A stretch of DNA of 64,000 nucleotides, taken from Candidatus Thioglobus autotrophicus (GTDB taxonomy: Bacteria; Pseudomonadota; Gammaproteobacteria; PS1; Pseudothioglobaceae). The DNA is taken from contig NZ_CP010552.1 in NCBI RefSeq assembly GCF_001293165.1, positions 1,364,001 through 1,428,000 of the forward strand. Reading direction: 5' to 3'. Positions 1 to 64,000 of the stretch are shown here, piece by piece. The notes beneath the pieces were generated by a model. The model was not told the DNA's origin, made no database searches, and was given only the letters and a program-made list of their open reading frames with translations. How positions within the stretch are numbered: the stretch's first letter is position 1; every line of letters starts with the position of its first letter. The position numbers and the translations under genes are program-made.

Positions 1-1397
1 ATAAAGTTGATCTTCCTGCTGCAGAGCCAGAGCGTGTTATTGAAGAAATTGAAGATGTGATCGGTATTGAAGCGACAGATGCAGTGTATGCAAGTGCCAA
101 ATCTGGGCTTGGTATTCAAGATATTTTGGAACAAATTGTTGAGAAAATTCCTGCCCCAGAAGGGGTTATTGATGCACCTATTAAAGCACTAATTATTGAT
201 TCTTGGTTTGATAATTACTTGGGTGTTGTCTCGTTAGTTCGGGTGATCGATGGTGAGATCAAAGCCAAAACAAAGATTAAGATTTTTTCTAATGGTGACG
301 AACATTCAGTAGATGAGGTGGGTGTTTTTACCCCTAAACGTGTTAAAACTGACAGCTTAAAAGCTGGCGAAGTTGGGTTTCTAATTGCCAATATTAAAAA
401 TATCGATGGCGCACCAGTAGGCGATACAATTACAGGCGCTAAAAATTCAGTTTCTGAACCTTTAGAGGGATTTAAACCGGTACAGCCGCGCGTATTTGCA
501 GGCTTGTTCCCTATTTCTGGTGAAGACTATGAGAAATTCCGTGATGCTTTAGCGAAACTGCGTCTGAATGATGCCGCACTACAATATGAGCCAGAAAGCT
601 CAGATGCACTAGGCTTTGGCTTTCGTATTGGTTTTTTAGGTTTGTTACATATGGAGATTGTTCAAGAGCGCTTAGAGCGTGAATATGATCTAGATCTCAT
701 CACCACAGCACCAACAGTTATTTATGAAATACTAGATAGTAAGGGCAATATTCATCATGTTGATAGCCCCTCTAAAATGCCTGAAAATCAAGCGATTGCA
801 GAATTTAGAGAACCAATTATTACCGCTAATATCTTGGTAACTGATGAATTTGTCGGTGCAGTTATCAGCCTATGTGTAGAAAAACGTGGCGTGCAAAAGA
901 GCCTGACTTATCTGGGTAGACAAGTACAATTGGTTTATGAATTGCCTTTGAATGAAGTGGTGCTTGATTTCTTTGATCGACTTAAATCAGTTTCACGCGG
1001 CTTTGCTTCGATGGATTATCAGTTTGAACGCTATCAAGAGTCTGATCTGATCCGCCTAGATATTATGATTAACCAAGAGCCAGTAGACGCTTTAGCGCTT
1101 ATTATTCATCGCGATGATTCGGTGCGTAAGGGCAGAGAAATTGCTGAGAAAATGAAAGAACTAATCCCGCGCCAAATGTTTGATGTGGCGATTCAAGCGT
1201 GTATTGGTGTCAAAATTATCTCACGTGCGAATGTTAAAGCACTTAGAAAAAATGTAACAGCTAAGTGTTATGGTGGTGATGTGTCACGTAAGCGTAAATT
1301 ACTAGATAAGCAGAAAAAAGGTAAAAAGCGCATGCGCAGTGTGGGTCGTGTTGATATTCCGCAAGAGGCGTTTTTAGCCGTCCTTCATATCGATTAA
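1..1397 (+). CDS. lepA: Elongation factor 4 (LepA), 5' end outside the window
   Basis: Translational GTPase that binds the ribosome and can back-translocate it. Reading frame 3 is open from the window edge and starts [12 protein letters not shown], the residues of the G4 (NKxD) region of LepA, so about 135 N-terminal residues with the P-loop lie upstream. The 464 visible residues carry the rest of the G domain, the EF-G-like domains and the LepA-specific C-terminus ([20 protein letters not shown] near the end). The stop codon lies inside a hairpin shared with the convergent gene. An ATG-type start at 57 exists but is internal. The identification is secure from family knowledge. Confidence 0.97.
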
Positions 1398-1428
1398 TCT
1401 ATTTGAATCTAAGTCTTAAATAGATTAA
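1394..1428. terminator. Bidirectional hairpin between lepA and the convergent CcsA-like gene
   Basis: Perfect 11-bp inverted repeat (arm TTAATCTATTT and its complement AAATAGATTAA) with a 13-nt loop. It begins on the lepA stop codon and ends just inside the 3' end of the opposite-strand gene. No strong T-run follows, so it may act as a weak two-way terminator or an mRNA 3'-end stabiliser. Confidence 0.55.
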
Positions 1429-2219
1429 CTAAGTAAGCGTTCAATCACAAACTTAGAGCCAAAATATGCCAATACCAAAATAGCAAATCCGACTTGTGTA
1501 GCGGTAATAGCTTGCTTACCACGCCAGCCAAACAGTTTCCTGCCAAAGAAAAGTGTGGCAAAAATACCCCAGGCAATTAGAGAAAGTGTAGCTGTATGAA
1601 TTAAGCGCTGAGTGAAGAAATCCTCAACAATAATAAATCCGGTAATCAGTGATAAAGTTAGAAGATAGAAGCCAATTCTTAAGCCTTGAAACATTAAGTT
1701 TTCCATGGTTTGTAGGGCTGGGAGTTTATTGATAAATGTGTTTATTTTTCTACCATGAAGATGACGCTCTTGAATTTTTAATAAGACTGACTGACAAACA
1801 GCGAGTGCAAGTAGGGCGTAGGCTGTGATTGATAAAAATACGTGTGATGCCAAAGCGAGACTCATGTGAGTTGCCTCTTTTCCGGTTGCATCTGGGAAGG
1901 CAATGCTAAAGGCCAATGTAATTGCTGCCAATGGGTAAACCAAAATACCTAGCGCATGCACCGGCTTGGAAATAGAAGATAAAAATAGCAAAATAGCAAT
2001 AAGCCAAGCAACAAATGAAGCACTATTTGCCAAGCCAAATACAACACCTTCTGTCGTCCAAAAATTAGTGAAAGTCAGTGTTTGAGCGATAATGGCAAAA
2101 CTAATAAGCAAAGAAGTGGTTTGCTGATGAGGGTGAGCAAGTTCATTTTTGCTAAAAAAACGCATGAGCAATAGAGCTGCAGCCAAATAAGCCGATATTG
2201 CAAAATAAGATAAAAACAT
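1425..2219 (-). CDS. CcsA/YpjD-like inner-membrane protein (cytochrome c assembly family)
   Basis: 264 residues, almost entirely hydrophobic with about eight predicted membrane helices. The pattern matches the CcsA/CcmC-like proteins (YpjD, also called CorE) that commonly lie beside ffh in gammaproteobacteria, as here with divergent ffh 63 bp away. Family members are related to haem-handling proteins; the YpjD branch itself has no firmly settled reaction. The gene is convergent with lepA. I see no clear tryptophan-rich WWD motif, so a direct haem-delivery role is not supported by the sequence. Assignment rests on topology, length and neighbour. Confidence 0.75.
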   Translation of the reverse strand: MFLSYFAISAYLAAALLLMRFFSKNELAHPHQQTTSLLISFAIIAQTLTFTNFWTTEGVVFGLANSASFVAWLIAILLFLSSISKPVHALGILVYPLAAITLAFSIAFPDATGKEATHMSLALASHVFLSITAYALLALAVCQSVLLKIQERHLHGRKINTFINKLPALQTMENLMFQGLRIGFYLLTLSLITGFIIVEDFFTQRLIHTATLSLIAWGIFATLFFGRKLFGWRGKQAITATQVGFAILVLAYFGSKFVIERLLS

Positions 2220-2282
2220 AATTAACTGGTTGGATTAATACAAGGTACTATAATACGATACTTTGATTCAATAATAGTAATA

Positions 2283-3707
2283 ATGTTTGATAATTTAACC
2301 GATCGCCTGTCCAATAGCTTTAAAGCCTTACAAGGAAAAAATAAGCTGTCCGAATCCAATATAAAAGAAGCCATTCGTGAAGTGCGCCGTGCCTTGTTAG
2401 AGGCCGATGTTGCCCTTGAAGTCATTAAGGATTTTTTAGATCGCGTTCAAGAAAAAGCACTCGGACTTAAAGTGGCAGAGGGGCTTAACCCATCTCAGGC
2501 CTTTATTAAGCTGGTTGAAACAGAACTGACTGATATTATTGGCGGTGAAAATAAAACCCTAGATCTTAAAGCGCAACCACCTGCAGTGGTGATGGTAGCG
2601 GGCCTGCAAGGTGCAGGTAAAACCACTTCAATTGCCAAATTAGCGCGTTACTTAAAAGAGCGTGAAAACAAAAAAGTCTTGGTGGTGAGTGCGGATGTTT
2701 ATCGTCCAGCAGCCATTGCGCAGTTAGAGGTTTTGGCCAAACAAGTTGAGGTTGATTTTTTCCCATCAGATATCAAGCAAAAACCAGAAAAAATTGTCGC
2801 AGCAGCTAAAAAGCATGCGCAACAACAATTCTTTGATGTGCTATTGGTGGATACCGCTGGTCGTTTGCATATTGATAGCGAGATGATGGATGAGATCCAA
2901 ACGCTACAGAAAAAAGTCAATCCAATTGAAACTCTCTTTGTCGTTGATTCAATGACCGGTCAAGATGCGGCTCATACCGCTAAAGCATTTGCAGATGCTT
3001 TACCCTTAACAGGTGTTATCCTAACCAAAACCGATGGTGATGCACGAGGTGGTGCAGCGCTTTCTGTGCGCCACATTACCGGCAAGCCAATTAAGTTTTT
3101 GGGTGTCGGCGAGAAAATTGACGCACTCGAGCCGTTCCATCCAGATCGTGTGGTTTCGCGCTTGCTCGGTATGGGCGATGTACTCTCTTTGGTGGAGGAA
3201 ATATCGCGAAAAGTTGATCATAAAAAAGCCGAAAAATCCGTTAAAAAAATGGCCAAAGGTCAGTTTGATTTGGATGATATGCGTGAACAACTTTTGCAAA
3301 TGGAGCAAATGGGTGGCATGGAGGCTTTGATGGATAAAATGCCAGGTATGGGTCAAATTCCTCAGAGTGTTAAAAATCAAATGATGGGCGGGGTAGATAC
3401 CAAAAGAATGGTGGCGATTATTAACTCGATGACATCCAAGGAGCGCTCCCATATTAAGCTCATTAAAGGCTCACGTAAAAATCGCATTGCTAAGGGGTCA
3501 GGTACGTCGCCACAAGACGTTAATAAATTGTTAAAGCAGTTTGAGAAAATGCAAAAACAAATGAAAAAAATGGGTGGCGGAAAAATGCAAAAAATGATGG
3601 CAAAAATGGCTGGTGCTCAAGCTGGCGGTGAAATGCCTGCTGGCATGCCTGACTTATCTAAAATGAAACTTCCTGGCATGGGTGGTGGTAATAAGTTCCC
3701 ATTCTAA
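2283..3707 (+). CDS. ffh: Signal recognition particle protein Ffh (SRP54)
   Basis: GTPase that binds 4.5S RNA and signal peptides of nascent membrane proteins and delivers ribosomes to FtsY. 474 residues, normal for the family. Order of domains: helical N domain (1-95), G domain with P-loop GLQGAGKTTS (about 108), DTAGR (about 190) and TKTDGDARGG (about 248), then a methionine-rich M domain (about 300-474) with the RNA-binding SRIAKGSG-type stretch (here RKNRIAKGSGTSPQDVN). Starts at an ATG directly after an AT-rich leader. The downstream permease begins 6 bp after the stop, so the two may be cotranscribed. Confidence 0.98.
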   Translation: MFDNLTDRLSNSFKALQGKNKLSESNIKEAIREVRRALLEADVALEVIKDFLDRVQEKALGLKVAEGLNPSQAFIKLVETELTDIIGGENKTLDLKAQPPAVVMVAGLQGAGKTTSIAKLARYLKERENKKVLVVSADVYRPAAIAQLEVLAKQVEVDFFPSDIKQKPEKIVAAAKKHAQQQFFDVLLVDTAGRLHIDSEMMDEIQTLQKKVNPIETLFVVDSMTGQDAAHTAKAFADALPLTGVILTKTDGDARGGAALSVRHITGKPIKFLGVGEKIDALEPFHPDRVVSRLLGMGDVLSLVEEISRKVDHKKAEKSVKKMAKGQFDLDDMREQLLQMEQMGGMEALMDKMPGMGQIPQSVKNQMMGGVDTKRMVAIINSMTSKERSHIKLIKGSRKNRIAKGSGTSPQDVNKLLKQFEKMQKQMKKMGGGKMQKMMAKMAGAQAGGEMPAGMPDLSKMKLPGMGGGNKFPF

Positions 3708-3713
3708 GCCGAT

Positions 3714-4712
3714 ATGGGTGATTTTTTCACAATAGAAATACAGCAAAAACTAATAGAAACAGGCGAAGCATTTGTTACTTTGTTTGTTGAGTTAACGCTG
3801 TTATTTATTGCAATTAGCTATTTAGTTGCCATTATTAACCAAAATATTTCAGCTGAAAGAATTCAAAAATTATTGGGCACTCGTAACGGTAAAGGATTTT
3901 TAATCTCTGCAGGCTTAGGTGCAATCACTCCATTTTGTAGCTGTTCTACCATTCCTATGCTAATTGGCCTACTTAAAGCGCGCGCAGGTTTTGGCCCAAT
4001 AATGACATTTTTGTTTACCTCACCTTTACTTAATCCCATTGTAATTATCTTATTTATCCCCGTTTTGGGTGTTCAGGTAACTATTATTTACGCTGTTTTG
4101 GCGTTAAGCATTTCGATTGCTGCCGGTGTTTTGTTGCAATACTTTAAGTTTGATCGTTTCGTGAAGCAAGAATTAATTGGAATTAGCTCATGTTGTGCAA
4201 CGGAGTCGAACTGCTGTGAGCCAGCAAGTGGCTCATCTTCAGACTGTTGTTCAACAGAAGAGCAAACATCAGGCTGTTGTGGTGAGAAAAAAACTGAACC
4301 CAGTAAATATCAGCTGGCCTGGGTGGAGAGTTGGTCACTATTTAAAGTCATGATGCCGTACATGTTTATTTCCATGATTATTGGCGCTTTTGTTCACGGC
4401 TTTGTGCCAGCTGATTTCTTTACTGAGGTGGCTGGAAAAGACAATCCTGCGGCCATTCCAGTGGCAGCATTGGTAGGCATCCCTCTTTATATTCGTGTTA
4501 CCGCACTCATTCCACTAATCGGCTCTTTTGTCGCTAAAGGTGTGAGTATTGGTGCAGTTATGGCGCTGGTGATTGGTAGTGGTGGTGCTAGTTTACCGGA
4601 GATGATTTTATTGAAGAAGATCTTTAAATGGCCGTTGTTATTGGCATTTTTAAGTGTTATTTTCACCATGGCCATTGTTGGTGGTTTTGTGTTTAATGCA
4701 CTACTTGGATAA
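3714..4712 (+). CDS. SO_0444/YraQ-type metal permease with Cys-rich insert
   Basis: 332 residues with two blocks of membrane helices. The block around residues 60-100 holds the permease signature CSCSTIPMLIGLLKARAG followed by FTSPLLNPIV, typical of the DUF318/ArsP/YraQ permeases. Between the two halves (about residues 158-195) is a soluble loop with repeated CC pairs (SSCCATESNCC, SDCC, SGCC), resembling the SO_0444-type proteins annotated as Cu/Zn efflux transporters. The loop probably binds thiophilic metal ions; the metal is not deducible. It follows ffh closely, which is probably chance. Transport of arsenicals is an alternative for this superfamily. Confidence 0.8.
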   Translation: MGDFFTIEIQQKLIETGEAFVTLFVELTLLFIAISYLVAIINQNISAERIQKLLGTRNGKGFLISAGLGAITPFCSCSTIPMLIGLLKARAGFGPIMTFLFTSPLLNPIVIILFIPVLGVQVTIIYAVLALSISIAAGVLLQYFKFDRFVKQELIGISSCCATESNCCEPASGSSSDCCSTEEQTSGCCGEKKTEPSKYQLAWVESWSLFKVMMPYMFISMIIGAFVHGFVPADFFTEVAGKDNPAAIPVAALVGIPLYIRVTALIPLIGSFVAKGVSIGAVMALVIGSGGASLPEMILLKKIFKWPLLLAFLSVIFTMAIVGGFVFNALLG

Positions 4713-4971
4713 GTAGCTATTAAAAATATTGGAAATAATCAAAATCAAATCAAAATTTCTAACAAAAAACACTTAAAACACTTAAAACCCTTTGATTCCT
4801 TAGTTTGAAGGCAAATTGGCAGTTTTTAAAGGGCTTTTCTTTAAATTTATATGGCTAAAGTTAAGACCTATAAAAAAATGGAAAAATTTCCGAAATAATA
4901 GAAATGACTAAATTCCCACTATTTTTATTGTTAGAACGTAAGCTATTCAGGAAATAGCCAGTATTTTTTTC
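4713..4971. other. AT-rich convergent intergenic stretch
   Basis: Part of the 389-bp gap between the permease and the convergent hisD. I see short CTTAAAAC iterations near 4770-4790 but no open reading frame of interest, tRNA or clear terminator. The structured repeat described separately follows immediately. Confidence 0.5.
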
Positions 4972-5052
4972 TTGTGTGAGGCAGATCTTGTAAAATTTGA
5001 TTAAGCATAGTAAATCTATGCGATTGAAAATTTTAAAAATCTAACAAAACAC
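4972..5052 (+). repeat. 81-nt structured intergenic repeat, copy A
   Basis: Begins TTGTGTGAGGCAGAT and ends ACAAAACAC. The centre is a hairpin GCATAG-taaat-CTATGC flanked by further imperfectly complementary AT-rich arms and an AGAT/ATCT pair. A second copy lies in inverted orientation at 54553-54634. About 60 of 81 positions match, with both ends and the central stem conserved. Both copies sit between convergent genes. Confidence 0.8.
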
Positions 5053-5101
5053 TCGGTTCAGTACCCCCTTGAGGGGTAGAAGGAAAAAGACGCAGTTATT
5101 T

Positions 5102-6394
5102 TTATTTGATTCGGTAGCGGGCGGACTGCGCGTGAGCCTGTAGGCCTTCGCCGTCAGCCAAAGTTGCAGCAATTTCACCTAATACATTAGCACCTTCGTC
5201 AGACACCATAATCAAGCTTGATTTCTTTTGGAAGTCATAAACACCAAGAGGTGATGAGAATCTTGCTGTGCCGGAAGTTGGTAGCACATGGTTTGGACCA
5301 GCGCAATAGTCGCCAAGTGATTCGCAGGTGTGTCTGCCCATAAAGATCGCACCCGCGTGTTTAATGCCGTCTAGCATGGCTTGTGGATCTTCAACAGAGA
5401 GCTCTAAATGCTCAGGCGCAATTTGGTTTGATAGTGAGATTGCCTCATCCATGTCTTTGGTTAGAATCAATGCACCGCGATCTTTAAGTGCAGTGGCAAT
5501 GATAGCTTTGCGTTTCATAGTTGGTAGTAGCTTGGTAATGCTTGCTTCAACTTGGTCGATAAAATCCGCATCTGGACAAAGTAGAATAGACTGGGCATCT
5601 TCATCGTGTTCAGCTTGAGAGAATAAATCCATTGCAATCCAGTCTGGATTGGTTTTTCCATCGCAAATAATCAGTATTTCACTCGGTCCGGCAATCATAT
5701 CAATGCCTACCTGACCAAAGACAACACGCTTAGCAGTAGCCACATAGATATTACCCGGGCCGACGATTTTATCAACTTTGGGAATGGTTTGTGTGCCGTA
5801 AGCTAATGCTGCAACTGCTTGCGCGCCACCCACAGTAAAAACAGTATCTACACCTGAAATATAAGCCGCAGCAAGCACCAATTGATTGGTAACGCTGTCT
5901 GGAGTTGGCACTACCATAATAAGTTCTTCAACGCCTGCTACTTTAGCAGGAATAGCGTTCATCAATACCGAAGAAGGGTAGGCTGCCTTACCGCCCGGTA
6001 CATACAAACCGACACGATCTAGCGGGGTGATTTTCTGGCCAAGCATGGTGCCGTCATCTTCGGTGTAAGTCCAAGTATCTTGTTTTTGTTTTTGATGGTA
6101 TGTCTTTACCCGATCGGCAGCAGTTTTTAGAGCGGTTTTTTCTTGTTCATCGAGTGTATCGAATGCTTCTTTTAGGGTTGCTGTGTTAATTGACAGCTCG
6201 CCCATATTCTGAGCATTCATTCTATCAAATCGATTGGTGTAATCCACTAAAGCTTTATCACCAGTGTTGCGAATATTAGCAATAATGTCATCAACTGTTT
6301 GTGCAACTTCACTATTAGAAACGCTTTCCCAAGCGAGTAGTTTGCTTAAATTATCTTGAAAGTCTGAATGGCTAGAGTTAAGTTTTGTAATCAT
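5102..6394 (-). CDS. hisD: Histidinol dehydrogenase
   Basis: Last two steps of histidine synthesis: NAD-dependent oxidation of histidinol to histidine, a cytosolic Zn enzyme. 430 residues, full length. Conserved segments seen: the glycine-rich stretch [16 protein letters not shown] (about 130), [11 protein letters not shown], the zinc/catalytic region [10 protein letters not shown] (about 262), IAPEHLEL, and [18 protein letters not shown] near the C-terminus. The ATG overlaps the hisG stop by 4 bp, indicating translational coupling in the leftward mlaC-murA-hisG-hisD operon. Confidence 0.97.
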
Positions 6395-7008
6395 AGGTTT
6401 TTTTCAATGGCTTTAATCCACGCTTTAATAACTGTATTTTTAGTTTTAAATGAGGCGCTGTTGACTACTAAGCGTGAGCTAATATCTACAATATGGTCTA
6501 ATGGGATAAGGCCGTTAGCTTTTAGGGTATTGCCGGTATCAACCAAATCCACAATGCAGTGCGACAAGCCAACCACAGGGGCAAGCTCCATCGCGCCATA
6601 TAATTTGATGATTTCACAAGGCTGGCCTTTTTTCTCAAAGTATTGTTTGGCAGATTTTACGTATTTTGTTGCTACTTTTAAAACACCCGTTTGTTGATAA
6701 TCTGGAGATTTAGCAGCCACCATAAGTTTGCACTTAGCAATGCCCAAATCCAACATTTCAAAAAGCCCATTAGCACCATGCTCAAGAAGCACATCTTTAC
6801 CAGCAATGCCTATATCAGCAGCGCCATGTTGTACAAAAACGGGCACATCAGTGGCTCGAATAATAATGACTTTTATATCCTCAAGGTTAGTATCCAGAAT
6901 TAGCTTACGAGAATTAAGCTCTTCATCAGCAATTTCTAGTCCAGCTTTTTTTAATAAGGGTAGGGTTTGCTCTAAGATTCTGCCTTTAGATAGTGCTATG
7001 GTTAACAT
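6391..7008 (-). CDS. hisG: ATP phosphoribosyltransferase, short form
   Basis: First and feedback-regulated step of histidine synthesis: ATP plus PRPP to phosphoribosyl-ATP. 205 residues, with [12 protein letters not shown] at the start and the PRPP-binding segment [17 protein letters not shown] (about 150-166). It lacks the C-terminal ACT-like regulatory domain of the long form, so by family knowledge it needs a HisZ partner, which is not in this window. It overlaps hisD by 4 bp and follows murA after 12 bp. Confidence 0.96.
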
Positions 7009-7020
7009 GATATTTTTTCT

Positions 7021-8280
7021 CTAATCTTGTATGCGTTCAATTTGAGCGCCTAGTAATTTTAATTTCTCTTCAATGGTTTCATAGCCGCGATCAAGGTGAT
7101 AAACGCGTTCAATCGTGGTTATGCCTGTGGCAGCTAAGCCGGCGAGCACCAAAGAAGCCGAAGCTCGTAAGTCAGTTGCCATCAAATTCGCGCCTGTTAG
7201 CGATTTTACACCTTTGCAAATAACCGTGTTACCTTCTAAAGTCAGCTTGGCGCCCATGCGTGATAGCTCTGGAATGTGCATAAAGCGATTTTCAAAGATG
7301 GTTTCGGTAATGGCTGACTGTCCGTCGGCAATGCTATTGAGTGCACAAAATTGCGCTTGCATATCAGTCGGGAAATTTGGATAAGCACTGGTTTTTACAT
7401 TAACGGCTTTAGGGCGTTTTCCTTTCATATCGAGCGTGATTGATTGATCATCATAATCAATTGTAGCACCAGCCTCTTGTAGTTTGCTAATAATAGCCTG
7501 CATTGATTGGTGGCGAGCGTTTTTAAGTGTGATTTTTCCGCCGGTAATTGCGCCGGCGATGAGATAAGTGCCTGCTTCAATACGATCTGGACAAACACTA
7601 TGGCTAGTGCCAGAGAGATTGGAAACTCCTTGAATAGTAATAACAGATGTACCAGCACCGCTAATCTTAGCACCCATGCTGATTAAGCAATTCACCAAGT
7701 CTACAATTTCAGGCTCTTGGGCGGCGTTGTGGACAGTGGTTGTGCCTTGGGCTAAAGTGGCCGCCATGAGGATATTTTCAGTGGCGGTAACACTGACTTG
7801 CTCAAAATGTATATCCGCGCCAATCAGTTGATCAGTCGTTGCATAAATATAGCCACCTTCAACCGTGATTTTCGCCCCTAGGCTTTCTAGTGCTTTTAAA
7901 TGTAAGTTAACCGGTCGAGTGCCAATAGCACAACCACCAGGTAGGGATATTTTGGCCTCTTTATATTTGGCCAGCATTGGTCCGAGTGCCAAAATTGAAG
8001 CACGCATAGTTTTAACTAAATCGTACTCACCCATTAATTTGGTGAGTTTTGAGGCGTTAATATGCAAAGAGTTATCAGACTCAAGAATGAATTCTCCGCC
8101 CATATCCATAAGTAGTCTTAGCGTGGTTGAGACGTCGCTCAGATGAGGTGTATTGGTGAGTGTTAGTGGTCCATCGGCTAAAATTGAGGCAAATAAAATA
8201 GGCAGTGCGGCATTTTTAGACCCAGCAATCTTAACCGTTCCGTTAAGCGGTGTACCGCCTTTGATAACCAGTTTATACAT
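7021..8280 (-). CDS. murA: UDP-N-acetylglucosamine 1-carboxyvinyltransferase
   Basis: First committed step of peptidoglycan synthesis: transfer of enolpyruvate from PEP to UDP-GlcNAc in the cytosol. 419 residues, full length. The N-terminus has IAGSKNAALPILFASIL. The catalytic cysteine loop is LPGGCAIGTRPVNLHL (about 113-128), so the enzyme is of the Cys, fosfomycin-sensitive type. PTDMQAQFCAL and the C-terminal DLRASASLVLAGLAA block are also present. The start codon overlaps the last base of the upstream mlaC-like stop (TAATG). Confidence 0.97.
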   Translation of the reverse strand: MYKLVIKGGTPLNGTVKIAGSKNAALPILFASILADGPLTLTNTPHLSDVSTTLRLLMDMGGEFILESDNSLHINASKLTKLMGEYDLVKTMRASILALGPMLAKYKEAKISLPGGCAIGTRPVNLHLKALESLGAKITVEGGYIYATTDQLIGADIHFEQVSVTATENILMAATLAQGTTTVHNAAQEPEIVDLVNCLISMGAKISGAGTSVITIQGVSNLSGTSHSVCPDRIEAGTYLIAGAITGGKITLKNARHQSMQAIISKLQEAGATIDYDDQSITLDMKGKRPKAVNVKTSAYPNFPTDMQAQFCALNSIADGQSAITETIFENRFMHIPELSRMGAKLTLEGNTVICKGVKSLTGANLMATDLRASASLVLAGLAATGITTIERVYHLDRGYETIEEKLKLLGAQIERIQD

Positions 8281-8930
8281 TATTTCTGATTGAGTTTATC
8301 AAAGGTTTTTTGAATTAAACTGTCTAAGCCTTTACGTTTAATATGTGAGTTAAACTGTGCGTTATAATTTTTAACAACACTTACGCCAGCAAACACCACA
8401 TCATATATTCTCCAGCGTTCATTCCTAATCATTTTTAAAGTAATTAGTGAAGGTTTGCTTTGTGCGTTGGCTTTAATTTCAAGCTTAACCAAGGCCTTAT
8501 TGTCCTTTCTTAAAACTTTTTTCTGTAAGGCGATTTCGACAAAATCTATATCCTTATAGGAATGCAGCATGCCGACATAATCTTTGATTAAAGAGTGTTC
8601 AATGTAGTTAATAAACAATTGTTTTTGTGCAATATTTAATTGATCCCAGTGATCTTCAAGAGCGATTTGGGTGCTAGTCTGCATATCGATAAAAGGCAAA
8701 ACCTTTATCTTAACTAGGCTTGTGGTGTTTTCTATTGAGGCTTGCTCGGATTTTTTCAGCTCTTTAAATGAAGAAAGCGCACTAAGCATAATGTTAAGAG
8801 CTGCTGCACCAGGAGGATCAAGAATTTCAATTACCTCTTTTTTATCAATGGGAATTTTAGGAGCCTCTGATTGTGCAAAAGCAAAGTTCATTTGCAGGAT
8901 AGATAATATAATAAGAGCTGTTTTTATCAT
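8280..8930 (-). CDS. mlaC: MlaC/Ttg2D-like periplasmic phospholipid-binding protein
   Basis: 216 residues with a cleavable signal peptide (hydrophobic stretch to about residue 18, site near FAFAQS). The mature part matches the Tol-Tol-Ttg2 toluene-tolerance (MlaC) fold family in size and in the C-terminal region (NERWRIYDVVFAGVSVVKNY), which lines the lipid pocket in MlaC. MlaC shuttles phospholipids between outer-membrane MlaA and inner-membrane MlaFEDB. Here only mlaC is present, directly before murA, as in the usual mla-murA order; the transporter genes must be elsewhere. It heads the leftward operon; the 48-bp gap to divergent uvrC must hold promoters for both. Confidence 0.85.
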   Translation of the reverse strand: MIKTALIILSILQMNFAFAQSEAPKIPIDKKEVIEILDPPGAAALNIMLSALSSFKELKKSEQASIENTTSLVKIKVLPFIDMQTSTQIALEDHWDQLNIAQKQLFINYIEHSLIKDYVGMLHSYKDIDFVEIALQKKVLRKDNKALVKLEIKANAQSKPSLITLKMIRNERWRIYDVVFAGVSVVKNYNAQFNSHIKRKGLDSLIQKTFDKLNQK

Positions 8931-8978
8931 TATTTATAGTAAGAAATAAATTTTGTTTTTATTTTACCTTTTTCACTT

Positions 8979-10769
8979 ATGTCTATTCAAGAAAAACTTG
9001 ACAATCTAACGCAAAATTCTGGTGTTTATCAAATGCTGGATAAACAGGGTTTAGTCATTTATGTAGGCAAGGCTAAAAACCTAAAAAATCGAGTTTCTAG
9101 CTATTTTGTTAAACATCATGATAGCGGCAAGACTCGAGCACTTGTCGCTAATATTGATAGCTTTGAGGTGTTGCTAACTGAGACCGAAACCCAAGCACTA
9201 TTACTTGAGGCAGAGCTGATTAAACAGCATATGCCTAGATACAATATTTTGTTAAAAGATTCAAAGAGTTACCCTTATATTGCTATTAGTAATGACAAAC
9301 ATCCTAGAGTGAGTTTTTTTAGAGGAAAAAAACAAGAAAAATGCCAGTATTTTGGACCATACCCCTCGGCTCATGTGGTGCGAGACTCTCTTGGGTTGCT
9401 AAAGAAGATATTTAAAGTAAGGCAATGCACTAATGCAACTTATAGATCTAGATCTAGAGCGTGTTTGGAGTATCAAATCGGTTTGTGTAGTGCGCCTTGT
9501 GTCGGGCATATTAACGATGAAAATTATCAGCAAGATGTCAAGATGATGTCTTTGTTTTTGGCAGGTAAGGGCAAGCAAACTTTAGATAAAATTTCTCAAA
9601 AAATGCAAATTGCATCAGCCAATCAAGAATTTGAGCTCGCTGCACACTTGCGTGACCAACTGATTGATTTAAGAAAAATTCAAGAGCGGCATGCTTCAAA
9701 CTCTACAGCGGATATGGATGTTATTGCTGTTTATCAGCAAGATGGTGTTAATGCAATTGAGGTGTTGTTTATTCGTTCGGGTAAGCAAGTAGGGCAAGAG
9801 TTTATTTTGCCGAAAAACTCATCCCATCAAGCGGTTGAAGTGGTTCTGAGTGCTTTTTTGCCTTTGTATTATGTCGGAAAAGACACCCCGAAACAACTAC
9901 TACTTAGTCATCAACTGTTAGACAAAAAAATTATTTCCACGGCGCTCAATACCCATATTATTGACGCCCCAGGCAAGAATAAAAAGCATTATTTAAACAT
10001 TGCAAATTTAACCGTTAAAGAAAATCTTAATCAAAATCTTTTGGCCAGATTTAGAAAGAAATCAACCCTCGTGCATTTGCAAAGTATTTTGAATTTAAAA
10101 AAACTGCCAGAAACAATGGAGTGTTTTGATATCAGCCATATGATGGGTGAATCCACTACAGCTTCGTGTGTTGTGTTTGAAAAAGGCGTGCCGAAAGTGA
10201 GTAAGTATCGTCAATTTGACATTAAAAATATCACCCCAGGCGATGATTATGCGGCGATGAATCAAGTGATTTTTCGGCGTTATTCTAAACGTTTAAAAAA
10301 CAAACAGCCATTGCCAGACTTGGTCTTTGTTGATGGTGGATTGGGTCAGCTTAATCAAGCTATTATGGTCATGGATTCTATTGGCATTGACGAGGTTCAA
10401 TTGGTTGGTGTTGCTAAGGGTGAAAAACGCAAAGCTGGTTTGGAGACGCTAATCACTGTTGATCAGGGGCAAGTACATAAGATTAATCTGCCACCCCATG
10501 ATCCAGCTCTTATGCTGATTAATCACATTCGCGATGAATCGCACCGTTTTGCGATTAAAAATCATCGGATAAAACGCTCTAAAAATCGTACCACTTCGCC
10601 TTTAGAATCTATTTCTGGGGTGGGTAAATTAAGGCGAGCTGCACTGCTCAATTATTTTGGCGGACTCCAAGAAATCAAACAAGCGTCTGTTGATGAAATT
10701 CAAAAAGTCCATGGTATTAATTTAGCATTAGCGACTAAAATAGTCGAAACACTCAACGCATCTAGGTAG
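8979..10769 (+). CDS. uvrC: UvrABC excinuclease subunit C
   Basis: Makes the dual incisions in nucleotide excision repair after UvrA2B damage recognition. 596 residues. The N-terminal GIY-YIG nuclease (GVYQM then VIYVGKAKNLKNRV) covers about 1-95; the Cys-rich linker (RACLEYQIGLCSAPCVG, about 163) is followed by a UVR helix pair (about 200-235). The RNase H-like nuclease starts around 380 (MECFDISHMMGE; DLVFVDGGLGQL). The C-terminal helix-hairpin-helix repeats (SISGVGKLRRAALLNYFGG) end the protein. A 58-residue membrane gene follows after 5 bp. Confidence 0.97.
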   Translation: MSIQEKLDNLTQNSGVYQMLDKQGLVIYVGKAKNLKNRVSSYFVKHHDSGKTRALVANIDSFEVLLTETETQALLLEAELIKQHMPRYNILLKDSKSYPYIAISNDKHPRVSFFRGKKQEKCQYFGPYPSAHVVRDSLGLLKKIFKVRQCTNATYRSRSRACLEYQIGLCSAPCVGHINDENYQQDVKMMSLFLAGKGKQTLDKISQKMQIASANQEFELAAHLRDQLIDLRKIQERHASNSTADMDVIAVYQQDGVNAIEVLFIRSGKQVGQEFILPKNSSHQAVEVVLSAFLPLYYVGKDTPKQLLLSHQLLDKKIISTALNTHIIDAPGKNKKHYLNIANLTVKENLNQNLLARFRKKSTLVHLQSILNLKKLPETMECFDISHMMGESTTASCVVFEKGVPKVSKYRQFDIKNITPGDDYAAMNQVIFRRYSKRLKNKQPLPDLVFVDGGLGQLNQAIMVMDSIGIDEVQLVGVAKGEKRKAGLETLITVDQGQVHKINLPPHDPALMLINHIRDESHRFAIKNHRIKRSKNRTTSPLESISGVGKLRRAALLNYFGGLQEIKQASVDEIQKVHGINLALATKIVETLNASR

Positions 10770-10774
10770 GAACT

Positions 10775-10951
10775 ATGTTTTTAATTCGTCTTTTAATTAT
10801 TGCTTTTATTGTTGGTTATTGTGTCTGGTTTATCAGCAATAAAGTATTAGGAAAAAATTTAAAAATAGCACGAGTGATTGCCGCAACTTTGATTGTTACG
10901 ACAGTTATTTATCTGTTATTAGGCGGTTTGTCGTATTTGCTAGAAGGCTAA
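10775..10951 (+). CDS. Small two-helix membrane protein (58 aa), unrecognised
   Basis: An ATG 5 bp after the uvrC stop opens a 58-residue frame ending TAA. It begins MFLIRLLIIAFIVGYCVWF, continues through a basic loop (NKVLGKNLKIAR) and ends with a second hydrophobic stretch (VIAATLIVTTVIYLLLGG). GTAGG seven to eight bases before the ATG could be a ribosome-binding site. The alternating charge and hydrophobicity look like a real small membrane protein cotranscribed with uvrC. I do not recognise a family and assign no function. Confidence 0.6.
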   Translation: MFLIRLLIIAFIVGYCVWFISNKVLGKNLKIARVIAATLIVTTVIYLLLGGLSYLLEG

Positions 10952-10958
10952 TTTTTTG

Positions 10959-11288
10959 CTAAAGGTTATTGGCGCTTAAATGTAAGCCAATAACCCCAGC
11001 AACAATCAAAAGAATGCTAAAAAATTTCACAAAGCTAATAGATTCTTCGAAATACATAATACCAATCACAGTGATGAGTACTGTACCTAGTCCTGCCCAA
11101 ATGGCATAAGCAATACCCATTTCAAACTTTTTTAAGGCCAAGGTTAAGGCGATAAATGATAAGGCATAGCAAACAAAGATTAGCACAGAGGGTAAGAGTT
11201 TGCTAAAACCATCTGAGAGTTTCATAGCAGTCGTGCCAGCCACTTCAAGAGCAATAGCCAATATTAAAAATAACCAAGCTTGACTCAT
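10959..11288 (-). CDS. Small multidrug resistance (SMR) family transporter
   Basis: 109 residues and four membrane helices, the standard SMR size. The first helix holds the membrane-embedded glutamate in LAIALEVAGTTAMKLS (Glu about 14), which couples proton and substrate binding. The loop after helix 2 reads AYAIWAGLGTVLITVIG, of the EmrE/Qac type rather than the guanidinium exporter (SugE/Gdx) type. It probably exports quaternary cations or acts as a homodimeric antiporter. The start overlaps the HAD gene stop by 4 bp (ATGA), making it the last gene of the leftward uup operon. Confidence 0.9.
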   Translation of the reverse strand: MSQAWLFLILAIALEVAGTTAMKLSDGFSKLLPSVLIFVCYALSFIALTLALKKFEMGIAYAIWAGLGTVLITVIGIMYFEESISFVKFFSILLIVAGVIGLHLSANNL

Positions 11289-11830
11289 GATGCTTTTTTG
11301 GAAATAAGTAGCGTGTTTAAATGGGCTGTGTGCTTGATAATTTTGTTAGTGACATTTACCAAAATTGACAAGTTTGACGCCTCCCAAACTGGCATATCGC
11401 GCATATGATCACCCATATAATCAAATCCCTTATGGCCAAAACGCTCAATAAGCTTATCAGCTTTATTGTGCGAAGATAGGTTGAAATCGGCATTACTAGC
11501 CATAACGTCATCAAACAAATCAATGTGTTTGGCAACGGCAAAAGCGTAGTCTTTGTGCGAAGCTGTTGCTAAAATAATGCTCGATCCTTGTTGTTTACGC
11601 TCATGAATATAATCAATGGTTTCTTGCAGGTAGGGTAGGCTAGATACGTCTACTGTAAAACGTTTAACCAGTTGATCTTTCAAATAACCCTTGCCTTTAA
11701 AAAACCAAAACGGATAAAGCAAAATCAGCCAAGGTTGTTTTTTAAGAGTACCTAGGGAAGATTCGTATAATAAGTCGGTGTTAATAAGGGTGTGGTCCAG
11801 GTCAACAATAAGCGGTATTTTTTTATTCAT
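11285..11830 (-). CDS. HAD-superfamily hydrolase
   Basis: About 181 residues. HAD motif I is VDLDHTLINTD (DxDxT nucleophile), motif II IILATAS, and motif IV GDHMRD with the two acidic Mg ligands. This segment resembles the HAD domain that in some proteins is fused to a UbiA prenyltransferase; here it stands alone. Substrate unknown. I chose the ATG at 11830 (MNKKIPL) because it forms an ATGA overlap with the upstream uup stop; an ATG 15 bp upstream lies inside uup. Confidence 0.8.
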   Translation of the reverse strand: MNKKIPLIVDLDHTLINTDLLYESSLGTLKKQPWLILLYPFWFFKGKGYLKDQLVKRFTVDVSSLPYLQETIDYIHERKQQGSSIILATASHKDYAFAVAKHIDLFDDVMASNADFNLSSHNKADKLIERFGHKGFDYMGDHMRDMPVWEASNLSILVNVTNKIIKHTAHLNTLLISKKAS

Positions 11831-13680
11831 TCTAGCTCTCCCCATTGGTCAAAGTAGCGTTCTAAATCCGCTTCTAATCTGGCTAGGCGAATGAGTGCAT
11901 CTTGCGATTCATCTGTTTGGAAAAATTCTGGGTCTGAGAGTAGCATCTGAATTTCTCCAATTTCAATTTCAGTTTTTTCAATTTTTTCAGGCAATTGCTT
12001 TAACGCTTGTTGTTGCTTGTAGTTAAGTTTCTTAGGGTTGTTAGCAGTTGAATTTTCAGCCTTTGGTTTGGGCTTTGTTTTGGTTTTTTGAGTCGCTACC
12101 TTGTCCTGTTTTTGAATCAGATAATCATCATAGCCACCTGCATATTGATTAATAACACCATCTCCATCGAGTACCACAGTTGAGCCAACAACATTATTTA
12201 AAAAAGTTCGATCGTGAGAAATTAAAATCAGTGTGCCTTTGTAATCCACCAGCATTTCTTCTAGAAGCTCGAGGGTTTCTACATCTAAATCATTGGTGGG
12301 CTCATCAAGCACAAGCAGGTTGGCAGGTTGAGATAGGATTTTAGCGAGCATGAGTCGATTCTTCTCGCCACCAGAAAACATCCTAATTGGTGCCATGGCT
12401 TGCTTGCCTGTGAATAAAAACTGGCGTAAATAACCGATAATATGCTTACTCTTGCCGCCAATATCAATATGTTCACGACCGCCAGAGACAAAGTCCATGG
12501 CTTTCATATTTGGATCAAGATTATCACGCATTTGATCAAAATAGGCGAGTTGAATGGTTTTGGAGCGTCGTATTGTGCCCTTGGTTGGCTGTAGTTCGTC
12601 TAGTAGTAGCTTGATGAATGTAGATTTACCGCTACCATTGCCACCAATGATGCCAATTTTCTCACCTTTTAAAACCAACATTGAGAAGTCTTTGACCAGC
12701 TCCAAACCTGCTATTTCATAGGAAATTTTTCTCACTTCAAAGACGACTTTTGAAGCCCTATTTTCATCTTCTAAAGCATGAATTTTAACGTTGCCTTTTT
12801 TCGCACGACGATCAGTGAAAGATTTGCGCATAGACTCTAAAGACCGAACCCTGCCTTCATTTCGGGTGCGACGAGCTTTAATACCTTGGCGAATCCAAAC
12901 TTCTTCTTGAGCCAGTTTTTTATCAAAGCGAGCATTGGCAATCTCCTCAGCATGAAGCTGTTCATCTTTACGTTTTACATAAGCTTTGTAGTCGCATTCA
13001 AAGACACTTAAACGTCCTCGATCAAGATCAAAAACTTTGTTCACAATGCCGGCAATGAATGAGCGGTCATGACTAATAATAACCAGGGTTCCGTGGTATT
13101 CCTTTAGCATGCGTTCCAAATCCAAAATGGCAGTAATATCCATATGGTTGGTTGGCTCGTCTAGTAATAGTACGTCAGGCTCTTGAATTAAAGCGCGTGC
13201 TAACATAACGCGACGCCTCCAGCCGCCTGATAAAGTGGCAAGCGAGGTTTGTGGATTGAGTGAAAATCGATTAAGAATAGCCTCGATTTTGTGTAAGTAT
13301 TGCCAACCATCGAGCTGGTCAATTTTCTGTTGAAAATCACCAGCTTTATCAAGCTCACCAATATGAATAAAATGTTGATATTGAGCGATAATATCGCCAA
13401 TTTCACCCAAACCTTCAGACACAATATTAAACAGAATTTTGTCATTGTCTTCAGGTGGCATTTGCTCTAAAAAGCTAATTTTTATGCCATTTTTAACCTT
13501 TAATTTGCCATCATCGGGCTCGATAGAGCCAGCTAAAATGCGCATAAAGGTTGATTTTCCTTCGCCATTTCGACCAATCAGAGCGATTTTGTCACCTTTT
13601 AAGATGGTGGAGCTAACCTCGTTGAGTATGGGCTTATCTGAAAAACTCAAAGAAATTTTATCAAGTGTAATTAATGGCAT
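11827..13680 (-). CDS. uup: ABC-F ATPase, Uup type
   Basis: Soluble ABC protein with two ATPase domains and no membrane part; ABC-F proteins act on ribosomes, and Uup also affects transposon excision and branched DNA in E. coli. 617 residues. Domain 1: Walker A GRNGEGKS (about 37), signature LSGGWRRRV, Walker B LLLDEPTNHMD. Linker with QGIKARRTRNEGRVRSLE, typical of Uup. Domain 2: GGNGSGKS, FSGGEKNRLMLAKIL, LLVLDEPTNDLD. A C-terminal coiled coil (about 540-617) matches the Uup DNA-binding tail. First gene of the leftward uup-HAD-SMR operon. Confidence 0.93.
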   Translation of the reverse strand: MPLITLDKISLSFSDKPILNEVSSTILKGDKIALIGRNGEGKSTFMRILAGSIEPDDGKLKVKNGIKISFLEQMPPEDNDKILFNIVSEGLGEIGDIIAQYQHFIHIGELDKAGDFQQKIDQLDGWQYLHKIEAILNRFSLNPQTSLATLSGGWRRRVMLARALIQEPDVLLLDEPTNHMDITAILDLERMLKEYHGTLVIISHDRSFIAGIVNKVFDLDRGRLSVFECDYKAYVKRKDEQLHAEEIANARFDKKLAQEEVWIRQGIKARRTRNEGRVRSLESMRKSFTDRRAKKGNVKIHALEDENRASKVVFEVRKISYEIAGLELVKDFSMLVLKGEKIGIIGGNGSGKSTFIKLLLDELQPTKGTIRRSKTIQLAYFDQMRDNLDPNMKAMDFVSGGREHIDIGGKSKHIIGYLRQFLFTGKQAMAPIRMFSGGEKNRLMLAKILSQPANLLVLDEPTNDLDVETLELLEEMLVDYKGTLILISHDRTFLNNVVGSTVVLDGDGVINQYAGGYDDYLIQKQDKVATQKTKTKPKPKAENSTANNPKKLNYKQQQALKQLPEKIEKTEIEIGEIQMLLSDPEFFQTDESQDALIRLARLEADLERYFDQWGELE

Positions 13681-13742
13681 GGGTCTCCTTTTACATCCGT
13701 CGAGAAGTGTAAAATCTAGGTTTTAGTGTTCATAAATAGCGT

Positions 13743-14210
13743 ATGCGAAATTTTACCCAAACAACAGCCCTATTTAAAAGAGTTGCCCTATGTATTGCAT
13801 TATTAGCTTTTCAGCCAGCTTTCGGCGAAAGTATTGAGGCAAATAGCTTTAAAAATGAGGCTCACGAACAAAGATATCGCAGCTTGATTGATGAAATACG
13901 TTGCCCAGTTTGTCAGGGGCAAAGTATTGGTGGCTCGAATGCTGGGCTGGCAAAAGATTTGCGTGAAAAAGTACGCGAGCTTATTATTGATGATCAAACA
14001 GACGACAGCATTCGCCGATATATGACTGATCGTTATGGCGATTTTGTAGTGTTTAAGCCGCCAATGAATAAAAATACCTATTTATTATGGTACGCACCTT
14101 TTGTATTTTTAGCGCTAGGCTTGTTTTTCTTTATTCGCTCATTAGGTAAAAAGCCCTCTAACACCTCTGGGGTGGTCGACACACAAAAAGCCAGGGATTT
14201 ACTTAAGTGA
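13743..14210 (+). CDS. ccmH: Cytochrome c maturation protein CcmH
   Basis: 155 residues: signal peptide to about 28 (FQPAFGES), the thiol motif IRCPVCQGQS (about 52-60), an amphipathic segment LAKDLREKVRELIIDDQTDD, and a C-terminal membrane helix (about 117-137). The two cysteines reduce apocytochrome c and form the haem-lyase interaction in system I maturation. Only ccmH is here; the rest of the ccm genes are elsewhere. It begins the rightward ccmH-yjbQ-TPR-lysS-cmk run and its stop overlaps the GTG start of yjbQ. The neighbouring TPR protein could stand in for the CcmI partner, but it has no membrane segment. Confidence 0.92.
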   Translation: MRNFTQTTALFKRVALCIALLAFQPAFGESIEANSFKNEAHEQRYRSLIDEIRCPVCQGQSIGGSNAGLAKDLREKVRELIIDDQTDDSIRRYMTDRYGDFVVFKPPMNKNTYLLWYAPFVFLALGLFFFIRSLGKKPSNTSGVVDTQKARDLLK

Positions 14211-14605
14211 GTCAAACGTTAATTGTCAGCACTCAAGGTCGTGGTGTAATAGATATTACTGCCCAGGTCAATGCACAACTTAAAAAGGCTGACGCTCAAT
14301 TGTGCCATGTGTTTGTAACTCATACCTCTGCATCACTTATTATTACCGGCAATGAGGATCCTGATTTACTGCTTGATGTTGAAGATTATTTTAAAAAACA
14401 AGTGGCAGATGCAGATCCAAATTATCGTCATAAAGGCCAAGGTGACCTTGATATGTCGGGTCATATCAGATCGATTCTAACAGGTGAGGCTAAAACCATT
14501 CCGATAATTAATGGTAAGCTGGCTTTGGGTAAATTCCAAGGCTTGTATTTATATGAACATCGTTCTGGCAACAACACCCGTAAACTAATTATTACTGAGT
14601 TATGA
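14207..14605 (+). CDS. yjbQ: YjbQ/UPF0047 family protein
   Basis: 132 residues, the usual size. Contains HVFVTHTSASLIITGNEDPDLLLD and the later GHIRSILTG and LYLYEHR segments that mark this family; its members have weak thiamine-phosphate synthase activity, and the true role is unsettled. The start is GTG at 14207, giving a GTGA overlap with the ccmH stop; its own stop overlaps the next ATG (ATGA). Strong coupling of three genes follows. Confidence 0.92.
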   Translation: MSQTLIVSTQGRGVIDITAQVNAQLKKADAQLCHVFVTHTSASLIITGNEDPDLLLDVEDYFKKQVADADPNYRHKGQGDLDMSGHIRSILTGEAKTIPIINGKLALGKFQGLYLYEHRSGNNTRKLIITEL

Positions 14606-15267
14606 GTAACGAGACAGAACTGAGCAATTTAATGGTGAGTGCTTACACACACCAGAAAAATAATGACCTTTCTCTGGCGATTCAAGCGTGGAATGAATTA
14701 ATTAACCATACAAGTGCAGATGAGACTCTTAAGGCTAATGCGTACCTAAGTTTGGGCAATTTACATCAACTGCAAGGTAATGACGATTTAGCTATTGAAA
14801 GTATGTCGAGCGCCATTAAAGCGAACCCAAATAGTGCTGAGGCTTATTTTTGTCTAGCTTACCTCGAACAAGAAAAAGAAAACTTTGACTCGGCTATAGA
14901 ATACTTTGAGAAAGCCATCACGCTTAAGAACACTGACAGCGGCGCCTTTAATAATTTGGGTAATTGTTATGATCGACTAGAGCGAAGCGAGGAGGCAATA
15001 GGGGCTTACTCGCAAGCGATTAGCTTGGATGGTAACTATATAGCCGCTATTTATAATCGGGGTAATGCCTATATTAAATCTGCTAAAGATGATTTAGCAT
15101 TGAATGATTTAAATAAAGCCATTGAATTGGATGCAAATTTTTACCAAGCCTATTATAATCGTGGCACTTTGCACAAGCGCTTAGGTAATGCAGTTCAATC
15201 TGAACAAGATTTGACCAAAGCAAAAACCCTAGCACAACAAGAATTAGAAACTAAAACACAACATTAA
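14602..15267 (+). CDS. Tetratricopeptide repeat protein
   Basis: 221 residues made of about five to six TPR units of 34 residues (for example [47 protein letters not shown]). No signal peptide or membrane helix, so probably a cytosolic scaffold. Coupled to yjbQ by a 4-bp overlap and 4 bp before lysS. Partner unknown. Confidence 0.85.
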
Positions 15268-15271
15268 AATC

Positions 15272-16762
15272 ATGAGTGACCAAGACAACAACAAGCTAAT
15301 TGCTGAAAGAAAATCAAAACTGGATAAATTAAGAGAGGCGGGCAATCCATTTGTCAACGATTTTAAACCTGAGAATTTGGCGCAAAATATCTTAAGTGAC
15401 TATGATCAATTTTCTAAAGAAGAATTAGAAGAGAAGTCAGTCAAAGTCTCAATTGCAGGGCGTATGATGCTTAAGCGCGTTATGGGTAAAGCCAGCTTTG
15501 CAACGTTGCAAGATTCTAGTGGCAAAATTCAAATATTTGTCACTCGTGATGAACTGCCTGAAGGTTTTTATAACGAACAGTTTAAAAAATGGGATATTGG
15601 TGATATTTTGGCCACGACGGGCACTTTGTTTAAAACCAACGTGGGTGAGTTGTCAGTGCGTGTTGATAGTATTAAGCTATTAACCAAATCACTCAGACCT
15701 TTGCCGGAGAAATTTCACGGCCTGTCAGATCAAGAAGTTAGGTATCGTCAACGCTATGTTGACTTAATTACCAATGAGCAAACTCGCGCTACATTTAAAC
15801 GTCGTAGTGCAATTGTGTCTTATATTCGTAATTTCTTTAATGATGCTGACTTTATGGAAGTCGAAACACCAATGTTACAAACCATTCCTGGTGGTGCCAC
15901 AGCTAAGCCGTTTGAAACGCATCATAACGCCTTAGATATGCAAATGTTTTTGCGTATTGCGCCAGAGCTTTATCTCAAGCGCTTGGTGGTTGGTGGCATG
16001 GATAGGGTGTTTGAAATTAATCGTAACTTCAGAAACGAGGGCTTGTCAACGCGCCATAATCCAGAGTTTACTATGATTGAGTTTTATCAAGCCTACGCCA
16101 CTTATCATGACCTAATGGATTTAACGGAAAAACTATTTCGCGGCATTGCTGTGGATGTCTGTGGCAGTTCAACTATTCATTATCAAGGTGATGATTTTGA
16201 TTTCTCCAAAGCGTTTAATCGTATTAGCGTGTTTGATTCTATTCTTAAATACAATCCTAATTTCAAGGCAGATGATTTAAACGAGGCTAACGCCAAAGCA
16301 ACTGCTGAAACATTAGGCATAGAGGTTAAGGATAATTGGGGTTTGGGCAAGATTCAAATTGAAATTTTTGAAAAAACAGTAGAAGAAAAGCTCATGCAGC
16401 CAACTTTCATTACTGAGTATCCAACAGAAGTCTCGCCTTTAGCAAGGCGCAATGACGACAATCCATTTATCACTGATCGATTCGAGCTATTTATTGGCGG
16501 ACGCGAAATTGCCAATGGCTTTTCCGAGCTAAATGATGCACAAGATCAAGCTCAGCGATTTAAAGCGCAAGTGGCTGAAAAGGATGCAGGCGATGATGAA
16601 GCCATGCATTATGACAGCGACTATATTCGTGCACTCGAATACGGTATGCCGCCAACAGCAGGTGAAGGTATTGGTATCGACCGATTGGTTATGCTATTTA
16701 CCGATTCGCCATCAATTCGTGACGTGTTGTTATTTCCTCACATGAGGCCGGAAGTTAAATGA
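15272..16762 (+). CDS. lysS: Lysyl-tRNA synthetase, class II
   Basis: Charges tRNA-Lys, whose UUU gene lies 2.8 kb downstream. 496 residues. N-terminal OB anticodon-binding domain (about 55-145: [21 protein letters not shown]), class II motif 1 ([16 protein letters not shown]), motif 2 ([20 protein letters not shown], about 247) and motif 3 ([17 protein letters not shown]) near the C-terminus. The stop overlaps cmk by 4 bp. Confidence 0.98.
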
Positions 16763-17427
16763 GTGCACCGGTACTAACCATTGACGGTCCTAGTGGCGTT
16801 GGAAAAGGTACGGTCGCTCGCGTTATTGCACAGCAACAAGGCTGGCATTTATTAGATTCTGGCGCTATTTATCGTGCTTTTGCCTTGGCAGTCGATGCTA
16901 GAAATATTGATGTAGCTGATGAAAAAGCATTGGAGGAAATTGCTAAAAATCTAGATTTAGCCTTTAAAACTCACCAAGATAGTGAATTGGTTAGTGTGTA
17001 CTTAGATGGTAAAGATGTATCTAGTGTTTTACGCACCGAGCAAACGGGTGAAATGGCCTCTCGCATCGCCTCTATTGGTGTGGTGCGTAGTGCATTGTTA
17101 AAGCGTCAGCAAGACTTTGCAGTAGCCCCTGGCTTGGTAGCTGACGGGCGTGATATGGGCACAGTAGTGTTTCAAGAGGCAGCGTTTAAAGTCTACCTTA
17201 CAGCGAGTAGTGCGGCGCGTTCTAATAGACGCCTAAAACAATTGCAAGTACAAGGTCACAAGGGTATAATGTCGCAGATCTTAGCAGAGGTTGAGGCGCG
17301 TGATGCGCGTGATAGTTCACGCAAACATTCTCCTTTAAAACCTGCAAAAGACGCCCTTATCATTGATACCACTGAGTTATCATTGGATGAGGTAGTCGCT
17401 CAAGTGAGCGCATTGGTTAAAGCTTAA
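16759..17427 (+). CDS. cmk: Cytidylate kinase
   Basis: Phosphorylates CMP and dCMP with ATP. 222 residues. P-loop [16 protein letters not shown] (about 8-23), followed by [16 protein letters not shown], the CMP-binding [10 protein letters not shown] (about 130) and [18 protein letters not shown] near the C-terminus. ATGA overlap with lysS. cmk followed by rpsA and ihfB is the standard gammaproteobacterial order. Confidence 0.97.
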
Positions 17428-17521
17428 GCGGTTAAGCTTTATAAATAAACTAACCCGATATGCATTAGGCGAACACCGTAAATAGCCTAAAAAATTACCG
17501 GTCAATATCAAAGAAGAAACT

Positions 17522-19198
17522 ATGTCAGAATCATTTGCTGAGCTGTTTGAGAACAGCGTAGAACAACAAAACGTAAAAGTAGGTGCCTTATTAATGGGTA
17601 CCGTAGTTAGCATTAATCGTGAAAAAGCGATTGTAAATGTTGGACTAAAATCAGAGGGTTTTATCTCTCTAGACGAATTTAAAAACCCAAAAGGTGAATT
17701 AGAGGTTGCAGAAGGCGATATTGTAGAAGTCGCTCTTAAATCAATCGACGATGGCCTGGGTAATACATTATTGTCACATGCTGATGCGAAGCGCATCAAG
17801 CTATGGCAATCACTAGAAACAGCAATGAATTCTAAAGAAGTGGTAACAGGTATTGTTACTGGCGCTGTTAAAGGTGGTCTTACAGTTGATATTGGCGTTG
17901 TTAAAGCATTCTTACCGGGTTCACTAGTTGATGTTCGCCCTGTGAAAGATTTCTCATACCTTACAGGTCAAGAAATTGAAGCTATCGTTATCAAGATGGA
18001 CGAAGTTAGAAACAACATCGTTATTTCTAGAAAAGCAGTTATGCAAGAAGCTAACTCAGCTGATCGTGAAGCATTACTTGAAACACTTGAAGAAGGTAAA
18101 GAGATCGAAGGTATTGTTAAGAACTTGGCTGACTACGGTGCATTTGTTGATCTTGGTGGTGTTGATGGCTTATTACACATTACAGATATTTCATGGACGC
18201 GTGTTAACCACCCATCTGAGAAGCTTACAATTGGCGACAAAATTAAAGTTAAGGTTCTTAACTACGATAAAGAGAAGATGCGTGTATCACTAGGTCTTAA
18301 GCAGCTTACTGCCAGTCCTTGGGATAGTATTTCTGATCGTTTACCAATCGGCAAGAAAGTAACTGGTACTGTTTCTAACCTGACAGATTACGGAGCGTTT
18401 GTACGCATCGAAGATGGCGTTGAAGGTTTGGTTCACGTTTCAGAAATGGATTGGACAAATGCCAATGCTCGCCCTTCTAAGATTGTTAAGCTAGGTCAAG
18501 AAGTTGACGTGGTTATCTTGGATGTACAAGAATCTAAGCACCGTATTTCATTGTCAATGAAGCAAGCTTTAGAAAATCCTTGGGAAGCATTTGAAGCAAC
18601 ACAAAACAAAGGCGACAAGATTATTGTTAATGTTAAGTCAATTACTGACTTTGGTTTATTCGTTGGCCTGCAAGGCGGTATCGATGGCCTAATTCACTTG
18701 GCTGATATCTCTTGGGATAAGCAGTCTTCTGAAGAGTTAGTATCTAGCTATTCAAAAGGTCAAGAATTAGAAGTTGTTATTCTTAATATTGATGCAGAAA
18801 AAGAGCGTATCTCTTTAGGTATTAAGCAGCTTGCTGAAGATGACTTCATGCAGTATGCATCAGCTAATAAGAAAGGCGCTATTGTTAAAGGTACGATCTT
18901 AGAGGTTGATCCACGCGGCGCTGTAATTCAGCTTGCTGATGATATTACTGGCTACTTAAAAGCGGGTGAGATCTCACAAGAACGTGTTGAAGATGCAACA
19001 ACAGTGTTGAAGACGGGTGCTGAAGTTGAAGTGGTTATTATGAATGTTGATAGAAGATCTCGTAATGTTTCAGTTAGTATAAAAGCTAAAGATTCAGTTG
19101 AAGAGCAAGCAGCTATGGCAGACTACAATAAGCAATCTTCTGATGAGGCAACAGGCTCAACATTAGGCGACTTACTTAAGCAAGCAAAAGATAAGTAA
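17522..19198 (+). CDS. rpsA: 30S ribosomal protein S1
   Basis: 558 residues with six S1/OB repeats, each with the pattern KGxVxxxxxYGAFVDLGGVDGLLHITDISW (best copies about residues 190-260 and 275-350). S1 binds mRNA leaders and helps the 30S subunit unwind them; the first two repeats attach to the ribosome. A 94-bp leader separates it from cmk. A clear Rho-independent terminator follows before ihfB. Confidence 0.98.
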   Translation: MSESFAELFENSVEQQNVKVGALLMGTVVSINREKAIVNVGLKSEGFISLDEFKNPKGELEVAEGDIVEVALKSIDDGLGNTLLSHADAKRIKLWQSLETAMNSKEVVTGIVTGAVKGGLTVDIGVVKAFLPGSLVDVRPVKDFSYLTGQEIEAIVIKMDEVRNNIVISRKAVMQEANSADREALLETLEEGKEIEGIVKNLADYGAFVDLGGVDGLLHITDISWTRVNHPSEKLTIGDKIKVKVLNYDKEKMRVSLGLKQLTASPWDSISDRLPIGKKVTGTVSNLTDYGAFVRIEDGVEGLVHVSEMDWTNANARPSKIVKLGQEVDVVILDVQESKHRISLSMKQALENPWEAFEATQNKGDKIIVNVKSITDFGLFVGLQGGIDGLIHLADISWDKQSSEELVSSYSKGQELEVVILNIDAEKERISLGIKQLAEDDFMQYASANKKGAIVKGTILEVDPRGAVIQLADDITGYLKAGEISQERVEDATTVLKTGAEVEVVIMNVDRRSRNVSVSIKAKDSVEEQAAMADYNKQSSDEATGSTLGDLLKQAKDK

Positions 19199-19211
19199 AT
19201 CTTATTGATTG

Positions 19212-19250
19212 AAAAGGCCGCTGAGTAGCAATACAAGGCGGCCTTTTTTT
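19212..19250 (+). terminator. Rho-independent terminator after rpsA
   Basis: Stem AAGGCCGC / GCGGCCTT with an 18-nt loop followed by seven T residues, 14 bp after the rpsA stop. ihfB starts 12 bp later, so ihfB is read by read-through or its own promoter inside rpsA. Confidence 0.9.
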
Positions 19251-19261
19251 ATGGTGAAATC

Positions 19262-19540
19262 ATGAAAAAAACCGATTTAGTTCAAACCTTAACTGAAAAT
19301 AACAACCTGCAAAAATCCGATGTTAAATTGGCAGTTGACTGTATCTTGGAAAAGATTACCCAGTCGATTGTATCGGGCGAGGGGGTTGAGATTAGAGGTT
19401 TTGGCGGTTTTTTAAAAAAACATCGAAAAGCCCGCCAAGGTATTAATCCAAAAACCTGCGAAAGAACACAGGTAGAGGAGAAATACGTGCCATTTTTTAA
19501 GCCGGGAAAAAGCTTAAAAGAAATGGTAAATAAAGGCTAA
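19262..19540 (+). CDS. ihfB: Integration host factor beta subunit (or close HU-family protein)
   Basis: 92 residues of the DNABII family. MKKTDLVQTL at the start, GVEIRGFGGFLKKHRKARQG for the beta arm and NPKTCERTQVEEKYVPFFKP for the arm tip and C-terminal helix. IHF bends DNA and takes part in site-specific recombination and transcription. The position after rpsA is the normal place of ihfB. The arm tip reads GINPKTC instead of the usual GRNPKTG; the intercalating proline is kept. Confidence 0.92.
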   Translation: MKKTDLVQTLTENNNLQKSDVKLAVDCILEKITQSIVSGEGVEIRGFGGFLKKHRKARQGINPKTCERTQVEEKYVPFFKPGKSLKEMVNKG

Positions 19541-19547
19541 TTTTTGA

Positions 19548-19575
19548 TTGTTTTTAAATAGAGATAATGTATAAT
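19548..19575 (+). promoter_or_regulatory. Probable promoter of tRNA-Lys
   Basis: -35 TTGTTT (19548-19553), 16-bp spacer and perfect -10 TATAAT (19570-19575), 37 bp upstream of the mature tRNA 5' end. Confidence 0.6.
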
Positions 19576-19611
19576 TTCACTTTTTGCACTTAGTGTTGAA
19601 AAAACCAATAG

Positions 19612-19687
19612 GGGGCGTTAGCTCAGTTGGTAGAGCATCGGACTTTTAATCCGCTGGTCGAGCGTTCAAATCGCTCACGCCCCACCA
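19612..19687 (+). tRNA. tRNA-Lys (anticodon UUU)
   Basis: 76 nt. Acceptor arms GGGGCGT / ACGCCCC with encoded CCA; D arm GCTC-AGTTGGTA-GAGC; anticodon loop CTTTTAA; T arm GAGCG-TTCAAAT-CGCTC. The outer anticodon-stem pair is a T-C mismatch. Its 3' half is duplicated exactly at 23760-23809, so this gene is the attachment site of the adjacent island and its present 3' half was brought by the element. Confidence 0.97.
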
Positions 19688-19692
19688 TATTA
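19643..19692 (+). repeat. attL: 50-bp direct repeat, left copy
   Basis: Covers the anticodon loop to 5 bp past the CCA of tRNA-Lys. Identical to 23760-23809 at all 50 positions. Confidence 0.95.
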
Positions 19693-19879
19693 TTTAATGT
19701 TTTAATTCCTTAAAACCGCTTAAAACCCTCAAAAACCCCTTAAAACACACTCCATGCAATCTTTTTGTATGGCGTTTTTTGGCGTTTTATTAGTGCGGAT
19801 AGTTGTCCAATAGTCTTATAGAGCTGTTTAGGCCGATATAGAATGCTTTAGGCTTGTTTGTGTTGTCTTAAAATAAGTA

Positions 19880-19899
19880 AGTGGCAACATAATGACAAC
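19880..19899 (+). repeat. 20-bp direct repeat, left copy (possible recombinase arm site)
   Basis: AGTGGCAACATAATGACAAC, identical and in the same orientation at 23646-23665. Both lie inside the island, 187 bp from attL and 94 bp from attR. Confidence 0.8.
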
Positions 19900-20057
19900 G
19901 CCAAATTAATTTTCAAGCTTTATTGGGTGATTTTTCTTGTATTTAAGATAAGTGAAGATAGTGTTAATACACAACTTGAAGGGTGCCTAAGATTGGCTGA
20001 CCACTACACGTGAATTTTTACACATTCACGATAGAGTAATTTTTCATATAGACTATT

Positions 20058-20084
20058 TTGACTTATTATTGTTAAGCGTATAAT
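20058..20084 (+). promoter_or_regulatory. Promoter of the first island gene, possibly leaderless
   Basis: -35 TTGACT (20058-20063), 15-bp spacer, -10 TATAAT (20079-20084). The next ATG is at 20091, about where transcription should begin, and there is no purine-rich ribosome site. The string GTTAAGCGTATAATG also occurs in the iscR promoter. Confidence 0.5.
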
Positions 20085-20090
20085 GGATTC

Positions 20091-21446
20091 ATGAAGCGTA
20101 TAAAAATTATGGCAGTTGTAATAACAGTACTCAGCTTTAACTCTGTTAGATCTGAGTTGCCAAGTAGTATCCAGCATAAATTAATGGACTTATCAGGTGT
20201 AATATCGATTACCAATATTCCAAAATTAGAGACAACAGTTCAACGCAATCAATTTTTTGATAACTATTCAGCATTATCGATACCAGATATTAAAACTATT
20301 GATCAAACACAGTTACAAAATATTCAAACCTTTTCTCCTAGTCATAGAAAGATTAGTTTGGGCGGTCTATATAAAATTAAAGATATTACTTCTGGATTGG
20401 TATTACAAGATGTAACAGTAACACCTGAAGACTTTAAAGGTATTGGTATGCAAGATGGGAAGATTGTAGTTCCTAATATAGCCGATAAGAGTCAACAAGT
20501 TAAAGATATTTTAGAAGCCACAAACACTATTCTTCAAGAGGTAAAGAGTCTTAATCAGAAAGAGTTAAATTCATTAAAGCTAACCATTTCTGATATGAGG
20601 AATATGCAGAAGATTATGCCAATAATTCAACAGCAATTAGACGGATCTACATTTAAGGACGAAAAGATAAATGGCGTAAGTGCAGATGTTGATGCGATGA
20701 CTGCTGAGATGAGCAATGCAAAGAAAGAGCTGTTCACTTTGATCCCCAACCTTACATTTGCTGATTTTGATCAAATGGCTAATGCTGGCGTGTCTACAAA
20801 TGGAAAACTTATTTTACCTAACTATAATAAAGATACTGCTAGTAACAATCTTAACAGGTTTATTGAGATATCTAATCAGGGCTCTAAATATGTTGATGCG
20901 GAGTTATTGTCTGCCACACCTTCTTTGGCTGATATAAATACATTCTCAGGCCAGCCACATACATTTGTAATGAAAGGCCCCGAGTCAGTCACAGGAAAGA
21001 AAAATGGATTTTTGAATATTGTGCCCGATCTTGGAATGGCCGCCAAAATCTTTGATTCTAATTTAAGTTCTGCAGTGACATCTGCGGTGCCAGTATTTAA
21101 TTGGGATAACAACTCAGGATCCTTATTGACAGCCAATACAGCTAATGGGCTTTCAGGGGCTCAGTTGTTATCAGCAGTAGCTGATACCAGCCTATATAAT
21201 ACCAATCTAGTGTCTGCGAATACAGGCCCAAGTGCATTTGAGTATATGAGTAATACATCTTTTGCAACGTTTGAAACCTTTCAGGATAAGCCGCTCCTTC
21301 CTTTTCCAAATATGAGCTTAAATAATGATCTCGGAGGGCTTTGCCCTATAGGAACAGCCTGTAGACAAAAGCTTTCAATTGGTGATTTGAATGGGGCATT
21401 TAATGAGATGATGAATAATCTTCCAGAGGATGCAAGGCCTAGATAA
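20091..21446 (+). CDS. Secreted protein sharing blocks with the DUF1302 protein
   Basis: 451 residues with a type I signal peptide (KRIK, hydrophobic core, cut near VRSELPS); no lipobox cysteine. The N-terminal 280 residues are helical and polar with repeated phrases of the form DxxxMxNAGVSTNGKLILPN and MQDGKIVVPN, an internal duplication of unknown meaning. The C-terminal part matches the chromosomal DUF1302 protein at 35078 in two blocks: TFVMKGPESVTGKKNGFLNI (about 290) and EYMSNTSFATFETFQD (about 383). It therefore seems to carry an outer-membrane-protein loop module without the barrel. The next gene, Slam-like, begins 1 bp later, so this may be its export substrate; that is inference. 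No family recognised. Confidence 0.7.
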   Translation: MKRIKIMAVVITVLSFNSVRSELPSSIQHKLMDLSGVISITNIPKLETTVQRNQFFDNYSALSIPDIKTIDQTQLQNIQTFSPSHRKISLGGLYKIKDITSGLVLQDVTVTPEDFKGIGMQDGKIVVPNIADKSQQVKDILEATNTILQEVKSLNQKELNSLKLTISDMRNMQKIMPIIQQQLDGSTFKDEKINGVSADVDAMTAEMSNAKKELFTLIPNLTFADFDQMANAGVSTNGKLILPNYNKDTASNNLNRFIEISNQGSKYVDAELLSATPSLADINTFSGQPHTFVMKGPESVTGKKNGFLNIVPDLGMAAKIFDSNLSSAVTSAVPVFNWDNNSGSLLTANTANGLSGAQLLSAVADTSLYNTNLVSANTGPSAFEYMSNTSFATFETFQDKPLLPFPNMSLNNDLGGLCPIGTACRQKLSIGDLNGAFNEMMNNLPEDARPR

Positions 21447-21447
21447 T

Positions 21448-22611
21448 ATGAATTATAAGTCTATTCTATCAGTAGCTATATCGTTCTATTTGGTACAAGG
21501 TGTTGCAATGGCAAATAATGACATCGTTGCTTTGTTTAAGCAAGGTATTACAGAGAGTTCTAAGGGTAACTGCAAAGAAGCAATCCCATATTTTGAGTCA
21601 GCTTTGGAAATTGATCAGAATATTAATCGTATTCAAATTGAGCTGGCTAAGTGCTTATATTTAACTGGAGATAGTAAGAGGGCAAAAGAGTACTTTACTA
21701 AGTCTCTTGACTATCCGAATGATATTGCAGTGCAGCAAAGTATCTTACTATTTCTACAAGAAATCTCAAAGAAAGAGCCTGTGGTTAGATGGAGTGCTAG
21801 CTTAGTATACGATAGTAATCCAACAGGGTCTTCAGATATCGACAGTATTAATATCAACGGCATTCAGTACAATGTTGACTCAAAGCCAAAAGCTAGTTGG
21901 GGCGCTAATTTAACTCACTATACTAAGAATAGACCGTTTAAAGATTCAGACTATTTTGTAGAAACTATTGCTAGCACTGCTTATTTTGATAAACATGATA
22001 ACACTCAAGTTTCGGCTGATATTAATCTTGGCAAGGAAGTTATGATTAGTCCGTCCTCTTTAATGACGGTTAAAGGACTATATAACAAGACATATTATCA
22101 GGGCGATCACTTGCTCGATAGTACAGGTATCAATGCAACTATATACCATCAGCTTGATGGTGGCAATACTGGAATATACGGACTTACCATTAAAGATTTT
22201 GATTACACTGAATCACGTTCTGCATATTCTGGCACTGATAAGAAATTTCAGTTTGGAATCAATACACAGCCTAAAGACGGGGTCAGTTACTTTGGAGAGG
22301 TTTCTTATGCGACATATTCAGCTGATAGAAATAGTGACAGCAACAAAACACGTGGCTTACAATTTAATGCCTCTGGAGATGTAGTTTCAGCGTTGATAGG
22401 TCTATCTAAGGTTGAGTATGACGGTATTGATGAGACGTACAGCGTGGTGCGTGACGATACTAAGAGAAAGGTTGAATTTACTATAAAGCCTAAAACCCAA
22501 TTCATTAACGATCTTAACCTGAATATTGTTTTAGGATACAGCGAGACTGACTCAAATATAGCTAGCTACACTTCTAACAAGTCATACGTCTATTTTAAGA
22601 AGCCTTTGTAG
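21448..22611 (+). CDS. Slam-like TPR plus outer-membrane beta-barrel protein (DUF560-like)
   Basis: 387 residues. Signal peptide to about 22 (YLVQGVAMAN), TPR-like region (about 25-115: AIPYFESALEIDQNINRIQ, ELAKCLYLTGDSKRAKEYF), then a barrel of alternating polar/hydrophobic strands starting at VVRWSASLVYDSNPTGSS. This order and the junction pattern match the surface lipoprotein assembly modifier family, which moves lipoproteins and some soluble proteins to the cell surface. I use the ATG at 21448, 1 bp after the upstream stop; an upstream alternative start overlaps that gene. The C-terminus ends KKPL, without the usual terminal aromatic residue, so the barrel may be shortened. Confidence 0.65.
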   Translation: MNYKSILSVAISFYLVQGVAMANNDIVALFKQGITESSKGNCKEAIPYFESALEIDQNINRIQIELAKCLYLTGDSKRAKEYFTKSLDYPNDIAVQQSILLFLQEISKKEPVVRWSASLVYDSNPTGSSDIDSININGIQYNVDSKPKASWGANLTHYTKNRPFKDSDYFVETIASTAYFDKHDNTQVSADINLGKEVMISPSSLMTVKGLYNKTYYQGDHLLDSTGINATIYHQLDGGNTGIYGLTIKDFDYTESRSAYSGTDKKFQFGINTQPKDGVSYFGEVSYATYSADRNSDSNKTRGLQFNASGDVVSALIGLSKVEYDGIDETYSVVRDDTKRKVEFTIKPKTQFINDLNLNIVLGYSETDSNIASYTSNKSYVYFKKPL

Positions 22612-22624
22612 GTAGGAGCTAATA

Positions 22625-23554
22625 ATGTTCAAATTAATATCAATAAAAAATAAGCTGCGTTTGAATATATCAGTGCCTTTCCTTCTTTTATTGTCACTCA
22701 ATAGTTATTCCATTGGTGTAAATAAAGACACAACAATTAATCATGTTATTAGTCATTCAAAACCTTATGGCTATATAACTAGTTCTGACATTGTGAGAAA
22801 AGGTAAAGAGTCACAACGATTTGAAATTCGACATGGCGATTGTGGATATGATAAGGATTGGAATGATTGTGAAAATGATAGGCGACGAATTGAAAGATAT
22901 TTAAAACCTGTTTTATCTGAAAAACCTGAAGGGGTTGTTTGGTACTCATGGAGTATGTATTTACCTGAGGATTTTGAACAACTACACCCCACAAATACAA
23001 CACTTGGTCAAGTAAAAATTCATGGATATGGTGAGCCTCTTTGGTACATAAATGCTAGAAAGAAAGGTATTAAAATTAGGTTTGACGCATCTAAGCAAAA
23101 ATGTAGATTGATTAAATTTGAAGATGCCATTGGGAAATGGACGGACTTCTTAATGAAAGTTGATTACAGTACTAATGAAGAAAATTACAAATCATATTCT
23201 GAAATTTATGTAAACGGTAAGCATAAAGATTGTGAAATAAATGAACCTGTATTAACTAAAGAAGTTTTAAGAAATAGAAACAAAAGAAAAACATTGAAAA
23301 TTAACTTTAGATATGGAATATATAACTCATATGTTTCGAAGTGGCTAGATGAGCATAAGAATAAAGATGTTGATACCAAAGGATGGTCACATTTACACGC
23401 AGAGTCTGGAATGATTGTTAACAGTGTAACCAATAAACCGTGGGAATTTGATTGGGGTGTTAAGTTGCCAACCCAGGTGATTTATTATGATGAAGTTAGG
23501 GTTGGATCAACACGAGAGGATGTTGATATTTATATGAATGGTCCAGTAGACTGA
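22625..23554 (+). CDS. Polysaccharide-lyase-like secreted protein
   Basis: 309 residues with an N-terminal signal/anchor (about 14-32) after a basic stretch. The mature part has QRFEIRHGDCGYDKDWNDCE, DRRRIERY, VVWYSWSMYLPEDFEQ and YYDEVRVGSTREDVDI, a layout typical of the jelly-roll heparin-lyase-like family (polysaccharide lyase fold, Pfam Polysacc_lyase). It would cleave an acidic polysaccharide outside the cytoplasm; substrate unknown. GTAGGTAGGAG before the ATG is a good ribosome site. Third gene of the island cassette, 13 bp after the Slam-like gene, so it could be exported or displayed with it. Confidence 0.65.
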   Translation: MFKLISIKNKLRLNISVPFLLLLSLNSYSIGVNKDTTINHVISHSKPYGYITSSDIVRKGKESQRFEIRHGDCGYDKDWNDCENDRRRIERYLKPVLSEKPEGVVWYSWSMYLPEDFEQLHPTNTTLGQVKIHGYGEPLWYINARKKGIKIRFDASKQKCRLIKFEDAIGKWTDFLMKVDYSTNEENYKSYSEIYVNGKHKDCEINEPVLTKEVLRNRNKRKTLKINFRYGIYNSYVSKWLDEHKNKDVDTKGWSHLHAESGMIVNSVTNKPWEFDWGVKLPTQVIYYDEVRVGSTREDVDIYMNGPVD

Positions 23555-23759
23555 CATTCGATATATTGGTATAATATTTTCAGAAGCAAAGAGTCGTAAT
23601 ATGGTGATCAAGAAGGCGGATTAATTAAAGTTGAAAAAGATTAAAAGTGGCAACATAATGACAACAAGAAACCGCTTTAAACGCCTTATATCATTTTAAA
23701 GTGATAAAAAAGTGCTTTAGTAGGGCGGTATAGGGCGTTTTTAGATGTTCTAGGCAAGT
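23555..23759. other. Island right flank, non-coding
   Basis: No gene seen. Holds the second 20-bp repeat (23646-23665) and a GGGCGGTATAGGGCG motif (about 23722-23736) next to attR. Confidence 0.5.
23646..23665 (+). repeat. 20-bp direct repeat, right copy
   Basis: Identical to 19880-19899 (AGTGGCAACATAATGACAAC), same orientation. Confidence 0.8.
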
Positions 23760-23809
23760 CTTTTAATCCGCTGGTCGAGCGTTCAAATCGCTCACGCCCC
23801 ACCATATTA
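23760..23809 (+). repeat. attR: duplicated 3' half of tRNA-Lys
   Basis: Exact 50-bp copy of 19643-19692. It lacks the tRNA 5' half and is not a functional gene; it is the displaced original 3' end of the tRNA. Confidence 0.95.
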
Positions 23810-23811
23810 CT

Positions 23812-23845
23812 AAAGGCTTTCAAGCGATTGAGAGCTTTTTTTTCG
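23812..23845 (+). terminator. Original tRNA-Lys terminator
   Basis: Stem AAAGGCTTTCAA / TTGAGAGCTTTT (two G-T pairs) with loop GCGA, then a T-run. It now sits right of attR, which supports the island having been inserted between tRNA and terminator. Confidence 0.75.
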
Positions 23846-23868
23846 TCTATAAAATAGACGTTTTTTTA

Positions 23869-24336
23869 ATGGATAAAAGTTATTTAAAGATGAAAAATAC
23901 AGACGTAGTTTTAAACACTGATAGTCAAACTAATGAACAACTTTGGCAAATAGCAATAGATTGGGCAACGTTCCCAGGTGATTGGATTATCTCAACGCTT
24001 GCTAATATGGATATAGGGGCTTATTTGGGTTTTGTTGAGGCGGATGTAGATGGCACTATTTCTGTTGCTATATCAGTGGTTTTGACACCGCTGATTATCT
24101 TTTTACTGATTTACCCTTTTAAAAATCTTGTTGATGTAATTTTGCATTGCAAGAGGCATGAGCTAAAAAAAGATCGCATCAAATGCAAAACTGGATTTTT
24201 GGTATTGGCGTTATTTCTGCTTGCTTTGATGGTTAAGCAATATCCTATTGAACCTTGGATTCAAAATAGTGCATTTGGTATATTTGTTATCTCATGGATT
24301 GTTTGGTTTTCACAGGGTAGATGGTTGAATAAATAA
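23869..24336 (+). CDS. Unrecognised membrane protein (155 aa)
   Basis: 155 residues: a polar N-terminus (1-60) with WATFPGDWII, then three hydrophobic segments (about 66-85, 103-121, 131-146) separated by a basic loop (HCKRHELKKDRIKCK). It lies just outside the tRNA-Lys island, so it is part of the older chromosome. No family recognised; a second start at the internal Met 8 is possible. Confidence 0.55.
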   Translation: MDKSYLKMKNTDVVLNTDSQTNEQLWQIAIDWATFPGDWIISTLANMDIGAYLGFVEADVDGTISVAISVVLTPLIIFLLIYPFKNLVDVILHCKRHELKKDRIKCKTGFLVLALFLLALMVKQYPIEPWIQNSAFGIFVISWIVWFSQGRWLNK

Positions 24337-24436
24337 CATTCATCCCTATATAGTAATCAAGCCAATTTTAGGCGCCTGCAATCTTGTAGGTTTTATATCA
24401 ATTAACCTAGGCTTTAGCCACTTAAGGAGAAAAATA

Positions 24437-24919
24437 ATGACTGTAAAAAAAGATGCCGTAGTTGAAATGCATTACACTTTAAAAAACGACGCGGGTGAGG
24501 TGATTGACTCATCACAAGGCAAAGAGCCTATGCCATTTATCCAAGGCCACGGTAATATTATTCCAGGTTTGGAAAAGGCTTTAGAGGGTAAAAAAGTTGG
24601 TGAAACTTGCGATGTATCAGTGGCTCCTGAAGATGGCTATGGCGTTCATCATGAAGAGGGTATTCAAGAGATTCCAAAGGAAGCATTACAAGGTATTGAC
24701 AATATAGAAGTAGGCATGGAGCTTCAATCACAAGATGAGCAGGGTAATCCATTCATCGTTCGTGTAGAAAAAATTAATGAAGAGACGGTAACGATTAATG
24801 CTAATCACCCATTAGCAGGTGAAACACTACACTTTAATGTTAGCATTGAAAATGTGAGAGAGGCAACAGCAGATGAGTTAGAGCATGGTCATGTCCACTC
24901 TGGTTCTTGTTCACATTAA
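24437..24919 (+). CDS. slyD: FKBP-type peptidyl-prolyl isomerase, SlyD type
   Basis: 160 residues. FKBP core at both ends (VVEMHYTLKNDAGEVIDSS; FIQGHGNIIPGLEKALEGKK) with the insert-in-flap chaperone domain (about 70-125: PEDGYGVHHEEGIQEIPKEA). The tail is short and histidine-containing (HGHVHSGSCSH), a reduced form of the metal-binding tail of E. coli SlyD, which delivers nickel to hydrogenase. Good ribosome site AAGGAG. Folding helper in the cytosol. Confidence 0.93.
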   Translation: MTVKKDAVVEMHYTLKNDAGEVIDSSQGKEPMPFIQGHGNIIPGLEKALEGKKVGETCDVSVAPEDGYGVHHEEGIQEIPKEALQGIDNIEVGMELQSQDEQGNPFIVRVEKINEETVTINANHPLAGETLHFNVSIENVREATADELEHGHVHSGSCSH

Positions 24920-24941
24920 TTAGACCTTCTGAGTTTGTATA

Positions 24942-25583
24942 ATGGCTGAAGTTTACACCTGCCCATTATGCAACTCTAAACAAGTACAGTCTTATTATTC
25001 AAATGAAAATTCGAGCTACTGGCGTTGCTCAGAGTGTGAATTAGTTTTTCTCCCTAAGCGTTTTCATTTAAATAATATCGATGAAAAATCGCGCTATGAT
25101 CTTCATCAAAACAATCCAAATGATGTTGGTTATCGGCGTTTTTTATCAACAATTTTTAATGCCGTTGAAAAACACCTGAAGCCTCATGCTAAAGGCCTCG
25201 ACTTTGGCTGTGGCCCTGGGCCAACATTGTCACTTATGTTTGCAGAAAAAGGCTACTCAGTAGATTTGTTTGATAAATTCTACGCTGATAATCCAGATAT
25301 CTTTAACAACCAATATGATTTTATAACTGCCACAGAGGTGGCAGAACATCTACAGGCGCCTGGGCAAGAGTTGAGCCGCTTGTACGATATGCTTAAACCC
25401 GGCGGTGTTTTGGCTATCATGACGAGCATGCTTAATAAGGGGATTGATTTTTCCACTTGGCATTACAAGAATGACCCTACTCATATTTGTTTTTTCAATC
25501 AAACCGGCATGCAACACTTGGCAAAAAAATGGGGTGCCAATGTTGAATTTGTTGGCTCAGATATAGGGCTATTTTTTAAATGA
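24942..25583 (+). CDS. Zinc-ribbon SAM-dependent methyltransferase
   Basis: 213 residues. N-terminal CPLCNSKQ ... WRCSECELVF four-cysteine zinc ribbon (about 5-35), then a class I methyltransferase fold with motif I LDFGCGPGPTLSLMFAEKG (about 86) and MLKPGGVLAIMTSM. Substrate unknown. Overlaps the next gene by 4 bp (ATGA). Confidence 0.85.
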   Translation: MAEVYTCPLCNSKQVQSYYSNENSSYWRCSECELVFLPKRFHLNNIDEKSRYDLHQNNPNDVGYRRFLSTIFNAVEKHLKPHAKGLDFGCGPGPTLSLMFAEKGYSVDLFDKFYADNPDIFNNQYDFITATEVAEHLQAPGQELSRLYDMLKPGGVLAIMTSMLNKGIDFSTWHYKNDPTHICFFNQTGMQHLAKKWGANVEFVGSDIGLFFK

Positions 25584-25948
25584 AAAAACTGTGGATTTTT
25601 GTTGGCTTAAGTGGTGCATTGGCCGTTATTGCGGGCGCTATGTCGGTACACTTATTGGCTGATATGCTGAGTGTTAAAGAACTGGCACGCATTCAAACCG
25701 CTGCCACTTATCAAATATATCACACCATTGTGCTGGCTGTACTGTGTGTTTATTATCAATTCAAACCTTTGTTTATTATTAAGCTTAGCTGCGTCTTATT
25801 TACTTTGGCGATTGTTTTATTTTCTGGTAGTTTGTATTTATATACAGCAAGTGCTTATCATCCTTTGGTATTTTTAACGCCAATAGGTGGTCTATTATTT
25901 ATTCTAGGGTGGTTAAACTTAATCAGACTGGCTTTTGTAAAATCCTAA
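25580..25948 (+). CDS. DUF423 family membrane protein
   Basis: 122 residues and four membrane helices. The family pattern is seen in GAMSVHLLADMLSVKE (usually GAFGAHGL) and QTAATYQIYHTIVLAVL. Function unknown in the family; typical size. Coupled to the upstream methyltransferase. Confidence 0.85.
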   Translation: MKKLWIFVGLSGALAVIAGAMSVHLLADMLSVKELARIQTAATYQIYHTIVLAVLCVYYQFKPLFIIKLSCVLFTLAIVLFSGSLYLYTASAYHPLVFLTPIGGLLFILGWLNLIRLAFVKS

Positions 25949-25972
25949 TACTTGCACACAAGAACAAAGCCA

Positions 25973-26002
25973 AAAAAAAGCCTGAATTTGCAGGCTTTTT
26001 TT
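25973..26002. terminator. Bidirectional terminator
   Basis: AAAAAAAGCCTG, loop AATTTG, CAGGCTTTTTTT: a 12-bp stem with A- and T-runs on both sides. Ends the DUF423 gene and, on the other strand, the DUF302 gene. Confidence 0.9.
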
Positions 26003-26020
26003 AACGAGTTTAGAAAAATG

Positions 26021-26779
26021 CTAGAAAGAGCCCTCTTTAGCGCCTTCAATAATCGCACTCATTTTTTCAGCCACATCCATAGCTGGGCCAAGCGCCGAAT
26101 CAGGTAGATTCATTGCCTGCATGACATCTACATTCATACTCACCATTCTAATCTTGCCGTCCTTGCCTTCAACTACAGCAATCCGACAAGGTAAGATCAC
26201 CGCGTAACGATCATCGATATCGGCAATTTTTCCAGCAGTTGCTGCGTCACAAATATTATGAATGGTTAAGTGGCGATAAGGCTTGCCCGTTACATTAGCA
26301 ATCTGCTCACTGAGTGGAAACATCGCCACGTGCAAAATTGATTCATTAGTCGCCATGGATTTGATGGATTCATCAACTTCTGGGCCGCTAATACCTTCAT
26401 CTACTTCAGTGATTTGTACCATTTGCAAAAACATCTCTGGGGTAATTTTAGCTGGCTCGTCGTCTGTTACTGATTGAACAGTCTCTTGCAAAGTGTTGCC
26501 TGCCGCTTTGGCAGCGTCCATGGGATTGAAGCCTCTATCCTGCCAATTGTGGCCACTATTAAATGGAGTAAAAGAATTCGATCCAGTATTAAAGTTAAAG
26601 GGGCGAGTGTTGCTAAAGGGGTTGAAATAGCTGTTGTTATTCCACGGCGTAAAGCTACTGTTATTATTAGGATAAGGGTTGTTGTAGTTAGTATTGTTCC
26701 AAGGATTCCAATTTTGAGCATTGGCAAGACTCATGCTAAGTGCGCTGGTTAATGCCAGAGTCAAGGTTAATTTCTTCAT
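26021..26779 (-). CDS. Exported DUF302 protein with Asn/Pro/Trp-rich linker
   Basis: 252 residues. Signal peptide to about 21 (SMSLANAQ), a low-complexity region (about 22-80) with repeated PWNN, PYPNNN, PFNS phrases, then a DUF302 domain (about 110-240) with HVAMFPLSEQIANVTGKPYR, HLTIHNICDAATA and VILPCRIAVVEGKDGK. DUF302 proteins are small alpha/beta proteins found in many sulfur bacteria; the role is not settled. The linker is unlike the usual domain and could hold it away from the membrane or wall. A good ribosome site (GGAGAG) precedes the ATG. Confidence 0.8.
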   Translation of the reverse strand: MKKLTLTLALTSALSMSLANAQNWNPWNNTNYNNPYPNNNSSFTPWNNNSYFNPFSNTRPFNFNTGSNSFTPFNSGHNWQDRGFNPMDAAKAAGNTLQETVQSVTDDEPAKITPEMFLQMVQITEVDEGISGPEVDESIKSMATNESILHVAMFPLSEQIANVTGKPYRHLTIHNICDAATAGKIADIDDRYAVILPCRIAVVEGKDGKIRMVSMNVDVMQAMNLPDSALGPAMDVAEKMSAIIEGAKEGSF

Positions 26780-26878
26780 ACTTCTCTCCTTTAGTTATAT
26801 TATGATAAGGCTAAAGTGTAGCACAATGCGATACTATATGTGATAATTAGCCATAATTAACCTGAACAATAACCTCTT

Positions 26879-28189
26879 ATGCTAAAACAAATTTTAACGA
26901 TTGCCACTTTATTTATCTCACTAAATTCTCAAGCCGATATTGATATTATTGATGGCAACAAAATGCTAGAATCAGTCAACAAGCAAATTGTTAATATTAA
27001 TACTGAAGAATTAAACAAAATCCTTAACGAAGATCCAAACGTTGTGCTGATTGACGTGCGCTCGCCATTTGAGCTGAATTATACGGGCACGATTAAACGT
27101 GGCCAAAATGTTAATATTGTGCGTGGCTGGTTAGAGTTTCAAATTGCCGATCATGTTAAATCAAAAGACACGCCAATTATTGTCTATTGCGGGCGTAACT
27201 TGCGCTCGCCACTCGCCGCCAAAACTTTAGAAAACATGGGTTATACCAATGTTAAGAATTATGCTGATGGATTCTTTGCTTGGAAAGAAGAGCTTAATCC
27301 TGTCAGAATTAGTGATTATGAGCCGAGCAATATTTTGTACAGATTGCCGATGGAAGTGGCAGAGAATGTCTATTCTGCGATTGGCGCCACACAGCCTTAT
27401 ACTTACGAAAATGCCTACCACAACAACAATTTATCATTTATTGTAACGACCGATGGCGTACTGGTGTTTAATGCAGGCGGTAGTTATTTAGTGGCCAAAG
27501 CCTTGCACGATGAGATCAAAAAAGTCACTAACCAAAAGGTTAAATACGTAGTGTTGGAAAACTCACAAGGCCATGCAATTTTAGGCTCAAATTATTGGAA
27601 GGAGCAGGGTGCTATTGTTATCGCGCATGTGGAAGCAGATAACGAGATTAAGCACCGAGGCGAAGATATTTTTGCACGTGCTCAACGTGTGCAAAAAGAC
27701 AAGTTAATTGGTACTAAGCTCATCAGACCAGATGTCACCTTTGAAGAGAAAATGAACCTGCCAATGGGTGACACTCAGATTGAGCTGATGCATATTGGCG
27801 CTTCGCATTCACCTGATGATATTCAGCTATGGCTACCAGAACAAAAACTACTAATTAGTGGTGATACCGCTTTTAATGAGCGTATGCTGCCAATCTTCCC
27901 ACATACAAACGCCGCCGCTTGGATTGAGACTTGGGATAAGATTGAGGCGCTAGAGCCAGAAATTATCATTCCAGGCCATGGCGAGCCAACTGATTTAGCA
28001 ACTACTACTCAATTCACTAAAGATTATTTAGTTTATATGCGCGCCGAGGTGGAGAAAGTGCTAGATGACGATGGTGGTTTGTACGAAGCTTATAATATTG
28101 ACCAATCTATGTTTAGAGATCGTGGCACTTACCGAGAGTTGCACAAACAAAATGCAGAGCGTATTTTTAAACAAATGGAGTTTGAATAA
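26879..28189 (+). CDS. Exported rhodanese plus metallo-beta-lactamase-fold protein
   Basis: 436 residues. Signal peptide to about 20; rhodanese domain (about 40-140) with catalytic cysteine in IIVYCGRNLRSPLAAK; then an MBL-fold domain (about 170-400). C-terminal MBL ligands are present: GASHSPDD, SGDTAF and IIPGHGEP. The first metal motif, usually HxHxDH before a VLG triplet, reads ENSQGHAILG, so several ligands are replaced. Similar altered motifs occur in the SoxH/quinoprotein-relay group. Likely role: periplasmic sulfur-compound handling; this is inference. Convergent with the DUF938 gene after a 1-bp gap. Confidence 0.85.
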   Translation: MLKQILTIATLFISLNSQADIDIIDGNKMLESVNKQIVNINTEELNKILNEDPNVVLIDVRSPFELNYTGTIKRGQNVNIVRGWLEFQIADHVKSKDTPIIVYCGRNLRSPLAAKTLENMGYTNVKNYADGFFAWKEELNPVRISDYEPSNILYRLPMEVAENVYSAIGATQPYTYENAYHNNNLSFIVTTDGVLVFNAGGSYLVAKALHDEIKKVTNQKVKYVVLENSQGHAILGSNYWKEQGAIVIAHVEADNEIKHRGEDIFARAQRVQKDKLIGTKLIRPDVTFEEKMNLPMGDTQIELMHIGASHSPDDIQLWLPEQKLLISGDTAFNERMLPIFPHTNAAAWIETWDKIEALEPEIIIPGHGEPTDLATTTQFTKDYLVYMRAEVEKVLDDDGGLYEAYNIDQSMFRDRGTYRELHKQNAERIFKQMEFE

Positions 28190-28190
28190 G

Positions 28191-28778
28191 CTAACGCTTT
28201 TGCCAAACCAAAATTCGATTGTTCGCCGGCATTTCATAATCTTTAATAAGCACTAACCCCACTTGTTTGGCGAGTTGGTTCAGTGCTTCAAAATCACGAA
28301 TCGCACTTTGTGGGTTTTGTTGCGCTAGCCACAAATCAAAATTGGCATTACTGGTGCTGGTGTACTCGCCATTGTAATTAAACGGCCCGTAAAGAATAAA
28401 GATGCCGTCTTTAAGCAGGGTTTTTCCAAGCCCTTGAAAGAGGCTAATAACCATATCCCAGCTCATAATGTGCACGGTATTTGCAGAAAAAATAGCATCG
28501 TATTGTTCAACTGGCCAGCTAACATCCACATTAAGCTCTAGCGCTTGAGGGGTGTTATTTAGCTGGGCATCTGCTATCCAAGCATTAACACTCTCTAAGT
28601 ATATTGCTTGGTCACTCGCTTGCCAAACAAGATGTGGCAATGCTTTGGCAAAATACACACAGTGCTGGCCTGTGCCGCTACCTATTTCTAACACGGATGT
28701 GGCGTTGCAAAGCAGGGGTTTAATCACCGCTAAAATCGGATCTTTGTTTTGATCGCAAGAAGGTGAGTATTGTTTCAT
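28191..28778 (-). CDS. DUF938 family SAM-dependent methyltransferase-like protein
   Basis: 195 residues. Motif I VLEIGSGTGQHCVYFAKALP (about 30), then YDAIFSANTVHIMSW and LYGPFNYNGEYTSTSN, all typical of DUF938. Substrate unknown. The ATG overlaps the upstream DUF482 gene by 4 bp. Confidence 0.9.
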   Translation of the reverse strand: MKQYSPSCDQNKDPILAVIKPLLCNATSVLEIGSGTGQHCVYFAKALPHLVWQASDQAIYLESVNAWIADAQLNNTPQALELNVDVSWPVEQYDAIFSANTVHIMSWDMVISLFQGLGKTLLKDGIFILYGPFNYNGEYTSTSNANFDLWLAQQNPQSAIRDFEALNQLAKQVGLVLIKDYEMPANNRILVWQKR

Positions 28779-29902
28779 GAGTTTTTATAAGGATTATGCG
28801 TGTTTACTTGTTGTATGTAGTGTGCAACATGCTCAGCCTCTTGTAGGCAAAAATGCTTAATAGGCTCTTTAAACGCCTCGTCTTTAATCCAATGTGCAGA
28901 TTGAGTAAGCGTAGGCGTAAAGCCTCGAGCAATTTTGTGCTCGCCTTGAGCGCCAGGCTCAAACACTTGCAGTTTGTGCTTGATAGCGTATTCAATGCCT
29001 TGATAATAGCACGCCTCAAAATGCAGATAATCCACTTGCTCCGAACAGCCCCAGTGGCGTCCATACAAATGAGTATCGCTTTTAAACATTAGCGATCCAG
29101 CGATACACTCGCCCTTTAAATCTGCCAAGAATAGCAATACTTGATCGGGCATAGTTTTGGCAATGGTTTTGAAAAAATCAAGATTTAGTGTCGGTGTGCC
29201 GCTTTTTTCTAAGAACGTTTGATTGTAAAAATTTGAGAAATTTTGCCAATCGAGCTCTGTCGCGCTATTTCCATCTAATTGTCGAATAACAACCCCTGAT
29301 TTTTGCACCTTGGAACGCTCTTGACGGATATTTTTGCGCTTTTTTTGCTTTAAATGGGCTAAAAAGTCCTCAAAATTAGCATATTTTTGGTTTTTCCAAT
29401 GAAATTGACAGTCATTACGGATAAAAAGGGATTTTTCCTTAAAAAAATCAATCTCATTGTTTGAAAAAAGACAATGAAAGCTACTGGCATTAATTTTTTC
29501 GCAAATTTTGTAAATGGCGTTTAATAGCACTGGAAAAACACGTTTTTCGTCAGTTTTAGCTGCTAAAAATCGCGGGCCACTTGCTGGTGTATAGGGAATG
29601 GCTGAGGTGAGCTTTGGATAATAATTCAGCCCGTATTTTTCGTACGCATTGTGCCAAACGTGGTCAAACACGAATTCGCCATAATTATTGTATTTTTCAT
29701 ACAAAATCACAGCGCCGATTAACTGCTGGTTTTCGCTCACAAGCATATGTCTAGGAATCCAGCCGAATTTCTCACCCACGCAATGATGCGCCTCAAGCGC
29801 TGCTAGAAATTCATGCTTACAAAACGGATTGTTGTCACTAATTAGCGCATTCCACTGTTTGCGATCAATATCACTAATTTGTTCTAAAATTTCAATTTTC
29901 AT
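28775..29902 (-). CDS. DUF482 family GNAT-type acyltransferase-like protein
   Basis: 375 residues, usual size for the family (peptidogalycan biosynthesis-like). Visible conserved parts are NPFCKHEFLAALEAHHCVG near the N-terminus, KQKKRKNIRQERSKV in the middle, HWGCSEQVDYLHFEACYYQG and EPGAQGEHKIARGF in the second GNAT-like half. Family members resemble FemX-type aminoacyl transferases; substrate not known. It heads a two-gene leftward operon with DUF938. A REP-like palindrome lies 10 bp upstream of its start. Confidence 0.85.
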   Translation of the reverse strand: MKIEILEQISDIDRKQWNALISDNNPFCKHEFLAALEAHHCVGEKFGWIPRHMLVSENQQLIGAVILYEKYNNYGEFVFDHVWHNAYEKYGLNYYPKLTSAIPYTPASGPRFLAAKTDEKRVFPVLLNAIYKICEKINASSFHCLFSNNEIDFFKEKSLFIRNDCQFHWKNQKYANFEDFLAHLKQKKRKNIRQERSKVQKSGVVIRQLDGNSATELDWQNFSNFYNQTFLEKSGTPTLNLDFFKTIAKTMPDQVLLFLADLKGECIAGSLMFKSDTHLYGRHWGCSEQVDYLHFEACYYQGIEYAIKHKLQVFEPGAQGEHKIARGFTPTLTQSAHWIKDEAFKEPIKHFCLQEAEHVAHYIQQVNTHNPYKNS

Positions 29903-29911
29903 TGGAATAAT

Positions 29912-29942
29912 ACCGGGTGACAGGCAAGGCCTGTCACCCGGT
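29912..29942. repeat. REP-like palindrome 1a (left of RAYT-1)
   Basis: Perfect 14-bp stem (arm ACCGGGTGACAGGC) with loop AAG. The core GGGTGACAGGC-AAG-GCCTGTCACCC is shared with 30651-30689. Confidence 0.95.
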
Positions 29943-29956
29943 GAATTATGGTTAAA

Positions 29957-30634
29957 TTATTCAAAAATTTTATCCATATCGGTGTCTTTAATTATTAATC
30001 CTTTATTATCGCCAAATACTTTTGAGGTTTGTTTGGCAAATATTTGATAGTCATTACGACTACCGATTTCACCAACTACGGCATTTAATTCATTTTTATT
30101 GCAAATATATTCACCTGATTCAGATCCTAAGTATTCAAAAATACTTGATTTAACCAAAGAGGTTTTAGGATGTATTTTATGATGTATGTAATTTAAATTG
30201 ACATATACAGAGAGTACTGGCAGGCCAAAATCTCCATCAATCATATTAGCTTTAAATTTCCCCTGAAATAACGACCCAGATCTTTTATATTTGGCATTAA
30301 AGTACATGGTGTGACTGGTTCCGAGTTTTTGCATAAATTTTGAAATTCCATTCTCAGATTCTTGCTTTAGGATCAAATGATAATGGTTAGGGAGTAGGCA
30401 ATAGGCAACAATTGAAACTAGCTTTTGTTGATCTAAGAAATGGATTTTTTCACCCTTTCGTTTAAATCTTTGCGTTGTGAATTTGGTACCAGAATCATCA
30501 ATATTTAAATCAGCTAGCCTATTTAAAAAGTATTGAATATCTTTGGTATCTTTAAATATAGATCGCTTATCCACGCCACGATTAAACACATGGTAATATT
30601 GATCTTCTACAAAGGTTGTTTTTCGTATTGCCAT
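29957..30634 (-). CDS. REP-associated tyrosine transposase (RAYT-1)
   Basis: 225 residues of the IS200-like Y1 family. Opens MAIRKTTFVEDQYYHVFNRG; the HUH pair is in LLPNHYHLILKQ (about 85-95); RAYT signature GTSHTMYFNAKYKRSGSLFQ GKFKA follows with a conserved Tyr in YFN. RAYTs nick and join single-stranded REP hairpins. I start at ATG 30634; an upstream TTG in frame at 30670 lies inside the palindrome. About 60-70% similar by eye to the second copy at 40263. It sits between two perfect palindromes of one family. Confidence 0.9.
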   Translation of the reverse strand: MAIRKTTFVEDQYYHVFNRGVDKRSIFKDTKDIQYFLNRLADLNIDDSGTKFTTQRFKRKGEKIHFLDQQKLVSIVAYCLLPNHYHLILKQESENGISKFMQKLGTSHTMYFNAKYKRSGSLFQGKFKANMIDGDFGLPVLSVYVNLNYIHHKIHPKTSLVKSSIFEYLGSESGEYICNKNELNAVVGEIGSRNDYQIFAKQTSKVFGDNKGLIIKDTDMDKIFE

Positions 30635-30650
30635 GAAATTATCATAACAT

Positions 30651-30689
30651 AAATACAGGGTGACAGGCAAGGCCTGTCACCCTGTATTT
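30651..30689. repeat. REP-like palindrome 1b (right of RAYT-1)
   Basis: Perfect 18-bp stem (arm AAATACAGGGTGACAGGC) with loop AAG. Overlaps the last two bases of the rsgA stop codon and lies 16 bp upstream of the RAYT-1 start, so it may also end rsgA transcription. Confidence 0.95.
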
Positions 30690-31650
30690 AAGCGCCAATC
30701 AGTTGCAAATAGCTATGGTAGCGCTTGGGATGAATGACGCCATCTTCTACCGCATTTTTGATCGCACATTTTGGCTCATTGATATGCGCACAATTTCTAA
30801 ATTTGCACTCGCCAATAAACGGCTTAAATTCTTTAAAACCACTTAAAATTTCTTTATCCGTTAAATTGTCTAATTGAAACTCACGAATGCCTGGTGAGTC
30901 AATCAAATCACCGCCTGATGGAATGTGATAAAGCGTGGTGTTTGTGGTGGTGTGCTTGCCAAGTTTGCTCTTGGTGGATATCTCGTTAACTCGCAAGTTT
31001 AGATCTGGAATTAGCTCATTAATCAGTGAAGATTTACCAACACCAGATTGTCCTAAAAAGATATGTGCTTTATGCTTAAGTTGAGCCTTAAATTCGGCCA
31101 CATTAGTTTGGGCTTTAACACTCAAATAGTGCACCGAATATCCTGCAGATTCGTACAGTGAAAAATCGTGTTTAACTTGATCAAAATCATCACTCAGTTC
31201 AATTTTATTGACCACGATATTAATAGGCAATCCAGCATTTTCAGCCACCACCAAATATCGATCAATTAGCTCAAATTGGTAATGTGGCTCAATTGCCACT
31301 ACCAGCCACAGCTCGTCAATATTAGCGGCGATAAGTTTTTGTGAACGCGTTAGGAAATTATCTCGTGGCAATAGCGCTGTCACCACGCCTTCGTTATTAT
31401 CAGTGGTTTGAAAAATCACCTGATCGCCAGCAACAGACAGTTCAATATTTCGCCTGCCAGTACATTGATAAAGCTCGCCTGATTGCGCTTCAACCAGTAG
31501 GCGCTGACCATAGCGGGTAATGACCAATCCAGTTTGTGCGTTGTCAGATTCTGACGTTAGCTCATTATCATCAGCAACGCGATTAGCTCGAGCAATGCGC
31601 TCAGCTTGGATTTTTTCAATGCGCCATTTTTGACGCCGTGTTAAGTCCAA
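30688..31650 (-). CDS. rsgA: Ribosome small subunit-dependent GTPase RsgA
   Basis: Checks late 30S assembly. 320 residues: N-terminal OB fold, circularly permuted GTPase with VVNKIEL (G4), GQSGVGKSSLINEL (G1, about 206), KLGKHTTTNT (G2) and DSPGIREF (G3), then a zinc finger CKFRNCAHINEPKC (about 283-296). Three bp after the cytochrome c gene, same strand. Confidence 0.96.
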   Translation of the reverse strand: MDLTRRQKWRIEKIQAERIARANRVADDNELTSESDNAQTGLVITRYGQRLLVEAQSGELYQCTGRRNIELSVAGDQVIFQTTDNNEGVVTALLPRDNFLTRSQKLIAANIDELWLVVAIEPHYQFELIDRYLVVAENAGLPINIVVNKIELSDDFDQVKHDFSLYESAGYSVHYLSVKAQTNVAEFKAQLKHKAHIFLGQSGVGKSSLINELIPDLNLRVNEISTKSKLGKHTTTNTTLYHIPSGGDLIDSPGIREFQLDNLTDKEILSGFKEFKPFIGECKFRNCAHINEPKCAIKNAVEDGVIHPKRYHSYLQLIGA

Positions 31651-31653
31651 TTA

Positions 31654-31929
31654 TTATTTGAATTTATAATACTTAGTGTTTAAGTAATCTAATACTGCTT
31701 TTTCCTCATCCGGAAACCAGCCAAGATTAAAGTTTGAAGTACACATACTTACTTGGCGACTTAAATCAGACAATGTAGCCATCTTGGAGCTATCACGAGT
31801 GTAGAAGGCATCATCGTGGGTTACTATATGGCAAGCAACACAAGATTCTTCGTGCAATTCCTGGCCTTCTTCATTGGCAATGGCAAAGTTGCTAACAAGT
31901 AATGTCACAGCTAGTAAAGGTATTTTCAT
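31654..31929 (-). CDS. Small periplasmic monohaem cytochrome c
   Basis: 91 residues. Signal peptide to about 18 (SNFAIANEEG), haem motif CVACH (about 31-35) and a possible axial Met in RQVSMCTSN. Short, soluble electron carrier; partner unknown. Sits directly before rsgA. Confidence 0.85.
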   Translation of the reverse strand: MKIPLLAVTLLVSNFAIANEEGQELHEESCVACHIVTHDDAFYTRDSSKMATLSDLSRQVSMCTSNFNLGWFPDEEKAVLDYLNTKYYKFK

Positions 31930-31989
31930 TATATTCTCCGTTAATCTTTGCAGTTAAGTATACCGCTTATTTACTTAAAAATTAAAACT

Positions 31990-33240
31990 CTAACTATTGC
32001 CAGTTTTAAGGTGATTAATACGAATAGAAGCACTTGGATGCGAATCATGAAAAGCAGAGTAGAGTTTATCGGGCGTGAGTGTAGAGGCATTGTCGCGATA
32101 AAGCTTAACCAAGCTTGAAATCAAATCTTCAGCACGTGTGTGTTTAGCAGCAAAAGCGTCCGCTTCAAATTCGTGCTTGCGTGATAGGGCGTTATTAATC
32201 GGTGCAATAAAAAAGCTAAAGACTGGCATCACCAGCATAAACAAAATCAACGCCGTATGATTAGACGGATTCTCAATACCCAAGCCATTAAAAAACCACA
32301 GCTGGGTAATTAAATAGCCCAGAAGCGCCAGACCCAATAAAGAGATAGTAAAAGAAGAAATCATATGCTTACGGATATGCTTGTGATGAAAATGCCCAAG
32401 TTCATGCGCCAAAATAGCCTCAACCTCTGCATCTTCCATGCCTTCAAGTAGCGTGTCAAAAAATACAATGCGCTTGTTTTTGCCAATACCAGTAAAGTAC
32501 GCATTACCATGTGCCGAGCGCTTAGAGCCGTCCATTACAAACACACCATCACTCTTAAAACCAGTGCGAATAAGTAAACTGTCAATCTTGACTTTTAGCT
32601 CAAGATTGTCCAGCGGCTTAAATTTGTTAAAAATTGGGGCAATATAAGTAGGGTAAAGCCAAAACATCAGTAAAGAAAATCCAGTAAGAACCAGCCAAAC
32701 ATAAGCCCACCAAAGCTCACCCATCTCGTTCATCAGCCACAAAATGGCGTAAATCAGTGGCAAACCAATGATTAGCATCAGCAGCAATTCTTTAAACAAA
32801 TCCCCAATAAAGGTCTTGGCGTTGGTTTTGTTAAAGCCAAACTTAGCCTCTAAGACAAATGTGCGATAAATACTAAACGGCAAATCAATCAAGCTACCTA
32901 TTACCATAAGGCTAATAATAAAGAGAACACCAGCATTTAGAGCACCATATCCTTGCATTTGCCAAGCGCCATCAAGCCAATTAAGCCCGCCACCCAGTGT
33001 CCAAACTAACAGTACTACGGTGGAAAATATAATCTCAAAATGATTAACAGAGAGTTTGGCTTGCGTATATTCAGCTGCTTTTTGGTGCTGCTCCAGGGTA
33101 ATTTTCTCTTTAAATTCAGCAGGCACGCTGCCAAATGATGTGGCTACTGCCTTATCTTGGCGCACGTTTAGCCACAAAAGCGTCACAACATAACTTAGTG
33201 TTGCGATTAAAAAAACTAAAGTAAATAAATTAAATTCCAC
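31990..33240 (-). CDS. M48 family metallopeptidase (Ste24-like)
   Basis: 416 residues, polytopic. Zinc motif HELGHFHHKH (about 279-288), with third ligand region RKHEFEADAFAAKH (about 349). N-terminal helices match the CAAX-protease/Ste24 N-terminal domain. Likely membrane-embedded protease of inner-membrane quality control; CAAX processing is not expected in bacteria. Confidence 0.92.
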   Translation of the reverse strand: MEFNLFTLVFLIATLSYVVTLLWLNVRQDKAVATSFGSVPAEFKEKITLEQHQKAAEYTQAKLSVNHFEIIFSTVVLLVWTLGGGLNWLDGAWQMQGYGALNAGVLFIISLMVIGSLIDLPFSIYRTFVLEAKFGFNKTNAKTFIGDLFKELLLMLIIGLPLIYAILWLMNEMGELWWAYVWLVLTGFSLLMFWLYPTYIAPIFNKFKPLDNLELKVKIDSLLIRTGFKSDGVFVMDGSKRSAHGNAYFTGIGKNKRIVFFDTLLEGMEDAEVEAILAHELGHFHHKHIRKHMISSFTISLLGLALLGYLITQLWFFNGLGIENPSNHTALILFMLVMPVFSFFIAPINNALSRKHEFEADAFAAKHTRAEDLISSLVKLYRDNASTLTPDKLYSAFHDSHPSASIRINHLKTGNS

Positions 33241-33344
33241 GTTCCTCCCAAGAATCGATATGTGAATATTGCCTATTTTACCGCCATTTTCATTTTTTCC
33301 GAAATTTTTATCAAGCCTGATAAGTAAGGATTGTTAGGTTTAGG

Positions 33345-33596
33345 CTAGTTATCTATATTTTTATAAACATCACCACGACTATCGATAATTAGAACTTTTA
33401 AAGTGTCATCTTCAAGATTAAATAGAATTCAATAGGTGGAAATTCGTAATCGGTATATTGGTGGTGTGCGTTTACCACTAAGGCGTTTAATGTCACCTTG
33501 TGGAATGTTGTTAATGGCAGAATAAACTTTCTTTTGAAGTTTGTTATCAAGTTTGGCAAACTTTTTAACAAGTTTCTTGGCGTAGATTATTTTCAC
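33345..33596 (-). pseudogene. RelE/StbE-like toxin with in-frame TGA
   Basis: Starts GTG at 33596 in a GTGA overlap with the antitoxin stop. The frame encodes VKIIYAKKLVKKFAKLDNKL ... YRLRISTY, then TGA (33429-33431), then ILFNLEDDTLKVLIIDSRGD VYK to a TAG at 33345. In RelE proteins this point is normally YRILY/F, so an arginine CGA has become TGA by one transition. The rest of the frame is intact, so the loss is recent. The truncated 55-residue product lacks the C-terminal strands with catalytic residues and should be inactive. Confidence 0.85.
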
Positions 33597-33841
33597 AAAT
33601 CAAATTTCTTCTTAAAATCATTATTAGATATAAAGTCATCTTTCGCCAAAATATCCAAAATTTCTTGCTCATCTTCAGCGGCCAAAACCAGCTTGGTTTT
33701 CTGGTTAGCTTTACTGCTACTGTCTAAATACGCACTCAAGCTTTCACGCATAATTTGTGAGATAGACTTCTTTGATACGAAGCTATGCGTACGCGCTTGT
33801 TCGTAGAGTGCTTCGTCAATAGTTAGATTAACTCTGTGCAT
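33593..33841 (-). CDS. Antitoxin of a RelBE/StbDE-type pair (ribbon-helix-helix)
   Basis: 82 residues. N-terminal MHRVNLTIDEALYEQAR and SISQIMRESLSAYLD form a ribbon-helix-helix DNA-binding unit; the C-terminal EDEQEILDILAKDDF region would bind the toxin. Upstream, TGATGTAT occurs twice in tandem (33857-33872) and could be the operator. The toxin gene downstream is broken, so this antitoxin is an orphan. Confidence 0.8.
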   Translation of the reverse strand: MHRVNLTIDEALYEQARTHSFVSKKSISQIMRESLSAYLDSSSKANQKTKLVLAAEDEQEILDILAKDDFISNNDFKKKFDL

Positions 33842-33984
33842 AATAATTCCTAATATGATGTATTGATGTATTTACATTATAACACCATTTTGCTCGTTCT
33901 AAATCACTCAAAAAAAAATCACAATATGAAACACTTTGAAAAAATAATCCTGTAAGACAAAAGTAACAATTTGACATAAAAGTG

Positions 33985-34012
33985 TTGACAATAGGTTTCA
34001 TTAAAGTATATT
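33985..34012 (+). promoter_or_regulatory. Promoter of the LolA-like gene
   Basis: -35 TTGACA (33985-33990), 16-bp spacer, -10 TATATT (34007-34012). A strong ribosome site (GGGGGAGAG) precedes the ATG at 34048. Confidence 0.65.
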
Positions 34013-34047
34013 GAAGCACTTTATAACTTATCCATGGGGGAGAGTGT

Positions 34048-34998
34048 ATGAAGCAAATCGCTTTATCGGTTGCAGTTGCAGCCAGTCTTGTAGCAGGTGC
34101 TGCAACAGCCGTAGTATCTAAAGATCTAGCTTATCCATCAGGCAGCGTGTCTGCTAATGATGTTGCTGAGCAAAACTACTTTGTTAATCATTTCTATTCT
34201 TTTGGTAATTATGCAATTACTAAAAAAGGTAAAGAAATTACTGCACTTATTCTTCGAGCTAAAGACTCAAGCCCTTTAACCCTTACCTTAGAACGCTACT
34301 TAAACAACGAGCCGGACGCTGCCGGTGTTAATGCACAAGATCTAGCGATTTTCCGTTCAGGCAAGCTAAAAGGTACAGGAATGCTAATTACGGATTTTTC
34401 TGATCAAGCAAAATCACAATCATATGAAATCTTCATTCCATCAATTCGCAAAGTTCGTCGTTTCGCCGAGCCTGCACGTGACGATGCATGGGGTGGTTCA
34501 GACTTTACCTTTGGCGATGTAACACTACGTAAGCCAAAGCATGAATCTCACGAGCTATTAGGCAAAGCAACATTTTCTGGCTGTTTAGGCGTAATGAAAG
34601 ATGTTGAGCGTAATAAATACACACAAAACGCTAAAATCGAAGCAGATTGCTCTACTGACGGTAAAGAGGTTTACAAACTTAAATCAACCGCTAATGATGC
34701 AAACTGGTGGTACGACAACCGCGTAAGCTACATCGATGCCAAAACATTTGCTGACTACCGCACTGAATACTTCAAAGGCGGCAAGCAAGTTAAAACCATT
34801 GATAGATCTTGGGTGTCTGCAGGTATCGACGATCCACGTGGCAGCTACTGGGGCTACTGGTACGGTACAACACTAGCAACTGGTCATGAAACCATGGCAT
34901 TCATTCCATCAAGCGTCACCAAGGTAAATCATAAATATAAAGCAAAAAATTTATGGTCAACCCGTACGTTAAAGAAGATGCCTAAGAAAATAAAATAA
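34048..34998 (+). CDS. Outer-membrane lipoprotein-sorting-like protein (LolA-like fold)
   Basis: 316 residues, signal peptide to about 21 (AGAATAVVS). The mature part has GTGMLITDFSDQAKSQSYEI and IPSIRKVRRFAEPARDDAWG, followed by GGSDFTFGDVTLR and many Trp/Tyr residues; this is the pattern of the LolA-like outer membrane lipoprotein-sorting family. Such proteins are found with DUF1302 and MMPL/RND genes, exactly the order here, and are thought to carry hydrophobic cargo across the periplasm. Cargo unknown. A REP-like hairpin with a T-run ends the gene. Confidence 0.85.
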   Translation: MKQIALSVAVAASLVAGAATAVVSKDLAYPSGSVSANDVAEQNYFVNHFYSFGNYAITKKGKEITALILRAKDSSPLTLTLERYLNNEPDAAGVNAQDLAIFRSGKLKGTGMLITDFSDQAKSQSYEIFIPSIRKVRRFAEPARDDAWGGSDFTFGDVTLRKPKHESHELLGKATFSGCLGVMKDVERNKYTQNAKIEADCSTDGKEVYKLKSTANDANWWYDNRVSYIDAKTFADYRTEYFKGGKQVKTIDRSWVSAGIDDPRGSYWGYWYGTTLATGHETMAFIPSSVTKVNHKYKAKNLWSTRTLKKMPKKIK

Positions 34999-35002
34999 AT
35001 TT

Positions 35003-35037
35003 AAAAACGTCATAGGTGATGCTTATGACGTTTTTTT
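35003..35037. terminator. REP-type palindrome serving as terminator
   Basis: AAAAACGTCATAGG, loop TGATG, CTTATGACGTTTTTTTT. The stem (14 bp with one G-T pair) has the same CGTCATAGG/TATGACG arms as the palindromes around RAYT-2 and ends in a run of T. Sits 4 bp after the LolA-like stop. Confidence 0.85.
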
Positions 35038-35077
35038 TGTAAGACAGTAAGTAACTTTTTAAAAATAAGAGGAAAAA

Positions 35078-37069
35078 ATGAAAAAACAAAACTTAATATT
35101 ATCAGCTGCCTTAGCAGTAGTATTCTCAGCTTCAACGGCTTTTGCCGAAGCTGAGGTAACGGGTAAGATCGTGCATGAATCTGCCAATTTTACCACATCG
35201 GGTATTGGTATTGGTGCGGCAACGACATCAACTCAAACGGCTAATTCTCATGGCAAAGATACATTTAAACAAGAAACTTCAGCCCGCATCTATATTGATG
35301 GCGAGGCTGATACATTGCAAGAGGGTGCTACGTACCATGTGGAACTAAACTTAATGCGTGATTCTAAGGGTGCTGGTGATTATGATTCTAATGAATCGTA
35401 CACTCAGCGCGATGCACTTCGTGAAGCTTATGTTGATGCAGAGACTAATGGTTATTCAATTCGCGCTGGTAAACAGCAAGTGGTTTGGGGTACTGCTGAT
35501 GGTATGAAGCTATTAGATGCAATTAATCCAACAGATTATTCTGAAATGGCACAAAATCAAATGGAAGATTCCCGTATGCCAGTATGGATGCTTAATGCTG
35601 AAACGGATGCTGCTGATGGCGGTAACTGGCAATTTATTGTATCAGAAGGAAAATCAAGCCATTTTTCTGGTATGGGAAACGAGTCGACGACAGCTGCGAC
35701 CACGCATTACTCACTTAGTGATTCTGGCAATGCATTTGTTATGAAGGGTGTTGACACCATCACTGGCAAGGTTAATGGCATATTAAACGTTGTCCCTGCA
35801 ATGGGAGTTGTCGCCAGGTCATTTGAAAGAGCGGGGCAAAGCTTGGGTTTTGGTCATGGCGCACTACCAGGGTTTAATAAAGCAAGTGTTGACGATTTTA
35901 TGACAAATCAAGCCTCTGCTCAAAATTTTAGAGGTATTTGTACTGGAGGATCATCGTCAACCGCTTCTTGTATGGAGAAAATTGTAAATACCGCATCTAC
36001 AGAACGTGGTATTACAGGGCAAACTACTCTTGGTGCAGCCAATGCTAATGCTCAAAACTTGTTTTCAGATACTACCGCTGCCCAGTGGACTGCAGGTAAA
36101 GCCAATCCAACTTCAACGTTTCATTATATGCCGGAGGCAACTTTTGCAACTTTTGGACAATTTCAAGATATTAAATCTAAATACTTAGTTGATCATGATT
36201 CAACGCCAACACTTGCTACAAGGTATAAAAATACAACTGACAATGGGTTGAATTATTCGATAAATGCTTTACATGGTAATGATACAAATCCATATATTGA
36301 CACCTATTGGACAAGTAGTGTTGATGGTGCTGTTCTTACTGAAACTAGAAGTAAGACTAATGACTATGTAACTAATAATCTTGGTGATGGATCCACAGTT
36401 GGTAACAATACTAAGGAACACGCTATTTTTAATATGGTTGAAAAACTAAATAAAATTACTCAGTTGGGTGGTTCATTCGACACTGCAATTGAAACAGCGT
36501 CGCTAGGCCCTGTAGTATTAAGGGGTGAGGCTTTATACCAAAAAGGTGTAATGTCACCTGTTGTTACCCGTAAAGATAGATTGGGTGTTGACTTAAATCA
36601 CGGTTTCTTGGTAGAGTCTTTAAAAATGGTTAAAGGTGATCGTTTTAAATATGTATTAGGTGCCGATATGACAGCATTGACTAATATGATGATGTCAATT
36701 CAATTTATTCAAGATATGAATCTTGATTATGTAAATGTTGGTAATTCTGGCACAGCTGATTGGAGATATACTGCTGATCAAGCAACTATGCATTTAACTA
36801 ACAATCTTAATAAAGCTGAAAAGAATAAAGAGTTTTATTCTTTATTCTTCTCTAAGCCATTTGGTGCTTCAGGCGAACATAGATGGAACAACATCTTTAT
36901 GTTTGAAGAGAATGATGGTAAGTGGAATCGTTTAGATGCTGAATTCTCAATTGATGATGATACTCAAGCAACAGTTGAGTACAACAAATACTGGGGTGAT
37001 GAAAATACTCAGTTTGGTCAATTAGAAAAATCATCTAATATCCAAGTTGGCGTTAAATACTCTTTCTAA
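35078..37069 (+). CDS. DUF1302 family outer-membrane protein
   Basis: 663 residues, signal peptide to about 23 (STAFAEAEV). Beta-rich with the DUF1302 hallmarks DALREAYVDAETNGYSIRAG and KQQVVWGTADGMKLLDAINP, and a C-terminal strand ending in F (NIQVGVKYSF), the barrel-assembly signal. Residues about 215-365 form a long insert with FVMKGVDTITGKVNGILNVV and TFHYMPEATFATFGQFQD, shared with the island gene at 20091. Probably the outer-membrane part of a LolA-like/DUF1302/RND transport system. Confidence 0.88.
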   Translation: MKKQNLILSAALAVVFSASTAFAEAEVTGKIVHESANFTTSGIGIGAATTSTQTANSHGKDTFKQETSARIYIDGEADTLQEGATYHVELNLMRDSKGAGDYDSNESYTQRDALREAYVDAETNGYSIRAGKQQVVWGTADGMKLLDAINPTDYSEMAQNQMEDSRMPVWMLNAETDAADGGNWQFIVSEGKSSHFSGMGNESTTAATTHYSLSDSGNAFVMKGVDTITGKVNGILNVVPAMGVVARSFERAGQSLGFGHGALPGFNKASVDDFMTNQASAQNFRGICTGGSSSTASCMEKIVNTASTERGITGQTTLGAANANAQNLFSDTTAAQWTAGKANPTSTFHYMPEATFATFGQFQDIKSKYLVDHDSTPTLATRYKNTTDNGLNYSINALHGNDTNPYIDTYWTSSVDGAVLTETRSKTNDYVTNNLGDGSTVGNNTKEHAIFNMVEKLNKITQLGGSFDTAIETASLGPVVLRGEALYQKGVMSPVVTRKDRLGVDLNHGFLVESLKMVKGDRFKYVLGADMTALTNMMMSIQFIQDMNLDYVNVGNSGTADWRYTADQATMHLTNNLNKAEKNKEFYSLFFSKPFGASGEHRWNNIFMFEENDGKWNRLDAEFSIDDDTQATVEYNKYWGDENTQFGQLEKSSNIQVGVKYSF

Positions 37070-37084
37070 GAATATTTAAAACCT

Positions 37085-37117
37085 AAAAAAAGCCTGCAGA
37101 AATGTGGGCTTTTTTTA
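37085..37117 (+). terminator. Terminator after the DUF1302 gene
   Basis: AAAAAAAGCCTGCA, loop GAAA, TGTGGGCTTTTTTT: 8-bp core stem with two G-T pairs plus A/T flanks. The RND gene 130 bp downstream therefore probably has its own promoter or depends on read-through. Confidence 0.85.
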
Positions 37118-37249
37118 TAACTGCTAACAAAATTAGAACTTAATAATATAGTCATAAACAAACTATTTTAAAGATCTAAAACCAAAAGCATTTTTAGCTT
37201 TTGTTTTTAAATTTTAAACAAACAATATATCCTCTAGGAGAGATAAAAC

Positions 37250-40132
37250 ATGAATAATTTTGCAAAAAGATACGCCGCATTCGCAATTGCCAATCGTAAG
37301 CTAATATTGGCCTTAATGGCATTTTTTACTTTGTTCATGGGTTATTTTATTCAAGATCTAGATATTCGTAATGACCCAGATACGCTATTGCCTGAAACCA
37401 ATCGCTACGTTGCTACCAATGCTTATGGTGAGCAGAAGTTTGGCTTTGGTAATATTATGGTGGTGGGATTTGTTTTAAAAGATTGTGTTGGTGGTAATGA
37501 TCCGTATTCTGACGCTGATGAGATTATTAATTTTGACCCTGAAACAGGCTTAAGAATTAACGAATCAGCCCCTGTGAAGATGACACAGACCATTTGTGAA
37601 GCAGCTGGCGGCGCATGGGAAGATAGTGCAGATGTGTATCAGCCATGGTTTGTTAACATGGTGCAAAAAGCCCATAACGATATGGTGGCGCTTAAGCACT
37701 CACGTGGCAACAACTTTATGGATATTGCTGCGCAAAAGATTAAGTACATGGGCACGTCTGAAGATGGCGGACTGAAGTTTGAAAGACTAATCCCAGTTGC
37801 AGGTATAAACATCACAGACAAACAAGTGGCTGATACGCAGCTGGCGCATCTTAAAAAAGGTATTGAAACCAACCCAGTATTAGCACCAATGCTAATGCTA
37901 AAACAAGCTAAAGACGGCACGCGTTGTGAGTTTGCACAAGACGGTTGGTATGATGATGAAACTTGTAAAGCTAAGGGATTCTTTATTGTGGGTGACTACG
38001 CAGACACAGTAAAATCTGATTACCTGCCATGGGTAACATCAACCATTAATTTGGTTGACGCTATTAAAGCTGAGCATGGCGACAGAGTAGAGGTACGCAT
38101 TGCGGGTGAACCGTATTTCTTGGCCTTCATGTTGTATGACTTAGTGCAAAAATGGTGGTTGTTTGCGATTTCATTCTTGATTGTTGTGGCGATGCTTTGG
38201 TACCTAAATAAGGGCTGGAGAGGTTCGGTATTCCCACTGATTGGTGTAGTGGCTACGATTATTATCACTTTGGGTTTAATGGGCTTTACCGCTTATAAGC
38301 TAACCACAATGATGGTACTTACACCAATGTTACTGTTAGCGATTGGTACGGGACACGCCGTGCAAGTAGTTAGGCGTTATCAGAGTGAATTACATACTAA
38401 CGGTATATTGCCAATGAGTGCTGCAGAGCGCGCGATTGCTACTACGATTGTGCCAGCAACCTTGGCGATTGTAACTGACATGGTGGGTTTCTTTACCTTG
38501 TCATTTGTAGATATTTCATTCTACAAAGCTTATGCCTATTTTGGTATGTTCGGGATGATGACAATTCTAATTACCACCACCACCATTGCGCCGATCTTAA
38601 TGGCAATGTTCCCAGGTAAAAACACACAAGTTGATGCGTCAATGGTTGAGGCCTCTAAGTTTGAAAAAGGCATGGCTAAAACCTTAACCAGCGTCATTAT
38701 GGGCAAGATGAAAATTATCCCAATTGGCATGGTTGTGGCACTAGTAGCGTGGAGTGCGGTGCAAACTAAAGTATTTGAGCCAACAGTTGATAGCCCAATG
38801 CCGGGTGTTGAAGTGGGTATTAACTATTCACGTGCTGCGTTTAAATACGATTCAGATGCGAATATTGACTTGCGCCGTTTGGGTGAAGTAATGCCAGGTG
38901 TGATTTCGGTGAACATTCCTATTAAGGGTAAGGTTGAGAATTTCCCAATGTTGCCAGCGTGTTCGTATGATGGTTCGCAAGCGCCAGGAACACCGTGTTG
39001 GGATGAAGATGAAGATGCGCCACAAGGTGCGTTTAACAATGCCGAGGTGATGGCAGCGATTGAGAAAACCGAAGACTGGATGCGTTCGCATCCGAATATT
39101 GGCTTTACTGGTTCGTACATTCAGTTCTTAAAAATTGTAAATATGCTGATGATGACACCAGAAGGTCAAGAGCCAGATCTTAAGTATTTCCATGTGCCAA
39201 ATGCAGAATTCATTGCTAAAAATATGGATGTGTATGGCGATGCTGAAGATCCTGAATGGGTGCCAGATGCGAATGAAATTGTTACAGGCTTTAACGGACT
39301 GCTTGAGGCAAATACCAATGCAGGTGATCTCGATTCGTTTGTGGCTAAAGGCTGGAACGAAGGTGTGATTATGGGTTTTGTTAATACTATGGACCCGGTT
39401 AAGACGCATCAAACAGTTAAAGATATTCAGCAGTGGTTTGTTGATAATAAGGACGAGCCAGGGTTTGATTTGGTTACTTGGGGCTTTAAATCTGGTGATG
39501 TTGTGCATATGCCAGAAAGTGGTAAGACGGTTCAGATCGAGGACAGCGGCACAGATACGATCGCTGTGGGTGGTTTCTTGGGTGCAACAGAAGCAACGCA
39601 TGACGTGGCTGAAGTTGAATACATTAAGTCACCATTGATAACTGCATTGGCAATTTTCATCATTGCTGCGCTTATTTTTGGCTCGCCACTAATCGCTGCA
39701 ATTTTAACCTCAACTTTGTTAGTAACGCTATTTGGTCAGTACGGCTTAGGCGCATACTTCACCAGTGTTGAGAATTGGTCAGGTAATTTGCACTTTGCAA
39801 CGCTAGTGTCATTATCAATTGCAATGGGCTTGGGTGTCGACTACGGTATTTATATGATCTCGCGCTTACGTGAAGAAATGCAAGCTACGGGTGGCCAATG
39901 GGTCGAATCATTAAGAAACACGCTAGAAACAACAGGTGCTGCGGTATTTGCATCTATTGTGGTGTTACTAGCAAGTTTCATTCCACTGCTAATGACTCAG
40001 CTGGCTAACACTTGGGCACTCGGTATATTTATCTCTGAGGCGCTGATTATTGATGTGGTGATTGCACTAACCATAATTCCATTATTGGTTTATATCTTTA
40101 AGCCTAAGTATGTATTTGGTGACAAGAAATAA
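37250..40132 (+). CDS. MMPL/RND-superfamily transporter
   Basis: 960 residues with the RND layout: helix, large periplasmic loop (about 35-300), a block of helices (about 300-440: YDLVQKWWLFAISFLIVVAM, TPMLLLAIGTGHAVQVVRRY), a second periplasmic loop (about 505-790) and a second helix block with IAMGLGVDYGIYMISRLREE (about 863). Members move lipids or hydrophobic molecules out of the inner membrane using the proton gradient. Its neighbours suggest a three-part export line with the LolA-like and DUF1302 proteins. Good ribosome site AGGAGAG. Confidence 0.9.
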   Translation: MNNFAKRYAAFAIANRKLILALMAFFTLFMGYFIQDLDIRNDPDTLLPETNRYVATNAYGEQKFGFGNIMVVGFVLKDCVGGNDPYSDADEIINFDPETGLRINESAPVKMTQTICEAAGGAWEDSADVYQPWFVNMVQKAHNDMVALKHSRGNNFMDIAAQKIKYMGTSEDGGLKFERLIPVAGINITDKQVADTQLAHLKKGIETNPVLAPMLMLKQAKDGTRCEFAQDGWYDDETCKAKGFFIVGDYADTVKSDYLPWVTSTINLVDAIKAEHGDRVEVRIAGEPYFLAFMLYDLVQKWWLFAISFLIVVAMLWYLNKGWRGSVFPLIGVVATIIITLGLMGFTAYKLTTMMVLTPMLLLAIGTGHAVQVVRRYQSELHTNGILPMSAAERAIATTIVPATLAIVTDMVGFFTLSFVDISFYKAYAYFGMFGMMTILITTTTIAPILMAMFPGKNTQVDASMVEASKFEKGMAKTLTSVIMGKMKIIPIGMVVALVAWSAVQTKVFEPTVDSPMPGVEVGINYSRAAFKYDSDANIDLRRLGEVMPGVISVNIPIKGKVENFPMLPACSYDGSQAPGTPCWDEDEDAPQGAFNNAEVMAAIEKTEDWMRSHPNIGFTGSYIQFLKIVNMLMMTPEGQEPDLKYFHVPNAEFIAKNMDVYGDAEDPEWVPDANEIVTGFNGLLEANTNAGDLDSFVAKGWNEGVIMGFVNTMDPVKTHQTVKDIQQWFVDNKDEPGFDLVTWGFKSGDVVHMPESGKTVQIEDSGTDTIAVGGFLGATEATHDVAEVEYIKSPLITALAIFIIAALIFGSPLIAAILTSTLLVTLFGQYGLGAYFTSVENWSGNLHFATLVSLSIAMGLGVDYGIYMISRLREEMQATGGQWVESLRNTLETTGAAVFASIVVLLASFIPLLMTQLANTWALGIFISEALIIDVVIALTIIPLLVYIFKPKYVFGDKK

Positions 40133-40140
40133 ATAGAGTC

Positions 40141-40163
40141 CGTCATAGGCAAGGCCTATGACG
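40141..40163. repeat. REP-like palindrome 2a (left of RAYT-2)
   Basis: Perfect 10-bp stem (arm CGTCATAGGC) with loop AAG, 8 bp after the RND gene stop. Confidence 0.95.
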
Positions 40164-40173
40164 TTTTCCATTT

Positions 40174-40204
40174 AAAAGGCCTGTATTACACAGGTCTTTT
40201 TTTT
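40174..40204 (+). terminator. Rho-independent terminator after the RND gene
   Basis: AAAAGGCCTGT, loop ATT, ACAGGTCTTTTTTTT region: 8-bp stem with one G-T pair and a run of T. Confidence 0.85.
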
Positions 40205-40218
40205 GCGTTGGATAAATT

Positions 40219-40241
40219 CGTCATAGGCCTTGCCTATGACG
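40219..40241. repeat. REP-like palindrome 2b (left of RAYT-2)
   Basis: Same 10-bp stem as 2a but with loop CTT, so it is in the opposite orientation. 2a and 2b form an inverted pair like the BIME units of enterobacterial REPs. 2b lies 21 bp before the RAYT-2 start. Confidence 0.95.
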
Positions 40242-40262
40242 GAAACGTGGTATTATCTAAAT

Positions 40263-40940
40263 ATGTCAATTAGAAAAATTAATTTTATAGAGGGTGAGTA
40301 CTACCATGTATTTAATCGGGGAGTGGATAGGCGAACCATTTTTGAGTCGCAAGATGATTTGGAATATTTCTTTCAAAGATTGGTAGATCTAAATATGGTT
40401 GTAACAGATTTAAAATTCAATTCTAAAAGATACAGAAAATCAGGTGAGGTAGTTGTAGATAAAAAGTATAAAAATTTGGTTTCAATAATTTCTTATTGCT
40501 TGTTGCCAAATCATTTTCACTTGGTATTAAAGCAAGAATCAGAAGATGGTATTTCTAGGTTTATGCAAAAGCTAGGAACTAGTTACACGATGTATTTCAA
40601 TCAAAAATATAAAAGATCAGGTTCATTGTTTCAGGGAAAATTTAAAGCTAATATGATTGACGGTGAGTTTGGTTTGCCGGTATTGTCAGTTTATGTAAAC
40701 TTAAATTACATTCACCATCGTATCAATCTTAAATCTAGTTTGGTAAAGTCCAGTATTTTTGAGTATCTAGATGAGGAGCTTGGTAATTCGATTTGTAATA
40801 AAGAAGAGATCAGGAGTGTTGTTAGTGAAATAGGCTCGATTGATGAGTATAAAAAGTTTGCTAAAAATACATCTAAAATATTTGGTGAAAACAAAGGGTT
40901 GGTTATTAAAGATGTTGATTTGGATAAAGTTTTTGAATAA
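40263..40940 (+). CDS. REP-associated tyrosine transposase (RAYT-2)
   Basis: 225 residues, close relative of RAYT-1. Opens MSIRKINFIEGEYYHVFNRG; HUH pair in LLPNHFHLVLKQ; GTSYTMYFNQKYKRSGSLFQ follows. The stretch SYTMYFN has an extra Tyr where RAYT-1 has His. Start chosen at ATG 40263; an in-frame TTG at 40230 lies within palindrome 2b. Its stop codon is inside palindrome 2c. Confidence 0.9.
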   Translation: MSIRKINFIEGEYYHVFNRGVDRRTIFESQDDLEYFFQRLVDLNMVVTDLKFNSKRYRKSGEVVVDKKYKNLVSIISYCLLPNHFHLVLKQESEDGISRFMQKLGTSYTMYFNQKYKRSGSLFQGKFKANMIDGEFGLPVLSVYVNLNYIHHRINLKSSLVKSSIFEYLDEELGNSICNKEEIRSVVSEIGSIDEYKKFAKNTSKIFGENKGLVIKDVDLDKVFE

Positions 40941-40970
40941 AACGTCATAGGTCTTGCCTATGACGTTTTA
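40938..40970. repeat. REP-like palindrome 2c (right of RAYT-2)
   Basis: Perfect 14-bp stem (arm TAAAACGTCATAGG) with loop TCTTG; begins on the RAYT-2 TAA. The CTT loop orientation matches 2b. Confidence 0.95.
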
Positions 40971-41043
40971 TCTATAGTAAAAAAAAATTTAGAAAAAGTG
41001 GATAAAGGTATAATTCTTAGAATATTGATTTATAGATAGTTTA

Positions 41044-42267
41044 ATGGCGTTAATTGTACAAAAATATGGTGGAACATCGGTTGGTTCGGTTGAGCGAATT
41101 CAAGCAGTTGCGCAAAAAATTAAAACATTTGCAGATGGCGGCGATCAGCTGGTAGTGAGTGTTTCTGCGATGAGCGGTGAGACTAATCGAATGACCGCTT
41201 TGGCGCAAGAGATCCAGACCGTGCCATCCCTTCGTGAAATGGATATGCTACTGACCACAGGTGAGCAAGTCACTATTTCATTACTATCTATGGCGCTTCA
41301 GCAACTGGGTTGTGATGCAATTAGTTATCTGGGCTCTCAAGTACGTATTGTGACGGACTCAGAGCATGGTAAGGCGCGTATTAAATCGATCGATGATCAC
41401 CGCATTCACGCGAGTTTAGATGCGGGTAAGGTGGTTGTGGTTGCTGGTTTTCAAGGGATTGATGAGCAGGGTCATATTACTACTTTAGGTAGAGGTGGCT
41501 CAGATACCACAGCCGTGGCATTGGCCGCAGCGCTTAAAGCGGATGAATGCCAGATTTATACGGATGTGGACGGGGTTTATACTACCGATCCACGTATTGA
41601 GCCAAATGCTCGAAAAATGAAATCAGTGAGTTATGAGGAGATGCTGGAGATGGCATCACTTGGCTCTAAAGTTTTGCAAATTCGCTCTGTTGAGTTTGCA
41701 TCAAAATACAAAGTACCTTTAAGGGTGTTGTCATCATTGATTGACAATCCAGTTGGCACGTTAATTACCAGTGAGGAAAATATTGTGGAACAAGCGGTTA
41801 TTTCAGGCATTGCGCATAATAAAGATGAAGCAAAATTAAGTTTAATTGGCGTTCCGGATAAGCCTGGTATTGCCTTTAAAATTCTCAAAGCGATTAGTAG
41901 TGCGAACATTGAAGTTGATATGATTGTACAAAGTGTATCTGCTCGTGAAGGGCTGACTAACTTTGCTTTTACCGTGCATCGTAATGATTTTGCCAAAGCG
42001 CTAAGTATTTTAGAAACAGTTTGTGAAGAGCTGGGCGCTATTGGCGTGCAAAGTGACGACAAAGTTGTTAAAGTGTCGTTAGTAGGGCTTGGTATGCGTT
42101 CACATGCGGGTATTGCTTCGCAAATGTTTGAAGTGCTGCATCATGAAGGAATTAACATTCAGATGATTTCTACTAGTGAGATTAAGATTTCAGTGGTGAT
42201 TGATGAAAAATATTTAGAACTAGCTGTGCGCTCATTGCACAGTGCGTTTGAAATGGATAAGGAGTAA
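41044..42267 (+). CDS. lysC: Aspartate kinase
   Basis: Phosphorylates aspartate, first step towards lysine, threonine, methionine and diaminopimelate. 407 residues. N-terminal VQKYGGTSVGSVERI, GRGGSDTTAVALAAAL (about 152) and VDGVYTTDPRI; the C-terminal half has two ACT domains (LIGVPDKPGIAFKIL; SLVGLGMRSHAGIASQMFEV) for feedback control. First gene of a rightward run of eight tightly packed genes. Confidence 0.97.
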   Translation: MALIVQKYGGTSVGSVERIQAVAQKIKTFADGGDQLVVSVSAMSGETNRMTALAQEIQTVPSLREMDMLLTTGEQVTISLLSMALQQLGCDAISYLGSQVRIVTDSEHGKARIKSIDDHRIHASLDAGKVVVVAGFQGIDEQGHITTLGRGGSDTTAVALAAALKADECQIYTDVDGVYTTDPRIEPNARKMKSVSYEEMLEMASLGSKVLQIRSVEFASKYKVPLRVLSSLIDNPVGTLITSEENIVEQAVISGIAHNKDEAKLSLIGVPDKPGIAFKILKAISSANIEVDMIVQSVSAREGLTNFAFTVHRNDFAKALSILETVCEELGAIGVQSDDKVVKVSLVGLGMRSHAGIASQMFEVLHHEGINIQMISTSEIKISVVIDEKYLELAVRSLHSAFEMDKE

Positions 42268-42269
42268 AA

Positions 42270-43202
42270 ATGCCAGGATTTGACGACAGAGATGGTTTAA
42301 TTTGGTTTGATGGTGAGTGGGTAGATTGGCGTGAGGCTAAGGTTCACGTGCTAACGCACACGTTGCATTACGGTATGGGCGTGTTTGAAGGTGTTCGTGC
42401 CTATGAAACTGCTACTGGTCCAGCGATTTTTCGACTTGAAGAGCATACAGATCGCTTGTTCAATTCAGCCAAAATTATGAATATGGATATTGGTTTTTCT
42501 AAAGAAGAAATTAATCAAGCGCAAAAAGATGCGGTTGCTAAGAATAACTTGGATAGTGCCTATATTCGTCCAATGTGTTTTTATGGCTCAGAAGGCATGG
42601 GGCTTCGTGCTGATGGCTTGAAAGTTCATACGATTATTGCCGCATGGGAATGGGGTTCGTATTTGGGTGAAGATAATATGAAGAATGGTATTCGTATCAA
42701 AACTTCAAGCTACACGCGTCATCACGTTAATATTGCCATGACTAAAGCCAAAGCTAACGGTAACTACATTAATTCAATGTTGGCACTTCAAGAAGCGCTA
42801 ACAGATGGTTACGATGAAGCATTATTGTTAGATGTGGATGGTTTTGTAGCAGAAGGTAGTGGTGAGAACTTCTTTATCGTGCGTGATGGTGTTATTTACA
42901 CGCCAGACCTCACCTCTGCTTTGGCTGGCATTACTCGTGATACAATTTTTAAATTGGCCACTGATTTAGGCTACAAGGTTGTAGAAAAACGCATCACTCG
43001 TGATGAAGTGTATTGCGCCGATGAGGCTTTCTTTACGGGTACTGCTGCGGAGGTAACCCCTATTCGCGAGCTTGATAATCGCACAATTGGCAATGGCACG
43101 CGTGGTCCAGTGACAGAAATTTTACAAAAATTGTATTTTGATTGTGTTTACGGTCGCAACGATCAGTACCAATCTTGGATTGCTAAAGGTTTGTGCGAAT
43201 GA
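42270..43202 (+). CDS. ilvE: Branched-chain amino acid aminotransferase
   Basis: 310 residues, fold-type IV PLP enzyme. HTLHYGMGVFEGVRAY (about 30), catalytic lysine region AMTKAKANGNYINSMLA (about 160), DVDGFVAEGSGENFF and FFTGTAAEVTPIREL. Transfers the amino group in the last step of Val, Leu and Ile synthesis. Two bp after lysC; the stop overlaps the next ATG. Confidence 0.96.
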   Translation: MPGFDDRDGLIWFDGEWVDWREAKVHVLTHTLHYGMGVFEGVRAYETATGPAIFRLEEHTDRLFNSAKIMNMDIGFSKEEINQAQKDAVAKNNLDSAYIRPMCFYGSEGMGLRADGLKVHTIIAAWEWGSYLGEDNMKNGIRIKTSSYTRHHVNIAMTKAKANGNYINSMLALQEALTDGYDEALLLDVDGFVAEGSGENFFIVRDGVIYTPDLTSALAGITRDTIFKLATDLGYKVVEKRITRDEVYCADEAFFTGTAAEVTPIRELDNRTIGNGTRGPVTEILQKLYFDCVYGRNDQYQSWIAKGLCE

Positions 43203-43390
43203 ATTCACCAGTAGATGGTTTTCAGCAAAAGCATGTTAGCTACTCTACGGTAGAAGCCAAAAATTTACCATTTCATTGCCCGCCAAAAGATGCGCAAAAG
43301 TGGAATATGCACCCTAAGGTGTTTATTCAATTTGATGAAAAAGGCAAGGGCATGTGCCCGTATTGCGGCGCTAGCTACGAATTAGGCTAA
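43199..43390 (+). CDS. CHCC-type zinc-finger protein
   Basis: 63 residues. Ligand pattern FHCPPKDAQKWNMHPKVF then MCPYCGASY (Cys, His, Cys-x2-Cys), like the zinc-binding NDUFS6-type proteins, small bacterial proteins of unknown role. I start at ATG 43199, which overlaps the ilvE stop (ATGA); an alternative start 6 bp upstream is less likely. Confidence 0.88.
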   Translation: MNSPVDGFQQKHVSYSTVEAKNLPFHCPPKDAQKWNMHPKVFIQFDEKGKGMCPYCGASYELG

Positions 43391-43396
43391 TTTATC

Positions 43397-43918
43397 ATGA
43401 TTAATAAGATAGCTAATATTGTTTTGGTTGGGCCGATGGGTTCGGGCAAGACCTCTGTTGGCCGTCGCCTAGCTTGTGTACTTAAGCGTGATTTTTTTGA
43501 TTCAGACTTTGAAATTGTTGCGCGTACCGGCGTCTCTATTGATCATATTTTTGACGTAGAAGGTGAAGAAGGTTTTCGTCAGCGCGAAACGAGTATGCTA
43601 AGTGAGCTTTGCGATATTTCTAATATTGTTATTGCAACGGGCGGCGGTATTGTTATTAAAGCTGAAAATAGAGCGCTACTAAAAAACAACAGTTTTGTGG
43701 TGTATTTGGCCTCGAGTGTTGAGCAATTAGTCATGCGCACCGCCAGATCAAAATCCCGACCTTTATTAGAAAAATCAACCAATCGTGAGCAAACTATTCG
43801 AGATATACTCGAGGTTCGCGAACCATTGTATCAAGAGGTGGCCGATGTGGTGATTGACACCACCGGCAAAAAACTATACGCTATCATTAACGAGATTAAA
43901 AAATCCATTCCTCAATGA
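43397..43918 (+). CDS. aroK: Shikimate kinase
   Basis: 173 residues. P-loop GPMGSGKTSVGRRLA (about 12), DSDFEIVARTG, RQRE (FRQRETSML), ATGGGIVI and the lid ARSKSRPLL. Phosphorylates shikimate in the aromatic amino acid pathway. ATGA overlap with the TolC-family gene; the usual aroB partner is not here. Confidence 0.95.
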   Translation: MINKIANIVLVGPMGSGKTSVGRRLACVLKRDFFDSDFEIVARTGVSIDHIFDVEGEEGFRQRETSMLSELCDISNIVIATGGGIVIKAENRALLKNNSFVVYLASSVEQLVMRTARSKSRPLLEKSTNREQTIRDILEVREPLYQEVADVVIDTTGKKLYAIINEIKKSIPQ

Positions 43919-45207
43919 ATAAAATACTCAGCTTTAGTATCATTTTATTGTGCACTAGCAATGCATTAGCAATGACACAATCTGAGTTTGTTGAACGCTT
44001 AACAAGCACACATCCATTTTTCACTCAACAAGGGCTTGATCAGCAAGTCTCGCAGCTTAATTACACAGCTAGTACGGCGAATCAAGATTGGGTGCTGGGT
44101 AGTTCGCTAGATTCTAAAAACCAACTTAATAATCAAATTTCTAGTGGTAGTATCAGTGCGACGCACAATTTGGTAGACACGGGTGCGGATGTCTCTATTA
44201 CTAATACTTGGACTAACGCTACCACGAGTGATCAATTTTTGGTTAATTACACACAGCCTTTGTTAAAAGGTTTTGGTGGTATTAACGATCGACTTTCTAG
44301 TGATTTGTTGAGGATTAAAACTGAAATTAATAGTCTCAAGCTTAAACAAAGTGAAGAGGCATTTGTCTTGTCTCAATTGTTTAAATTGCTTGATTTAAGC
44401 AATGCTCAGCAACAGCTTTCTTTAGCAGCTAGTCGGCTTAAATTGGCAGACCAAGAATTAAAATTAGTCAAAGATAAATTCGCCCAATCAGTGGTTGATA
44501 AAGTTGATGTTTTATTGCAAAAAGATGCTTATCAGCGTGCTTATCAGCAGCACCTGCAAGCGGAACAAGACCTGGACTTATTAAAACAAGAGCTTGCTAT
44601 CACTCTTGACATGCCAGCTAAATCTATGATGAGCGATTATGATTTATATCAATTGTATCACTCTAATGTGGATGATTTGCCCAAGCACCTGAAGATGTAT
44701 ACCACTGAAATGCAAACAGCTAAACTTGAGCAGGCAGTACTTATTAGGCAATTAAATAGTGATAAAAACAACACTCAATTGCAGCTAGATTTAAAGCTAG
44801 GTGCTGGTTATGATACCGATGATATTTGGAATGTAGGGCTAGGGTTAAGTTACCCATTGGGCAATACAAAAGCAAAATCTGCTTTAGAAAAAACCCAAAT
44901 AGAGCTTATGAAATCTAAAGAGAATGCGGCTGAATTACTCTTAAAGCTGACGGTTAAAGCCAGCGTTCTTGAGAAAAAAGTTGCGCATTTAGCTAAGCTT
45001 TTGTCTTCATATCAAGCTCGAATTGAAATTGCCAAATCAAGAGCGCAGGAAGAGAAGCGTCGTTATGAATTGGGTAATTCGCCGGTTAGTTTTGTGATTT
45101 CTGCACAAAACAATGTTCAAGAGGTGCGCTCGAATTATGCGCAAGCAGCGCTTAGCTATCAAAAGTCTGTGCTTGAATTTCAAGCGGCTATTGATCAACT
45201 CTTGTAA
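43915..45207 (+). CDS. TolC family outer-membrane channel protein
   Basis: 430 residues, signal peptide to about 19 (SNALAMTQS). Two long coiled-coil halves (about 150-210 and 310-410) separated by short strands, as in TolC/OEP proteins. Conserved NYTQPLLKGFG and VDKVDVLLQKDAYQRAYQQH. No partner pump genes adjacent, so it may serve several exporters. Overlaps aroK by 4 bp and the M61 gene by 1 bp. Confidence 0.85.
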   Translation: MNKILSFSIILLCTSNALAMTQSEFVERLTSTHPFFTQQGLDQQVSQLNYTASTANQDWVLGSSLDSKNQLNNQISSGSISATHNLVDTGADVSITNTWTNATTSDQFLVNYTQPLLKGFGGINDRLSSDLLRIKTEINSLKLKQSEEAFVLSQLFKLLDLSNAQQQLSLAASRLKLADQELKLVKDKFAQSVVDKVDVLLQKDAYQRAYQQHLQAEQDLDLLKQELAITLDMPAKSMMSDYDLYQLYHSNVDDLPKHLKMYTTEMQTAKLEQAVLIRQLNSDKNNTQLQLDLKLGAGYDTDDIWNVGLGLSYPLGNTKAKSALEKTQIELMKSKENAAELLLKLTVKASVLEKKVAHLAKLLSSYQARIEIAKSRAQEEKRRYELGNSPVSFVISAQNNVQEVRSNYAQAALSYQKSVLEFQAAIDQLL

Positions 45208-46952
45208 TGGCGATTAAATACAAAATCACCCCTAAAAACCTACACGCCCATGTGTTTGAGGTTGAGCTAATACTACAAAACCCTAACCCCTTAGGCCAGG
45301 TGTTTTCATTGCCAAGCTGGATTCCTGGTAGCTATTTGGTACGAGATTTTGCCAAAAATATTGTCAGCATTCAGGCGCATGGTGCTGGACAGTTGATACC
45401 CATTAAAAAGCTTGATAAAAATCATTGGATCACAAGCCCGTGTAGTGATGAGATTACACTGAGTTATGAGGTGTACGCTTTTGACTTATCTGTGCGCAGT
45501 GCTTATCTAACCAATGAGCGAGCATTTTTTAATGGCACTAGTGTATTTTTACTGCCACTTGGTTTTGAAGCTGAAAAGTGTGAATTATGTATTGTTCCTG
45601 CTCAAAGCTCCCAAACTTTGGGTGAGTGGTCGTGTGCAACGGGGCTTAAAAAGGTGGCTGAATTAAATTTTGAGGCGCCTAACTATCAAGACTTAGTTGA
45701 TCATCCAGTTGAGATGGCAGATTTTACTTTGTTTGATTTTCAAGTGGCAGGGGTTGAGCATCAGATGGCAATAACTGGCGTACATAATACTGATATTGCA
45801 CGCCTTAAACAAGATTTAAAAACCATTTGCAATCATCATGTTGGATTTTTTAATAACGATACACCATTTGATGATTACTTATTTTTAACATTGGTTAAAA
45901 CCAAGGGTTATGGCGGTTTAGAGCATAAAAACTCAACCAGTCTTATTTGTTCTAGAAAAGAGTTGCCCACTCCTAAACTAGTCGATATCAATAAAGACTA
46001 TACTCGTTTTTTGGCACTTTGTTCGCATGAGTATTTTCATGCTTGGTGGGTTAAAACCATTAAGCCTGCGAGCTTTTTCGAGCTTGATTTAAGTCGAGAA
46101 AATTACACTGAACAGCTTTGGATTTTTGAAGGGTTTACTTCGTATTATGATGAATTATCACTACTTCGAACCAAACTACTAACCCCTGAGCAGTATTTAG
46201 ATTTATTTGCGCAAACCATTACTCGAGTGCAAAAATCAAAAGGCCGCCTAACTCAGTCATTAGCGCAGTCTAGTTATGATGCTTGGACTAAGTTTTATCA
46301 ACAAGATGAAAATGCGCCAAATGCCATTGTTAGCTATTACACCAAGGGTGCACTATTGGCTTTTGTTCTAGATATGCAAATTCGACAACAAACTGGCAAT
46401 ACAAAGTCTTTAGACGATGTATTGCGAAATGCTTGGGAGAATTATCAAGCATGCGGCCTAGAAAATAACACCATTCAAACAATTGTTGCTCAAATCACTG
46501 ATACTGATTTTTCTGAATTTTTTGAGGATTATTTATATGGCGTTAAAGAGCTTCCTTTACAGGCAAGCTTTGACTATGTGGGGGTTGAATGTCAGTTTGT
46601 TAAGCACTTAGATGATTTGTCTGATTTCGGGCTAACAATTAAAACTAAGGGTGAATTTAGCCAAATAATCCAAGTGTTTGCCGACTCCAGTGCACAGCAT
46701 GCAGGCTTGTATGCGGGGGATAAGATTGTCAGTGTTAATTGTCAGCAACTTAAAGACAAGGAATTGATTGCTGAAATTAATAAACAGAAATTTGGTGAAG
46801 TGATCAAAATTGGCGTATTACGCGATGAGTTGTTGTTAGAAATTCCAGTTTTAATTGGGAAGATTACACCAACATTTTGCAAGCTTAATGCAAAAGATAA
46901 GCTTGATGAACAAATTACCCAACAGCAAAGACAATGGTTTTACCAAGAGTAG
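45207..46952 (+). CDS. M61 family metallopeptidase with PDZ domain
   Basis: 581 residues. N-terminal beta domain (IPGSYLVRDFAKNIVSIQA, about 34), catalytic CSHEYFHAWWVK (HExxH, about 272) with the downstream glutamate in QLWIFEGFTSYYDEL, then a PDZ domain (about 475-560: FSQIIQVFADSSAQHAGLYA). No signal peptide, so probably cytosolic like glycyl aminopeptidases of the family. Downstream ttcA-like start lies 19 bp inside its end. Confidence 0.93.
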   Translation: MAIKYKITPKNLHAHVFEVELILQNPNPLGQVFSLPSWIPGSYLVRDFAKNIVSIQAHGAGQLIPIKKLDKNHWITSPCSDEITLSYEVYAFDLSVRSAYLTNERAFFNGTSVFLLPLGFEAEKCELCIVPAQSSQTLGEWSCATGLKKVAELNFEAPNYQDLVDHPVEMADFTLFDFQVAGVEHQMAITGVHNTDIARLKQDLKTICNHHVGFFNNDTPFDDYLFLTLVKTKGYGGLEHKNSTSLICSRKELPTPKLVDINKDYTRFLALCSHEYFHAWWVKTIKPASFFELDLSRENYTEQLWIFEGFTSYYDELSLLRTKLLTPEQYLDLFAQTITRVQKSKGRLTQSLAQSSYDAWTKFYQQDENAPNAIVSYYTKGALLAFVLDMQIRQQTGNTKSLDDVLRNAWENYQACGLENNTIQTIVAQITDTDFSEFFEDYLYGVKELPLQASFDYVGVECQFVKHLDDLSDFGLTIKTKGEFSQIIQVFADSSAQHAGLYAGDKIVSVNCQQLKDKELIAEINKQKFGEVIKIGVLRDELLLEIPVLIGKITPTFCKLNAKDKLDEQITQQQRQWFYQE

Positions 46953-47671
46953 TTCTGCCCAAATTATTGGTGAAGCCTGTGGGGCGTGCTATTAGTGATT
47001 TTGGTATGATTAAATCCGGTGATAAGATTTTATTGGCGGTTTCTGGTGGCAAGGATTCACTCAGTTTGTTTCACCTGCTCAGGCATTTTCAGCGTCACGC
47101 TCCCATTAAATTTGATCTGGGTGTAGTGACCATTGATCCCCAAGTTGAAGGTTTTGAGCCACAAGCGCTTGAGGTTTTTTTTAAACAATTTGATACCCCT
47201 TATTTTTTTGAAGAATTTCCCATTCTAGAGCAGGCTAAAGAAAGCATGAAGGGTGACTCTTATTGCTCATTTTGTGCCCGTATTAAGCGTGGACTCATGT
47301 ATAAAGTTGCTAGACGCGAGGGATACAATGTTTTAGCGTTGGGCCAGCATTTGGATGATTTAAGCGAGAGTTTGATGATGAGCATGTGCCACAATGGCAA
47401 GATTCAAACCATGAAAGCGCACTATATTAATGACGCTAAAGATCTGCGTATTATTCGCCCTATGGTGTATGTGCGTGAGCGCCAATTAGCCGATTTTGCC
47501 GCATCTAGCAATTTACCCGTGATTGCTGATTCTTGTCCAGCGTGTTTTACTATGCCGACTGAGCGTGATCATTTTAAGCAGTGGTTATTGACAGAAGAAA
47601 AGCGTACCCCGAATTTATACAAGAATTTACTGAGTTCTATGAAGCCGATGCTGGATGAAGTAAATGATTAA
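46934..47671 (+). CDS. TtcA-family tRNA thiolation protein
   Basis: 245 residues. PP-loop SGGKDSLSLFHLL (about 35) for ATP-dependent adenylation, cysteine pair SYCSFCARIKRG (about 114) and CPACF (about 196). This cysteine set matches the TtcA family, which binds an Fe-S cluster and makes 2-thiocytidine in tRNA. The second cysteine motif differs slightly from E. coli TtcA, so an alternative role in the same superfamily is possible. Overlaps both neighbours. Confidence 0.85.
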   Translation: MVLPRVVLPKLLVKPVGRAISDFGMIKSGDKILLAVSGGKDSLSLFHLLRHFQRHAPIKFDLGVVTIDPQVEGFEPQALEVFFKQFDTPYFFEEFPILEQAKESMKGDSYCSFCARIKRGLMYKVARREGYNVLALGQHLDDLSESLMMSMCHNGKIQTMKAHYINDAKDLRIIRPMVYVRERQLADFAASSNLPVIADSCPACFTMPTERDHFKQWLLTEEKRTPNLYKNLLSSMKPMLDEVND

Positions 47672-48509
47672 CTTTATTCTAAAATTTTTTGCTATGATGC
47701 CATTGAGATTAAATCACTTGATCGGCTCGTTGATTGGCTATTATTTATACATGAGTGATAGCGATTCTAAAAAAATTGTGCATAAAAATATTCAAACTTG
47801 TTTTCCTAATTTGGCCAAATCTGAACAGCAAGATTTAATTAAAAAATCTTTAATAGAAACCGGTAAAGGTTTGAGTGAGTCTGGTTTTATTTGGTTAGGA
47901 AGTTTTAAGGATAATGCCAAGCATATTACAAAAACTAATGGGTCTGAGCATCTTAACAGCGATCAGCCAATTATTTTATTGGTGCCTCATTTTGGCTGTT
48001 GGGAAATTACGGGCAGAGTGTTATCAATTGATACACCTATTACCTTTTTGTACAAGCCACTTAGAAAGGCTAAGCAAGAAGCGCTACTCATTAAAAACAG
48101 ACAAAAGCAAGGTTTGACAATGGCGAGTGCGGATAAAAAAGGCGTCATTAAATTGCAGCGTGCTATTAAAAACAAAGAGTTAATTGGCATCTTGCCAGAC
48201 CAAGATCCAGGTGAAGAGGGGAGTGTGTTAGCGCCATTTTTTGGCACAAATGCAAGAAGTATGACGCTGTTAGTTAAGTTAGCCCGAAAAAATAATGCCA
48301 AAGTCCTACTCACTTGGGCATTCAGACTACCTAAAGGAAAAGGCTATGAGCTTAATCTTCAACCAGTTGATATTCTTTCTGAACAAGGCTCAATTGAAGC
48401 AGATGTAGCTTTAATGAATCAAGTTATAGAAGATTTAGTCAAAACTCAGCCTGAGCAGTATTTGTGGAATTACAAGCGCTTTAAATCCGTAGTTGATTAT
48501 TCGTCGTAA
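47664..48509 (+). CDS. Lipid A biosynthesis acyltransferase (LpxL/HtrB-like)
   Basis: 281 residues. N-terminal membrane anchor; acyltransferase motif HFGCWEITGRV (H-x4-E, about 110), FLYKPLRKAKQEALLIKNR and GILPDQDPGEEGSVLAPFFG. Adds a secondary acyl chain to lipid A precursor at the inner membrane. LpxL or LpxM cannot be told apart from sequence alone. Last gene of the lysC run. Confidence 0.9.
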   Translation: MINFILKFFAMMPLRLNHLIGSLIGYYLYMSDSDSKKIVHKNIQTCFPNLAKSEQQDLIKKSLIETGKGLSESGFIWLGSFKDNAKHITKTNGSEHLNSDQPIILLVPHFGCWEITGRVLSIDTPITFLYKPLRKAKQEALLIKNRQKQGLTMASADKKGVIKLQRAIKNKELIGILPDQDPGEEGSVLAPFFGTNARSMTLLVKLARKNNAKVLLTWAFRLPKGKGYELNLQPVDILSEQGSIEADVALMNQVIEDLVKTQPEQYLWNYKRFKSVVDYSS

Positions 48510-48571
48510 GTGGTGTTTATAACGATTATTGAGTGATTAAGTTTATTAGTAATTTATGATATAATTTTGCC

Positions 48572-49270
48572 ATGAGATTTATAGAAGATATTCAAAGCGT
48601 TTTTAATCGCGACCCAGCAGCTCGAAATACCTTTGAGGTAATTACCTGTTATTCTGGGGTTCAAGCGATGTTGTTTTATCGTTTAACGCATCGTTTGTGG
48701 CTATTAAAACTAAAATGGTTGGCTCGCTTTATTGCGATGTTATCGCGTTGGTTTACCGGCATTGAAATTCATCCAGGTGCTACCATTGGCAGGCGTTTTT
48801 TTATCGATCACGGCATGGGTGTGGTGATTGGCGAAACAGCTGAAATTGGCGACGATGTTACTTTGTATCATGGCGTCACTTTGGGCGGAACTACTTGGCA
48901 AAAAGGTAAGCGCCACCCAACTTTAGGTAACAATGTTGTGATTGGTGCAGGGGCTAAAATTTTGGGTCCAATTACTTTGGGCGACAACGTTAGAGTCGGC
49001 TCTAATTCGGTGGTTGTAAAATCAATCGAAGCAGAAAAAACTGTGGTTGGCGTGCCAGGGCGTGTACTTAAAGAAAAAACGGTCAAATCTGATCATTTTG
49101 ATTCTTACGCAGTGGGTGGTAGCGAAGACGATCCAACTGTTAAGGCGATTAATTCGATCTTAAAGCACTTGCATGATGTTGATTCTCAATTGCACAAAGT
49201 GTCTAAAGAGTTAAACATAAAAGAGAAAAAAGATAGCTCAGTAAACGGCTTAGAAATCGAAAGCAAATAA
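48572..49270 (+). CDS. cysE: Serine O-acetyltransferase
   Basis: 232 residues. Left-handed beta-helix with hexapeptide repeats ([40 protein letters not shown]) and catalytic [20 protein letters not shown]. Makes O-acetylserine for cysteine synthesis. The position before iscR is common and supplies cysteine to IscS. Confidence 0.95.
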
Positions 49271-49291
49271 CCATTCACTATCAAAGGTTTT

Positions 49292-49325
49292 TTACTTGAC
49301 TAAAAGACTAGGTTAAGCGTATAAT
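49292..49325 (+). promoter_or_regulatory. iscR promoter with probable IscR binding site
   Basis: -35 TTGACT (49296-49301), 18-bp spacer, -10 TATAAT (49320-49325). The string CTTGACTAAAAGACTAGG over the -35 fits the Type 1 IscR consensus, where [2Fe-2S]-IscR represses the operon. Confidence 0.65.
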
Positions 49326-49358
49326 GAGCGTCTGTTTATTTTTTTACAAGAGGTCGAT

Positions 49359-49778
49359 ATGCAATTAACCACAAAAGGTCGTTACGCAGTAACTGCTATG
49401 TTGGATTTAGCATCTAATGATACGGGCAAGCCCATTACTTTGGATATTATTTCCCAGCGACAAAACATTTCTTTGTCGTATTTGGAGCAGCTTTTTGCCA
49501 AACTGCGTCGTGCGGAATTGGTCAAAAGTGTGCGTGGACCCGGTGGTGGATATTTGCTAGATGCTGCGGCCAAAGACATTAACTTAACTCAAATTATTGA
49601 AGCAGTCGATGAAAATATTGACCTGCGTCGCTGCAAAGGTATGGGCTCTTGCCACAATGGACGTCAATGTATCTCTCACCAATTATGGTGTGAAGTTAGT
49701 GAACAAATTAGAACTTTCTTGAACGGCAAAACCCTGCAAATGGTGATTGACGATCATAACTTAACCAAAGGATTATAA
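49359..49778 (+). CDS. iscR: Fe-S cluster assembly regulator IscR
   Basis: 139 residues, Rrf2 family. N-terminal winged helix ([36 protein letters not shown]) and three cysteines of the cluster site in [22 protein letters not shown]. Represses isc when holo; controls other genes when apo. Good ribosome site AAGAGG. 4 bp before iscS. Confidence 0.96.
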
Positions 49779-49782
49779 AACT

Positions 49783-50997
49783 ATGTCAACTCCTACTTAT
49801 ATGGATTATTCAGCAACAACGCCAGTCGATAAGCGTGTTGCAGAGGAAATGATGAAGCATTTAACTATGGATGGTGATTTTGGTAATCCAGCATCTAACT
49901 CTCATTATTACGGTTGGAAAGCAGACGAAGCAGTTAAAAAAGCCAGACAACAAGTGGCTGATTTAATTGGCGCTGATAGCAAAGAAATTGTATGGACTTC
50001 GGGTGCAACCGAGTCAAACAACTTGGCGATTAAAGGTATTGCGCATTTTTATCATAAAAAAGGCAAACACATTATCACTCTGAAAACTGAGCATAAAGCA
50101 GTGCTTGACACTTGTCGACAGCTTGAGCGTGAAGGCTATGAAGTAGATTACCTTGATCCAATGCCAAACGGCTTGCTAGATATTAATGTTTTAAAAGCTG
50201 CCATGCGTGAAGATACGATTTTGGTATCGATCATGCATGTTAATAATGAAATTGGTGTCATTCAAGATATTGAAGCGATTGGTAATTTATGTCGTGAAAA
50301 TAAAATATTCTTTCATGTAGATGCTGCCCAATCAGCGGGTAAAGTTGATATTAATTTAAGCGAATTACCGGTTGATTTAATGAGTTTTTCTGCTCACAAA
50401 ATCTATGGCCCTAAAGGTATGGGCGCACTTTATGTTCAGCGCAAACCTCGTATTCGACTAGAGGCACAAATGCACGGTGGCGGACATGAGCGTGGTATGC
50501 GCTCAGGCACACTCGCGACACACCAAATTGTCGGTATGGGAGAGGCATTTGCCATTGCCAAGGCAGAAATGGCGAGTGAAAATATAAAAATTAGGGCTTT
50601 GCGTGATCGCTTACTTGCAGGCTTTGACGGCATGGAAGAGGTGGTTATTAATGGCGATATGGAATCACGTATTCCAGGTAATCTTAATATCAGCTTTAAC
50701 TATGTAGAGGGTGAATCGCTAATGATGGCTATTAGTGATATTGCTGTTTCTTCAGGATCAGCTTGTACATCATCAAGCCTAGAGCCGTCTTATGTATTAC
50801 GAGCATTAGGCTTGTCCGATGAATTGGCACACTCTTCAATTAGATTTACGATTGGTCGTTATACCACCGAGCAAGATGTTGACAAGGCTATTGATCTGGT
50901 ACGCGACAAAGTGCAAAAATTACGCGACTTATCGCCGCTTTGGGATATGTTTAAAGAAGGCATTGATATTAGTAAAGTTGAGTGGGCAGCGCACTAA
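49783..50997 (+). CDS. iscS: Cysteine desulfurase IscS
   Basis: 404 residues, PLP-dependent. [14 protein letters not shown] at the start, [18 protein letters not shown] with the PLP lysine (about 206), and active-site loop [20 protein letters not shown] with the catalytic cysteine (about 328). Supplies persulfide sulfur to IscU and tRNA thiolation. Confidence 0.98.
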
Positions 50998-51073
50998 ATT
51001 ACATAAAATAACTAAGGGTTAGTCTTGCTTAAAAGGGTTAGAATAACTAATAATAAGAACAAGGAGAAATAAC

Positions 51074-51451
51074 ATGGCATACGGCGAAAAGGTAATGGAT
51101 CACTATGAAAATCCACGTAACGTTGGTGTTTTAGATAAAGACGCTAAGAATGTTGGTACAGGTATGGTGGGTGCACCTGCTTGTGGTGATGTGATGCGTT
51201 TGCAAATTCAAGTCAATGATGACGGTATTATTGAAGAAGCTAAGTTTAAAACTTATGGCTGTGGCTCAGCTATTGCTTCAAGTTCGCTATTAACCGAATG
51301 GGTAAAAGGCAAAACATTGGATGAAGCGGCTGCAATCAAAAACACAGATTTGGCTGAAGAGTTGGCATTGCCGCCGGTTAAAGTGCATTGTTCAGTGCTT
51401 GCTGAAGATGCAATTAAAGCAGCAATTAACGATATTAAAAGCAAAGCATAA
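51074..51451 (+). CDS. iscU: Fe-S cluster scaffold IscU
   Basis: 125 residues. Three cluster cysteines in GAPACGDVMRLQI, KTYGCGSAIASSS and KVHCSVLAEDAIKAA; the HscA recognition sequence LPPVK is present just before the last cysteine. Ribosome site AAGGAG. Confidence 0.98.
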   Translation: MAYGEKVMDHYENPRNVGVLDKDAKNVGTGMVGAPACGDVMRLQIQVNDDGIIEEAKFKTYGCGSAIASSSLLTEWVKGKTLDEAAAIKNTDLAEELALPPVKVHCSVLAEDAIKAAINDIKSKA

Positions 51452-51457
51452 TTTAAT

Positions 51458-51781
51458 ATGTCCATCACCTTAACTGACACCGCTGCTAAACGCGTTGTTG
51501 ATTTCTTGACGAATCGAGGCTCTGGTATTGGCATACGTTTGAGTGTGCAAACAACAGGGTGTTCTGGATTGGGCTACAACATGGAATTTGTTGACGGCAC
51601 CAATGGTGATGACACGGTGTTTGAAGATAACGGCGTGCAAGTTATTATTGATGCTAAAAGCTTGATCTATCTTGATGGCACTGAAGTGGATTATGTCAAA
51701 GAAGGGCTTAACGAAGGCTTTGAGTTTAACAATCCCAATGCTAAGGCTGAATGTGGCTGTGGCGAATCCTTTACCGTATAA
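51458..51781 (+). CDS. iscA: Fe-S carrier IscA
   Basis: 107 residues, A-type carrier with the three conserved cysteines in [13 protein letters not shown] and [10 protein letters not shown]. 6 bp after iscU. Confidence 0.97.
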
Positions 51782-51796
51782 ACACAAGCACCCTCT

Positions 51797-52312
51797 ATGC
51801 AAAATTATTTCGAGTTATTTTCATTAACACCGAATTTTAATGTCGATTTAACGCTGCTTGAGTCCGCTTATCAGCAACAAGTTTCTAAATTTCATCCGGA
51901 TAAATTTGCCACACATAGCGATCAAGAAAAATCTCTTGCACTGCAAAATACTTCGTTAATTAACACAGCTTATGACACTTTAAAGTCAGCTTTATTGCGT
52001 GCTACATATCTTTTAGAGCTTGAGGGTGTTAACGCTTTTGATGAAAAAGACACGCAAATGGATATGGAGTTTCTGCTGGCTCAAATTGAGTTAAGAGAGG
52101 CTTTAGAATCGATCGAATCTCATCAAGACGAGTTGGCGTTAGACGAGTTTATTGATCAAGTGACGGGTAAAATAAAGCTTAATATTGAGCATATTACCCA
52201 AGCTTTTAATGCAAACAATCAAACTCAAACAATCAAAAATTTGGTTAGAGAGCTTAAGTTTTATGAACAGCTTAATCTACAAGCAAAACAACTCATGGAC
52301 GAGTGGATTTAA
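51797..52312 (+). CDS. hscB: Co-chaperone HscB
   Basis: 171 residues. J domain with HPDKFATHSDQEKSLALQNTS (HPD about 35) and a C-terminal helical domain that binds IscU. Stimulates HscA. Confidence 0.95.
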   Translation: MQNYFELFSLTPNFNVDLTLLESAYQQQVSKFHPDKFATHSDQEKSLALQNTSLINTAYDTLKSALLRATYLLELEGVNAFDEKDTQMDMEFLLAQIELREALESIESHQDELALDEFIDQVTGKIKLNIEHITQAFNANNQTQTIKNLVRELKFYEQLNLQAKQLMDEWI

Positions 52313-52324
52313 CCAATAGCAATC

Positions 52325-54169
52325 ATGGCATTATTACAAATATCTGAGCCTGGTCAAGCCAGCGCACCTCACCAACATAAACTAGCCATTGGCATAGATT
52401 TAGGCACAACTAACTCACTCGTTGCCTCGGTCATGAGTGGTCAGAGCACGATTCTAACAGATGAAAATAATCAATCAATTTTGCCATCAGTGGTGCATTG
52501 TGGCAAAGACAATAAGCTCACTGTTGGTTGTGATGCTTGTCCTTATGCAAAGACAGATCCAACCAATACCATTGTTTCGGTTAAGCGCTTTATGGGGCTA
52601 GGCTTTAAAGAGGTTAGTAACTTTAAAAATTGCCCTTATCAGTTGGTTGAAAATGGCAACAACGTTTTGTTTCATACTGCCATGGGTGATTTGTCTGCAG
52701 TTGAAATCTCCAGCACCATTCTCAGCTCATTAAAAGAAAGAGCTGAAAAATCTTTAGGCGGTGATTTGGTTGGCGCTGTGATTACAGTGCCTGCTTATTT
52801 TAACGACGCTCAGCGCCAGGCGACCAAGGACGCCGCTACCTTAGCAGGTCTTAATACCTTACGCTTACTGAATGAGCCTACTGCCGCCGCTGTGGCGTAT
52901 GGACTAGAGTCTGGTGAAGAAGGCGTACATGCGATTTATGATTTGGGTGGTGGCACGTTTGATATCTCTATTTTGAGCTTTAGCAAAGGCGTATTTAAAG
53001 TCTTGGCAACAGGAGGAGACTCCACTTTAGGTGGCGATGATTTTGATCAGCTTATTATTGATGATTGCGTTGAAAAAATGGGGGTGAGTGAGCTAACACC
53101 AACTCAAATGCAAAAAATTAAGCAATTTGCTCGCGTCGCTAAAGAAACTTTAAGTACTCAAGATTTTGCTGAGTTTGATTGTATTGAAACGCCGTACAAA
53201 ATTACTCGAGAAAAGTTTGATAAGCTTTCAAGCAAACTTATTAAACGTACATTGTTATTAGTTAAGCGTGCGCTTCGAGATGCGCAGGTTGAGATGAGCG
53301 CGGTTAAAGATGTGATTATGGTTGGCGGCTCTACGCGCATGCCCCAGGTTAGGTCGATGGTCACAGACTTGTTTAACAAGCCCGTATTATGCTCTATTAA
53401 TCCTGATGAGGTAGTTGCCAAAGGCGCTGCAATCCAGGCAAATATATTGGCCGGTAACAAATCAGCTGATGAGATGTTGCTATTAGATGTTTTACCTCTT
53501 TCATTAGGCTTGGAAACCATGGGTGGTTTGGTTGAAAAAGTGGTGCATAGAAACACCACTATTCCCATTACTCGTGCGCAAGAATTTACCACCTTTAAAG
53601 ATGGGCAGAGCGCCATGAGTATTCATGTCCTACAAGGTGAGCGAGAGCTGGTTAAGGATTGTCGTTCGTTGGGACGCTTTGACTTAACAGGTATTCCGCC
53701 GATGGTAGCTGGCAATGCGCGCATTCGTGTTGAATTTCAAGTAGATGCAGATGGTTTGTTGTCAGTAAGTGCATCAGAGCAAGTATCTGGCGTTAAGGCG
53801 CAGGTGGTTATTAAGCCGTCATATGGGCTTTCAGATGGACAAATGGAGCAAATGCTTAAAGACTCTATTTTATTTGCTAAATCAGATATTGAAGCTAGAC
53901 AGCTACATGAAACGCAAGTAGATGCCAATAGGACGCTTGAGGCGATTGACTCAGCACTTGCTAAAGATAAAGATATGATTGATCAACAAATGTTTGATGA
54001 CATTATGCAGGCCAGGTCCGAGCTGGAAGCAGTGGTCAGTCACACTGAAGAAAAAGTCATTCAAAATAAAATAGATCATCTTGAAAAAACATGCGCCGGC
54101 TTTGTGGAGATGCGTATGAACGCTTCAGTCATGAAAGCCATGCAAGGTCACAACGTCGATGAATTTTAA
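52325..54169 (+). CDS. hscA: Hsp70-type chaperone HscA
   Basis: 614 residues. ATPase domain opens with [19 protein letters not shown] (about 22), followed by [20 protein letters not shown] and [13 protein letters not shown]; peptide-binding domain from about 390 ([20 protein letters not shown]). Releases the cluster from IscU by recognising its LPPVK. Confidence 0.97.
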
Positions 54170-54195
54170 ACTGTCACAAAAACCAGGAAAATAAC

Positions 54196-54534
54196 ATGCC
54201 ACAAATTATCATCTTACCTCATCACGAACTTTGCCCAGAGGGTGTTGTTATTGAAGCAAAATCGGGCGAAACTGTGTGTAATGCTATGTTGGCAAATGAT
54301 GTTGAAATTGAGCACGCCTGTGAAATGTCAAACGCCTGTACAACGTGCCATATTTATGTGCGCGAAGGCTTTGACTCATTAGCTGAATCCGATGAAACAG
54401 AAGATGATATGCTTGATAAGGCCTGGGGTCTAGACCCAGACTCACGTCTATCTTGTCAGTCAGTTGTGAGCGATACGGATCTGGTAGTAGAGATTCCAAA
54501 GTACACCATTAACCAAGTCAGTGAAAACCACTAA
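54196..54534 (+). CDS. fdx: Isc-type [2Fe-2S] ferredoxin
   Basis: 112 residues, adrenodoxin-like. Cluster ligands in HACEMSNACTTCHIYV and RLSCQSVV. Electron donor for cluster assembly. No iscX is seen after it. Confidence 0.97.
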   Translation: MPQIIILPHHELCPEGVVIEAKSGETVCNAMLANDVEIEHACEMSNACTTCHIYVREGFDSLAESDETEDDMLDKAWGLDPDSRLSCQSVVSDTDLVVEIPKYTINQVSENH

Positions 54535-54552
54535 ACTTTGGTTTTTTGTACT

Positions 54553-54634
54553 GTGTTTTGTCAGATTTAAAGAAATACTCAATCGCATAGTATCATCTAT
54601 GCTCAATCGTCTTTTTTAAATCTGCCTCACACAA
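54553..54634 (-). repeat. 82-nt structured intergenic repeat, copy B
   Basis: Inverted copy of 4972-5052. On the minus strand: TTGTGTGAGGCAGATTTAAA, hairpin GCATAG-atgata-CTATGC, TTTAAATCTGACAAAACAC. The arms CAGATTTAAA and TTTAAATCTG pair perfectly, making a long interrupted hairpin. Located between convergent fdx and the gene at 54670. Confidence 0.8.
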
Positions 54635-54669
54635 TAACAAAATCTCTCGTCTAAAGAGAGATTGATTTT

Positions 54670-55092
54670 TTAAAACTTTAGGTATTTAGAAATAAAGCCT
54701 TCAGACTCTTCTTTTGAGCCAAACTCAGCCACCACGTCCATTGGTTTTTCTTTAGAAATTATCCATTGCGGCATTGGTGGGTTTTCGCTGCTACCGCAAG
54801 TTTTGCCCAAATTCTTTGGGTGGAATATTTTGACAAAAGTTGGGTTTTTAACATCATCAGCATACACAATACCGCAGTAGCGCTCATCGTGTTCGTCATC
54901 GATAATAGATTTTATTTGTTTAACCTTCTTAACAAAATCATCTGCATCTAAGCATTTGCTTGGCATTGGCTGTAGCGTGTCATAAACAAACCAATCATTT
55001 GGTGTGCTAATCAGTGTTTGTAGTAATTGGTCACAATCATCTAGTTGCATAATGCCAACAAAACGACCTTTAAATTTTTGAAAATAGTCCAT
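54670..55092 (-). CDS. Unrecognised protein (140 aa)
   Basis: 140 residues, acidic, no signal peptide or membrane helix. Begins MDYFQKFKGRFVGIMQLDDC and contains DDEHDERYCGIVYADDVKNP and FHPKNLGKTCGSS; five cysteines without a CxxC. The second half has an alternating beta/helix pattern. No family recognised. Sits between the isc operon (convergent) and apbC (same strand), separated from apbC by a terminator. Confidence 0.7.
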   Translation of the reverse strand: MDYFQKFKGRFVGIMQLDDCDQLLQTLISTPNDWFVYDTLQPMPSKCLDADDFVKKVKQIKSIIDDEHDERYCGIVYADDVKNPTFVKIFHPKNLGKTCGSSENPPMPQWIISKEKPMDVVAEFGSKEESEGFISKYLKF

Positions 55093-55094
55093 AC

Positions 55095-55120
55095 GAAAAA
55101 AAAAGCCTAATTAAGGCTTT
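55095..55120 (-). terminator. Terminator of apbC
   Basis: On the minus strand: GAAAGCCTTAATTAGGCTTT followed by more T. Stem AAAGCCT/AGGCTTT. Lies just upstream of the 54670 gene start. Confidence 0.75.
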
Positions 55121-55138
55121 CTAGTTTAATGATTTTTA

Positions 55139-55169
55139 AACCCTATTGATGATTTTATCAATAGGGTAA
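55139..55169. repeat. Perfect hairpin downstream of apbC
   Basis: ACCCTATTGAT and ATCAATAGGGT separated by a short loop, 8 bp after the apbC stop. Possibly an mRNA 3'-end stabiliser ahead of the terminator. Confidence 0.6.
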
Positions 55170-55176
55170 ATAGCCA

Positions 55177-56259
55177 CTATTCGATTGTAATACTTGGGAA
55201 TGAGCTCATTGCACGATCTTGTTGAGTAAGCTTGGCGCTTACATTTCTAGCAATTTCTTTATAGATTTCAGCCACTCTACCATCTGGATTTTTAGCAACT
55301 GTTGGTGTGCCTTCGTCTACATCGGTTCTAATGTCCATTTCTAGTGGTAGTGCACCCAGGAAATTAACATCCGCTTCTTTAGCCATTGACTCGCCACCAC
55401 CAACACCAAAGATAGCTTCTTCATGGCCACACTTAGAGCAGATGTGTAATGACATATTTTCAACAATACCTAAAATTGGAATGTTAACTTTTTCAAACAT
55501 TTTTAGACCTTTTTTAGCATCTAGCAGGGCAATGTCTTGTGGAGTGGTAACAATCACAGAGCCACTAACTGGGATTTTTTGCGATAATGTCAACTGTGTA
55601 TCGCCAGTGCCAGGTGGCAGGTCGATAATCATGTAGTCAACACCGCGCCATAATGTATCACGCAGCATTTGCTCTAAAGCTTGCGTTACCATAGGGCCAC
55701 GCCAGATCATCGGATTGTCTTCATCAACCAGATAGCCAATTGACATGCTCTGCATACCATGACCTAAGATTGGTAGTAATTTACCCTCTGCAGACGTATC
55801 AGGCTTAAGCTTACTAACACCAAGCATTCTTGGCTGAGAAGGGCCATAAATATCCGCATCTAAAATTGCAACTTTTGCACCTTCTGCTTGAAGGGCAAGT
55901 GCCAAGTTTACCGAAGTCGTTGATTTTCCAACGCCACCCTTGCCTGAGGCAACAGCAATAATATTCTTAACTTCTGATAGAATCTCAACTCCTTTTTGGG
56001 TTGAATACTTCACAATTTTGGTTTCAATATTAACACTGGCATTATTAATGCCGTTAGCAGTTAAAGCGTCCGTTATTTGCTTGCTTAGCTCATCATGATA
56101 GCCTTTAGCTGGGTAGTTGAGTTCAATCGTGATTTCAACTTTATCACCATTAATATCAATATTATTAATTGAATTTGAAGAGACAATATCTTGCTCAGTG
56201 TATTTATCGACAACACTACTTAAAATATTGTTAATGTTGTCAACCGTTAAATCTGCCAT
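55177..56259 (-). CDS. apbC: Mrp/ApbC Fe-S carrier ATPase
   Basis: 360 residues. N-terminal MIP18-like domain (1-85), then P-loop SGKGGVGKSTTSVNLAL (about 108), DADIYGPSQPRMLG, YMIIDLPPGTGDTQL and the cluster pair CSKCGHEEAIFG (about 272). Transfers Fe-S clusters to target proteins. Its position near isc fits the role. Divergent from metG. Confidence 0.95.
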   Translation of the reverse strand: MADLTVDNINNILSSVVDKYTEQDIVSSNSINNIDINGDKVEITIELNYPAKGYHDELSKQITDALTANGINNASVNIETKIVKYSTQKGVEILSEVKNIIAVASGKGGVGKSTTSVNLALALQAEGAKVAILDADIYGPSQPRMLGVSKLKPDTSAEGKLLPILGHGMQSMSIGYLVDEDNPMIWRGPMVTQALEQMLRDTLWRGVDYMIIDLPPGTGDTQLTLSQKIPVSGSVIVTTPQDIALLDAKKGLKMFEKVNIPILGIVENMSLHICSKCGHEEAIFGVGGGESMAKEADVNFLGALPLEMDIRTDVDEGTPTVAKNPDGRVAEIYKEIARNVSAKLTQQDRAMSSFPSITIE

Positions 56260-56343
56260 ATTCTTGCGCCTGTATTTCAGTAAAATGATGCTATTTTATC
56301 GTATAACGATATCACTCAACCTTAATATTAACAAGCCTATCTT

Positions 56344-58347
56344 ATGAGCTCAAGAAAAATTTTAGTCACGTCTGCACTGCCTTATGCCAATGGCGAAATC
56401 CACTTAGGACATTTGCTTGAATACATCCAAACTGATATTTGGGTGCGTTTTCAAAAAATGATGGGTAACGAGTGCCATTATGTCTGTGCTGATGACGCAC
56501 ACGGCACCCCAATTATGCTGAAAGCCAACGAACTTGGCATTACTCCAGAAGAGTTGATTAAAGGGGTGAGTGAGCGCCATCAGGCTGATTTTAAAGAATT
56601 CTTTATTGGTTTTAGCCAATATCATTCAACCCATAGTGAGGAAAATAGAGAAATTTCAGCTGATATTTATAACAAGCTTAACGATAAGGGTTTTATCAAA
56701 ACCCGCACCATTTCCCAAGCATTCGACCCTGAAAAACAAATGTTTTTACCTGATCGCTTTATCCGTGGAGAATGCCCAAAGTGTGGCGCCAAAGATCAAT
56801 ACGGTGACAATTGCGAGGTGTGTGGTGCAACTTATTCACCTACAGAACTCATTAACGCTAAATCAGCTGTTTCAGGCGCAACGCCTATTACCAAAGATTC
56901 TGAACACTATTTCTTTGATTTACCGCAGTTTGAAGACCAACTCAAAGCTTGGACAGAAGCAGGGCACTTACAAGTTGAGATTAGTAATAAACTCGCTGAG
57001 TGGTTTGAGCAAGGCTTGCAGCAGTGGGATATTTCTCGCGATGCACCATACTTTGGCTTTCAAATTCCGGGTGTAGAGAATAAATACTTTTATGTGTGGC
57101 TGGATGCACCAATTGGCTACATGGCTAGCTTTAAAAAACTGTGTAATGAAAAAGGCTTAGATTTTGATGAATATTTCAGTAAAGATTCTAAAACTGAGTT
57201 GTATCATTTCATTGGTAAAGATATTATCTATTTCCATGCACTCTTTTGGCCAGCGACCCTTATGGGATCTGACTACCGCACGCCAACGGCGATTTATGCA
57301 CACGGATTTTTAACTGTTAATGGCCAAAAAATGAGTAAATCGCGTGGCACCTTTATCCAAGCTAGAGCCTATTTAGACAGCCTTAATCCGGAATGTTTGC
57401 GCTACTATTACGCCTACAAACTCTCGAGCAAAATTGACGATATTGATCTGAATTTGCAAGATTTTAAACAAAGGGTTAATTCAGATTTGGTTGGAAAAGT
57501 GGTTAATATCGCTTCTCGCTGTTCAGGGTTTATCGTCAAAAAGTTTGACAAAACTTTGTCTGCCTACGCCATCGAACCAGAACTTTATAATGAGTTTGTT
57601 GACAAGGGTGAAGACATCGCCAAACTTTATGAAGCACGCAATTACAATCAAGCCATGCGTGAGATTATGAAACTCGCTGATAAGGCCAATCAATATATTG
57701 ATGAACACAAACCTTGGCAGCTAATTAAAGAAGAAGGTAGTGAGGCACAGGTGCACGACGTCACCTCGCTAGCGCTTAATTTATTTCGTGTACTCATGAC
57801 TTATCTTAAGCCGGTGTTGCCAGAGATGGCCAAACAAGCTGAAGATTTTTTAAATATCGACACGCTTAATTGGGCAGATCTTAAACATCCGCTTACCAAG
57901 CACCAAATTAACAAATTTAAGCCGCTCATGTCACGCATCGAAGATGAACAAATTAATGCCGTGATTGAAGCTTCAAAACAAACAACCATACAACAAGAGT
58001 CAGAACAAGAAGAGGACGACAGCATGATTAGCATTGATGATTTTACGAAAATAGATTTACGCATCGCCAAGATTGTAAAGGCCGAGCATGTTGAAGGTGC
58101 TGACAAATTATTACAACTCACCCTTGATATTGGTGAAGAAAATACTCGTAACGTTTTTGCCGGCATTAAAGCGCACTATAAACCTGAGGATTTAGAGGGT
58201 CGTTTAACCGTTATGGTGGCTAATCTAGCGCCAAGACAAATGAAATTCGGCCTTTCTGAAGGTATGGTGCTGGCAGCGGGTGACGGTAAAACGCTACACA
58301 TTTTATCCCCTGATTCTGGCGCAAAAGCAGGGATGAAAATCAGCTAA
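56344..58347 (+). CDS. metG: Methionyl-tRNA synthetase
   Basis: 667 residues. [14 protein letters not shown] (HIGH-type, about 22), zinc knuckle [19 protein letters not shown] (about 144-162), [10 protein letters not shown] (about 333), anticodon-binding helical domain, and a C-terminal tRNA-binding OB domain (about 565-667: [20 protein letters not shown]) that dimerises the enzyme. Full length. Confidence 0.98.
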
Positions 58348-58392
58348 AAATTTAGCAAATTTTCAAAATATCCTGAATTTATGACAAAATAC

Positions 58393-58447
58393 AGCTTAAA
58401 CGGGTGTGCAAACACCTATTTAAGCTTAAAAATAGGCTATTTTTAAG
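58393..58447. repeat. Two tandem hairpins after metG
   Basis: First: arm AGCTTAAACGGGTGT, loop GCAA, ACACCTATTTAAGCT (13 of 15 pairs; 58393-58426). Second: CTTAAAAATAG-g-CTATTTTTAAG, perfect (58425-58447). They share two bases. No T-run, so not a standard terminator. Confidence 0.75.
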
Positions 58448-58542
58448 CACTTTTTAATCAAAAGTTATTAACGCCTATAAAATTTAGCAAATTCTTTAAA
58501 TGGGTAGTTTTAAGGTGATATTAACGTAAAATACTTCTTTCT

Positions 58543-58580
58543 GGAGAAGTGTCAGAGCGGTTGTGTTGCTCGCTTGGAAA
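58543..58580 (+). pseudogene. Decayed copy of the 5' half of tRNA-Ser
   Basis: GGAGAAGTGTCAGAGCGGTT ... TTGCTCGCTTGGAAA matches the 5' half of the tRNA-Ser at 58624-58662 with a few changes, then similarity stops in the anticodon loop. It cannot fold as a tRNA. Confidence 0.8.
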
Positions 58581-58623
58581 TCTTTCCTGGAAAAGAAAAT
58601 ATTTAGACCGTTTGATTTATATT

Positions 58624-58711
58624 GGAGAGATGTCAGAGCGGTTTAATTTGCTCGCTTGGAAAGCGGGTGTACGGTAACGTACCGAGGGTTCGAATCCCTC
58701 TCTCTCCACCA
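58624..58711 (+). tRNA. tRNA-Ser (anticodon GGA)
   Basis: 88 nt with encoded CCA. Acceptor GGAGAGA / TCTCTCC; anticodon stem CTCGC/GCGGG with loop TTGGAAA; long variable arm TACGGTAACGTA; T arm AGGGTTCGAATCCCT. Likely target of the integrase element that follows. Confidence 0.95.
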
Positions 58712-58872
58712 AATTCACCTTTTATCAAAAGTCATAACCTATTATAAACATTGTTGTATAGGGTGATATAAGGCATTTAATCTTTATAACCTCCTATAAA
58801 GAACTTTGACATCCTATCATTATATGAGTAGAATCATGGGTAGATTTTATTATTATTGTATTTTCTACTCAT

Positions 58873-60063
58873 ATGTCATTAACCGAAACTCAAATTCAAA
58901 AATTTAAATCTAAAGATAAAGTTTATCGAAAATTAGATAAAGACGGTCTTTACCTTGAGGTTGCCACAAGCGGCACAAAGTCTTGGATACATCGATATAG
59001 TTTTAACAATAAATCAACAATGAGAGTTATTGGTCACTACGACAATAAATCGATGTCCTTACGCTCAGCAAGAGAAGAGTTGTTAGATGATAAAAAGTTA
59101 TTGGATAGGGGCGTAAACCCAAAAGACGTCAAAGGGAAAAATAAAAATAAATCCACTTCTGTAGGGGTAACTTTTAAAGATGTGTTTTTTGAATGGCACA
59201 ACCTTCAAAGTAATAGTTGGAGTCCTGCTTACGCACAAGATGTTATAGAGAGGGCTTCTAATTATCTATTACCATTTATTGGCTCAAAACTAGTTCGTGA
59301 CATTACACCACAAGAGATGATTACCCTTCTGAAAAGGATGGACGACAAGGGTGTACTTGATACTTTGTCAAAAGTAAGAAGCATAGCGAGCAGGGTGTTT
59401 AGATATTCGGTTGGGATAGGCATGTCAGATGTAGACCCTGTTAGGGATATTCCTAATGATATTTTTACACCTAAAAAGAAGAGTCATTATTCAACAATGA
59501 CAAAACCAAAAGATATTTCAAGATTGCTAAAGATGATTGATTGTCACCAAGGGACACATCAAGTTGAAACTGCATTAAAGTTAGCACCTTATTTGTTTTT
59601 AAGACCTGGAGAATTGACAGGGTTAACTTGGGATGAAATTGATTTCGACAATAGTCTTATAAGGATTGACGCACAACGGATGAAAATGAAGGTTGAGCAC
59701 CTTGTCCCTATGAGTGAACAGGTTGTTTCAATAATCAGAGAATTGCAAACTATTAAGACCAACAGTAAATTTTTGTTTCCATCTCCAAAAAGCAAGAGCC
59801 AACCTATTACAACCACCGCTTTACGTGCCGCGCTAAGAGGTCTTGGTATTAGTAAAGAAGAGTTTACCCCTCATGGGTTTAGACATATGGCAAGCACCCA
59901 ATTGAATGAATTAGGGTATAAATCTGACATTATTGAAAGACAATTATCCCATGCTGAAAAAAACAAAGTTCGAGCAGCATACAACTATGCTGAGTATCTA
60001 AGTGAAAGGGTAAAAATGATGTCAGAATGGGCGAATTATCTTGATAAATTAAAATCTCAATAA
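58873..60063 (+). CDS. Tyrosine recombinase, P4-type integrase
   Basis: 396 residues. N-terminal DUF4102-like arm-binding domain (LDKDGLYLEVATSGTKSWIH), core-binding domain (about 100-200) and catalytic domain with Arg in YLFLRPGELTGLTW (about 243), HxxR in PHGFRHMAST (about 334-337), His in QLSHAEK (about 359) and Tyr in AAYNYAEYL (about 371-373). All catalytic residues are present. Transcribed away from the tRNA; the 161-bp gap should hold attachment and arm sites. Confidence 0.95.
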   Translation: MSLTETQIQKFKSKDKVYRKLDKDGLYLEVATSGTKSWIHRYSFNNKSTMRVIGHYDNKSMSLRSAREELLDDKKLLDRGVNPKDVKGKNKNKSTSVGVTFKDVFFEWHNLQSNSWSPAYAQDVIERASNYLLPFIGSKLVRDITPQEMITLLKRMDDKGVLDTLSKVRSIASRVFRYSVGIGMSDVDPVRDIPNDIFTPKKKSHYSTMTKPKDISRLLKMIDCHQGTHQVETALKLAPYLFLRPGELTGLTWDEIDFDNSLIRIDAQRMKMKVEHLVPMSEQVVSIIRELQTIKTNSKFLFPSPKSKSQPITTTALRAALRGLGISKEEFTPHGFRHMASTQLNELGYKSDIIERQLSHAEKNKVRAAYNYAEYLSERVKMMSEWANYLDKLKSQ

Positions 60064-60115
60064 AATATAGACATGATAATAATAAGGTCAATATAGACAA
60101 AAACATACAACTATA

Positions 60116-60146
60116 TTTACACTTTGTATCGTATGGTTTACACTTT
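60116..60146. promoter_or_regulatory. Direct repeats upstream of alpA
   Basis: TTTACACTTT at 60116-60125 and 60137-60146, exactly 21 bp apart (two helix turns); TATAGACA also occurs at about 60066 and 60092. Likely protein binding sites for AlpA or the integrase. Confidence 0.45.
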
Positions 60147-60262
60147 TAAAATCACCACTATAAATACGCAAAAAACCTTGTTGCATCAATCTCTGTAAGG
60201 CTTTATTATCGCTCTTAAGTTCATAGGAAAACCTGTGAAATCTCATAGAAAAAGGAGCAAAA

Positions 60263-60445
60263 ATGTCGAACACAATAATCAAGTTGGATGAAGTAAAAAG
60301 AAGGACCACATTTAGCGGGTCAACAATCTATCGTCTTGCAGCAGAAGACAAATTTCCAAAGCCAATTAAACTTTCTGAACGCTCTTCAGGGTGGCTTTTG
60401 AGAGAGGTGCATGAGTATCTAGAAAAGCGAATACAAAACCGTTAA
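60263..60445 (+). CDS. AlpA family regulator/excisionase
   Basis: 60 residues. Winged-helix MerR-like unit: VKRRTTFSGSTIYRLAAEDK, FPKPIKLSERSSGWLLREVH, EYLEKR. AlpA proteins control integrase expression and excision of P4-like elements. Strong ribosome site AAGGAG. Confidence 0.92.
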   Translation: MSNTIIKLDEVKRRTTFSGSTIYRLAAEDKFPKPIKLSERSSGWLLREVHEYLEKRIQNR

Positions 60446-60669
60446 AAAGTAGGTGCGCTTTTTACACCACGCTTCTTGCTCAGATGACACTCTTACCATT
60501 ACAACAACACAATTCGTATAACGATGAACGTTGGGTATTTAATAGTATCTATTCTCTTTAAAAGAAGGTTTGTAAAACCAAGCAACGAACGAAGTGAGGC
60601 GCAGTAATTAAACAGAGTCTTGGATGCTACGAAGTAGTATCGAGAAACACAACCGATAGGGCGTTAGTA
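60446..60669. other. Non-coding gap between alpA and the Gp2-like gene
   Basis: 224 bp; no gene or clear hairpin identified. Confidence 0.4.
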
Positions 60670-61263
60670 ATGAAAAAACCAAGAAACAGAAAAACTGTAA
60701 TTAATGATGGATGGATAGATTACAACGGAGAAAAGATAGAGATATGCAACTCATCAAAATTTGGCATTTATAAAAAAATACTACTGTCTTTTATAGAGCA
60801 GTTAGATACGGCAATACAAATTCACGGCAGGGTGTTGGTACTTAGAAGTGATTTCCACATGAATTTCTATACAAGCGACAATAAAATATTCTCTAATTAT
60901 ATTAAGAATATCAAGCAGTATCTCAAAAGACATTATGACATAACTAATATAGGTTATCAGTGGGTACGAGAGCAAGAAAAGGCTAAAAAGCAACACTATC
61001 ATCTTGTACTGATGTTGGATGGCAACAAAATTAGACATCCTAGTAAATTAAACAAAATCATGAAGAGCAAGTGGCTACCTAGAGGGCATATGCACATACC
61101 TGAAAACTGTTTTTATTTGATTGATAAAGACAATATTGAAAAGCAAAGACCTGAGGCTATCTATAGAGCCTCATATATGGCTAAATCAAGAGGAAAAGGA
61201 GTTAGACCAGCACAAACCAAGGATTTCTACTGTAGCCGTTTAAAACTTAAAAATTGTGCCTAA
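60670..61263 (+). CDS. Inovirus Gp2/YagK-YfjJ-like protein
   Basis: 197 residues. Contains VLRSDFHMNFYTSDNK, NIGYQWVREQEKAKKQHYHL followed by VLMLDGNKI, and YRASYMAKSRGKGVRPAQ. This fits the YagK/YfjJ C-terminal domain family (inovirus Gp2-like) found in satellite-type elements; the HYH pair recalls HUH replication proteins. Probably a replication or packaging function of the element. Confidence 0.8.
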   Translation: MKKPRNRKTVINDGWIDYNGEKIEICNSSKFGIYKKILLSFIEQLDTAIQIHGRVLVLRSDFHMNFYTSDNKIFSNYIKNIKQYLKRHYDITNIGYQWVREQEKAKKQHYHLVLMLDGNKIRHPSKLNKIMKSKWLPRGHMHIPENCFYLIDKDNIEKQRPEAIYRASYMAKSRGKGVRPAQTKDFYCSRLKLKNCA

Positions 61264-61610
61264 TAGATATATCTTCCCATCCTTTTTAGAAGAGAGGTCG
61301 GCAGGGGAAACTGGGTCGTGTGTGAGGTTTAGTATTTTTGTTGCAATCCCAATGTTTGTACTTTGCCCCCAGTCTATCTCGTATTTTTTATCCATTTATC
61401 CACCTCAGTAGTTTAAGTAGTTCTTCAATTAGTATATTTAGTTCTTCCATAGTCTCTTTGCCATCTATTATTTTGCCGTCTTTGAAATTTGTCTATTTTT
61501 TTAGCTGGCCATTTTCATACCACTTAGTCCACTTACCATCATTGTAATTACGTTCTGACTTTAAGTTCTCTTTTAGACAAGGAACTATTGATATTACGAT
61601 GCCCTTAGTG
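61264..61610. other. Decayed region with no intact gene
   Basis: 347 bp. Holds the MORN-repeat remnant (below) and a 51-codon minus-strand frame (61395-61240) of doubtful reality. Otherwise nothing recognised. Confidence 0.5.
61440..61590 (-). pseudogene. Remnant of a MORN/YwqK-type repeat protein
   Basis: Minus-strand translation reads NYNDGKWTKWYENGQLKK, a TAG, then TNFKDGKIIDGK in the same frame. The DGKW...YENGQL pattern is the MORN repeat of YwqK-like antitoxin proteins. A single stop interrupts it and the ends are missing. Confidence 0.6.
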
Positions 61611-62690
61611 TTATGGCTTAGTGAAAGTAAATACGGAAACTTTATCATTAACCTGCATCCCACTGGTGATGCCTGATGGATTAGCAATAATCTTATCACC
61701 AAACTTCAATCCACTACTTTTTACACTTACCTTGCCACTTTCAATAGTATTGAATAACCATTTTTGGTTTATATTCGTATAAATATATCTTAATTCAGCC
61801 TTGTTGGTTTGTGGATTAACAACCCAAACCATTTCTCTGCCTTTTACTATTCCAATTGCTGACTTTGGAATTTTAGGCCACATATTAGTTAAATCACATG
61901 CCTCAATAAGCAGTTTAGTTGCTTCAGAAAATCCCGAAGTTTGAAATTCAAGTATTCTTTCAGATTTCAAAAATGGAGTAATCTGAATTAGTAATCTATT
62001 AGTGTCCATCAACCACCTCATTGTAAATTCTATTTCTTCTAAGTACGTTGAAGCGCCACCATACCCTGATTGGTGGCTTGCCGTTAATCCTAGATGAAAG
62101 GGCGCTAATTGACCATTAAAAAATTGGTTACTCCCCCACAAATAAGCCGATTTACTGCCTTTATCAATACGCACCCACACTGGATTTTCAATGTTAGTGT
62201 GAATGGCAACCCACTCACCAAAATCAACAAACGCTTTAATGTCGCGCTTACTCTTGGTACAACTAAAATTCAAAGATACTGGCTTACCTATACTATTTTT
62301 ATTGGTTGCCTCTAAAGATGCGGTTATCTTTACAGAGTCGTCCATCCTTGAAACACTTCTATCAATTTTCCATTTGCCCATTGAATTGGCATTCTCCTTG
62401 GGAATACCAGGTTCAACAACGTCAGTAGTCCATCTATCAACAATTGGTTTTTGGTTAACCTTGCCGCCACCTTCTGCAACTAAAGCATCTCTTTCTGCGT
62501 CAGTAGGTGGACCTTTAGCTTGACCTAACCACCCAGGTACTTCCGCTTCAACAACGTCAGCAGCCCATCTATCGGTAATTGGCATTCGGTTAGGTTCGGC
62601 ATTCCCCTCAGGAAGCATTAGGTCATCGCTGTAACAACCAACTATAAAAAATGACAGTAAAAAAAGGACTAATGTTGTTCTTAATTTCAT
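61611..62690 (-). CDS. Mosaic lipoprotein
   Basis: 359 residues with lipobox FFIVGC (Cys 19). Residues about 33-100 hold an imperfect tandem repeat (NRMPITDRWAADVVEAEVP and NQKPIVDRWTTDVVEPGIP). Residues about 105-270 resemble TagO/VasI-type domains (SVKITASLEATNKNSIGKPV, VWVRIDKGSKS). Residues about 290-359 look like the end of an HlyD/RND adaptor (NKAELRYIYTN, GLKFGDKIIANPSGITSGMQ). No single family covers it. Accessory gene of the tRNA-Ser region. The domain likenesses are by eye only. Confidence 0.6.
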   Translation of the reverse strand: MKLRTTLVLFLLSFFIVGCYSDDLMLPEGNAEPNRMPITDRWAADVVEAEVPGWLGQAKGPPTDAERDALVAEGGGKVNQKPIVDRWTTDVVEPGIPKENANSMGKWKIDRSVSRMDDSVKITASLEATNKNSIGKPVSLNFSCTKSKRDIKAFVDFGEWVAIHTNIENPVWVRIDKGSKSAYLWGSNQFFNGQLAPFHLGLTASHQSGYGGASTYLEEIEFTMRWLMDTNRLLIQITPFLKSERILEFQTSGFSEATKLLIEACDLTNMWPKIPKSAIGIVKGREMVWVVNPQTNKAELRYIYTNINQKWLFNTIESGKVSVKSSGLKFGDKIIANPSGITSGMQVNDKVSVFTFTKP

Positions 62691-62822
62691 AATTTATCCG
62701 ACATATTCAATAATCATTTAGTGATTTTAGTTTCATAATATTGCTAGAATTATTGTGTATTAATTTAAGTTCAATTATAGCTCAATCCTATATTCATATC
62801 AAAATGAGGATAAAATAAATCT

Positions 62823-62918
62823 ATGATAGACAGCGGATTACAACAAGAAATTAACTTTGTTATGACACAGGCGCGTAACAACCATTTAGAGTTTGTGACG
62901 GTTGAACATTTATTTTAA
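62823..62918 (+). pseudogene. clpA: clpA 5' remnant (31 codons)
   Basis: ATG start, then MIDSGLQQEINFVMTQARNN and HLEFVTVEHLF, ending TAA. This is the start of the ClpA N-domain (family pattern ...ARxxxxEFxTVEHLLLALL); it breaks in the EHLL codons. The rest of clpA is not in the window. Marks a rearrangement or insertion point. Confidence 0.8.
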
Positions 62919-64000
62919 TACTTCCATAATTCATATTCATTCCAATTATCTTTAGCTAGCTTACTCGCTTCAATATCACTTCCATTTAAAGCTTCTTCAA
63001 TTAAAAGTTTTGCCTTAACTATATCTTTCTTGACACCTTCTGCTTCAAGATACATTACTGCCAAATTGTTTTTAGCCATAAAATCACCACCTTCTGCTGC
63101 TTTTTTATACCATTTAACAGCTTTTTTGTTGTTTTTATCAGTCCCATTTCCTTTGTGATACATCCAACCTAGATTAGTTTGCGCATTAATATGACCTTGA
63201 TTTGCCGCCTTTTGATACCACTTTATTGCTAATTTATAATCATGTTGTATATCGTTGTTAAAAGTATACAATATGCCTAAATTATATTGTGCTTTTGCAA
63301 ACCCTTGCTCTGCCGATTTGACATACCATTTAATGGCTTCAGTGTAATCCTTACCTATGCCCAAGCCTTTTTCATAAACGAGAGCCAAGTTATGTTGAGC
63401 GTTAGGGTATCCAAGTTCAGATGCTCTTAATAGCCATTTAACTGCTTCCTTATAATTCACTTGTGTTCCTTGGCCATCAATATACATCAGAGCCAAGTTA
63501 TGTTGAGCTTTAGGGTCTCCAAGTTCAGATGCTCTTAATAGCCATCTAACTGCCTCCTTATAATTCACTTGTGTTCCTTGGCCATCAATATACATCAAAG
63601 CCAAGTTATATTGAGCTTTAGGGTTTTCTTGTTCAGCTGATTTTTGATACCAGTATATAGCTCGAGAATAATCTTGTGACACGCCTAAGGCATGATAATA
63701 CATTGCCGCCAAATTAAATTGAACTGTAGCATCGTTTCCAAGTTTGGCTTGTATCCATGTCTTATAAAATAATGTCTCAAACCTTTTATTTACTTCAATT
63801 TCTTGCACGCTCTCCTTAACCATAAGATTCTCTGCTACCCATACAACAGAACTGCCAACAATAAACACAAAGCCCATAGACTTAAATGTATTAGATAAAC
63901 CCTTCTTAAATCCAAAGCGTCTAAAAAAGTAAATTAGAATCCCTAAAGGCCCTAAGAGTATTATTGATAAAGTAAGTGGTGGCTCAACATTATGATATTT
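62915..64000 (-). CDS. Membrane-anchored Sel1-repeat protein, 5' end outside the window
   Basis: At least 361 residues visible. The frame stays open past the Met at 63877 to the window edge, encoding another hydrophobic stretch (TLSIILLGPLGILIYFF) before the one at VFIVGSSVVWVA, so the start is likely beyond 64000. About seven Sel1 repeats of 36 residues follow (pattern AQYNLALMYIDGQGTQVNYK, EAVRWLLRASELGDPK). Sel1 proteins act as protein-binding scaffolds. The 3' end overlaps the clpA remnant. Confidence 0.8.
   Translation of the reverse strand, partial: KYHNVEPPLTLSIILLGPLGILIYFFRRFGFKKGLSNTFKSMGFVFIVGSSVVWVAENLMVKESVQEIEVNKRFETLFYKTWIQAKLGNDATVQFNLAAMYYHALGVSQDYSRAIYWYQKSAEQENPKAQYNLALMYIDGQGTQVNYKEAVRWLLRASELGDPKAQHNLALMYIDGQGTQVNYKEAVKWLLRASELGYPNAQHNLALVYEKGLGIGKDYTEAIKWYVKSAEQGFAKAQYNLGILYTFNNDIQHDYKLAIKWYQKAANQGHINAQTNLGWMYHKGNGTDKNNKKAVKWYKKAAEGGDFMAKNNLAVMYLEAEGVKKDIVKAKLLIEEALNGSDIEASKLAKDNWNEYELWKY
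63384..63599 (-). repeat. Two nearly identical 108-bp units in the Sel1 gene
   Basis: Units 63384-63491 and 63492-63599 differ at only a few bases, whereas other Sel1 repeats of this gene are diverged. Points to a recent in-frame tandem duplication. Confidence 0.85.

Follow-up and report, generated by a model that had tools for sequence, protein, structure and literature searches.

We describe a 4.1-kb, probably non-autonomous integrative element in a tRNA-Lys gene of the window (the whole stretch of 64,000 nucleotides analysed here, in whose coordinates all features are given); the analysis shows an att duplication at its ends, the empty site of a relative, ends shared with elements of other cargo, and the homologies of its proteins. 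The explanation that we favour, at a probability of about one half, is that this integrase-less element carries a three-gene envelope operon in which the second protein, P2, passes the first one, P1, outward.

Results

Island, target tRNA and gene content

The island measures 4,117 bp and is bounded on one side by tRNA-Lys and on the other by a 50-nt stretch identical to the 3' part of that gene. The integration target, tRNA-Lys(ttt), lies at 19612..19687 on the + strand (ARAGORN; Rfam RF00005), and this tRNA was the sole match of the Rfam scan. The attL core (19643..19692, +) runs from the anticodon loop to a few bases past the tRNA, and forms a 50-nt perfect direct repeat with the attR core (23760..23809, +). 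In the relative G001 the site is empty: tRNA-Lys directly joins the right flank of the island and is followed by the same neighbouring genes. The gene order in G007 is consistent with an empty site, and short matches to the right flank occur downstream of tRNA-Lys in G008:C51 and G004. The mobility of the region, supposed in an initial annotation made from the letters of the DNA, is thus borne out by the repeat and the empty site. No match to PF00589 was obtained inside the island or at its tRNA-Lys; attL and attR are both there and a recombinase is absent between them, as in a CIME-like element. The tRNA-Lys boundary and the 50-nt duplicate had been missed in the initial annotation.

The content of the island consists of three genes, all on the + strand (ORF calling): P1 (20091..21446), P2 (21448..22611) and P3 (22625..23554). 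The 1-bp and 13-bp gaps between them are as initially reported, and this gene order and spacing are the signs from which we argue that P1-P2-P3 form one operon. Neither the trio nor a full-length P1 was found in any other genome searched (193 genomes per search, and in one search 83 genomes). The expected co-occurrence of the three genes elsewhere was therefore not observed, which weakens the claim that they are a functional unit and leaves the identity of the barrel unaffected.

Conserved ends and sister elements

On sequence comparison, the island is one of a family of cargo elements located at tRNA-Lys and tRNA-Asn in SUP05/Thioglobus relatives, with attP-like ends in common and near-fixed spacing; their cargo differs and includes toxin-antitoxin pairs, a Fic gene and a urea/urease cluster. 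The left end (19688..19945, +), with TTAAAAC-type repeats about 9-11 bp apart downstream of the tRNA, aligns with two other elements at a mean column identity of 84%, and its model (R2) also detects G026 (3e-12). The right end (23641..23760, +), delimited by alignment and modelled as R1, has nine strong places in 6 of the 83 family genomes, seven of these nine being input to model building. The same motif, GTGGCAACATAATGACAAC, is found at both ends, on the left at 19881..19899 (+), 194 bp from the tRNA end, and on the right at 23647..23665 (+), 113 bp upstream of the tRNA core. Across four elements, the distance from tRNA to motif on the left is 194/195/193/216 bp and that from motif to core on the right 113/113/113/115 bp. 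G026, which belongs to another genus and stood outside model building, harbours a 12.8-kb element with both ends and a tRNA-Asn copy, in which no integrase ORF was seen by eye. Of 24 pairings of left and right motifs, two, with the true one among them, attained the matching seen within elements, in a test of the four elements with both ends that excluded elements lacking an R2-type left end and treated G005, whose ends lie on two contigs, as a single element.

Beyond its own genome, the exact motif occurs only in G006 and G027; with up to three mismatches it occurs in 23 of the 83 family genomes, against five single matches for the reversed control, and these inexact matches are not relied on. 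The tRNA-Asn locus of the same genome has the right end, but another motif near the tRNA, and three right ends have no tRNA copy after them. The right end was not found in viral contigs. No sibling with an integrase and the same ends was recognised. An integrase adjoining a right end in G006 (L095) is a candidate helper, but its own flank is unlike the left end by eye.

P2, a Slam/T11SS-like barrel

P2 (387 aa) is, according to its predicted structure and to profile comparison, a divergent Slam/T11SS-like outer-membrane protein. The AlphaFold2 model (pLDDT 85.8) comprises TPR helices at residues 24-109 (21517..21774, +), also detected by Pfam, and a barrel of 14 long strands of 11-16 residues at residues 112-386 (21781..22605, +), together with two 4-residue strands that were counted as a loop hairpin. 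The Slam-like architecture proposed in the initial annotation is supported by this model. P2 shares the N-terminal TPR, the 14-strand barrel and the adjacent secreted-protein gene with Slam/T11SS proteins (DUF560, PF04575), but differs from them in having no PF04575 (SlipAM) match, or any other Pfam barrel match, of its own, and in ending in Leu where an aromatic residue is usual. In Pfam, TPR families were matched and TPR_Slam, at 1.5e-5, remained under its cut-off. The Slam-like call is further upheld by hhalign against SlipAM-type relatives, which gave 99.0% for the whole protein and 94.9% (E 4.6e-8) for the barrel alone, these relatives having been found via a profile that contains P2; 7 of the 22 relatives match SlipAM, and P2 bears a C-terminal motif of the SlipAM type.

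Among the matches listed, the best solved structures for the barrel were CymA (Z 23.5) and OmpG (Z 20.0). No Slam structure was among the best 50 matches listed by Foldseek or VIA-align, which rules nothing out. By sequence, only TPR-type proteins were retrieved among solved structures. The PF04575 scan gave no match in the same genome, and none in control genomes either, so that it carries no information. Genes adjoining the relatives of P2 are FecR-like or others, none of them P1-like. Relatives were found neither in viral contigs nor in the scan of genome contigs. An in-frame ATG at 21430 offers an alternative start, giving a protein of 393 aa.

P1 and the loops of a neighbouring transporter

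P1 (451 aa), the probable cargo, begins with a Sec-type leader, MKRIKIMAVVITVLSFNSVRS, in which no lipobox cysteine was seen by eye. Pfam gave no match in P1 to a Slam-cargo barrel domain, including the C-terminal 8-strand TbpBBD and Lipoprotein C domains, and P1 differs in this from cluster 1 of the T11SS, for whose cargo an 8-strand barrel is described (PMC12282271). The proposal of a Slam-type cassette is supported in part: for the architecture of P2, the family of P3 and the island, and not for a recognised cargo barrel in P1.

The C-terminal half of P1 is instead homologous to loop segments of D, an AmeA/DUF1302-like outer-membrane transporter protein of 663 aa encoded 14 kb off (35078..37069, +). 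Within the D family, the counterpart of residues 282-328 (20934..21074, +; 54.8 bits) and 347-399 (21129..21287, +; 41.5 bits) is the large loop 7-8, in its first and second part respectively, and residues 425-436, RQKLSIGDLNGA (21363..21398, +; 9.4 bits, best shuffle 7.2), resemble loop 13-14; each score was reached in 0 of 2000 shuffles, with loop boundaries in D that were chosen after viewing the alignment. Four loop positions listed as invariant across the D family are retained. By contrast, the four strand segments of D tested by shuffling gave no signal in P1, and the whole-family HMM aligned no stretch of it with strands 1-7. We propose that P1 may correspond to D's outer loop region in soluble form, with the strands absent. 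Three weaker candidates were not counted: residues 134-267 as a third D-like stretch (5.4 bits), a match to loop 5-6 (2.5 bits, 13/2000 shuffles) and internal repeats (a single weak segment pair, 10/500 shuffles). No relatives of P1 were found in viral contigs, phage records or plasmids, and no solved structure was matched by its sequence.

D is adjoined by genes for a LolA-like periplasmic protein (34048..34998, +; PF17131, 4.4e-18) and an MMPL/RND inner-membrane transporter (37250..40132, +; PF03176, 1.2e-26). Together these three have an AmeA/AmeB/AmeD-like composition when compared with the AmeABCD apolar monoterpene RND system (DUF1302/DUF1329/HAE3), as that system is described in PMC6394551. 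Two differences from this description are that no ORF of at least 100 aa between the three genes could serve as an AmeC candidate, and that an island-borne protein, P1, shares loop segments of D without the barrel strands tested. DUF1302 (PF06980) is matched by 1 of 12 members of the D family (2.7e-7), and not by D itself. Since the model of D is weak (mean pLDDT 57.7; about 30-55 in the big loop), the placement of the P1-like loops on the outside, predicted by the parity of modelled strands, rests on strand counting.

P3, a predicted polysaccharide lyase

The lyase-like assignment of the third gene was confirmed: P3 (309 aa) matches PF14099 at 3.6e-18, with 66.6 bits against a curated cut-off of 29.9. 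It is by sequence a lyase-family protein with predicted activity, preceded by a leader that is hydrophobic by eye. Relatives were absent from viral contigs and phage records, five weak ones occur in plasmids, and no solved relative was found by sequence.

Discussion

In the reading that we favour, a tyrosine integrase from another element would bind the repeated arm sites at both ends and move the cassette in trans. P1 and P3 would reach the periplasm via Sec; P2, with its TPR domain on the periplasmic side as a dock, would hand P1 through the 14-strand barrel to the surface or the medium. There P1 may recognise whichever ligand or partner the loops of D bind, thereby feeding or blocking D, and P3 could trim a surface or matrix polysaccharide. 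A more specific version can be put forward only tentatively: P1 would be a barrel-less ectodomain in which the outer loops of an RND-linked transporter are joined, exported by a T11SS-like barrel without the known cargo code as a ligand carrier or decoy, and the operon would ride on a class of attP cassettes that have no integrase and use tRNA-Lys/Asn as common sites in different SUP05 genera.

It is rather unlikely, in our estimation, that the island is a defence cassette, in which released loops of D, exported by P2, would serve as a copy of a phage or bacteriocin receptor whose glycans the lyase strips. The presence in P1 of loop segments of D and of none of the tested strand segments would suit such a decoy, as would the toxin-antitoxin pairs and the Fic gene among the cargo of the sister elements; genes of these kinds are frequent on defence and addiction islands. 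However, no PADLOC model matched P1, P2 or P3 at E 0.01, and one sister element carries urease metabolism genes besides its toxin-antitoxin pair. Slightly less probable still is a decaying remnant, that is, an ordinary integrase island that has lost int and in which P1 is what remains, in scrambled form, of a D-like gene. The missing integrase, the restriction of the trio to its source genome within the searched sets and the tested strand segments missing from P1 are all compatible with decay, but the three ORFs are intact and tightly spaced, leaders are visible in two of them besides that of P2, and P1 keeps the invariant loop positions of the D family. Moreover, ends of this kind, at near-constant spacing, recur in other elements that lack an integrase, a pattern that parallel decay would not produce. 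Lyases or hydrolases are often encoded together with exopolysaccharide exporters. The notion that P2 is such an exporter of the TPR-plus-barrel type (BcsC, PgaA, AlgK/AlgE), with P3 as companion lyase and P1 as accessory secreted protein, draws on BcsC, a TPR-barrel protein, and AlgE being among the top Foldseek matches, and is improbable given that P2 is modelled with 14 long strands and not 16-18 (PgaA is set apart partly by 16 versus 14 strands; PMC8406197), that its C-terminal motif is of the SlipAM type and that the island has no synthase or polymerase ORF.

If P1 is indeed exported by P2, a barrel-less "loop" protein as export cargo would be new. According to PMC12282271, the experimentally verified T11SS outer-membrane proteins all belong to the animal-associated cluster 1, and other targeting domains are raised as a possibility for the marine cluster. 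A marine Slam-like protein whose neighbouring candidate cargo lacks the known barrel provides a concrete test case, and a protein composed of outer loops taken from a different transporter would, if confirmed, reveal where such loops bind.

Integrase-less tandem islands are already known in other bacteria. A limited literature search brought up no report on SUP05/Thioglobus integrase-less tRNA islands that stood out, which is not to deny that one exists. The ssrA islands of Dehalococcoides are likewise bounded by repeats of the 3' end of an RNA gene, and those without an integration module are proposed to be cis-mobilizable (PMC3146451). As described there, they involve a serine recombinase and ssrA, in contrast to tRNA-Lys/Asn here; the Thioglobus-type elements are set apart by conserved ends of about 120 and about 250 bp and by the lack of a recognised integrase-bearing sibling. 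In additive flexible genomic islands, tRNA-Lys-end repeats also bound cassettes of streamlined aquatic bacteria, although the portion of PMC10872708 consulted makes no mention of conserved attP-like ends. Tycheposons are similarly cargo elements on tRNA genes in marine bacteria, but a tyrosine recombinase belongs to their description (PMC10872708), whereas the island has no PF00589 match. Integrase-free cassettes with recognisable ends offer a handle on the exchange of traits in the streamlined SUP05 bacteria, urease and toxin-antitoxin genes among them.

An integrase-less mobile island at tRNA-Lys

The island is a mobile element that carries no integrase, and its insertion is site-specific. 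Its left border is tRNA-Lys(ttt) (19612-19687) and its right border a perfect 50-nt copy of the 3' part of that tRNA, from the anticodon loop onward (23760-23809), the starts of these direct repeats being 4,117 bp apart; a second direct repeat, AAGTGGCAACATAATGACAAC, is found at 19879 and 23645. The gene set is intact and comprises three plus-strand ORFs, P1 (451 aa, 20091-21446), P2 (387 aa, 21448-22611) and P3 (309 aa, 22625-23554), whose spacings of 1 and 13 bp agree with the initial annotation, which had placed a Slam-like gene 1 bp after a secreted-protein gene and 13 bp before a lyase-like gene. An empty site is present in the related genome G001, where tRNA-Lys continues straight into the sequence flanking the right side of the island in the window, after which come a homologue of the ORF that lies next in the window (152 versus 155 aa) and then the FKBP gene. 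Short right-flank matches after tRNA-Lys were also obtained over 45 nt in G008 (contig C51) and over 25 nt, reaching the contig end, in G004, and the gene order of G007 is compatible with an empty site.

The organism's own genome is a single 1,512,449-base contig, in which the window covers 1364001-1428000. It yielded 8 PF00589 matches at 7 places, all outside the island and away from tRNA-Lys; five of the 7 places adjoin tRNA-Ser (two), tRNA-Leu, tmRNA or a tRNA-Pro/Arg/His cluster. In the relative G006 (locus L095, contig C84, 811-2203), an integrase gene (a 399-codon frame with PF00589 plus DUF6538) comes directly after a right end and tRNA-Asn copy; it is 50% identical to the integrase at tRNA-Leu in the window genome. 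This enzyme is at most a possible helper. A separate island in the window (58624-61263) has a gene for a 396-aa tyrosine integrase after tRNA-Ser, together with an ORF that by eye is like a phage replication protein.

A family of elements with shared ends and variable cargo

The noncoding ends of the island are shared by other elements, in which they enclose other genes. The right-end model R1 (built from 7 sequences) matched 12 of 83 family genomes (E <= 0.001). Its strong matches (86 bits or more) occupy 9 places in 6 genomes, of which 7 places had served to build the model, the new ones being in G003 and at a second place in the window genome; the other 11 places are weak (20-26 bits), 4 of them being the reverse strand of strong places. 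For the left end, model R2, built from 3 sequences, gave matches in 6 of the 83 genomes, namely its three builders, G026 (3e-12) and two weak cases. G026, which contributed to neither model, carries the two ends correctly ordered (right end 25.7 bits, 1.1e-5), with an end architecture like that of the window island. The element there (L138, contig C67, about 1-12920) extends from tRNA-Asn as far as a copy of the 3' part of this tRNA at the contig edge, spans 12,841 bp between the repeated tRNA cores and has no integrase ORF visible by eye. Both tRNA-Lys and tRNA-Asn serve as sites.

The G026 cargo comprises BrnT/BrnA, urea-transport-type genes and urease genes, with Pfam assignments for six proteins (UreG, UreF, urease alpha, a periplasmic binding protein, BrnT and BrnA) and the remaining labels given by eye. 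Between or beside the ends lie Fic and ParE in G008, and VapBC-like and other toxin-antitoxin-like ORFs (by eye) in G005. A very small element in G027 (L103, contig C6, 413-1637) has nothing but a toxin-antitoxin-like pair, a Gp49-family toxin (HigB-like by eye) and an antitoxin-like partner (by eye), between right ends spaced 1,059 bp apart. An exact-pattern scan for part of the right end in assembled genome contigs returned 7 stretches, carried by two Ca. Thioglobus, one SUP05, one Bathymodiolus symbiont and an uncultured gammaproteobacterial MAG (twice); the seventh, in an Oscillospiraceae MAG, was taken as chance. The same pattern was absent from viral contigs.

The second right end of the window genome (L023 4920-8490, genome position about 129919-133489) lies behind tRNA-Asn and is accompanied by sequence that looks Fic-like and RelE-like by eye; what follows this end is non-tRNA sequence also present in G003 and G008. 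Several copies of secreted Asn/Gly/Trp/Phe-rich repeat proteins (GSNFGPF-type) are encoded at L023 8561-11567 (-) and a similar one at 26021-26779 (-) in the window; such proteins also adjoin tRNA-Asn in relatives. Downstream of the tRNA-Lys attachment site, L102 and L100 show a second left-end type with hairpin-like CGACAAATTGTCGACAATA-type repeats (by eye), which suggests another element family at this site.

Architecture of the ends and relation to known islands

In the attP-like ends, the motif repeats directly with a period of 11 bp. On the left, the tRNA end and the motif are separated by 194, 195, 193 and 216 bp (window genome, G005, G008 and G026). On the right, the motif lies 113, 113, 113 and 115 bp from the tRNA core (window genome, two in G027, G026) and 157, 157 and 156 bp from the tRNA end (window genome, G005, G006). 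In the window genome the tRNA is succeeded by TTAAAAC-type repeats at intervals of 9-11 bp, and similar repeats occur in G005, G008 and G026. Arm sites of tyrosine integrases would look like such repeated motifs. The left and right motifs are more alike within an element than between elements (sum 70 of 76, against a mean of 49.75 over pairings), but with four elements 24 pairings exist, and one besides the true pairing also attains this sum (2 of 24). Against an attP-like pattern, however, the right-end motif at the tRNA-Asn locus of the window genome differs from the motif near its tRNA, and no tRNA copy follows the right ends of G003, G008 (contig C2) and this Asn locus.

Integrase-less tandem islands are already known, with 15 ssrA islands outlined for Dehalococcoides (PMC3146451), and the window element is therefore a variant rather than wholly new, with better-defined ends. 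tRNA-Lys repeat cassettes are described in Methylophilaceae (PMC10872708), and hitcher elements are reviewed in PMC11389934.

P2 and P3

P2 is a divergent protein of an already known kind. The proposed Slam-like architecture stands, with TPR, a 14-strand model and hhalign in its favour, but P2 alone matches TPR families without passing PF04575 (SlipAM), and TPR_Slam stays below cut-off. Among 193 relatives, P2 found besides itself only TPR-level or distant matches, two of which (L005 and L014) pass SlipAM; when these two were combined with P2 in a profile, 104 of 369 class genomes gave matches at 1e-5, many of them in the TPR part only. Against 22 full-length relatives, aligned without P2 and originally found by a profile that held it, hhalign gave 99.0% (E 2.6e-18) for P2 and 94.9% (E 4.6e-8) for its barrel alone; 7 of the 22 match SlipAM and 11 TPR_Slam. 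The structure model (23 sequences; pLDDT 85.8, pTM 0.69) has TPR helices at 24-109 and 14 strands of 11-16 residues, two extra 4-residue strands (133-142) being counted as a loop hairpin. Its best solved matches in VIA-align are CymA, with Z 23.5 over 269 aligned positions at 3.8 A, and OmpG, with Z 20.0 over 242 at 3.6 A, both of them 14-strand barrels; Foldseek alone ranked Occ porins and BcsC first, with TM-scores below 0.5. Within about 1.5 kb of 29 P2 relatives, FecR-like proteins and another recurrent secreted protein were noted by eye, and none of the listed neighbour ORFs matches P1, P3 or D, an outer-membrane protein discussed below (blastp at 0.1).

The third gene is indeed lyase-like, P3 being a PF14099 protein. 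Of 193 genomes searched by tblastn, 5 besides the window genome have P3 relatives, at 23-31% identity, in stretches with no tblastn match to P1 or P2.

P1 and the loops of an outer-membrane protein

P1 is not a known Slam cargo; it has no Pfam family above cut-off, no PDB relative and no full-length relative in 193 genomes. It does match the inside of outer-membrane-type proteins in 12 of the 193 genomes, the window genome included, with open frames mostly of 640-840 aa and two shorter (391 and 457). Among them is D, a 663-aa AmeA/DUF1302-like protein (35078-37069, +), flanked by a LolA-like gene and an MMPL gene in a make-up like that outlined for AmeABCD (PMC6394551); DUF1302 is matched by 1 of the 12 family members. 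An HMM of the D family built without P1 scored P1 at 69.8 bits, mainly over 282-328 and 347-399. With segment limits set after the alignment was seen, the two parts of D loop 7-8 gave 54.8 and 41.5 bits and loop 13-14 gave 9.4 bits, none reached by any of 2000 shuffles, and loop 5-6 gave 2.5 bits, reached by 13 of 2000. Four strand segments (strands 8-11, 12-13, 14-15 and 16-20) gave nothing, two being at background and two unreported. The four columns listed as invariant in the D family (G230, G234, G243 and F249), each within the shared loop, are conserved in P1. The nearest P1 match is in a genome of another family (G184, 45%), D being 29% identical, so that P1 is not a fresh local copy of D.

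In the model of D (mean pLDDT only 57.7, the big loop about 30-55), the P1-matched segments fall between modelled strands, and for the barrel part the similarity is to OprD-type and AlgE porins (Z about 20-22). Short turns connect strands 1-7, and likewise the last seven, on one side, with the longer loops mostly on the opposite side; strand counting from either end would place the P1-matched segments outside the cell. To our knowledge, a secreted protein composed of the outer loops of a transporter would be without precedent.

We propose that a helper would drive the movement of the island, that P1 and P3 would be exported by Sec, and that P1 would pass through P2 and act on a ligand or partner of D-type loops. 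A T11SS cargo encoded beside a receptor is outlined for the haemophilin homologue HrpC and the haem receptor HrpA (PMC8406197); by analogy, the loops common to P1 and D suggest a comparable link, or a decoy. The stretch with the D operon lies between a pair of closely similar transposase-like ORFs, of REP/Y1 type by eye, at 29957-30670 (-) and 40230-40940 (+).
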